Assembly (NCBI GenBank): GCA_903885635.1
Contig: CAISJE010000167.1
Location: 1-32,903, forward strand
Length of the DNA: 32,903 nucleotides
Origin: an uncultured bacterium
GTDB taxonomy: Bacteria; Cyanobacteriota; Vampirovibrionia; Gastranaerophilales; Gastranaerophilaceae
Direction of reading: 5' to 3'
This document shows positions 1 through 32,903 of this stretch, one piece after another (position 1 is the stretch's first letter; the number at the start of each line of letters is the position of its first letter). The translations under genes were made by a program, and so were the position numbers. The notes under the pieces were generated by a model. The model ran no database searches and had not been told where the DNA came from. It worked only from the letters and a program-made list of their open reading frames with translations.

Positions 1-2147
1 GGAAAGCGAATCTCCAACGCATTGCGTTCAGGCAGGGCTTTGATTTCATGCAAAGGCCGTTCTGGTGGCAATGGGCCATTGATCGGTTTTCTGCCCTTGA
101 ACGGGATTAGCGAAAAGGGTACGCCAAACACATCGACGGTTTCCTCGGTCAAAAAACCCGTTGCCGGGTCAGGCGTGTAATCCATGCGCCTCAGACCGCG
201 CCCCACCACTTGCTCGCACAGCAATTGGCTACCGAAAGCCCGCAAACCGAGAATATGGGTGACATTATTGGCATCCCACCCTTCGCTCAACATATTCACA
301 CTGACCACGCAACGGACATGCCCACCGGCTTCGCCCACACGGCCCACGGTCGAAACAATCTTGCGCAATTCCTCGGCGGCTTCTTTGCGTGTCGCCTTGG
401 GGTTTTGGCTTTCCGCCTGTCCCAACAATTCAGAATCTATGCGCAATGTCACTTCCTCGCCTTGTCGGTTCCAAAGTTCAGGGAAGCCCTGCAACCCCGG
501 CCCATACAGCTTTTGCGGCTTGGGCTTCTTCTTTTTCTTGGGTGCGGCTTCGTCTTCCTCCTCTTCTTCCGGCAACTCTACCTCAATCATTTCCTCGCCG
601 GAAACCATTCGATGGAAATGTTCGGCAATGTCCACATTGTCACAGACGACGATCATGACCGGCGGGGTTCGCACTTGGCCCGGTGCGGCTTGGTTCATTT
701 GCTCAAACCGGCCCTTCCATTCGCCCGCCAAAGTCAGCAAAGCGCCACTTGCTTCACGATATACCGCCGTTGGCTTGGGCTTGCCCCCCGTCAATCTATC
801 ACCGCGTTGCATCCTGTTCATTATGCTTTCCCAAAGCCTGAAATAAACCGGGTCGGGCTGTCCGGTATTGTCGATGGCGGGTAATCTAGGAATCTTGGTG
901 ATGCCGCTTTCGATGGCATCGACTAGGCTGAAATCGCTAACGATCCAAGGCAGGGGCGAACCTTCCGGGTAGCCGCTGCCTTGAATATAAAATGGTGTGG
1001 CCGATAGGTCCACGCAAAAGGCAATGCCGCAAGCCGCATTCAGCTTGTCCAAGCCCGTCACCCAAACCGTGGCTTCTTCCCGGTCGGCCTTTTCATCATC
1101 GCTGAGTTTGGCATCGGGTGAAACTGGCGCGGGACGGTAAGCATGGTGGGCTTCATCATTCAACACCATCACCGGTTCTTCATTCCAAAGATCGTCTAGC
1201 CGCTTTTTGGCGAAAGCGTCCGGCGTTTCTTCGCCTAAGCGCCCTACGGTCACGCCACCGACTTTGATAAATTCAGATTCTGGCGCAAAGAAATGCCAAT
1301 TGCTGACCAGCACCTTGCCCTTTTGCAATTCTGGTTTAAGATTACCCGGAACCAAGTCGAACTGGTCGTAATAATTGCCCAAATCTCCGGGCCGCAATAC
1401 CGAAAGCCGTTCCTTGATCGTCAAATTGGGGCAAACCACGAGGGTTCGATTAGGAAAGCGCGAATCGCCCGGATTCCTGCCCCGATTGCAAAACGCCCAC
1501 GCAATCAGCATCGCCATGACTATCGTTTTGCCGCTGCCAGTCGCCATTTTCGCGGCATAACGGGTCAAGCCTTGGCTATTCGCCTCATTGGGTTGGTCCA
1601 CTAATTTTGGATGTTGCGCCACGCCGGCAATCCATTCTATCGGCCTAGGATTCTTGCCTGCACAGAGCAAGCGATACTCGTCTATGCTGAGTTTTGGTTT
1701 AAATCCGGGTTCCTTTCCCCTTTCCATAATTTCGCGCAAATAAATGACCGTCTCCACCGCTTCCAACTGGCAAAAGAATAAGCGGCGATGGCGATCCTCG
1801 CGCAACCAATGCCTCAGCAATTGTTTAGTGGTTTCGGTCGCATTCCGCCATCCCGATTTTCGCCAACGCTTCACATCTTCCCGAAGAATATTGACCAAGG
1901 GTAAGTCTTCAGATTCTTCTTGTGTGCCAAACCCCTCAAGGCGTTGTTGTGCGGTTCCAGTGCGCTCGACCTTATACCAATAACTGGCCGGCCTTCTGAA
2001 CATTTCTTGATGGGGAATGCCAGTTTCCCGGTCATACAGCCAATGCTTGTCCGGCTCTTGATAAGGCGAGCAGATGATGGGTTTTTCGACGGGTTGGATA
2101 GGGATGCTTGGGTCGGTCAGCCGAAGAATGAGGCGAGTGACCCTGTC
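1..2147 (-). CDS. SF2 helicase-type restriction enzyme subunit (partial, runs off left edge)
   Basis: Reading the minus strand by hand gives one frame with no stop from 2147 to base 1 (about 705-715 codons). An N-terminal segment PIICSPYQEPDKHW is followed by Walker A ATGSGKT (1544-1524), DEAHH (1157-1143), motif III SATP (1004-993), motif V LSEGWD and motif VI QVVGRGLRR (212-186). This order is that of superfamily-2 DEAD/DEAH restriction subunits (Res/type III-like, BPTD_3080-type family, normally about 900-1000 aa), so it probably translocates or unwinds DNA in a restriction or defence system. An acidic E/D stretch followed by a Lys/Pro-rich stretch lies between motifs III and V. The C-terminus is outside the window. 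In frame, a TAG lies at 2150-2148 and no ATG/GTG/TTG precedes the conserved start; CTG at 2120 (LTDPSIP) is the best-placed initiator. Base composition is far richer in G+C than everything to the right. All short frames on the other strand here are shadows of this gene. Confidence 0.85.
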
Positions 2148-2253
2148 CTACGTAAGGGAAAAATTAGGTGGAGGGTAAAAAAGCTTACGCTGATTGAAAT
2201 TAACCCTCACCCGACTTTCTAACACTCGCCGTTCCTGCTCGTGCTGAAAGTCG

Positions 2254-2274
2254 ACCTCTCCGCAAGGGAGAGGT
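2254..2274. repeat. Short perfect hairpin, CCTCTCC/GGAGAGG type
   Basis: ACCTCTCC (2254-2261) pairs perfectly with GGAGAGGT (2267-2274) across a 5-base loop. It has no following T-run, so it is not an ordinary terminator. Similar CTCCC...GGGAG words occur near 26855 and 32800. Confidence 0.6.
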
Positions 2275-2522
2275 GAAAAGCTCGCTAAATCATAACTTAT
2301 GTCCATGTTCATGCCTGGTGATTAGTTACTTAGCATGATTGATTTTTATATAAAGAACTGTCAAATTAACCTATTATAAAAATATTCAATCCCTGCGTTC
2401 GTAAATCGTTGTTTGAAAATATCTCTCTTGCAATGTTTTCACTGGACCTAAACCTTGATAAACTCCTATCACTAAATGGAATTGCCTAACTTTCCTTTAC
2501 CATGGCAAGTCCATTAATCCAC

Positions 2523-2578
2523 TTGTAATTTTTTTTTTGCATGATAAGATTTGAAAGAAGTCTGCAGTCAATAAGGAG
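2523..2578 (+). promoter_or_regulatory. Candidate malQ promoter and Shine-Dalgarno
   Basis: TTGTAA (2523-2528), a 16-base spacer and TAAGAT (2545-2550) resemble a sigma-70 promoter. AAGGAG (2573-2578) lies 6 bases before the ATG at 2585 and fixes that start. The -35/-10 pair is by eye only. Confidence 0.45.
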
Positions 2579-2584
2579 AGGTGC

Positions 2585-4477
2585 ATGAGTTGTAAGTTAT
2601 TAGATAAAAGTGCAACGCTAAAAACCATTCAAGAAGCTTTAAAAATTCTTGGTAAAAAAAATCTTGCGCTTATTATTCATTCAAATAGTTTTCCTTCTGA
2701 AATAGTTGAAGACACAGGATTTGGAACCGCAAACTCATCTGCAGGCAAAAAAGTTATTGATTTTTTGTCGGGAATTTTCAACGTAATTCAGTTGGGACCT
2801 GCGGGTAAAACAAAATGTTTTGATTCGTCGCCTTACACAGGCACAATTTTTTCAAATAATCCGCTTTTTATTGATTTAAAACAATTGAATACTGACAAAT
2901 GGGGCAATATTTTATCGCTAGAAACTTTTGACGAAATCGTTGAAAATAATCCGAATAAAAATTTGGCTAAAACCTCTTATTCCTATATTTGCGATGCTCA
3001 GGACAACGCATTAAGGGAGGCTTTTAAAAGTTTTAAAAAACTAAAGTTAAATGGTTTAAAAAAGAGTTTTGAAAAATATAAACGCGAAAATAGTTTTTGG
3101 CTGGATAAAGATGCTCTTTATGAAGTACTTTCCATTGAACATAACAATGATTACTGGCCGCTTTGGGGTACAAAGACAGATAAAAATCTTTTTAACCCCA
3201 AATCTATCGAAGAAAAAATGGAATTTGGAAAACGAATTAATGAAATTGAGGCAAAATACTCCGATGAAATTAATTTTTATGCGTTTTGTCAATTTGTAGC
3301 ACATACTCAAATTGAAGCTACAAAAGAATATGCGCTGTCTAAAGGGATTAAGATGATTGCAGATAGACAGGTTGCATTTTCAGACAGAGATTGTTGGGCT
3401 TATCAATCACTATTTTTAAAAGGCTGGTTTTTGGGTTGTCCGCCTGATTATTTTTCTGCCGACGGTCAAGCATGGGGATTTCCTGTGATTAATCCCGAAA
3501 AACTTTATAACGAAGACGGTTCGCTCGGCGAAGGCGGGGTCTTAATGAAAGCCCTATTTAAAAAAATGTTTAAAGAAAACCCAGGAGGCGTAAGAATTGA
3601 CCATATTGTCGGACTTATTGATCCTTGGGTTTATAAAAAAGGACATAAGCCTACTGTGGAAGATGGGGCGGGTCGACTATATTCATCTCCTGAACATCCT
3701 GAATTATCAAAATTCGCCATCCCGACTGTGGATGATTTAAATTTTGATATCAGGGCCGATAAGGAAGCTAGGGTCAAAAATATTAGTGATGAACAAATTA
3801 GGCTTTACGGACGATTAATTGAAAAAATAGTCATCGATGCTGCAAAAGAAGAGGGATTAAATAAAGATTCCATTGTTTGCGAGGATTTGGGGACTTTGAC
3901 AAATCCCGTTGCTGCTGTTATGGCTAAATATGATTTACAGGGTATGAAGCTGACACAATTTGTTGTACCTGAAATGTTTGAGCATCCTTATCGTTGCAAA
4001 AATATTCAAAATCGCAGTTGGGTAATGGTCGGTACTCATGACAACCGACCAATTTCGATGTGGGCTGATGATTTGATTAATACTCACGAAGGCTATTTAC
4101 ACGCTAAAAATTTGGTTGAAGATTTATTTCCTGATGAAGAAAATAAAGATGATATTATCGTAAAATTAACTCATGATACTGACTTTTTGGCACAAATGAA
4201 ATTGGTTGAACTTTTTGCCTGCAAAGCGGAAAATATTCAAATTTTCTTTCCTGATTACTTTGGGATAAAAGATGTTTACAATCGTCCGGGGACTTCCGGC
4301 GATGAAAATTGGAGTCTTAGGTTGCCAAATAATTTTGAAGAAATTTTTTGTAATAATTTAAAATCAAATAAAGCACTTAATTTACCTTTGATTTTGCGTC
4401 TGGCAATTGAAGCCCGCGGCAATGAATTTTCCAAAAATAACGGCGATGTGATTGAACAGTTAAGAGAAATTCAATAG
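2585..4477 (+). CDS. malQ: 4-alpha-glucanotransferase (GH77, amylomaltase type)
   Basis: Cytosolic disproportionating enzyme that transfers alpha-1,4-glucan segments between maltodextrins or glycogen-derived chains. GH77 signatures are clear: an N-terminal QLGP...SPY...NPLFIDL block (about residues 68-97), CPPDYFS...GQ.WG, the nucleophile motif VRIDH with Asp339, the acid/base motif EDLG with Glu433, and GTHDN with Asp486 as third acidic residue. At 630 aa it is longer than the usual ~500 aa MalQ; the extra length lies around residues 110-230 and near the C-terminus. After THDN the sequence is RPISMW, where most family members have a D/N-T-x-x-G-W pattern. The start is supported by AAGGAG. 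The secreted TPR/NHL gene follows on the same strand about 26 bases later. Confidence 0.93.
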   Translation: MSCKLLDKSATLKTIQEALKILGKKNLALIIHSNSFPSEIVEDTGFGTANSSAGKKVIDFLSGIFNVIQLGPAGKTKCFDSSPYTGTIFSNNPLFIDLKQLNTDKWGNILSLETFDEIVENNPNKNLAKTSYSYICDAQDNALREAFKSFKKLKLNGLKKSFEKYKRENSFWLDKDALYEVLSIEHNNDYWPLWGTKTDKNLFNPKSIEEKMEFGKRINEIEAKYSDEINFYAFCQFVAHTQIEATKEYALSKGIKMIADRQVAFSDRDCWAYQSLFLKGWFLGCPPDYFSADGQAWGFPVINPEKLYNEDGSLGEGGVLMKALFKKMFKENPGGVRIDHIVGLIDPWVYKKGHKPTVEDGAGRLYSSPEHPELSKFAIPTVDDLNFDIRADKEARVKNISDEQIRLYGRLIEKIVIDAAKEEGLNKDSIVCEDLGTLTNPVAAVMAKYDLQGMKLTQFVVPEMFEHPYRCKNIQNRSWVMVGTHDNRPISMWADDLINTHEGYLHAKNLVEDLFPDEENKDDIIVKLTHDTDFLAQMKLVELFACKAENIQIFFPDYFGIKDVYNRPGTSGDENWSLRLPNNFEEIFCNNLKSNKALNLPLILRLAIEARGNEFSKNNGDVIEQLREIQ

Positions 4478-4503
4478 CAATAAAATAAATGAGGGAAAAC
4501 ACA

Positions 4504-5337
4504 ATGAAAAAAATATTGATTTTACTCGCTATATTAATTCTATCAATAACAAATGTCAACGCAGCTGAGGTTAAAACGGATGCACGGTTGCAATACAATC
4601 TTGGGATTGATTATTACAAAATAGGGCAATATGACGAAGCAGTAACCTCATTTAGAAATGCTATAAGACTTGACCCCAATTATATTGACGCATATTATAA
4701 TCTCGGCTCGGTTTTAGAATATTTACAACAATATGATGCGGCATTAGCTGTGTTTAAGCAAATTATTGTGAGAAAATCTGATGATTACGATTCGGCTTAC
4801 AAGGCAGCTTGGTTAAGCTATAAGCTGGGTGAAAACCAGAAAGCCAAAACTTATTTAACCATTATCCCCCCAACCTCTGCAAGGGCTCAAGATGCTCAAG
4901 CACTCGCAAATCAGTTGAATTTTGCATTATCACAGCAAAAAGCAAGTATTCCTGAACAAAAAAGTTTGATAAATCAATCGAACAGGATATATCAAAATGT
5001 TTCGGCTCCAACGGGGATTACCACTGATGTGGACGGAAATGTTTATGTCGCAGAATTTAATAACAATAATATTATAAAAATTACTCCTGATGATAAAAAA
5101 ATGGTTTATATAAAAGACCCTAAAATCAGCGGTCCGATAGGGCTGGCTGTTGATAAATCGAAAAATATGTATATAGCAAATTATAACAACAATAATGTTT
5201 TAAAAGTTTCAAATCTCGGTGTCATTTCTGTGTTAATCAGTAATCTCAAAAAACCTTACTATATTTATCTGAATGGAAACATGCTTTTTGTCTCTTGTCA
5301 GGGCTCTGATTCAGTATTGAGATATAAATTGCCTTGA
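4504..5337 (+). CDS. Secreted TPR and NHL-like repeat protein
   Basis: Predicted exported protein of 277 aa. MKKILILLAILILSITNVNA is a typical signal peptide with likely cleavage after VNA. Two to three TPR units follow (LGIDYYKIGQYDEAV..., YYNLGSVLEYLQQYDAAL..., AAWLSYKLGENQKAK). A Gln-rich linker then leads to a short NHL/beta-propeller-like part with two matching blades (GITTDVDGNVYVAEFNNNNI and GLAVDKSKNMYIANYNNNNV) and a degenerate third. This is too few blades for a closed propeller, so the domain may be open or pair with another copy. I chose the ATG at 4504, not 4489, because GAGGGA within 4491-4496 is well placed as its Shine-Dalgarno and the signal peptide starts there. The specific role is unknown; a periplasmic scaffold or sensor is a guess. 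Confidence 0.8.
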   Translation: MKKILILLAILILSITNVNAAEVKTDARLQYNLGIDYYKIGQYDEAVTSFRNAIRLDPNYIDAYYNLGSVLEYLQQYDAALAVFKQIIVRKSDDYDSAYKAAWLSYKLGENQKAKTYLTIIPPTSARAQDAQALANQLNFALSQQKASIPEQKSLINQSNRIYQNVSAPTGITTDVDGNVYVAEFNNNNIIKITPDDKKMVYIKDPKISGPIGLAVDKSKNMYIANYNNNNVLKVSNLGVISVLISNLKKPYYIYLNGNMLFVSCQGSDSVLRYKLP

Positions 5338-5383
5338 TATTTCTTTTAATCCATAATTTTAATAAATAAGCTTTTATTCGTGC

Positions 5384-5389
5384 TAAGAT
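5384..5389 (+). promoter_or_regulatory. -10 box directly before rlmD
   Basis: TAAGAT ends 7 bases before the rlmD ATG and no Shine-Dalgarno is present. Transcription would begin at or next to the start codon (leaderless candidate). Confidence 0.35.
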
Positions 5390-5396
5390 GTAATCT

Positions 5397-6761
5397 ATGA
5401 GAGTAGCTGATGAAATTGTAGTCAATATCGAAAAATTATCCAATCTCGGGTTTGGGATAGCCAAACATGAGGGTTTGGTCGTTTTTGTTGAAAATGCTTG
5501 TCCTGAGGATAGATTAAAAATAAAAATTACTAAACTGAATAAAAATTGGGCGAACGCTCAAATCGTGGAAATTCTCGAAAAATCACAACATAGAGTTGAG
5601 CCGTTTTGTGCTTTACAAAACGTTTGTGGTGGATGCCAACTCCAATTTATAGACTACGATTATCAACTTCAACTGAAAAAAGAAATAATCGAGGATGCCA
5701 TAAAAAGTATCGCGAACATTGATGTTGAGGTGAAAAACCCTGTGCCAAGCCCCGAAAACGTGCATTACAGACATAAAGTTCAATACCCGATTGCGCAGAC
5801 AAAGGTTTCTAAAAGAATTTTAGCTGGATATTACAAACCAAAATCGCACGAAATCATCAACATAAAACACTGTCCTATTCAACCGGAGATTTGTGATAAA
5901 ATTATTGAATTTATAAGAAATTCTGCTTATGATTACACGATTTCAGGCTACAATGAAAAAAAGAATGGCGGAGATTTACGCCACGTTGTGCTAAGAATTT
6001 CAAAAGCAACGGGCAAAGTTCTTGTAATCCTTGTCGTAAATTCCCCAAAGGTTTTTGAGAAACTTGAAGATTTTGCCCAAAATCTGCACGAAAATTTTAA
6101 AGAAATTGTCGGAGTTTGTGTTAACTTTAACCCTAAAAAAACAAACGTAATCATGGGCGAAACAACCGAACTGATTGTCGGAAAAGAGTTTATAAAAGAG
6201 CGGATTTTGGATAAGACTTTTCGCATAGGTCCGAAAACATTTTTCCAGATTAACCCTCAAAGTGCTGAAAATATTTTCGCATTTGTAAAAGATTACATAA
6301 AAAATAATTTTGAAACTCCTACTGTTTTAGACGCCTATGCGGGCGTAACTGCTTTTGGGATAAGTGTTTGCGATATTTGCAGAAAAGTTGTAAGCGTTGA
6401 GGAAAACAAAGAATCGGTCGATTTGGCGGCAGAGACACTTGAACTGAACGAGATTAAAAATGTCGAACTTCACAATATGGATACTCAAAAATTCTTTGAA
6501 AAAGAACTTAAAACGAAAAAGAGAAAATTTGATGTCATAATTCTTGACCCGCCGAGAAAAGGTTGTTCAGAAAGTTGTTTAGAAAAAGCAATTCAGCTTT
6601 GCAAAGGTAAAATAATCTACATTAGCTGCAATCCTGCAACTTTGGCAAGAGATTTGAAATATCTTGTTTCAAAGGGGGCAAATGTAGAATTTATACAGCC
6701 TTTTGACATGTTTTGCCATACATATCACATTGAAAGTGTTGCGGTAATTAACATAATTTAA
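5397..6761 (+). CDS. rlmD: 23S rRNA (uracil-5-)-methyltransferase, RlmD/RumA family
   Basis: SAM-dependent m5U methyltransferase acting on 23S rRNA (U1939 in E. coli numbering if RlmD; RlmC/RlmCD-type or TrmA-like specificity cannot be excluded). An N-terminal TRAM domain spans about residues 5-60. Cys71, Cys77, Cys80 (C-x5-C-G-G-C) and Cys159 match the 4Fe-4S ligands of RumA. FQINPQSAE (about 283), the SAM loop LDAYAGVTAFG (about 311), DPPRKGC (384-390) and the catalytic ISCNPATLARDL with Cys411 complete the fold. Length 454 aa is normal. There is no Shine-Dalgarno and the ATG sits just after a -10-like box. A palindrome follows the stop, before rplI. Confidence 0.92.
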   Translation: MRVADEIVVNIEKLSNLGFGIAKHEGLVVFVENACPEDRLKIKITKLNKNWANAQIVEILEKSQHRVEPFCALQNVCGGCQLQFIDYDYQLQLKKEIIEDAIKSIANIDVEVKNPVPSPENVHYRHKVQYPIAQTKVSKRILAGYYKPKSHEIINIKHCPIQPEICDKIIEFIRNSAYDYTISGYNEKKNGGDLRHVVLRISKATGKVLVILVVNSPKVFEKLEDFAQNLHENFKEIVGVCVNFNPKKTNVIMGETTELIVGKEFIKERILDKTFRIGPKTFFQINPQSAENIFAFVKDYIKNNFETPTVLDAYAGVTAFGISVCDICRKVVSVEENKESVDLAAETLELNEIKNVELHNMDTQKFFEKELKTKKRKFDVIILDPPRKGCSESCLEKAIQLCKGKIIYISCNPATLARDLKYLVSKGANVEFIQPFDMFCHTYHIESVAVINII

Positions 6762-6772
6762 TTAATTCTATG

Positions 6773-6792
6773 AAAAATGTCGACATTTTTTT
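6773..6792 (+). terminator. AT-rich palindrome after rlmD, possible terminator
   Basis: AAAAATGTC/GACATTTTT is a perfect 18-base palindrome followed by more T. Its folded form would have a 4-base TCGA loop and a weak 7-bp stem. It may end rlmD transcription before rplI. Confidence 0.4.
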
Positions 6793-6839
6793 ATGTTTTT
6801 AGTACGATTAAAATACTACGGAATAAAAAGGAGATAAAA

Positions 6840-7331
6840 ATGCAGGTAATATTAAAAAAAGACGTACAAAACCTTGGCGAAGCAGGGGATTTGATAAATG
6901 TTAAAGACGGTTATGCGAGAAATTTCTTGTTGCCTCAAAAAGTTGCTGAAGTTGCAACCGAAGGTGCTTTGAAAAATCGCGAACAAAATTTGGTAAGAAT
7001 TAAAGCGAAACAAGAAAAATTACATCAACAAGCTTTGGAAAAAGCAAAAGAAATCGAAAAATTGGCTACGCTTGAACTGACTGCAAAAGCAGGCGAAAGC
7101 GGAAAATTATTCGGGACGATCACTACCAAAAAATTGGCTGAAGAACTTTTGGCTAAAACAAATATTGAAGTCGATAGAAAAAATGTTTCGTTGAATGCTC
7201 CAATCAACAAAGTTGGCGAATACAAAATGCTTATAAAATTGACTTCTAAAGTTAAAACAGAGATTACAGTTATCGTTAGTGCCTCTGAAATTCTTAAAGA
7301 AGAAATTAAAGAAACAGAAACAGCTGAATAA
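6840..7331 (+). CDS. rplI: 50S ribosomal protein L9
   Basis: Large-subunit ribosomal protein (163 aa) that binds 23S rRNA domain V. The N-terminal domain MQVILKKDVQNLGEAGDLI...GYARNFLLP is the L9 signature. It is followed by the long connecting helix (KNREQNLVRIKAKQEKLHQQ) and a C-terminal domain with GKLFGTITTKKLAEEL. It has a slightly long, Glu/Lys-rich tail. The start at 6840 is fixed by AAGGAG (6829-6834); an upstream in-frame ATG at 6777 would add residues with no L9 similarity. It ends shortly before a strong terminator, so it is probably its own transcription unit. Confidence 0.97.
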   Translation: MQVILKKDVQNLGEAGDLINVKDGYARNFLLPQKVAEVATEGALKNREQNLVRIKAKQEKLHQQALEKAKEIEKLATLELTAKAGESGKLFGTITTKKLAEELLAKTNIEVDRKNVSLNAPINKVGEYKMLIKLTSKVKTEITVIVSASEILKEEIKETETAE

Positions 7332-7346
7332 ATTTAGAATAGAATT

Positions 7347-7372
7347 GTCGGACAAAAATGTCCGACTTTTTT
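7347..7372 (+). terminator. Intrinsic terminator after rplI
   Basis: GTCGGACA (7347-7354) pairs perfectly with TGTCCGAC (7359-7366) around an AAAA loop, followed by TTTTTT. This is a textbook rho-independent terminator separating rplI from the one-carbon cluster. Confidence 0.9.
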
Positions 7373-7395
7373 ACACTTTAAACCAATTGGGGATT

Positions 7396-8487
7396 ATGAA
7401 GAAAAACATAGACTTAAAACTGAACTGCATGGCAATCGGCTCTTTGCCTCATAAAGATTTTAACAGTGCTATGCAAATAGTTAAAAGAAATTTTTCACTC
7501 ATCCCGTTTTGGCCCCAATTAGCCAAATTGAATAAAAATGAAGATATGATTGTTCAATATTTGGAAAACATGCCGGGGCTTGTGGTTGATTTGGACGCGG
7601 AGAAAATTTATCTTGAGAACGAGACGGACGAGTTTTTTGAACAGTTGGAAAATTTATTTTTGGATTATGAAGAAATCACCTTAAATAAAGATGTTGGGGC
7701 TCTTGATAAGTATGCAATAACAGAGCAGTATTCCTCAACATTTAAGCCTTTTTTAGATATAGTCAAAGATACAAAACCAAAATACGCTAAAGGTCAGGTG
7801 GTGGGTCCTTTTACTCTTGCTACTACATTGACGAACAGGGAAAATAAATGTGCATTTTATGACGAAACGCTAAGAGAAATTGTTGTAAAAACGCTTGCTT
7901 TAAAAGCACTTTGGCAAATTAAGGAAATTAAAAATGCGAATTCAAGCACAATCCCGATAATTTTCATTGACGAACCTTCGATTTCCCAACTTGGAACATC
8001 TGCGTTTATAACGGTTACGAAAGAAGATGTAATTGAGATTATCAAAGCGGTTTCTGATTTGATAAAGGAAAACGGTGCGTTGAGTGCAATTCATTGCTGC
8101 GGGAAGTGCGATTGGACTGTTCCTATTGAGTGTGGGGTTGATATCATAAATTTTGACGGCTATGCTTTCGCTCAAAACCTTAGCCTTTTTTCCGAAGAAT
8201 TAAAACCTTTTTTGCAAAATGGCGGGCTAATCGCTTGGGGAATAGTTCCAACGCTTGATAAAGACGCTTTGGAGCAAGCTAATATAGATACAATGGTTGA
8301 AAAATTTGACGAAGCGATAGATTATTTGGTTAAAAAAGGAATTGATAAATCACTTTTAATTAATAATAGTATGGTTACACCTTCCTGCGGGGCAGGTTCG
8401 TTGACAGTGGAATTGTCTGAAAAAGCCATGAATTTGACGCGAGAATTATCTTTGAAATTAAAAGAAAAAATGGAGAGAAATAAGTGA
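7396..8487 (+). CDS. MetE-C/UROD-fold zinc methyltransferase (methionine synthase-like)
   Basis: Predicted 363-aa TIM-barrel methyltransferase of the cobalamin-independent methionine synthase C-domain/uroporphyrinogen decarboxylase superfamily. GPFTLATTLT (about 137-146), IDEPSIS (191-197), HCCGKCDW with His233/Cys235 (the H-x-C zinc pair) and TPSCGAGSL with Cys331 are the expected zinc-site elements. It lacks the N-terminal half of true MetE, like the short MesA-MesD 'core' methionine synthases that take methyl groups from a corrinoid protein. Cys234 and Cys238 add extra thiols at the site. The start ATG at 7396 has GGGG just upstream; a longer frame from 7279 would cross the rplI terminator and is rejected. 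Its TGA overlaps the next gene's GTG by 4 bases, indicating translational coupling with the CooC-like ATPase. The exact substrate is unknown. Confidence 0.75.
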   Translation: MKKNIDLKLNCMAIGSLPHKDFNSAMQIVKRNFSLIPFWPQLAKLNKNEDMIVQYLENMPGLVVDLDAEKIYLENETDEFFEQLENLFLDYEEITLNKDVGALDKYAITEQYSSTFKPFLDIVKDTKPKYAKGQVVGPFTLATTLTNRENKCAFYDETLREIVVKTLALKALWQIKEIKNANSSTIPIIFIDEPSISQLGTSAFITVTKEDVIEIIKAVSDLIKENGALSAIHCCGKCDWTVPIECGVDIINFDGYAFAQNLSLFSEELKPFLQNGGLIAWGIVPTLDKDALEQANIDTMVEKFDEAIDYLVKKGIDKSLLINNSMVTPSCGAGSLTVELSEKAMNLTRELSLKLKEKMERNK

Positions 8488-9230
8488 CAGCAAAACTTGC
8501 AATTATGGGAAAAAGCGGAAGCGGAAAAACGACAGTTACAAAGGCATTTTTGAGGATTTTTCAAGAACTTTATCCCGAAAAATCTGTTTTACTGTTTGAT
8601 AATGACCTTTCAGGTGAGTTGGGGCATAGCTTTGGGCTTGATATAAGAAACACGATTTATGGTATAAGAAGCGGCAAACATGAATATAAAACGGGCGTTC
8701 CTGAAAACATGAGTAAGCAGGAATATATTGAATGGGCGATTGAAGATATTATTGTCTCTTTGGACGAAAATACCGACATAATCGTTTCTTGGCTTGTTGC
8801 CTCAAAAGATTGCAGATGCCCGATTACAAAACAGATTAATGATGCACTTATTAAACTAATTGAACGCTATGACATTGTGATTTTTGATTGCGAATTTGAT
8901 TTAAAATACCTAAATCAGCTTGTGGACGTTGATGTTGATACAGCCTTAATAGTTGCAAACCCGACGGATGAATCGGCAAATCTTGCAAAAAGAATTGAGG
9001 AATTTTCTGAAAAATATTCCGCAGGCGGTCAAATCGGGGTAGTGTTGAACAAAGTTGAGAACAAAGAAATTGTTTCTATTTATGAACTGCTAAAAAAACA
9101 CGATTTGGATATTCTGGGCGTAATCCCAACGGATGTGGATCTTTTAGAAAATTCTATTGAAAAAGATTCTAAAATAGCACAAGAGGCAATCAAGCAATTT
9201 TATTACAGATTAAATCTGCCTCAGGGGTAA
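8484..9230 (+). CDS. CooC-like P-loop ATPase (nickel/metal-site maturation family)
   Basis: 248-aa SIMIBI-class ATPase of the MinD/CooC type. The deviant Walker A GKSGSGKTT keeps the signature Lys10 and the P-loop Lys15. A Walker A'-like LLFDND lies near residue 37, and IFDCEF and LNKVENK (the N-K base-recognition motif) follow. Cys110-Arg-Cys112 matches the CxC that binds metal at the CooC dimer interface, at almost the same position as in characterised CooC. CooC proteins load nickel into CO dehydrogenase or related enzymes. The GTG start (8484) overlaps the upstream methyltransferase stop, with GGAGAG upstream in that gene; folD follows after 17 bases. No CODH, ACS or corrinoid protein is in this window, so the client is unknown. 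Confidence 0.75.
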   Translation: MTAKLAIMGKSGSGKTTVTKAFLRIFQELYPEKSVLLFDNDLSGELGHSFGLDIRNTIYGIRSGKHEYKTGVPENMSKQEYIEWAIEDIIVSLDENTDIIVSWLVASKDCRCPITKQINDALIKLIERYDIVIFDCEFDLKYLNQLVDVDVDTALIVANPTDESANLAKRIEEFSEKYSAGGQIGVVLNKVENKEIVSIYELLKKHDLDILGVIPTDVDLLENSIEKDSKIAQEAIKQFYYRLNLPQG

Positions 9231-9247
9231 AACGGTAAGGAGTAATT

Positions 9248-10090
9248 ATGACAACAATTTTAGACGGAAAAAAACTATCCGCAAAAATATTAAACAAATT
9301 GAGCGAAGAAATAAGAAAGCTCGATAAAAAACCGTCTCTGGCTGTAATTCTGGTTGGAGATAATCCGGCAAGCGAACTTTATGTAAATCTAAAGAAAAAA
9401 GCCGCCGAAAAAATCGGAATAACCTCAACGGTTTTAACTTATCCACAAAATATTGACGAAAAAACTGTTTTAGATAAAATTTCTGAACTTAATAACGATA
9501 AAAATGTTGACGCTATTTTGGTTCAGCTTCCGCTTCCGCAACAAATAAATTCGACAAATATAATTCAGGCAATCTCGCCCAAAAAAGATGTGGATGGATT
9601 TACACCCGAAAATATTGGTAAAATGTCCATAGGTGTTGAGCCGTATGCCTATCCCTGCACGCCAAAAGGAATTTTGACACTTTTGGAAGAATATAAAATT
9701 AATCTGCAAGGAAAACACGTTGTAATTATTGGACGTTCAAATATTGTCGGGAAACCTCTTGCACAGATGCTTTTGAATAAAGATGCAACGGTGACAATTT
9801 GTCACAGCGCCACAACAAATCTATCCGACATAACTAAAACTGCCGATATACTAATATCAGCAGTCGGTAAACCTAAAATAATTAAAAAAGATATGATAAA
9901 AAATAATTCTGTTATCGTGGATGTGGGTACTTCTAAAGTTGATGGTAAAATTTTTGGTGATGTGGATTTTGAAAATCTATCTGAATTAACTTCTTATATA
10001 ACGCCTGTTCCTGGGGGTGTAGGACCAATGACAATTGCCTCTCTTCTGGTCAATACTTACGAACTCTCTAAGAGGATGCGGAAAAATTAG
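9248..10090 (+). CDS. folD: Bifunctional methylene-THF dehydrogenase/methenyl-THF cyclohydrolase
   Basis: Interconverts 5,10-methylene-, 5,10-methenyl- and 10-formyl-tetrahydrofolate in the cytosol using NADP(H) or NAD(H). Typical FolD blocks are present: YVNLKKKAAEKIGI (catalytic Tyr/Lys region, about 51-64), QLPLPQQI, KDVDGFTPENIGKM, CTPKGI, the nucleotide loop GRSNIVGKPLAQMLL (about 162-176) and PVPGGVGPMTIA near the C-terminus. Length 280 aa is normal. AAGGAG (9237-9242) fixes the start. It is third in a same-strand cluster with a zinc methyltransferase and a CooC-like ATPase, which fits a one-carbon role. The last residues (KRMRKN) and the stop codon are encoded by the left arm of a palindromic repeat, so the native C-terminus has probably been altered by insertion. 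Confidence 0.96.
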   Translation: MTTILDGKKLSAKILNKLSEEIRKLDKKPSLAVILVGDNPASELYVNLKKKAAEKIGITSTVLTYPQNIDEKTVLDKISELNNDKNVDAILVQLPLPQQINSTNIIQAISPKKDVDGFTPENIGKMSIGVEPYAYPCTPKGILTLLEEYKINLQGKHVVIIGRSNIVGKPLAQMLLNKDATVTICHSATTNLSDITKTADILISAVGKPKIIKKDMIKNNSVIVDVGTSKVDGKIFGDVDFENLSELTSYITPVPGGVGPMTIASLLVNTYELSKRMRKN

Positions 10091-10230
10091 GAATTTTTCC
10101 GCATCCTCTCTTGTCCGGCTCGCACCCATACCACCGGCTATCCCGCAGCTGATATGGGTGCGAGCACTTCCAAGGTCGGACTTGAAAAATCTCAAAAAAC
10201 TGTCATTTTTTGGATTTTTCCGCATCCTCT
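10071..10230. repeat. Nested palindromic element overlapping the folD stop
   Basis: An 18-base word occurs at 10071-10088 and in perfect inverted form at 10092-10109 (3-base loop). A 17-base inverted copy recurs at 10214-10230, so the first arm can pair with either. Between them is a second perfect 13-bp stem, GCTCGCACCCATA (10118-10130) with TATGGGTGCGAGC (10153-10165), flanked by GTCCG/CGGAC. The inner part is clearly richer in G+C than its surroundings. No protein is encoded. It looks like a small non-autonomous mobile or REP-like element. Confidence 0.8.
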
Positions 10231-10233
10231 CAA

Positions 10234-10545
10234 TTAAACAGACAAGCTTAATTTACATTCGCTTTTGATGTTTGTTGTTATGGCTTTATCATAACTTTCG
10301 ATTTCTGCGTTTAGCACCTTTAGTTTAGATTCCATGGAACCCTTCTGGCTATCATATAATTGCTGTTGTGCCTGTAGTGATTGAGCGTAGGAATCTTCAG
10401 AGCTGTTTTCATTCGCACATAAATAATCTGACAATTGCCCTGTTACAGTGTTGAGATGATTTGAAAGAACCATCTCTTGATATTCCAACATAGATTTCTC
10501 CATCGTTAGTGATTCTTTTTCAATGCTTAATGATAAAAATGTCAT
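10234..10545 (-). CDS. Small coiled-coil-like hypothetical protein
   Basis: 103-aa protein that I do not recognise. It is helical and Gln/Ser/Glu-rich (QAQQQLYDSQKGSMESKLKVLNAEIESYDKA), with no signal peptide or membrane segment. Single Cys residues lie near the middle and the C-terminus (SECKLSLSV). It is probably real: AAAGGAGAAG lies just before its ATG, and it is divergent from mutS2 with a 158-base shared upstream region. Its stop is only a few bases from the palindromic element. The style (short helical protein ending in an amphipathic tail) is common in this type of genome; the function is unknown. Confidence 0.65.
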   Translation of the reverse strand: MTFLSLSIEKESLTMEKSMLEYQEMVLSNHLNTVTGQLSDYLCANENSSEDSYAQSLQAQQQLYDSQKGSMESKLKVLNAEIESYDKAITTNIKSECKLSLSV

Positions 10546-10691
10546 TTTCTCTTCTCCTTTTGTTATATCGCTTATATGTATAAAGTATATACTGATGAAA
10601 TTATTGCCTTTTGGGATTGGATTTGTTAAGAGTTTGTAATGTTTTAGTTAAAAATTGAGATATGACTTGCATTTAAGACTATGTTTATTCT

Positions 10692-10697
10692 TATAAT
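10692..10697 (+). promoter_or_regulatory. -10 box directly before mutS2
   Basis: A perfect TATAAT ends 6 bases before the mutS2 ATG, with no Shine-Dalgarno. TTGCAT (10667-10672) is a possible -35, but the 19-base spacing is long. A leaderless transcript is predicted. Confidence 0.5.
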
Positions 10698-10703
10698 ACG
10701 GTT

Positions 10704-13067
10704 ATGAAGATTGTAGAAAAGACGTTAAAATTATTAGAATTTGATAAAATATTAGAGAGATTGGCAATGTTTGCGAGGCTGGAACAAAGCAAGCAACTAT
10801 GTATCGGCTTGAGTATATACTCTGACATATCGCGCATCCAAGCGCAAATTAATTTCACCGGCGAAGCTAAAAAGATATTAGATATGGCTTTAGATTTACC
10901 CTTGGAGCATGTGGCGCAGATTGATGAAATAACAAAATCGACAATAAACAGTTATTTGAAAGAAGTAGAAATTTTAAATGTTGCAAAAACGATTAGAACA
11001 TCAAGACTTGTTAAAAATTTTATGAAAGAAAATTCGCCCCAAGGCAGTCTTTTGAATTCTTTGGCAATCGGTCTTTTTGCAGACAAGGAGTTTGAAGATA
11101 AGATTTTTGATACTTTTGATACCGAATTGAGGGTTAAACAAGATGCTTCTTCTGAATTAAAAAGTCTTTATAATTCATTAAAAGATACGGAAAAAAATTT
11201 AAAAACTCGGGTCAATGAACTTTTAAATAGTCCTGAGTTTTCGAAACATTTGCAGGAGCAAATATATACAACCAGAGATGAACGGATAGTTTTTCAGGTT
11301 AGAGCCTCGTCAAAAAGTAAAGTTGATGGGATTATGCATGATGTGTCGGCGAGCAGTCAAACTTTTTATATTGAACCTAAGCAGCTTGTGCCTTTAAACA
11401 ACAAAATCAGGGAACTGAAATCAAAAATTCAAGCCGAAATTATTCAGATACTTACGGATTTGACAAAAATAATACGCAAGAATATAAACGAGATAAAAAA
11501 TGCTGAAAATCTGCTTGCTCAAATTGATTTTCATTTTGCAAAAGCCAGATACGCAATAAAAATAAAGGCAATAGAGCCACAGCTTGTTAGTGAGAAATAT
11601 CTAAAATTTGATAATATGCGCCATCCTTTGCTTTTGGATTACGTTGAAAAAGTTGTGGAGAATGATTTTGAGATAGGAAATGGATATAAATCAATCATAA
11701 TAACTGGTTCAAATACAGGGGGGAAAACAGTCGCGATAAAGACCGTCGGGCTTTTTGTTTTAATGGCGAAAGCGGGATTATTTTTACCTTGTAATGAAGC
11801 AAAAGTCCATCCGTTTGAGCATGTTTTTGCGGATATCGGTGATGAACAGAGCATTGCCCAAAGCTTATCGACATTTTCGTCTCACATGACTAATATCGTA
11901 GACATTTTGAATAATAGTAATAATAATACTTTTGTCACCATAGACGAAATTTGTGCAGGAACCGACCCGCAAGAGGGAGCTATCTTAGCTCAGGTGGTTT
12001 TAGAAAAACTTGCGGAAAAAGGTGTTACAAGTTGCATTACGACACATTATGGCGAGCTTAAGGCGTTGGAGTTTTCAAACAACTATTTCAAAAACGCCTG
12101 CGTTGAATTTGATACAAATTCACTGAAACCGACTTATAAGTTAATAATAGGCATCCCAGGGTTAAGTAATGCGATTTTAATTTCATCAACCCTCGGCTTA
12201 AACAAAGATTTGGTTGATAAAGCAAAAAATATTCTGGTTTCGCAAAAAGACCCGTCCATTTTGGTTGTCGAGAAATTACAGCAAACCCAACAAGAACTAG
12301 CACAAAATCTCAAAAACGCCGAAGAATTACGTGAAATTGCACTCGATTCAAAAAATAAATATGAAAAAATGCTTTCTGAATTAAAAAAAGATAAGAAAAA
12401 AACCGTAAAAATTATTAAAAATAAACTGGAAAGTGAGCTTGAAATTACAAAAAGTGAGATAAAAGAAATTTTGAACGAATTAAGACAGGAGAAATCTGAA
12501 AAAATTGCAAGACGTTCATATTCAAGACTCGCAAAACTTGAAAAAAATGTCAGAGATGAATTGAATAAATCCGATGAAAGTGAAAAGTATGAAGAATTGA
12601 ATTGGGAAAATGTTCAAATAGGAAACAAAGTACTTTTAAAAGAGCTTTATCAGGCGGTTACGGTACTTTCTTTACCTGATAAAAATGATAATATTTTTGT
12701 TCAGATGGGGCTTATTAAAACAAAAATTAAAAAAGATAAACTGGCGTTGTACAACGAAAAACTGGTTTCAAAACCTGTTTTGAGATTTCAGCAAAAACCG
12801 TCATTTGAATTGCAAAAACGTGACATGTCAAATACCCTCGATTTAAGAGGTAATCGGGTAGAAGAAGCTTTGGACAGTTTAGAATTTTTTCTTGATAAAG
12901 CAAGTTTGGCTAATTTAACACCTGTTTATATTATTCACGGGCATGGAACAGGAGCTTTAAAGAATGCAATCCAAGATTTTTTATCTACTTCGCCCTATGT
13001 TGCAAAATATCGTTTTGGAGAAGCCGCCGAAGGCGGCGACGGCGTAAGTGTAGTTGACATCAAATAG
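10704..13067 (+). CDS. mutS2: Endonuclease MutS2 (MutS-family ATPase with Smr nuclease domain)
   Basis: 787-aa DNA-binding ATPase. MutS2 proteins suppress homologous recombination or, in some bacteria, split collided ribosomes; which applies here cannot be seen. The order is a MutS core/lever region (about 1-300), the ABC-type ATPase with Walker A GSNTGGKT (335-342), Walker B FVTIDEICAGTDPQEGA and the switch motif THYGELKAL. A long charged coiled coil (about 520-630) follows. The C-terminal Smr domain has LDLRGNRVEEAL and IHGHGTGALK (about 712-787). It lacks the mismatch-reading N-terminal domain of MutS, as expected for MutS2. No SD precedes the ATG. Two alternative hairpins follow the stop. 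Confidence 0.95.
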   Translation: MKIVEKTLKLLEFDKILERLAMFARLEQSKQLCIGLSIYSDISRIQAQINFTGEAKKILDMALDLPLEHVAQIDEITKSTINSYLKEVEILNVAKTIRTSRLVKNFMKENSPQGSLLNSLAIGLFADKEFEDKIFDTFDTELRVKQDASSELKSLYNSLKDTEKNLKTRVNELLNSPEFSKHLQEQIYTTRDERIVFQVRASSKSKVDGIMHDVSASSQTFYIEPKQLVPLNNKIRELKSKIQAEIIQILTDLTKIIRKNINEIKNAENLLAQIDFHFAKARYAIKIKAIEPQLVSEKYLKFDNMRHPLLLDYVEKVVENDFEIGNGYKSIIITGSNTGGKTVAIKTVGLFVLMAKAGLFLPCNEAKVHPFEHVFADIGDEQSIAQSLSTFSSHMTNIVDILNNSNNNTFVTIDEICAGTDPQEGAILAQVVLEKLAEKGVTSCITTHYGELKALEFSNNYFKNACVEFDTNSLKPTYKLIIGIPGLSNAILISSTLGLNKDLVDKAKNILVSQKDPSILVVEKLQQTQQELAQNLKNAEELREIALDSKNKYEKMLSELKKDKKKTVKIIKNKLESELEITKSEIKEILNELRQEKSEKIARRSYSRLAKLEKNVRDELNKSDESEKYEELNWENVQIGNKVLLKELYQAVTVLSLPDKNDNIFVQMGLIKTKIKKDKLALYNEKLVSKPVLRFQQKPSFELQKRDMSNTLDLRGNRVEEALDSLEFFLDKASLANLTPVYIIHGHGTGALKNAIQDFLSTSPYVAKYRFGEAAEGGDGVSVVDIK

Positions 13068-13094
13068 GGCTTTTATATAGCCCAATTGGCTATA
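13066..13094 (+). terminator. Competing hairpins after mutS2
   Basis: GGGCT/AGCCC and TATAGCC/GGCTATA overlap, so only one can form at a time. No strong T-run follows. It may be a weak terminator. Confidence 0.3.
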
Positions 13095-13152
13095 AATTAT
13101 TAACATATGTGAACTTTTTGGATTTCTTTGTTATAAGTTTTAAAAATTTTGT

Positions 13153-13195
13153 TATAATTGGACAAGAAGCATTAGGCTTTAAAAACTTAATGGAG
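13153..13195 (+). promoter_or_regulatory. Promoter -10 and SD of the S1 gene
   Basis: TATAAT (13153-13158) with a poor TTGTTA -35 (13128-13133, 19-base spacer), followed by GGAG (13192-13195) 7 bases before the ATG. This gene has an ordinary SD-led leader, unlike its neighbour mutS2. Confidence 0.5.
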
Positions 13196-13202
13196 AATAG
13201 CC

Positions 13203-14273
13203 ATGATGACAAAAGAAAAATATTCCGATAGTGAATTTGAATCATTATTAAATAAATATGATTACAATTTCAAAAAGGGTGACCTCGTTAAGGGCATTGT
13301 TTGGTCGTATGATTCAGAGGGTGTTATCATTGATATTGGTTCAAAAACATCCGCGATTGTCCCTGTAAGAGAGGCAAAACTAGATTTTTTAGAGCCAATT
13401 GAAAAAGCATTAGAAAAAGGCAAAGAATATGAATTTCTGATTATCAAAGAAGAAGATGAGGATGGAAGATTTGTTCTCTCTCGTAAAAAAGTTGATTTAG
13501 CCTACAATTGGAAAGAATTAGAAAAAATCAAGGAAGCTGATGAAGTTATCCTTGGAACTGTTGCTTCTTGCGTTAAGGGAGGAGTTCTTGTTGATATACT
13601 TGGGATTAGAGGGTTCGTCCCGTCGAGTCATCTTCGTTGTAAAGAGTCAGAAATTAAAGTCGGTGATAAAATAGAATTAAAAATCTTAACCATAGATAGT
13701 CAACAAAATAATTTCATTTTATCAAATAAAAAAGTTTTCTCCGAGAGCGCAGAAGATATAAAAAAAACAGTGTTTTCTCAAATTGAAGTAGGGCAGGTTT
13801 TAAAAGGTGATATTGTTAGAATTGCTGATTTTGGGGCATTTATAGACATTGGCGGGGTCGATGGACTGTTGCCTCTTTCGCAAATTTCATGGAGATGGGT
13901 TGACCATCCGTCTGATATTTTAAAAGTCGGTGATAAAATAGATGTTGAAGTTATTGGAGTAGACCATGAGAAACATAGAGTTAGTTTAAGCTTGAAAAAT
14001 CTTGAGAATGATCCTTGGCTTGAGGCAGAAAAACAAATTTCTGAAGGTGAATTACGAGAAGGCACGATTACCAGAATTAAACATTTTGGGGCGTTTGTCG
14101 AAGTTTTTCCTGGGGTCGAAGCCCTTTTGCCTCACCCTGAAGTGCTTGAATATCAAAATACAAACAATTGTATCTTAAAATCAGGTGATAAAATCAATAC
14201 CACTATATTGAAATTCAATCCGACAGATAAGAGAATTGCGCTTAGCGTGAAACCACTGAATGACGCTGATTAA
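13203..14273 (+). CDS. rpsA: 30S ribosomal protein S1-like RNA-binding protein (four S1 domains)
   Basis: 356-aa RNA-binding protein that probably holds mRNA on the small ribosomal subunit. Four S1/OB-fold repeats lie at about 25-97, 112-180, 195-268 and 280-352. The third and fourth carry the classical G-x-V/I-x-x-I-x-x-FGAF(I/V) pattern and a VGDKI...RVSLSLK-type end. E. coli S1 has six domains; shorter S1 proteins with three or four are usual in Cyanobacteria and many Gram-positives. Two Met codons stand in tandem at the start; the first is well placed after GGAG. It stands alone between mutS2 and a pseudopilin gene. Naming it rpsA assumes no longer S1 exists elsewhere in the genome. Confidence 0.85.
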   Translation: MMTKEKYSDSEFESLLNKYDYNFKKGDLVKGIVWSYDSEGVIIDIGSKTSAIVPVREAKLDFLEPIEKALEKGKEYEFLIIKEEDEDGRFVLSRKKVDLAYNWKELEKIKEADEVILGTVASCVKGGVLVDILGIRGFVPSSHLRCKESEIKVGDKIELKILTIDSQQNNFILSNKKVFSESAEDIKKTVFSQIEVGQVLKGDIVRIADFGAFIDIGGVDGLLPLSQISWRWVDHPSDILKVGDKIDVEVIGVDHEKHRVSLSLKNLENDPWLEAEKQISEGELREGTITRIKHFGAFVEVFPGVEALLPHPEVLEYQNTNNCILKSGDKINTTILKFNPTDKRIALSVKPLNDAD

Positions 14274-14406
14274 GATAATATCACAGAATGGGGTTTAATT
14301 TATTGATATTTGTGGTAAAATACCAATAAGATAAGATGTAGCTTTTATTTTTTAAATAATAGGAGTTTATTTGGATTTTGGAAATAAATAAAAAGGATTT
14401 ATCATT

Positions 14407-15063
14407 ATGATTAAAAAAGGTTTTACTCTTTCAGAAATTTTAGTCAGTTTGGCTATTTTGGGCGTATTAGCAGCGTTTTTAATTCCTGCATTAATGAAAG
14501 CGGTTCCAAATAATAATATAGTTTTATTTAAAAAGGCTAATTATACTTTGCAACAAGCTGTTAGTGAAATAATTAACAATGATACAAATTATCCAATCAG
14601 TGTACTGGGGACAACAACTGACACTTTTGCATCTGTTTCAAGGGGCTTCAATTATACTACAATTACAGGGACTACTGTTCCTGCTGCGAGCAATAAATTT
14701 TGTTACCTTTTGTCTGATCAGATGAATACGGTTGGAACCGTGAGTTGTCCTGCCCCGAGTGCCGGAGGTACGGGGACTTTTATAACTGCAGATGGGGTGT
14801 CTTGGAGACTAATAATTCCTGCTCCGGCTAGTGAATTCCCTTTAAATGCAACTGATTATACAACAAGAATCGTGGTTGATGTAAACGGAACTACTAAAAG
14901 TCCTAATTGTGGGACTGTCGCAACTACTAATATATCGGATGCTTGCGCCAGCGGAACTATCGGAGATATGTATGAAATGGGCGTAAGATATGATGGTAAA
15001 TTGACAGTTATAAGTGCAGCCGGTCAAACTATTTTATTGGATCCTACAAAAAATACTCCATAA
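14407..15063 (+). CDS. Type IV pilin/pseudopilin-like protein
   Basis: 218-aa protein with a textbook prepilin start: MIKKG|FTLSEILVSLAILGVLAAFL. Prepilin peptidase should cut after Gly5, leaving N-methyl-Phe and the conserved Glu at mature position 5; the hydrophobic helix anchors it in the inner membrane. The rest is a small Thr/Ala/Gly-rich globular domain with Cys residues that could form disulphides (FCYLL, VSCPAP, SPNCG, DACAS). It ends with GDMYEMGVRYDGKL. It is probably a minor pilin or type II secretion-like pseudopilin. No assembly genes are nearby, which is common for scattered pseudopilins. AAAGGA lies upstream of the ATG. Confidence 0.85.
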   Translation: MIKKGFTLSEILVSLAILGVLAAFLIPALMKAVPNNNIVLFKKANYTLQQAVSEIINNDTNYPISVLGTTTDTFASVSRGFNYTTITGTTVPAASNKFCYLLSDQMNTVGTVSCPAPSAGGTGTFITADGVSWRLIIPAPASEFPLNATDYTTRIVVDVNGTTKSPNCGTVATTNISDACASGTIGDMYEMGVRYDGKLTVISAAGQTILLDPTKNTP

Positions 15064-15066
15064 AAG

Positions 15067-15277
15067 TATACTACACTCTAAGCCATACTAATTTTTAAAA
15101 TGCTCGAAGCTTCAGACTCAGGCGAAGCAACCCTTTCAGGCACTCTTTTCCACGTCATGCTGAACTTGATTGACTTCTTTCCTGTGAATTACGTTGGATA
15201 GATCCTGAAATACCCACCTAGGGACATTTTCTACGGCTCAATCTTTCGCCTTGAAAAGCAGTCAATTCAGGATGACG
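15067..15277 (+). repeat. Dispersed inverted-repeat element, copy A (with left extension)
   Basis: The core 15153-15277 is 125 bp, bounded by CGTCATGCTGAA... and ...TTCAGGATGACG, which are imperfect inverted repeats. The same 125-bp core recurs in reverse at 32539-32663 with five mismatches by hand alignment. About 85 bp to its left is shared with copy B near 19500. No protein is encoded. It fills the gap between the pseudopilin and glyA. Confidence 0.85.
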
Positions 15278-15403
15278 CGATGTTGGTTTTTGTTGTTGCC
15301 ACGCTTTGTCTTACCATGTCTGAACTTCAGGGTTTATCTTGCTTTAATATTCAATTATATTAACATTTCACTAACTTATTCGTTGAACCAAATATTGCTG
15401 AAA

Positions 15404-15455
15404 TTGTTAAATATTATTTTTATTCTATAATATATTATAGAGTGTAAAAAGGGGG
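15404..15455 (+). promoter_or_regulatory. glyA promoter and Shine-Dalgarno
   Basis: TTGTTA (15404-15409), a 16-base spacer and TATAAT (15426-15431), then GGGGG (15451-15455) four bases before the ATG. The region between the repeat and this promoter (15278-15403) shows nothing else. Confidence 0.55.
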
Positions 15456-15459
15456 ATAA

Positions 15460-16695
15460 ATGGAGTTAGACGTTATAAAACAAGTTGACCCGCAGGTTGC
15501 GGAATATATTGAAAAAGAACTCAAAAGACAACAAACTACGATTGAACTTATTGCGAGTGAAAACTTTACATCAAAAGCTGTCATGGCGGCATGCGGAAGT
15601 GTATTGACAAATAAGTACGCAGAGGGAAAACCTTATAAAAGATTTTATAACGGTTGCGATAACGTTGATGTTATAGAGGAATTGGCTCAAGAACGGGCAA
15701 AGAAACTTTTTAATGTCGGGCATGCCAATGTTCAGCCACATAGCGGCGCGCAGGCAAACATGGCAGTGTTTTTATATGCACTTAAAGCCGGCGATACAAT
15801 TATGGGCATGGACTTGTCGAACGGTGGGCACTTAACGCATGGTTCTCCTGTTAATTTTTCAGGAATGTATTTCAATGTGGTAAGTTACGGAGTTGATGAG
15901 AATGGGTGCATAAATTACGATGAAGTCGCAAAACTGGCTCAACAACACAAACCTAAAATGATAATTTGCGGGGCAAGTAATTATTCAAAAATAATTGATT
16001 TTAAAAGATTTAGAGAGATTGCAGACAGTATTGGAGCCTATCTAATGGCAGATATTGCTCATATTGCAGGGCTTGTAATCGGCGGAGTTCACCCATCACC
16101 TGCAGGCTATGCTCATTTTATAACAACAACAACCCATAAATCACTCAGAGGCCCTAGAGGCGGGATTATAATGTGCGAAGACGAGCATGCCGCAGGAATT
16201 GACAAAGCAGTTTTCCCGGGTGTTCAGGGCGGACCGCTTGAACACATTATTGCCGGAAAAGCTATCGCGCTTTTGGAAGCTTCAAAGCCGGAATTTAAAA
16301 CTTACGCTGAGCAAATTGTCAAAAACGCAAAGGCTCTTGCAACAGGACTTATAGACGAAGCAATGGAGATTGTGGGCGGATGCACTGAGAATCATCTAAT
16401 GACACTTGATTTGAGGAAATATAATAAAACAGGTAAAGATATAGCTAATATTTTAGAAAAAGTTGGGATTACCGCAAACAAAAATACAGTTCCAAATGAT
16501 CCTCAAAGTCCTTTCGTAACGAGTGGAATAAGGCTTGGGACACCTGCCGTAACAACAAGAGGGTTTAAAGAAGAAGATATGAACGAAGTTGCAAAAATTA
16601 TTGCATCTGCAGTATTTTCGTCAGATAATGAACTGGGATTAAAGAATTTAAAAGAACGTTCTTTTAAACTTTGCCTGAAATACCCACTTTATTAA
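15460..16695 (+). CDS. glyA: Serine hydroxymethyltransferase
   Basis: 411-aa PLP enzyme that interconverts serine + THF with glycine + 5,10-methylene-THF, feeding the same pool as FolD. Family blocks are intact: [13 protein letters not shown] (about 29-41), [26 protein letters not shown], the active-site [14 protein letters not shown] with Lys227 for PLP, the FPGVQGGP block, and [16 protein letters not shown] near the C-terminus. Most SHMTs have HKTLRGPRGG, so Ser228 is a mild variant. Length is normal. The wecA-type gene starts 12 bases after its stop and is probably co-transcribed. Confidence 0.97.
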
Positions 16696-16707
16696 AAGGG
16701 AAAAACA

Positions 16708-17742
16708 ATGATTAAATTATCGGAAGCACATATAATCGGAGCAGTAATATCCTACCTGTTAGGAGTTTTTATTGTGCCGTTGGTCATCGCTTATTCAAAG
16801 AAGCAGGGGTTGATTGATGAACCAAACGAACGAAAAATTCATAAAAAACCAATTTCAAGACTCGGTGGGGTAGCTATTTTTTCAAGTACCATGTTGACTT
16901 TTTTGTTTCTGGTTTTTTTAAGCTACTACCCTTACGGAAGTTTGCTTTCAGGCATACTGCTCGGAAGCTCATTGATGTTTTTCCTTGGGTTGGTTGACGA
17001 TATTTATACTTTAAACGCAAAATTCAAATTATTTATACAAATCGCGATTGCTACGTTGGTTTATTTGCTTGGGGTAAAAATCGATTCTATTATAAATCCT
17101 TTTGGCGGAGTTATTCAATTAGGACATTTTTCCTACTTGATAACGCTTTTATGGATAGTCGGAATCAGTAACGCCGTGAATTTTATTGACGGGATAGACG
17201 GGCTGGCTGGTTCTGTAATAACCGTGAATTCAATAACCTTGGGAATAATTGCTGTTGCAATGGTGCCGCCAAATCCGATGAGTGCGTTAATAGCATTTAT
17301 TTTAGCAGGTTCAATGTTGGCATTTTTAACCTACAATTTTAACCCTGCAAAAATATTTATGGGTGACTCAGGGGCCTTATTTGCTGGTTTTTTGCTTGCT
17401 ACTCTTTCTATTACAGGAGTTATGAAAGTGGCTACTTTGGCAATTATGCTTCCTTTCGTTGTTCTTGCGGTACCTATTATTGATATTACTTATGCATCTT
17501 TAAGAAGAATCTCCAAGGGAAAATCGCCTTTTGTTGCCGATTCTGAGCATATTCACCATAAATTACTAAAAGCCGGTTTTAGCCAAAACATGACCGTTGC
17601 CATTTTAACATCCATTGCAATTGTTGCAGGAGCCATTGCCTCTTACTTTGTCGGCTCTATTAAACATTATGTTATATATATAATTGCGCTTGTTGTTATC
17701 ATGTTTATTCTCAGCTTGATAAATCACTTGACAAAAAAATAG
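16708..17742 (+). CDS. WecA/TagO-type undecaprenyl-phosphate sugar-1-phosphate transferase
   Basis: 344-aa integral membrane enzyme that loads a sugar phosphate (probably GlcNAc-1-P) onto undecaprenyl phosphate to start a surface polysaccharide. About ten or eleven hydrophobic helices are visible. Catalytic motifs are LGLVDDIY with Asp97-Asp98, NAVNFIDGIDGLAG (about 156-168), FMGDSGALFAGF and the C-terminal HIHHKLL. These place it in the WecA/RgpG/TagO branch, not MraY. It follows glyA by 12 bases with AAAAGGG upstream of the ATG. Together with the LptF/G-type permease it points to lipid-linked surface glycans in a two-membrane cell. Confidence 0.9.
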   Translation: MIKLSEAHIIGAVISYLLGVFIVPLVIAYSKKQGLIDEPNERKIHKKPISRLGGVAIFSSTMLTFLFLVFLSYYPYGSLLSGILLGSSLMFFLGLVDDIYTLNAKFKLFIQIAIATLVYLLGVKIDSIINPFGGVIQLGHFSYLITLLWIVGISNAVNFIDGIDGLAGSVITVNSITLGIIAVAMVPPNPMSALIAFILAGSMLAFLTYNFNPAKIFMGDSGALFAGFLLATLSITGVMKVATLAIMLPFVVLAVPIIDITYASLRRISKGKSPFVADSEHIHHKLLKAGFSQNMTVAILTSIAIVAGAIASYFVGSIKHYVIYIIALVVIMFILSLINHLTKK

Positions 17743-17834
17743 ACATGTGATAAACTGGTAAAAATTTAATAAAAATTTTGAGGGTTAAAATTGAATAATT
17801 AATTGCAACTTAGTTAAGTAGAGGTTTATTAGCT

Positions 17835-18266
17835 ATGGCAGTAGAAGTAGTACAAAATAATAATTCGGGAAGAATAAGCTATACTAAAGCTGCCGCAATT
17901 GGTGCTATTGGAGGATATGCTTTAAAATGGGCAATCCCTCTTACTACCCAAGAAAAAGACAGAAGATATAATGCAACTTTAATTAAAATCAAAAACATCA
18001 ATCTCGACGAGGTAGATGTTTTTGTACGTTTACAGGATAATAAATTATCGAGCTCAAAAATTAAAGAAATAAACAAAATTTTGCTATCAGAAATCAAAAA
18101 TAGTGTTGAAACAACAAAAAAAGTTGCTGAAAAATTTCTTGTGGCATTTACAAAAAGTATTAGACCTACAAAGACATTTGTATCTGTCGGCGTTGGGTTA
18201 ACAGTTGGGGCTGCGGTTATACACAATATATTTTATCAAATTGCTAAAGACTTGCAAAAAGACTAG
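17835..18266 (+). CDS. Small two-helix membrane hypothetical protein
   Basis: 143-aa protein that I do not recognise. Two likely membrane-spanning segments lie near each end (AAAIGAIGGYALKWAIPL at about 19-36 and FVSVGVGLTVGAAVIHNIFYQI at about 115-136). They bracket a charged, helical middle, so both ends may face the same side. AGAGG (17820-17824) precedes the ATG. It is convergent with the LptF/G gene, whose stop is 14 bases away. It resembles the larger hypothetical at 22115 in layout (N- and C-terminal hydrophobic helices around a Lys-rich core), but I see no clear sequence match. Confidence 0.6.
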   Translation: MAVEVVQNNNSGRISYTKAAAIGAIGGYALKWAIPLTTQEKDRRYNATLIKIKNINLDEVDVFVRLQDNKLSSSKIKEINKILLSEIKNSVETTKKVAEKFLVAFTKSIRPTKTFVSVGVGLTVGAAVIHNIFYQIAKDLQKD

Positions 18267-18280
18267 AAAATCAGATGTAA

Positions 18281-19387
18281 TTAATTAATTGTGTAAACTT
18301 TTCTATAATATAAAACAGTACCCGTTATCAAAAGTAAAATATTAGCCATCCAAGCCGCAAGAAACGGCGACAAGGAACCTGCTTCTCCAAAGGAAATAGA
18401 CAGTGCCCTTATCAAATAATAAGTGAATATTATTAATATACTAAACAAGAAACCCCTGTTATATCTGACTCTTGGTGGAGTGATTGCCAGTGGAACCCCA
18501 ACCAAGACCAAAACAATGGTAGTCAGCGGTAAGGCTATTTTATCGTACAACGAAACCAGATAAAGATTTCTTTGTTCCGAAATTTTATCGGGATGTTGCC
18601 TTATATAATTTAACAATGAAGCAAAATTATGTTCCTTGGCGACATTTTGTTTTAGTTCATTTGACAAATCAATTCCGAACTGGGCAACAGAATTTTCAAA
18701 GAAAGTTGTATTAAGAATTTCGCCCTCTTGGGCAACTGTATAAATGGCACCTCTGTTAAATTGCCAACCTGCAGGCGACGTTGAACCGTCTTGAGCTTGA
18801 AGTACCTGAATTGTATCGGGCTTTGACAAATCCAAAACCGTAATATTATGCAAAACCTTGTTTTTGCAGTGTCCAACATAAAACAACCGCTTCAGCGTTC
18901 CGTTGTTTTGCAACTCCTTGAAAATAAAATTTTGTTTTCCTTCGGGAATATTTTTCTGTCCCAATGCCCATAATGCTAAGTCTTTAGACTGTTTTGTGGT
19001 AATCGGAACAATTGTTTCATTAATAAAAAAACTGGCGATAGACATTATCAACGCAAAGATAAATATTGGTTTGGCAATTCTGTTTAAACCGATTCCGCAA
19101 GAGCGCATGACTGTAATTTCAGACGCCAAGCTTAATCTATTCAATGTCATTACCGTTGCCAATAAAACCCCCATTGGTATTGTCATTACAAAAACGGATG
19201 GTAAATTCAAAATAATTATCATTAATGCCACTTTGAAAGGAATTCCGTAAAGTGCAATCTGTCTTATCAAGGTAATAAAGGTATCCGAAGCGAAAATTAT
19301 GGAAGTGAAAACAAAAACACCCATAATAAACATTTCAATGACCTGCCTTAAAATATATCTGTCTAATATCGTCATTTTTTTAAGCAT
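18281..19387 (-). CDS. LptF/LptG (YjgP/YjgQ) family LPS-export permease
   Basis: 368-aa inner-membrane permease. LptF and LptG form the membrane part of the ABC transporter that moves LPS from the inner membrane toward the outer membrane. TILDRYILRQVIEMF is the usual start of the family, followed by three N-terminal helices, the MRSCGIGLNRI coupling region, a periplasmic beta-jellyroll-like middle (about 140-270) and three C-terminal helices ending in YYRKVY. Only one member is present here; many diderms with simple genomes have a single fused-role copy or a distant partner. Start choice: ATG at 19387 follows a TAGAAT -10-like box by 6 bases with no SD, suggesting leaderless initiation; Met5 is the alternative. 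Confidence 0.88.
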   Translation of the reverse strand: MLKKMTILDRYILRQVIEMFIMGVFVFTSIIFASDTFITLIRQIALYGIPFKVALMIIILNLPSVFVMTIPMGVLLATVMTLNRLSLASEITVMRSCGIGLNRIAKPIFIFALIMSIASFFINETIVPITTKQSKDLALWALGQKNIPEGKQNFIFKELQNNGTLKRLFYVGHCKNKVLHNITVLDLSKPDTIQVLQAQDGSTSPAGWQFNRGAIYTVAQEGEILNTTFFENSVAQFGIDLSNELKQNVAKEHNFASLLNYIRQHPDKISEQRNLYLVSLYDKIALPLTTIVLVLVGVPLAITPPRVRYNRGFLFSILIIFTYYLIRALSISFGEAGSLSPFLAAWMANILLLITGTVLYYRKVYTIN

Positions 19388-19461
19388 AAGACTATTCTAT
19401 ATGAAAAATAACTCAAAGCCAAGAATTATTTTAAAAATGGTTCTTACTAAAAAATCCATAA

Positions 19462-19565
19462 AATACACTCATTACTTAATTTTCAAGATGCTTGAAGCTT
19501 CAAATCCATGCGGAGCAATACCTTTCAGGCACCCTTTCCCATGTCATCCTGAATTGACTACTTTT
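19462..19565 (+). repeat. Dispersed element, copy B (rearranged)
   Basis: The left ~80 bp aligns with the left extension of copy A (GCTTGAAGCTTC..., CCTTTCAGGCACYCTTT...). It runs into TGTCATCCTGAATTGACT (19542-19559), which matches the opposite terminal repeat of the element. It is therefore a flank of one end joined to the terminus of the other, with the 125-bp core lost or inverted. It supplies the stop codon of the YkgJ-type gene. Confidence 0.7.
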
Positions 19566-19954
19566 CCCAAAATCTCAGAAAAAGAAATAATCGGAATCAT
19601 TTTATATCCGCAATCTTTTGTTAACTCGCCGCCCATAATAAAAAGCTCTTCCTGAGGGTATCTACGACAAATGCTCGGACGATGTTTATGGATTTTGCAC
19701 AAGTTAGTTGTTTCATCCAAATTTGAACAGGAGAAGACCAAGCCCGTTTCGTCCTTGTCCACAACGGTTAAATAAGTATAAAATCGGTGCAAAAATTTTA
19801 GTTTTTCGAACTCTTTTTCCTCTTGAATCACATGCCTGCTTGTTTTTACATATATTTTTTTGCAACATTTTCCACAACCAAGACAATTACCCATTCTATA
19901 ATATTTTCTTCTCAAAATTTTTACATGTATGTATTTTTTTATTGTTTTAAGCAT
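19544..19954 (-). CDS. YkgJ-type CxxCxxCC metal-cluster protein
   Basis: 136-aa cytosolic protein of the zinc/iron-chelating CxxCxxCC family. NCLGCGKCCK (about residues 23-32) is the signature. SCSNLDETTNLCKIHKHRPSICRRYP carries the later conserved Cys and the HRPxxCRxYP motif. The family is thought to bind an Fe-S cluster or zinc; its substrate is not known. The ATG overlaps the stop of the upstream TPR gene by 8 bases (ATGCTTAA), so it is translationally coupled to it. The last five residues (VVNSG) and the TGA come from repeat copy B, so the original C-terminus was probably different. Confidence 0.8.
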   Translation of the reverse strand: MLKTIKKYIHVKILRRKYYRMGNCLGCGKCCKKIYVKTSRHVIQEEKEFEKLKFLHRFYTYLTVVDKDETGLVFSCSNLDETTNLCKIHKHRPSICRRYPQEELFIMGGELTKDCGYKMIPIISFSEILGKVVNSG

Positions 19955-21194
19955 TTAACCCGGCTTCCGCCTTTTCACATTGAGAATATTTAGCTTTCGC
20001 CTTTGAAAATTCGAGATATCGTGGTGCCGATAATTTCATTATTCTGAAAAAATAAGCTTTTGCTTCAAAAAATGCACCCTCGTTCATTAGTTTGTTTCCT
20101 ATTTCAAAACAGTTGGAAATAATACTCAATTCGGGGGTTAGATAAGATTCTAATTTTTCAATAATATCTTTATATAACTGCTTTTCTTGAGGGTTTAAAA
20201 TGGCATAATTTTTAAATTCGTCTATTGCCTCATTATATTCACTTTTTGCGATATGTTCTTGTGCCAAATCGAGGTGTTTAGAAATTAATTCGGGATGTTC
20301 ATTCAAGAATGGTTTTATTTTCAACAACCGTTTATTTACTTTGTAATATTCTTCTTTGTCGCTAATAATATAGTTCATGTATCGATAGTAATAACAATAC
20401 GCATAATCAAATTCTTTCATTAAGTCGTATGAAATAGCTAAATTTGAATATAATTTATCATAATTGGGGTCAAGATGAGAGGCTGTTTTCCAATATTTGA
20501 TTGCAAGTTCTAAATTCTTATCTGAAAAAAATATACTGCCCAAATTAAGGTTCGTTTTGGACAAATTCGGATAATTTGCGAGCGATTTAAAATAGCAAGC
20601 GGCAGCCTTTTTATCCTGATTCTCGGTCTGAAATTGTACGCCAAGAGTTAAATACTCTTGGGCAACGTTAAAACAATGCTGAATTTTATTTCTAATTTGA
20701 ATATATTTTTCCGAAGATTTTTCTTCCGCATATTTAATGTATTTTTCAAAATATTTAATTGATTCAAATCTCATCATTTTTTGATTAAAAGCAATAGCCA
20801 GATTAAGCGAAGTATTGGCATCTTCCGGCCTTGAGATAAGCGCAACCAGCCAATATGATATCGCCAGTTCAACATGCCCGTTCTTAAAATACAAATTACC
20901 TATATTAGCATATGGTTTGAAATTTTTTGGGTCCAAACTAATAGCCTTGTTCCAATAATCAAGTGCTTCTTGGGGATTATTTAACATATAATAACAGCTT
21001 CCGATATCCACATAAAGATCCGAATCGACACTGTTATGCATTGAACTTAATAGAAGATTTAATGCTTCTCTGTAGTTTCCCTTTGCATATTGCCTAAGAG
21101 CTACAGATACTGTATCGCCTTGAATATCTTCATTATTAGCTTGATGCACTGATATATTTTTTTTTTCTTCTTCTGCCATGTTTTTCTCTATCAC
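19947..21194 (-). CDS. Cytosolic TPR-repeat protein
   Basis: About 410-415 aa built almost wholly of tetratricopeptide repeats. Roughly eight to nine units are visible, such as SDLYVDIGSCYYMLNNPQEALDYW, KPYANIGNLYFKNGHVELAI and KLYSNLAISYDLMKEFDYAY. There is no signal peptide or membrane helix, so a cytosolic protein-binding scaffold is likely. The longest frame starts with GTG (21194). ATG at 21179 (MAEEEKKN) has TAGAGAA just upstream and is equally likely. It sits between a 114-aa hypothetical (20 bases upstream) and the YkgJ-type gene (8-base overlap), so the three are probably one operon. The partner is unknown. Confidence 0.85.
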   Translation of the reverse strand: MIEKNMAEEEKKNISVHQANNEDIQGDTVSVALRQYAKGNYREALNLLLSSMHNSVDSDLYVDIGSCYYMLNNPQEALDYWNKAISLDPKNFKPYANIGNLYFKNGHVELAISYWLVALISRPEDANTSLNLAIAFNQKMMRFESIKYFEKYIKYAEEKSSEKYIQIRNKIQHCFNVAQEYLTLGVQFQTENQDKKAAACYFKSLANYPNLSKTNLNLGSIFFSDKNLELAIKYWKTASHLDPNYDKLYSNLAISYDLMKEFDYAYCYYYRYMNYIISDKEEYYKVNKRLLKIKPFLNEHPELISKHLDLAQEHIAKSEYNEAIDEFKNYAILNPQEKQLYKDIIEKLESYLTPELSIISNCFEIGNKLMNEGAFFEAKAYFFRIMKLSAPRYLEFSKAKAKYSQCEKAEAGLNA

Positions 21195-21213
21195 ATTCCA
21201 TAATTACGTAAAA

Positions 21214-21558
21214 TTATAAAGATAAATCGTTTAATAATTTTTGATTGTTGGATAACGCACTAATTGATTCATTTGAAAATAGATCTGAAACGCCCTTCTC
21301 AAATAGGTTAGCAATTATTTGTGCATGTGACAAATCTTCCGGATTCGACATTGCAAGAGCACTAAACTGTTTGACATCCTGTTCTTTTTGATAAAGATTG
21401 ACCGCTTCATTAGAAATAGCCGTTTCATCAATCAAAAGAGTTCTGTCAATTTTTTCATATGGATTTTTTATAGGATTGGTTACAATACCATTAACCCCAA
21501 TTTGATTTTTTAATTGGGCGTTATTTAGTTCATCACCAAGATTAACTCCATTTAACAT
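21214..21558 (-). CDS. Hypothetical protein, first gene of the TPR/YkgJ operon
   Basis: 114-aa protein that I do not recognise. It is hydrophilic, with an Asn/Leu-rich N-terminus and a helical middle (ETAISNEAVNLYQKEQDVKQFSAL). The helix faintly recalls the 'IS-x-EA-x-x-LY' helix of small flagellar/anti-sigma-type proteins; that is only a resemblance. There is no signal peptide, membrane segment or Cys. GGGG lies 6 bases or so before the ATG, supporting expression. It leads a minus-strand set with the TPR protein and the CxxCxxCC protein. Confidence 0.6.
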   Translation of the reverse strand: MLNGVNLGDELNNAQLKNQIGVNGIVTNPIKNPYEKIDRTLLIDETAISNEAVNLYQKEQDVKQFSALAMSNPEDLSHAQIIANLFEKGVSDLFSNESISALSNNQKLLNDLSL

Positions 21559-21718
21559 ATTTCCCCAGTCGAATATTCTTCATTCACATGTATATTATGC
21601 AATATTTCAGGCATAATGATATCAACTACTCGGTCTAAATTTATAGACCACCTGATTAATATTATAAACTTATTTTTGAAAAATTCAAGTAATGCCCCTC
21701 AAGTACATTAAAATGGTA
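21559..21718. other. Intergenic control region between divergent transcripts
   Basis: No gene is seen. It holds two inverted repeats: ATTATGC/GCATAAT around 21595-21618, and GGTCTA (21632-21637) with TAGACC (21644-21649). Either could be an operator for the minus-strand TPR operon or the plus-strand small-ORF transcript. Confidence 0.4.
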
Positions 21719-21746
21719 TTGACAGCAAAAATTTATGTTGTATACT
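21719..21746 (+). promoter_or_regulatory. Strong sigma-70-like promoter of the small-ORF transcript
   Basis: Perfect -35 TTGACA (21719-21724), a 16-base spacer and TATACT (21741-21746). Predicted transcription start is about 21753. A terminator at 21881-21909 would give an RNA of about 155 nt. Confidence 0.7.
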
Positions 21747-21774
21747 CAAAGAGTATCAAAAAAAGGAAAAATTG

Positions 21775-21834
21775 ATGTTAGTAAGAAACTTATTACGACG
21801 TACACGAGGATTTATAAGAAAGGACTTGTTTTAA
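21775..21834 (+). CDS. Tiny basic peptide ORF 1 (19 aa)
   Basis: ATG at 21775 with AAAGGAAA upstream encodes MLVRNLLRRTRGFIRKDLF, then TAA. Seven of 19 residues are Arg or Lys, in an amphipathic pattern. It has its own near-consensus promoter and a terminator about 50 bases downstream, so it is likely expressed as a very short mRNA or a dual-function small RNA. Its start resembles that of the second tiny ORF at 21987 (M-[LI]-x-NL-RR). No known leader peptide or toxin is recognised; too short to place by family. Confidence 0.5.
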   Translation: MLVRNLLRRTRGFIRKDLF

Positions 21835-21880
21835 CAGCCCAAAGTTTTTTACTGAAATTTTGAAATAATTAATGAAAACA

Positions 21881-21909
21881 AGACCTTTTAAACAAAAGAG
21901 GTCTTTTTT
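21881..21909 (+). terminator. Intrinsic terminator of the small-ORF transcript
   Basis: AGACCT (21881-21886) pairs with AGGTCT (21899-21904), extended by T/A pairs with one bulged G, and followed by TTTTTT. Confidence 0.75.
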
Positions 21910-21986
21910 GTTACGAAATATAAAAAAAACGGAAAAAAATAGCATTATTTTTTTTCAGAGTACTTAAAAAAGTAAAGGAATGCAAA

Positions 21987-22070
21987 ATGATAAAAAATCT
22001 TCGACGAAAATCAATCATAAAGGCGAATGCTCCCATCGTCAAATTAATGAATTTAGCTTGGGGCTTGTGA
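21987..22070 (+). CDS. Tiny basic peptide ORF 2 (27 aa)
   Basis: ATG at 21987, preceded by AAAGGAA, encodes a 27-aa peptide. It starts MIKNLRRKSIIK and ends in a hydrophobic stretch VKLMNLAWGL. The start resembles the 19-aa ORF 1 about 210 bases upstream. It lies beyond the ORF 1 terminator, so it needs its own promoter or read-through; none is obvious (an AT-rich TATAAA lies near 21918). It precedes the 437-aa membrane protein gene by 44 bases and could be a leader peptide for it. Confidence 0.4.
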   Translation: MIKNLRRKSIIKANAPIVKLMNLAWGL

Positions 22071-22114
22071 TTTAGATTGTAATAAGCATAAAGAATGCTT
22101 TTAAAAGGAAAGAA

Positions 22115-23428
22115 ATGATTGACCCGATAACAACAGCAAAAATATTTTCGAGCTTAGGAAACAGCAGCTCACTTTTCCCGATTGCGGTGAAAGACGCCGC
22201 GCATATTGCCGGAATGACAACTGCATCTTACATTACAGGAAAAGAAATAGAAGGAAAAGACAGACTTATAGATGAGGTTGGAAGCACAGCCATGTGGATT
22301 GGCGGCATTCCGTTTTACAAAAAAGTAATCGATTTGACTCTCTATAAATTAGCAAAATATAGCCCCAACGTGGATGTTAGAATTTTAAAGGATGAAAATA
22401 TCTTAAAAAAAGCTATTCAGCACGCCCCGACAAAAGAAATACAAGAAAATATTAAAAAAGCGGCAGGTAACGTCAAGATGGCGAAAGGGTTAAATCTCGC
22501 AAAATTTCTTACTGCTACAGCTTTAACACTGATTTCTTATTCGTCACTAACAACTTTTAGGCATAAACACACCGAAAAAAGCATTATCAAAGAAATCCAT
22601 AAAGAAGAAGCAGAAAAGAAACTAAAAGAAGAATATTTCAAGGGGAAAATGTCTCCTGCCTTTAAGTCGATAAAATCAGATACTAAAAATCAGAACCCGA
22701 GTTTTGGTATGAATTTACACGCGCTTCAGGATTTTATGTTCAATCCGGTTAAAAATATGCAGATTGTTGATGCCGGAATCACTGCATCAAGATTCAGCGA
22801 ATCAAGAAACCCTCAGGACTTTATGGGTTATGTTATAAAGGAAGGCAGTTTCTGGACGTTCATGTATTTTGCAGTCGATAAAATTCAAGAACATTTTGAA
22901 AAAAAATCTGAACAAAAATACAACAAATCTATTGATTTGGATATCAGAGCAATTCAGTCAAATGAAGTAAAAAAGGGATTTAAAAAAGGTACAATCATTG
23001 CAAGTGTTGAAGAATTTAACAAACTCAAAACACCTGAGGATATATATGAATTTTTATGCACAAAGGGGGATAATCTAGTTGTTAAAATGGCTAAAGAATC
23101 AGGGATTATAAAGTTGCATGAAAACACAGATAAAATTGATACTCAGCATTATATTGACTTGGATAAAGTCAAAAAGGTCGGGATAAAATTAGAAAAATTA
23201 TACAAACAATATTCAACTTCAGGCGAAGAAATAGAAGCATTTTTAGGTAAAACCATTAAGCTCAAAAGAGGTTCTGTGTTAAAAAATATAGGCGTTTGCA
23301 TGGGCGTTTTGGGGCTTGTTGTTCCAGGGCTAATTCTTGCCATGAGATTTATGAACAAGGACAATAAGGACTTTATGGTGAAAAAAGAAATTCATAAAAA
23401 ATTAAAACAGGGTAATGTTGTGGCTTGA
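22115..23428 (+). CDS. Lineage-type membrane hypothetical protein
   Basis: 437-aa protein that I do not recognise. It has no signal peptide. Hydrophobic segments lie at about 130-150 (AKFLTATALTLISYSSLTTF) and near the C-terminus at about 393-413 (IGVCMGVLGLVVPGLILAMRF). An N-terminal part is Gly/Ala-rich. Between the helices is a Lys/Glu-rich, largely helical region of about 240 residues. AAAGGAAAG (22105-22113) abuts the ATG and supports the start. It may belong to a family limited to this bacterial group. The higB promoter begins within 30 bases of its stop, so the two are probably separate transcripts. Confidence 0.65.
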   Translation: MIDPITTAKIFSSLGNSSSLFPIAVKDAAHIAGMTTASYITGKEIEGKDRLIDEVGSTAMWIGGIPFYKKVIDLTLYKLAKYSPNVDVRILKDENILKKAIQHAPTKEIQENIKKAAGNVKMAKGLNLAKFLTATALTLISYSSLTTFRHKHTEKSIIKEIHKEEAEKKLKEEYFKGKMSPAFKSIKSDTKNQNPSFGMNLHALQDFMFNPVKNMQIVDAGITASRFSESRNPQDFMGYVIKEGSFWTFMYFAVDKIQEHFEKKSEQKYNKSIDLDIRAIQSNEVKKGFKKGTIIASVEEFNKLKTPEDIYEFLCTKGDNLVVKMAKESGIIKLHENTDKIDTQHYIDLDKVKKVGIKLEKLYKQYSTSGEEIEAFLGKTIKLKRGSVLKNIGVCMGVLGLVVPGLILAMRFMNKDNKDFMVKKEIHKKLKQGNVVA

Positions 23429-23455
23429 TACTTTTTTCATCAGCAAAGAAGAGGC

Positions 23456-23484
23456 TTGACACCTGTAACGTTATAGGTTATAAT
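23456..23484 (+). promoter_or_regulatory. Consensus promoter of higBA
   Basis: TTGACA (23456-23461), exactly 17 bases, TATAAT (23479-23484). This is a perfect sigma-70 promoter. The predicted start site (about 23491) is 3 bases before the higB ATG at 23494, with no Shine-Dalgarno. Confidence 0.85.
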
Positions 23485-23493
23485 AAAAACAAC

Positions 23494-23772
23494 ATGATAA
23501 AATCTTTTAAACATAAAGGTCTTGAATTTTTTTTTAAAACAGCAACTACAAAAGGTATTAACCCTGAACATCAAAAAAAGCTTAGACGTATTCTTGCAAT
23601 TTTAGATGAAATAACTGATATATCTGAAATTAATTTTAACAGTACTTATCTCCATCAGCTCAAAGGTGATTTGCAGGGATTATGGTCAATGAGGGTTAAT
23701 GGAAATTGGCGGATAACATTTGAACTTAAAGAAGAAAATGTTTATATTGTAGATTATCAAGATTATCACTGA
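23494..23772 (+). CDS. higB: HigB-type (RelE superfamily) toxin
   Basis: 92-aa predicted ribosome-dependent mRNA interferase of the HigB/RelE fold. Typical features are the start MIKSFKHKGLEFFF, the helix HQKKLRRILAILDEI, the strand LHQLKGDLQGLWSMRV and the end GNWRITFEL...VYIVDYQDYH, with the usual basic and C-terminal His/Tyr residues. I place the start at 23494: an in-frame start at 23425 lies upstream of the promoter and would add 23 unrelated residues. higA follows 12 bases downstream. As in other HigBA systems the toxin gene comes first, which needs strong antitoxin translation (higA has a good SD while higB has none). Confidence 0.9.
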   Translation: MIKSFKHKGLEFFFKTATTKGINPEHQKKLRRILAILDEITDISEINFNSTYLHQLKGDLQGLWSMRVNGNWRITFELKEENVYIVDYQDYH

Positions 23773-23784
23773 AAGGAAAAATTT

Positions 23785-24084
23785 ATGGAAATGTTTAATC
23801 CCCCTCATCCGGGTGAAATTTTATTAGAAGAATATATTAGACCTTTAGAGTTGAGTGTTTCTAGTTTTGCATTGAAGATTGGAACAAGTCGTAAAAATTT
23901 GTCTAAAATTGTCAATGAAAAGGTTGGCATAAGCCCTGAAATGGCTTTGAAATTGGCAAAAGCTCTCGGAACTTCGCCTGAAATATGGCTTAGGCTGCAA
24001 TTGAAATATGATTTATGGCAAGCAAAGCAACGTACAAACTTTGATTATATTGAAGCTATTTGCCCCAAAAAGGAGATTGCTTGA
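23785..24084 (+). CDS. higA: HigA-type antitoxin (XRE helix-turn-helix)
   Basis: 99-aa DNA-binding antitoxin. MFNPPHPGEILLEEYIRPL is the standard HigA start, followed by an HTH (VSSFALKIGTSRKNLSKIVNEKVGISPEMALKLAKAL) and the tail WLRLQLKYDLWQAKQ. It should neutralise HigB and repress their shared promoter. GAAAGGAAA lies upstream of the ATG. It ends 21 bases before ubiE, whose -10 box lies in the gap. Confidence 0.93.
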   Translation: MEMFNPPHPGEILLEEYIRPLELSVSSFALKIGTSRKNLSKIVNEKVGISPEMALKLAKALGTSPEIWLRLQLKYDLWQAKQRTNFDYIEAICPKKEIA

Positions 24085-24093
24085 TTTTTTGGT

Positions 24094-24099
24094 TATAAT
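24094..24099 (+). promoter_or_regulatory. -10 box directly before ubiE/menG
   Basis: Perfect TATAAT ending 6 bases before the ATG. No Shine-Dalgarno and no convincing -35 at the right distance. ubiE may be read from this site as a leaderless mRNA, or co-transcribed from the higBA promoter. Confidence 0.45.
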
Positions 24100-24105
24100 A
24101 TATTT

Positions 24106-24792
24106 ATGGAAAAATGTTCTAAAACTCCGCAAAGAATAAAAAAAATGTTTAACCAAATAGCAAACAATTACGACAAATTGAATACTATTATGACTTTTGG
24201 GTTGCATAAACGTATAAAAAAAGATGTGATAAAACATTTAAACCTTAACAATGATGCTGAAATTCTTGATTTATGCACAGGAACAGGCGATTTGGCGGGG
24301 ATTTTAAAGAAAAAATATCCATACGCAAAAATTATAGGTGTTGATTTTTCGCAAGAGATGCTTAAAGTTGCGAGAAATAAATACCCTGAAATTGAGTTTT
24401 TGGATGCAGATTGTACACAATTACCGTTTAAAAATGAACAATTAGACTTGTGTATAATTTCTTTTGGGCTTAGAAACACGGAAGATATTAAAAAAATGTT
24501 GAGTGAAATTTACAGGGTTTTGAAAAAAGGAGGAACTTTTATTAACCTTGACCTTGGCAAACCAAATAAATTTTTAAATATTTTTTTTAAACCGTACATG
24601 TATTTATGGGTAGCTTTTTTAGGCAAAATTTTCCATGGTGATGAAACACCTTACAAATATCTTGCTGTTTCAAACGAAGATTTTCCTTCTCAATATCGAC
24701 TCGTAGAAATGTTTAAGGAAATTGGATTTTCTGATGTAAAGAATAAAAATTATTTATTTGGGCAAATCGCTTCACAAATTTCTAAAAAATAA
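24106..24792 (+). CDS. ubiE: UbiE/MenG quinone C-methyltransferase
   Basis: 228-aa SAM-dependent methyltransferase catalysing the C-methylation of demethylmenaquinone (and, in ubiquinone makers, the ubiquinone precursor). UbiE/COQ5 family marks: FNQIANNYDKLNTIMTFGLH..., SAM loop LDLCTGTGDLAG (about 54-65), GVDFSQEMLKVAR, ISFGLRNTEDIKKMLSEIYRVLKKGG and the C-terminal GQIASQISKK. An anaerobic gut organism would more likely use it for menaquinone, so menG is an equally good name. It is not with other quinone genes here. It sits directly after higBA. Confidence 0.92.
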   Translation: MEKCSKTPQRIKKMFNQIANNYDKLNTIMTFGLHKRIKKDVIKHLNLNNDAEILDLCTGTGDLAGILKKKYPYAKIIGVDFSQEMLKVARNKYPEIEFLDADCTQLPFKNEQLDLCIISFGLRNTEDIKKMLSEIYRVLKKGGTFINLDLGKPNKFLNIFFKPYMYLWVAFLGKIFHGDETPYKYLAVSNEDFPSQYRLVEMFKEIGFSDVKNKNYLFGQIASQISKK

Positions 24793-24939
24793 TTATTCTG
24801 TAAATAAAAGAATAGCGGTCGTAACTACTCAGGGAAAAAACGAACAAATTACATATCTTGAAAAGCTTGTTTAAGCAAGATTGCTTCATTCCCTCCTGTG
24901 TCTTAACTTTTACACCTGCTTAGCGATTTTGTTCATGTT

Positions 24940-25974
24940 TTAATAAATTTTAATTATCTTGCGAACTTCTTTTAATGTTTTTTGCGCTTCTACACGTGCT
25001 TTGTTGGTGCCTGCTTCAATAATCTGTTCAATTTCTTCAATATGATTTTCATAATAGTGCCTTTTTTCTCGAATGGGCGCCAATCTTTCGTTTATAACGG
25101 TTCCAAGCTGTCTTTTACAATCAGCGCAACCACGTTCGCCTTTTTTACATTCCGATTCTACAATTTTAATTGTATCAGAATCGCCAAAAATCTGCCAATA
25201 TTTGAAAGCAACCTCACAATTGTCGGGATGACCCAAATCATCTCTGCGAATTCGGCTCGGATCAGTTATCGCCTGCATAATTTTCTTTGCGGTCGTTTGT
25301 TCATCATCTGAAATCTTTATATCGTTATTAAGCGATTTTCCCATCTTGTTTCCGTCCAAGCCACATAAAAGCGGAACTTGTGTGAGTTTTGGAACAGGTT
25401 CGTTGAAAAACTCTGTTTGATAAATATGATTAAATCTTCTCGCTATATCTCTTGTAATCTCTAAATGCGCAACTTGGTCTTTTCCAACGGGTACGATAGA
25501 GGCGTTAAAGGTCATTATATCGGCACTCATTAAAACAGGGTAGCCCATTAATCCGTAGCTGATTTGAGAATTTGTACCCTCTTTGGTTTTTAAAATTTTT
25601 ACCATATCTTTTAATGTAGGGTCGCGTTCAACCCAATTTTGAGGTGTAACCATGCCTAAATATATGTTAAGCTCAGCCGTTTCAGGAATAAGCGATTGAA
25701 CATAGATTGTCGAACGATTAGGGTCAATTCCGCAAGAAACCCAATCCAAGACAACTTCCAAGGTATTTTGGCGTAAATCCTCCGTCTTGTCATACTTTGT
25801 GGTTAATGCATGCCAATCTGCAACGAAAAAATAGCAATCGTATTCGTTTTGCAACTTAACCCAGTTTTCGATTACCCCGAGATAATGCCCTAAATGCAAT
25901 TTCCCCGTAGGACGCATCCCTGATACAATTTTCTTTTTCTTCGTTTCAATATTGTTAGCCACAATTACTCCCAT
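24940..25974 (-). CDS. trpS: Tryptophanyl-tRNA synthetase
   Basis: Class I aminoacyl-tRNA synthetase that charges tRNA-Trp; about 340 aa, the normal length. The HIGH-type motif is TGKLHLGHY (about 23-31) and the KMSKS-type motif is NKMGKSLNND. GMRPTG, FVADWHALTT, SYGLMGYPVLMSADIM and GKDQVAHLEITRDIARRFN are typical of bacterial TrpRS. C-x(6)-C-x-x-C (CKKGERGCADC) is a possible metal site, seen in a subset of TrpRS. There are two start options: ATG 25974, placed 5 bases after TATAAA and without SD, or GTG 25962 (VANNIETK...), which has GGGAG 5 bases upstream. Confidence 0.95.
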   Translation of the reverse strand: MGVIVANNIETKKKKIVSGMRPTGKLHLGHYLGVIENWVKLQNEYDCYFFVADWHALTTKYDKTEDLRQNTLEVVLDWVSCGIDPNRSTIYVQSLIPETAELNIYLGMVTPQNWVERDPTLKDMVKILKTKEGTNSQISYGLMGYPVLMSADIMTFNASIVPVGKDQVAHLEITRDIARRFNHIYQTEFFNEPVPKLTQVPLLCGLDGNKMGKSLNNDIKISDDEQTTAKKIMQAITDPSRIRRDDLGHPDNCEVAFKYWQIFGDSDTIKIVESECKKGERGCADCKRQLGTVINERLAPIREKRHYYENHIEEIEQIIEAGTNKARVEAQKTLKEVRKIIKIY

Positions 25975-26025
25975 TTTTATTTATATACTCTGCATGAAAA
26001 TTTTAACATGAAAATTCAAAAAGAG

Positions 26026-26928
26026 TTATTTGGCAGCATTTGCGTATATTTCCAGACCATTTGTAAAATCAAGGACTTTTTCTAAGCACCAATCCACGTT
26101 CCAATGACTTCCAATTTCTGAAAGATATAATTGCGCCATTGGATTTTGCCTTGCAAGTTCAATTGAATTTTGACATGGGGCAATTTCATCAGTTTTTGAA
26201 TGTAAAATCAAAATCGGACATTTAATATTTTTTATTTTATTTATATTGTCGAATTTCTGGATAAAATGTATACTTTCTATATGTTTTTTTATAAAAAGGG
26301 CGACTATGTTTAAATTTAGCTTTCGACAATAAAAATTATACACATCTATTGCAGCCGATTTTATTTCTTTGATTGGTGATTGTAAAATTATTCCCATAAC
26401 ATTATTGTGAATAGCTGTCTCAATAGCAACACTTGTTCCAAGCGAATGTCCCCATAGAATTATTTTATCTTCATCAACACCCAGTTTTTTAAGTTGTGTA
26501 ATCGCGGATTGAGCATCTGTATAAATACCTTTTTCACAAGCTTTTCCACCACTTTTGTAATGTCCGCGATAAGAGAGCATAAATAATCCAAATCCTTTTT
26601 CCATGCAATAAAGCGCGACATCCTGATGGCTTAAAATAGATTCGGCTTGTCCGTGAAAATGCAACATAACCGGCATATTCTTTTTAGGTTTTATAAACCA
26701 TGCATAAAGCTTAATCCCATTTGAATTAATAAATCGTTGAGGTTTAATTTTTTTTAACAACCCTCTTTTGATTCTTTTTGCCCTAAGTTTTGATGGCTGA
26801 AAAATCAAATAATTTTCAATATTTTCTCTGATTTTAGCAAAACCACGCCCCTCCCTTTCAAGCAAGGGATAGATAGACAGTAAAATTAATTTTTTCAGAA
26901 TAAAAAAATAACTTTCGCACCTATGCAT
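26026..26928 (-). CDS. Alpha/beta hydrolase (ABHD13/BEM46-like)
   Basis: 300-aa predicted serine hydrolase. HFHGQAES (oxyanion region), SYRGHYKSGGK, the nucleophile elbow GHSLGTS, the acid loop HSKTDEIAP and the catalytic His in GSHWN make a complete Ser-Asp-His triad. This arrangement is typical of the BEM46/ABHD13-type lipase/esterase group; the substrate is unknown. The N-terminus is doubtful: the ATG at 26928 overlaps a perfect TATAAT (26932-26927). The codons after it include CCCTTGCTTGAAAGGGAGGGG, read as PLLEREGRG, which looks like intergenic repeat DNA. The true protein may begin further in, before NYLIFQPSKL. Confidence 0.8.
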   Translation of the reverse strand: MHRCESYFFILKKLILLSIYPLLEREGRGFAKIRENIENYLIFQPSKLRAKRIKRGLLKKIKPQRFINSNGIKLYAWFIKPKKNMPVMLHFHGQAESILSHQDVALYCMEKGFGLFMLSYRGHYKSGGKACEKGIYTDAQSAITQLKKLGVDEDKIILWGHSLGTSVAIETAIHNNVMGIILQSPIKEIKSAAIDVYNFYCRKLNLNIVALFIKKHIESIHFIQKFDNINKIKNIKCPILILHSKTDEIAPCQNSIELARQNPMAQLYLSEIGSHWNVDWCLEKVLDFTNGLEIYANAAK

Positions 26929-26971
26929 TATAACATATTTTTTGTGAAATGATATCCCCCCACTTGATTTT

Positions 26972-28345
26972 CTAATTGCTTAAATATTTCTCAATTCCCT
27001 TGACAATGGCTTTAGCGCAATTTGACTGAAAATCGTTATCAAGCAAAAGTGCGTAATCATCAGGATTAATAATATACGCTACTTCAATCAAAACACTTAC
27101 ATTCGAAGTTGAACGAACAAGCGCCAAGCTTCCCTGTCTTACTTTATCGTTTTGAGTATTGAGCTGTGTCGTCATCTCGTTTAAAATGTTCTCCGCCAAA
27201 TATTTTGCCTGATTGTGATAATAATAAACGCTTGTCCCCCTGTTTTTATTGGGGTCTGCACCATCAGGTAAAGCATTTGCATGTAGGCTTATAAGTATTG
27301 CGGCATCTTTATCCCTTGCAAGCTTAACCCTGTCAGCAAGCGAAACATCGATATCATCTCCTCTTGTCATTACAACCCTTGCACCACTTTTTTTAAGCTC
27401 CTCTTGAAGTTTTTTTGCAATCGCAAGATTAATATCTTTTTCTTTGTCTCCACAACAACCTATCGCTCCGAACTCAGAACCTCCATGCCCTGCATCTATT
27501 GCGATTATTATATCAGTGAGCGGTTTTTCCGCATTGAGTTGTTGAGGTTTACGGATTTTTAAAACGAATTTAGTCCCCTCATAATAAGCTTCGTAACCCA
27601 TCAGTTTTTGAATAGGGAAATTTAAGGTTAACGTGTTGTCTTCAACATTAAATTTCTCATCCGCTTTTATATTGAAAAGTTGTAGAGTTAAGCCGTTTTC
27701 TTCCTTGACAACAAAAGGTACTTTCTTTAGCAAATCAATTTCATAAAGGCAAAAATCCTTTTTTTCGTGTATGTTGAAATCTATAATTGTCGCCGGCAGT
27801 AAGTCGATTTCTTCCGGTTTTTTTTGTTCTACATTCGATTTTGCAACCCAACCGTTTAATTTTGAATTAAGATAAACCCTGTAAAAACCCCCGTTTTCGC
27901 CGTTTATTAAAAGTTGTATATCTTTCGACAAATGCGACATTCGATTAATCCCGCCATCTACGGGCGTCATTCTAAGTGGTGCATTATCTGTCATTACGAA
28001 AAAATTGTTCATTATTGGATATTTAATTAAAGTTGAGGAAATCGGACTTGAAATCGTAGGTTTCGGGCGTTCAATCGTAAAATTTATCGTTTTTTCACCT
28101 GAACTAATAACAAAATTGTTAATCCCGATTTCCAAAGGCACAACTTGGGCAAATGCACCCAAGGGCGAAAGTTTCACCTCTGTATCATTAACTTTTAGAA
28201 TATCATTCGGATTTGTCGAGCCGATAAAAAATGTCGAATTGGCGCTAATTTTAGCAGGATTAGTCTTAGGATAAACAATCTCAAGTGCCTCACCTTTTAA
28301 GACAAACGCAAAAAACACAAAAATCAATAATAAAGTTTTTATCAT
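26972..28345 (-). CDS. Secreted N-acetylmuramoyl-L-alanine amidase (AmiC type) with SH3-like domain
   Basis: 457-aa zinc hydrolase that cleaves the bond between N-acetylmuramic acid and the stem peptide, usually for cell separation. The signal peptide is MIKTLLLIFVFFAFVLKGEA. Residues 25-110 are a beta-rich region, about 115-170 an SH3b-like segment (LRMTP...INGENGGFYRVYL..GWVAKSNV), and the Amidase_3 domain lies at about 277-455. That domain has DAGHGGSE (Zn His), EKDINL (Zn Glu), SLHAN (Zn His) and the catalytic Glu in LIEVAYIINPDDY. An unusual CCGD follows GAIG. The start has no SD; TAAAAT ends 6 bases upstream (leaderless candidate). The upstream DUF378 terminator overlaps its promoter region. 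Confidence 0.92.
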   Translation of the reverse strand: MIKTLLLIFVFFAFVLKGEALEIVYPKTNPAKISANSTFFIGSTNPNDILKVNDTEVKLSPLGAFAQVVPLEIGINNFVISSGEKTINFTIERPKPTISSPISSTLIKYPIMNNFFVMTDNAPLRMTPVDGGINRMSHLSKDIQLLINGENGGFYRVYLNSKLNGWVAKSNVEQKKPEEIDLLPATIIDFNIHEKKDFCLYEIDLLKKVPFVVKEENGLTLQLFNIKADEKFNVEDNTLTLNFPIQKLMGYEAYYEGTKFVLKIRKPQQLNAEKPLTDIIIAIDAGHGGSEFGAIGCCGDKEKDINLAIAKKLQEELKKSGARVVMTRGDDIDVSLADRVKLARDKDAAILISLHANALPDGADPNKNRGTSVYYYHNQAKYLAENILNEMTTQLNTQNDKVRQGSLALVRSTSNVSVLIEVAYIINPDDYALLLDNDFQSNCAKAIVKGIEKYLSN

Positions 28346-28360
28346 AAAAAAATTTTATCA

Positions 28361-28390
28361 TAAAAAATGATGGGACGAAGCCCATCATTT
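28361..28390 (-). terminator. Intrinsic terminator of the DUF378 gene
   Basis: AAATGATGGG and CCCATCATTT form a perfect 10-bp stem with a 6-base loop, leading into a T-run on the minus strand. It lies just upstream of the amidase -10-like box, so DUF378 and amidase transcripts are probably separate. Confidence 0.85.
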
Positions 28391-28396
28391 AAAAAT

Positions 28397-28585
28397 CTAT
28401 GAACGAAATGTTATTACAGAAACAATCCCGCTTAGACCTACAAGTGAGTAAACAACCCTAGTTAAATAAGTCATTTCTCCAAACAATGTTGCCACAAGGT
28501 CAAAGTTAAACACACCGATTAAACCCCAATTTAATGCACCGATTATCACCAAAACATACGAAATTGTCTTTATATATTTAAACAT
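28397..28585 (-). CDS. DUF378 small membrane protein
   Basis: 62-aa two-helix membrane protein of the DUF378 (YuzA-like) family. The family pattern is visible: ISYVLVIIGALNWGLIGVFNFDLVATLFG followed by VVYSLVGLSGIVSVI. Its role is unknown. AGGAGAAA lies before the ATG. It is a single-gene unit ended by a strong terminator. Confidence 0.85.
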   Translation of the reverse strand: MFKYIKTISYVLVIIGALNWGLIGVFNFDLVATLFGEMTYLTRVVYSLVGLSGIVSVITFRS

Positions 28586-28639
28586 AATATTTCTCCTTTT
28601 TTACCTCTCTTATTATTCCCGAATTACTATCTTTTTTCA

Positions 28640-28670
28640 TTGCAAAAAAGAAGTAATCTGAAAGTATAAT
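28640..28670 (+). promoter_or_regulatory. Candidate promoter of the barrel-like protein
   Basis: TTGCAA (28640-28645) and TATAAT (28665-28670) with a 19-base spacer. The -10 is convincing and the -35 is weak. Confidence 0.45.
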
Positions 28671-28719
28671 AAATAATTAATTTTTGGTATTATGTTTAGG
28701 TACAAAGGAAAAAATCATC

Positions 28720-29430
28720 TTGCCAAATAAGTTTCATTTATTAATTTTTCTATTATATTGTTGCTTGAACATCGCTCCGAGTTACGCTCAACAGACAGTT
28801 TTTAATGTCCCTAGTGCAGATGTTACGGAAAAAGGGCATATATTTTTACAACAAGAAGGTCAGTTTTGTAACTGGGATACTAATGATTTTTTTAGCGGAA
28901 CCTCGTTTTTTGATGTCGGAATCGGTCATAACACTGAAGTTGGTGCGACTTTATTTAACGTAGGTGCTCCTGCGACACAAAATATCTCATTAGCAGTCGG
29001 GTTTAAATCAGCCATGCCAATTCCCGGATTAAAAGAAAAATTTCCAGAAAGAGAATTTAAATTCACAGTTGGCAGCAATATTTTATTAGGACTTGAAGGA
29101 AATGGGGTAGGAAACTGGACTTATGCACATTTGAGCGGACGCGTTCCAAAGCTTAACACAAGACTTACAGCGGGTATGAGTTACGGAACAAAACAGATTT
29201 TCGGTCAGGAAACAACTGCATTTATCGCAGCCGTTGAGCAGCCGATTACTAAAAAATTAAATTTAATAGGTGATTGGTATTCAGGAAGCGAGCACTGGGC
29301 AGGTTATTTAATCGTCGGAGCAAGTTATGCGCTACCAAAGAAGACAACTATCTACGCAGGTTACCAAATCCCTAACAGCCCACGAGCTGGGGCTCCGGGG
29401 TTTGTTGTTGAAGTCGCTAAAATATTTTAA
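28720..29430 (+). CDS. Secreted beta-barrel-like (outer-membrane type) hypothetical protein
   Basis: 236-aa exported protein with a start at TTG 28720: AAAGGA (28704-28709) is 10 bases upstream and the signal peptide begins there (PNKFHLLIFLLYCCLNIAPSYA|QQ). A longer frame from 28684 would put the SD inside the gene. The mature part alternates hydrophobic strands and turns (FFDVGIGHNTEVGATLFNV, NISLAVGFKSAMPI, RLTAGMSYGT, WAGYLIVGASYAL, TTIYAGYQI), like an outer-membrane barrel of about ten strands. I do not recognise the family. Its stop is 6 bases from the convergent hicB stop, with no room for a terminator between them. Confidence 0.7.
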   Translation: MPNKFHLLIFLLYCCLNIAPSYAQQTVFNVPSADVTEKGHIFLQQEGQFCNWDTNDFFSGTSFFDVGIGHNTEVGATLFNVGAPATQNISLAVGFKSAMPIPGLKEKFPEREFKFTVGSNILLGLEGNGVGNWTYAHLSGRVPKLNTRLTAGMSYGTKQIFGQETTAFIAAVEQPITKKLNLIGDWYSGSEHWAGYLIVGASYALPKKTTIYAGYQIPNSPRAGAPGFVVEVAKIF

Positions 29431-29436
29431 AACTTT

Positions 29437-29772
29437 TTAGCCATATTGTTTAATAATTGCGTCATTAACCAAATGTGACACCGACACATCTTCGTCTTTT
29501 GCTATTTGTATCAACTTGTGATGAATAGATTTTTTTGTTCTAAAATTTATAACCCCTGAACAATCATCCGACGAATAAGCAACTTTTGAGATAGGTTTTG
29601 GAATTTCTAAACCGTCTTCTTTTAGTCCGCTAATATGAAACGCCAAAGCTTCAAGATAATTTTTTCTTGCTTCTTCCGGGTTTTCTCCGGTTGCGGCACA
29701 CCCATCAACATCAGGAGAATATGCAGAGTAATTTTTATCGGCACGTTCAATTATAATTAAGTAATTTTCCAT
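29437..29772 (-). CDS. hicB: HicB-family antitoxin
   Basis: 111-aa antitoxin. The N-terminal half is the HicB partial RNase H-like fold (ENYLIIIERADKNYSAYSPDVDGCAATGENPEEARKN...). The C-terminal half (RTKKSIHHKLIQIAKDEDVSVSHLVNDAII) looks like a ribbon-helix-helix DNA-binding tail. It neutralises HicA and probably represses the hicAB promoter. AGAGG within the end of hicA serves as its SD; the two genes are separated by a single base. Confidence 0.92.
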   Translation of the reverse strand: MENYLIIIERADKNYSAYSPDVDGCAATGENPEEARKNYLEALAFHISGLKEDGLEIPKPISKVAYSSDDCSGVINFRTKKSIHHKLIQIAKDEDVSVSHLVNDAIIKQYG

Positions 29773-29773
29773 T

Positions 29774-29965
29774 TTATACCTCTTTCAATCGAGCTTGTTT
29801 TAAAATACTGTTTAAGGTCCCTTTTGCCATATCGTCGCTTGGTTTTCCTGCAATGGTTACACGACCGGCTTTGATTGTATGCTTAAATTGCTTGTGACTT
29901 CCTTTTTGTGCAACCAAAAACCAACCATCTTCTTCGATTAATTTTACAATTTCTTTAATCTTCAT
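29774..29965 (-). CDS. hicA: HicA-family mRNA interferase toxin
   Basis: 63-aa double-stranded-RNA-binding-fold ribonuclease toxin. MKIKEIVKLIEEDGWFLV, the catalytic GSHKQF with His24, and VTIAGKPSDDMAKGTLNSILKQA are the complete family pattern. I place the start at 29965: a longer frame upstream would read through the promoter and add unrelated residues. The ATG comes 6 bases after a perfect -10 box with no SD. hicB follows directly, in the usual toxin-first order. Confidence 0.93.
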   Translation of the reverse strand: MKIKEIVKLIEEDGWFLVAQKGSHKQFKHTIKAGRVTIAGKPSDDMAKGTLNSILKQARLKEV

Positions 29966-30016
29966 AATGTAATTATATACCATTACATTGTATTTGTCAA
30001 GGCATGGCATTACATT
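29966..30016 (-). promoter_or_regulatory. hicAB promoter with inverted-repeat operator
   Basis: On the minus strand, TTGACA (30000-29995), exactly 17 bases, TATAAT (29977-29972): a perfect promoter. AATGTAAT (29966-29973) and ATTACATT (29982-29989) form a perfect inverted repeat covering the -10 box and running up to the start codon. A third ATTACATT (30009-30016) lies just upstream of the -35. These are likely HicB binding sites. Confidence 0.75.
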
Positions 30017-30136
30017 GGTTCTTGCGAAAAATCCATAAAATTCTGATATGCTATATAAGGCACAAAGCCAATGATAATAACTAGCTCTGAAAAAAATTGC
30101 ATAATCCCTGTAATTCACATCCGTTAATGAATTACT

Positions 30137-31384
30137 TCACAATTCCTTATGCGTAAAATGTTTTTTCCCATCGGCATAGTCTTTTACGATTTGTCCGCGT
30201 CCATAGAGTTTATATTTATAAATAGTAAGCCCATCAAGTCCAACAGGACCTCTGGCATGAGTTTTATTAGTCGAAATACCTACTTCAGCCCCAAACCCAT
30301 AGCGATATCCGTCAGAAAAACGAGTTGATACGTTATGGTAAACCCCCGCAGAATCTACGTTATCAAGGAATTCACCTGCATTTTCAATATCGCTTGAAAT
30401 TATCGCATCAGTATGCCCCGAACCATATTTATTGATGTGTTCAATCGCTTCATCAAGATTCTCAACTGATTTATACGCTAAAATTTTATCGGAATATTCG
30501 AACGCCCAACTTTCAGGAGCATCAATCATTTTAATTCCTGCATTTTTTAACGATTCAATTAATTCATTTGAATACTTGAAGTTTTTATGGATTAAAAGAG
30601 TTTCAACTGCGTTGCAGGCACTCGGGTACTGTGTTTTTGAATCGATTACAATCTCGGTTGCCATTTTTAAATTAGCAGTTTCATCAATGAAAATATGGCA
30701 AATTCCGTCTGCATGACCTAATACAGGGATTTTTGTGTTTTCTTTTATAAATTTCACAAGAGAATTGCCCCCGCGTGGGATTATCAAGTCGATATAATCA
30801 CTCATGTCAAGCATTTTAGCCACATCTTCGTGTGAAAATACCTGATTAATTGAATATTTAGGATATTCATTTAGATTATTTAAAGCTTCTTCAATAGTCT
30901 CAAAAATGACCCTATTTGTATTTATTGCTTCTTTTCCGCCTTTTAAAATGACTGCATTGGATGATTTTATCGCCAATGCAGAAACTTGTGTAATAACGTC
31001 AGGCCTTGCCTCGAAAATAATTCCCAAAACGCCAATGGGGCAAGACATTTTGTATAAATTCATGCCTTTATCCAGTTGACGTGCCAACAAACATTTATTA
31101 ATCGGGTCATCAAGTTTAATTAAATCCTTTACACCCGCAATCATAGCGTTCATTTTATTTTCATCAAGTTTTAGACGATTAAAAACGGCTTGTGAAAGTT
31201 CCCCTGTATCAACCAATTTTTGTCCGTTTACCAAATCTTGGGCATTTGCTTCCATTATTTTCTGTCGATTTTTTTCGATTGAATCCGCGACTGCCTCAAG
31301 TGCCAAATTCTTTGTTTCAGAAGATAAATTCGCCAACTTTAACGATGCTTTTTTTGCGTTTTTGATTATGTCTAAAAAATCCAT
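30137..31384 (-). CDS. proA: Gamma-glutamyl phosphate reductase
   Basis: 415-aa NADPH-dependent enzyme, second step of proline synthesis: it reduces gamma-glutamyl phosphate to glutamate semialdehyde. Diagnostic blocks: GVLGIIFEARPDVITQVSALAIKSSNAVILKGGKEA, DLIIPRGGNSLVKFI, the catalytic Cys in YPSACNAVETLL, SGHTDAIIS, and the C-terminal RGPVGLDGLTIYKYKLYGRGQI. Length is normal. No proB or proC is adjacent. A TATAAT lies about 25-30 bases upstream of the ATG; the GAGG before it is rather distant. It is followed leftward by hicAB on the same strand, but hicAB has its own promoter. Confidence 0.96.
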   Translation of the reverse strand: MDFLDIIKNAKKASLKLANLSSETKNLALEAVADSIEKNRQKIMEANAQDLVNGQKLVDTGELSQAVFNRLKLDENKMNAMIAGVKDLIKLDDPINKCLLARQLDKGMNLYKMSCPIGVLGIIFEARPDVITQVSALAIKSSNAVILKGGKEAINTNRVIFETIEEALNNLNEYPKYSINQVFSHEDVAKMLDMSDYIDLIIPRGGNSLVKFIKENTKIPVLGHADGICHIFIDETANLKMATEIVIDSKTQYPSACNAVETLLIHKNFKYSNELIESLKNAGIKMIDAPESWAFEYSDKILAYKSVENLDEAIEHINKYGSGHTDAIISSDIENAGEFLDNVDSAGVYHNVSTRFSDGYRYGFGAEVGISTNKTHARGPVGLDGLTIYKYKLYGRGQIVKDYADGKKHFTHKEL

Positions 31385-31506
31385 ATCTACATTGCCTCAC
31401 TTCTGTATCCATTATATTTAAAATAAAGCGAGATTGCAACAGAAAATAACTTTTTATAGCGGCAGGAGCTATCCCACCCAATAAGCGTAACAAGCAGTTT
31501 GTAAGA

Positions 31507-31680
31507 TTAACCAACCCTACGCATCAGGTCGGAAAGTTTTACGTCTTTTGTTCTGATTGAAATATCTTTGTGAATTGGTTTAATCTTTTCGTCTTGTTTA
31601 AATTGGGTTAAACCAACCTTGATATTATCATCTTTTTTTATCATAAGGATTTCTTGTAGAAAATTAATCATTTTATCCAT
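31507..31680 (-). CDS. Small hypothetical protein (57 aa)
   Basis: I do not recognise it. It starts MDKMINFLQEILMIKKDD, is Lys/Asp-rich and ends in KLSDLMRRVG. There is no membrane segment or Cys. The start at 31680 is chosen because AAGGAG (31692-31687) lies 6 bases before it; a TTG six codons upstream would overlap that SD. It lies between proA and the divergent HEAT-like gene. Confidence 0.6.
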   Translation of the reverse strand: MDKMINFLQEILMIKKDDNIKVGLTQFKQDEKIKPIHKDISIRTKDVKLSDLMRRVG

Positions 31681-31804
31681 AAATATCTCCTTGTTCAAGT
31701 ATAACTGAAATTTTATCTTTATTATCCTACATTAAAACTATTTTTCTTAAAGTTTTCATCCCTATTTATGATATATTTATGTTAGAAAAAAAGAGGATGA
31801 AAAT

Positions 31805-32527
31805 TTGAATGATACTTTAGATACTACTTTTGAGACAGATTTTAATACTGCGATGAAAATGAGCGAAAATGAGTACGATTATCAAGCACTTATCCAATTT
31901 CTGAGTTCGGACAAAATAGTAGAAAAACAAATTGCAACACTAAAATTAACTGAAATAAAATCAAAAGAAGATGCTCAACTTTTAGTTTCAAACTTGATTG
32001 GTCAGGATGGAAAAATCCGAGAAGCTGTAGCATTTAAAATTAACGAATTAGCCCAAAACTGTCAATATTGGACTTTTTTTAATGATGGAAAAATTTTCGA
32101 CATTCTCCTCCAAGGAATTATGGATATTAATGGGAATGTTTGCAGGCAAATTGTCGGAAGTCAATTGATTAAAAATACAGAGTTTGGAACATATCTTTGC
32201 AATAAACTGCCCGAAAAAATTAGTTGGATTATGGACGAGATTGAAAAAATTGATTTACAAAGCAAGCAATACGTAATAAGTAAGCGAAATTTTCAGCTAT
32301 ATTGGTGTTTGGAGGCATTATTTAATATTATTAACAGCATAGATTTTGAGCTTATTAAAGATATACTTTTAAAAACAGGCGAATTTTACGATTATACGAT
32401 ACGGGAAAAAACGGCGAAAATATTAAACAAAATTGATAACCCAAAGCTTGCGGGGCTTAAAGAAAAATTGAAAAACGATGATAATTATTACGTGAGGATT
32501 TGGCTGAACAGAGGTATGAAGGGATAG
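31805..32527 (+). CDS. HEAT-like alpha-helical repeat protein
   Basis: 240-aa soluble protein, almost all helical. Several helix pairs resemble HEAT repeats (QALIQFLSSDKIVEKQIATLKLTEI, EDAQLLVSNLIGQDGKIREAVAFKINELA, DILLQGIMDINGNVCRQIVGSQLI, TIREKTAKILNKID). Such folds bind other proteins; the partner is unknown. The start is TTG at 31805, with GAGG (31793-31796) 8 bases upstream; no ATG lies in frame near it. A Trp-rich middle (CQYWTFF, ISWIMDEI, LYWCLEAL) breaks the repeat pattern. The repeat element copy C begins only 11 bases after its stop. Confidence 0.7.
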   Translation: MNDTLDTTFETDFNTAMKMSENEYDYQALIQFLSSDKIVEKQIATLKLTEIKSKEDAQLLVSNLIGQDGKIREAVAFKINELAQNCQYWTFFNDGKIFDILLQGIMDINGNVCRQIVGSQLIKNTEFGTYLCNKLPEKISWIMDEIEKIDLQSKQYVISKRNFQLYWCLEALFNIINSIDFELIKDILLKTGEFYDYTIREKTAKILNKIDNPKLAGLKEKLKNDDNYYVRIWLNRGMKG

Positions 32528-32538
32528 CTCCAACATTA

Positions 32539-32697
32539 CGTCATCCTGAATTGACTGCTTTTCAAGGCGAAAGATTGAGCCGTAGAAAATGTCCCTATGC
32601 GGGTATTTCAGGATCTAACTAACGTAATTCACTGGAAAGAAGTCAATCAAGTTCAGCATGACGTGGAAAAGAGTGCCCGAAAGGGATTGCTTCGGTG
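32539..32697 (-). repeat. Dispersed inverted-repeat element, copy C (opposite orientation)
   Basis: The core 32539-32663 is 125 bp, the reverse complement of copy A's core (15153-15277), with five mismatches and no gaps by hand alignment. The next ~33 bases match copy A's left extension with one indel. Both termini carry the CGTCAT...TTGACT inverted repeat. Confidence 0.85.
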
Positions 32698-32903
32698 GAT
32701 ATTCTTGGTCGCATTCGGCGCTTAGCGTCTCGCAATGACGGCGATTTTGCGTCCTTGCGAGGAGGCTGTGTAAAAACTAATTATAGGCGTTCGCACCTCC
32801 TCCTCCCTTGCGGCAGCTCCTCTTCTTGGCGAGTTTGCGAGCCTTAGAAGGGAGGGTGTCGACTTGTCGACGACGAGGATAGGATTTCAACGCGAGTGTG
32901 CGA
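32698..32903. repeat. Cluster of other intergenic repeats at the right edge
   Basis: No gene is seen. It holds a CTCGCAATGACG...TCCTTGCGAGGAGG block (about 32730-32766) of the type common between genes in many bacteria. It also holds a CTCCTCCCTTGCGG...GAAGGGAGG pair (about 32798-32856), a GTCGAC-based hairpin (32858-32871), and TCGCAC (32785-32790) facing GTGCGA at the very end. G+C is higher than in the adjacent genes. It is contiguous with copy C, making a ~365-base repeat island. Confidence 0.6.

Follow-up and report, generated by a model that had tools for sequence, protein, structure and literature searches.

The 125-bp block that occurs twice, in opposite orientations, in a 32,903-nt stretch of DNA from an uncultured member of the Gastranaerophilaceae (the window, taken as that whole stretch) is the interior of a gene-less MITE of ~290-350 bp with GGTTC...GAACC ends. 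With a probability of about 0.87, this MITE is a non-autonomous member of the ISL3 group, carrying a pair of CGTC-REP hairpins as a passenger that gained a tip insert later, and its copies lie at rearrangement junctions.

Copies of the 125-bp block

Direct alignment confirmed the two inverted blocks described in the initial annotation: the block of copy 1 and the reverse complement of that of copy 2 are both 125 nt long, with exactly 5 mismatches between them (at 15183, 15196, 15198, 15216 and 15218). Similarity between the two copies extends to 156 bp (15131-15286 and 32530-32685, with 8/156 positions different), and the BLAST match between them has E = 1e-62 and is therefore not due to chance. 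A flank of ~33 bases had been described as common to both copies; a flank is indeed shared, but its two sides measure 22 nt and 9 nt. As had been stated, both copies are without protein-coding sequence.

The block also proved to be a non-coding, transposition-derived repeat dispersed through the source genome (G000; 2.28 Mb, 233 contigs). A 151-bp query gave 19 matches there, of which six have both ends of the core, three break off inside it and the remainder are pieces, and the resulting nine core copies have 89-97% identity. They are accompanied in the window by a third partial copy that had previously been overlooked (Table 1). The high identity of the two window copies had been ascribed to recent spread or gene conversion; with a divergence of 4% between these copies, 3-11% among the others and 2-8% between congeneric genomes, the spread is recent only in a relative sense.

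The block has a strong predicted fold (-34 to -37 kcal/mol) and two copies lie directly past genes, which would suit a regulatory RNA or terminator maintained for its function and copied by gene conversion. This is the least probable of the alternatives considered, as an Rfam search of the window gave no match, truncated and flipped copies exist, and the orthologous junctions of the congener carry no copy.

Table 1. Repeat features of the window and its segments collinear with the congeneric genome G001.
Feature	Position	Strand	Remarks
Collinear segment	13600-15100		G001 C29
Copy 1, MITE left-arm remnant	15089-15152	+	outer ~50 bp gone; 15089-15100 also present in congener host sequence, the exact junction falling among these bases
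Copy 1, 125-bp block (CGTC-REP pair)	15153-15277	+	CGTC ends outward, insert at right-unit tip; compare G000:C146:423-499
Left CGTC-REP unit	15153-15182	+	degenerate (TTCAGCATC -> TGACTTC)
Right CGTC-REP unit	15201-15277	-	long-loop form, stem arms GATCCTGAA ... TTCAGGATGACG
Tip insert, 51 nt	15213-15263	-	constant ends TTGACTGCTTTT / AAAATGTCCCtATGCGGG, mutated in copy 1
Copy 1, MITE right arm	15278-15389	+	right end GAACC at 15385-15389
Collinear segment	15390-19440		G001 C18 (98%)
Third partial copy	19439-19566	+	intact left end GGTTC, left arm, ~27 bp of core start
Collinear segment	19567-24797		other part of G001 C29
Collinear segment	24934-32529		G001 C32
Further ISL3-type terminal sequence GGTTCTTGCGAAAAATCCATAAAATTC	30017-30043	+	outside copies 1-3
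Copy 2, MITE right-arm remnant, 9 bp	32530-32538	-	3 bp past the stop of ORF 31805-32527
Copy 2, 125-bp block	32539-32663	-	
Copy 2, MITE left-arm remnant	32664-32694	-	followed by other intergenic repeats to the contig end

Boundaries and insertion sites of the mobile unit

A longer query gave 37 matches, in which many fragments end at two common outer points, GGTTCTTGCGAAAAATCCATGAAATACACTCATTACTTAATTTTCAAGATGC on the left (as an end motif, GGTTCTTGCG) and AATATTCAATTATATTAACATTTCACTAACTTATYCGTTGAACC, ending in GAACC, on the right. A complete copy of 290 bp is present at G000:C146:322-611. Since pieces stop at these outer points, and all nine cores, whether full or truncated, retain arm sequence past at least one core end, CGTCAT...ATGACG is an internal boundary. 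The CGTCAT-S-CTGAA inverted termini previously assigned to the block are present and belong to two REP-like hairpins, but similarity runs beyond both of them and the terminus of the element lies elsewhere, so that the mobile unit is the whole MITE and not the 125 bp initially proposed.

None of the window copies has both terminal inverted repeats, copy 1 being without the left end, copy 2 without either and the third copy without the right; intact copies are located elsewhere in the source genome (C146 and C72). Copy 1 is a left-truncated MITE, whose right end adjoins host sequence collinear with G001:C18:31563, and copy 2 is a core fragment.

Target-site duplications, proposed earlier as a check on mobility, are exact and 9 bp long in seven whole elements with GGTTC/GAACC ends: one in the source genome (C72, CATTAGTTT), five in the congener (ATTTCATGT, GCATAGAGT, AAGATAAAA, ATGTTAATG and TAATTGAAA) and one in a genome of another genus of the same family (G012:C170, TTATCATAT). 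Two IS insertions in G012 have further 9-bp duplications (TTTTAAATA and GTCTTTAAT, deduced from paired contig ends), two elements have duplications of 8 bp, and the C146 MITE carrying the REP pair has one that matches at 7/9 positions. An empty site, which had also been suggested as a check, is found by comparison with the congener: the MITE at G001:C21, which bears half a core and the tip insert, is missing at the orthologous G000:C203, where the unoccupied site reads CATAACCGATTGGCTGTTGTTGGG against an expected pre-insertion sequence of CATAACCGATTTCATGTTGTTGGG. C203 also has a repeat, CCAATCGGTTATGCTTTGATTGC, which is an unoccupied, paralogous form of the C146 target; it stands in for an orthologous empty site, since the left flank of C146 consists of repeats as far as the contig start.

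Other repeats are associated with these elements. At G001:C21, a separate 350-bp element with an apparent 8-bp duplication is inserted directly beside the ISL3-type MITE; this ~350-bp MITE, with ends TAAAGATTTAGCAC...GTGCTAAATCTTTA, is present both there (L061) and at G000:C18:1984-2333 (L181). In both genomes, a single place of the MITE right arm holds nested GTAG-type palindromes (GTAGGTCGGGCATTCCTGCCCGAC; GTAGGGTGCGGATTTAACCGCACC; L061, L063, L067, L024 and L025), and repeats of a similar type border a Y1 transposase gene in the congener (C15:146433).

An ISL3-family insertion sequence as candidate mobiliser

A transposase with matching ends, the remaining check proposed for the block, is provided by a multi-copy ISL3 IS in G012, in which the copies are collapsed at many contig ends and no full-length ISL3 element was recovered. 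The ends of this IS are GGTTCTTGCGAAAAATCCATGAAGTGTTAATATAATTAATC on the left and TATATTTCACGAATTTGTCTGTTGAACC on the right, with the ISL3 transposase C-terminus (PF01610) just inside the right end, and the MITE is identical to them at 24/28 positions on the left and 22/30 on the right. G012 also contains a 115-bp internally deleted IS derivative. Only decayed remnants of ISL3 were found in the source genome (C229, C172 and C160). The sole near-complete ISL3 locus (168 bits) is in G031, with the coding region split over two ORFs, and confirms the assignment to the ISL3 family.

The element resembles ISL3-family MITEs in being non-coding and multi-copy, in its IS-like ends and constant-length duplications, and in that a relative has an internally deleted derivative of the IS. 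It differs from them in its interior, which is a REP pair and not IS-derived, and in the measured duplication of 9 bp, as ISL3 elements are listed with 8-bp target duplications. No paper describing ISL3 MITEs of this kind in the order Gastranaerophilales was found in the open-access library searched.

Besides the lack of a full-length IS from G012, the split coding region in G031 and the 9-bp duplications, three observations count against the ISL3 MITE account: a different repeat at one gene-order break (24798-24933), the many CGTC-REPs of relatives outside MITEs, and the differing relative orientations of core and arms at C128, C186, C84 and 19439, for which simple transposition gives no explanation. 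At the last of these orientations, the third window copy, the core piece (its first ~27 bp) is in the opposite orientation and truncated at 19566. A simple in-place flip of the core was ruled out for C128 and C186, both of which have left-arm sequence on both sides.

The CGTC-REP pair inside the unit

Two hairpins of the form CGTC-ATNCTGAA-loop-TTCAGN'AT-CT, with CGTC facing outward, make up the core. Exact matches to this pattern number 67 in G020, 34 in G012, 19 in G004 and 4 in the source genome, against 0 for a reversed control pattern, and, apart from six, the matches listed all have G:C, C:G or T:A as the free pair N:N'. Hairpins with the CGTC tag, an 8-9-bp stem starting AT and a 4-5-nt loop occur in C146 and in relatives, while the window copies have a degenerate left hairpin and an enlarged right loop. 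Examples of outward (HH) pairs, given here without regard to frequency, are C146 423/499, G012 C11 1169/1244 and C199 30519/30594.

These hairpins share with CGTC-tagged REPs the unpaired CGTC, the 8-bp stem starting AT, the loop of about 5 nt, the outward (HH) pairs with a short spacer and the absence of a linked tyrosine transposase (PMC3733652). The CGTC-REP super-family is found in several phyla and was reported to be unassociated with transposase genes and to lack a dedicated transposase (Di Nocera et al. 2013, PMC3733652). The pair described here departs from that pattern in lying inside a DDE-type MITE, with a 51-nt tip insert in one unit (compare PMC3733652). It also does not conform to GTAG-REP/RAYT systems, the tag being CGTC and the genome having no PF01797.

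CGTC-REP pairs are plentiful outside MITEs in relatives, and a 76-bp REP pair in G012 is identical in design to that of C146, both of which would be expected if the 125-bp block were a self-mobile REP pair, moved by a tyrosine (Y1/RAYT) transposase and found in MITE arms merely through repeated insertion. Such an origin is unlikely, given that Y1 transposase (PF01797, Y1_Tnp) was detected neither in the source genome nor in the 67-hairpin genome G020, that none of 19 Y1 loci in relatives has a CGTCAT.CTGAA hairpin within 1.5 kb, and that every full core adjoins MITE arm sequence at one end or both. A RAYT/IS200 mobiliser was rejected on the same two grounds of the missing PF01797 and the relatives' Y1 loci.

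The passenger reading, in which the pair travels inside the ISL3-type MITE, is illustrated by G012, where three contig ends carry almost the same MITE right end, REP terminus included, which suggests fairly recent copying together with the passenger. Together, the nested REP pair, the target duplications and these near-identical ends point to one way in which CGTC-REPs can be copied by a DDE transposon. In relatives, the majority of CGTC-REPs are located outside MITEs, indicating that ISL3 is not their general carrier. In G020, neither Y1 nor ISL3 transposase was detected alongside its numerous hairpins.

The tip insert

The right hairpin of C146 is uninterrupted (CCTGAAATAAATTCAGG) and has no tip insert, while the nine 125-bp copies have 51 nt between GAAATA and AATTC. 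The insert is solitary in C212 and G001:C10 and is present at CGTC-REP tips in other genomes. An exact pattern of its inner sequence gave no match in genome_contigs; a gapped pattern built from the constant ends (TTGACTGCTTTT + AAAATGTCCCNATG) gave 25 stretches in the same collection, each of them from Ca. Gastranaerophilales or an unnamed bin. The flanks form co-varying CGTC-REP stems at 24 of these places, pairing at 5.2/6 positions where none of 2000 shuffles exceeded 4.7, which makes the insert a test case for hairpin tips as insertion targets.

Three prepilin leaders of G027 (L072, L073 and L074; ...GLTAFQGESDSSRRKCPMRARKRKA-FTLAE) contain the tip-insert module in frame, upstream of the KAFTLAE motif. 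In-frame modules within genes recall the Rickettsia palindromic elements, of which RPE-6 and RPE-4 are included in the CGTC-1/CGTC-4 REPs (PMC3733652); the module differs from these in sequence and host, and its in-frame copies are found solely in cleavable leaders. A broader proposal, that DDE-type MITEs are the regular vehicle spreading transposase-less CGTC-REPs in Gastranaerophilales and that the tip insert, as a second-order parasite, specialises in CGTC-REP hairpin tips and can also join prepilin leader peptides, is speculative and on balance doubtful.

The nearest known kinds of element are MITEs and CGTC-REPs, and the novelty lies in the nesting of a REP pair in a MITE. TIMEs and other mosaic non-autonomous transposons (PMC4133298) are similarly non-autonomous and mosaic in content, but TIMEs belong to the Tn3 family and not to ISL3.

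Gene order and rearrangement

Comparison of gene order between positions 13600-32903 of the window and the congener (Table 1) placed two breaks exactly at copy 1 and at the third partial copy. A further break, at 24798-24933, holds a different repeat, and copy 2 begins after the last collinear base, 32529. No copy of the MITE/REP repeat family is present at the corresponding places of the congener. It had been proposed that recombination between the two inverted copies would invert the intervening 17 kb; a simple inversion of this kind was rejected, as none is seen relative to the congener, in which the intervening segments lie on three different contigs. Rearrangement through inter-repeat recombination or faulty transposition is plausible, and the overlap with gene-order breaks links repeat nests to genome rearrangement in this uncultured gut lineage.

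The assembly is in 233 contigs, copy 2 lies only 240 bp from a contig end and the breaks coincide with repeats, all of which would suit one locus duplicated during assembly, or breaks that are short-read misjoins at repeats. An artefact of this kind is unlikely: the copies differ at 5/125 positions and are truncated differently in their flanks, copy 1 matches the other compared copies exactly over 68 bp at most, and near 15100 the left junction connects unrelated sequence and not two repeat copies.

For the ISL3-type MITE, the following history is likely. An ISL3-type DDE transposase acting in trans would recognise GGTTCTTnCGAAAAnTCCATGAA-like ends, as the matching ends of MITE and IS suggest, and would insert the entire unit with duplication of 9 bp of target, consistent with the observed duplications and unoccupied sites. 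The outward-headed CGTC-REP pair would be copied along in the middle of the MITE as a passenger; the two co-occur, and the direction and timing of capture are deduced from presence and absence in the copies. One hairpin would later have gained the ~51-nt tip insert, copies being found with and without it. The MITE copies are now truncated and flipped and sit at rearrangement junctions, probably through inter-repeat recombination or failed transposition.

Several further features of the window adjoin these repeats. An ORF at 19544-19954 (-) ends within the third repeat copy, giving it a C-terminus unlike that of its counterpart in the congener. At 29437-30118 (-), two small ORFs resemble a putative hicB/hicA toxin-antitoxin pair, which is missing at the collinear G001:C32:152340-152368 and is adjoined by the ISL3-type end at 30017-30043. 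The contig end (32686-32903) is a run of other palindromic intergenic repeats (CTCGCAATGACG and GTCGACTTGTCGAC), which are also present on other contigs, such as C88.
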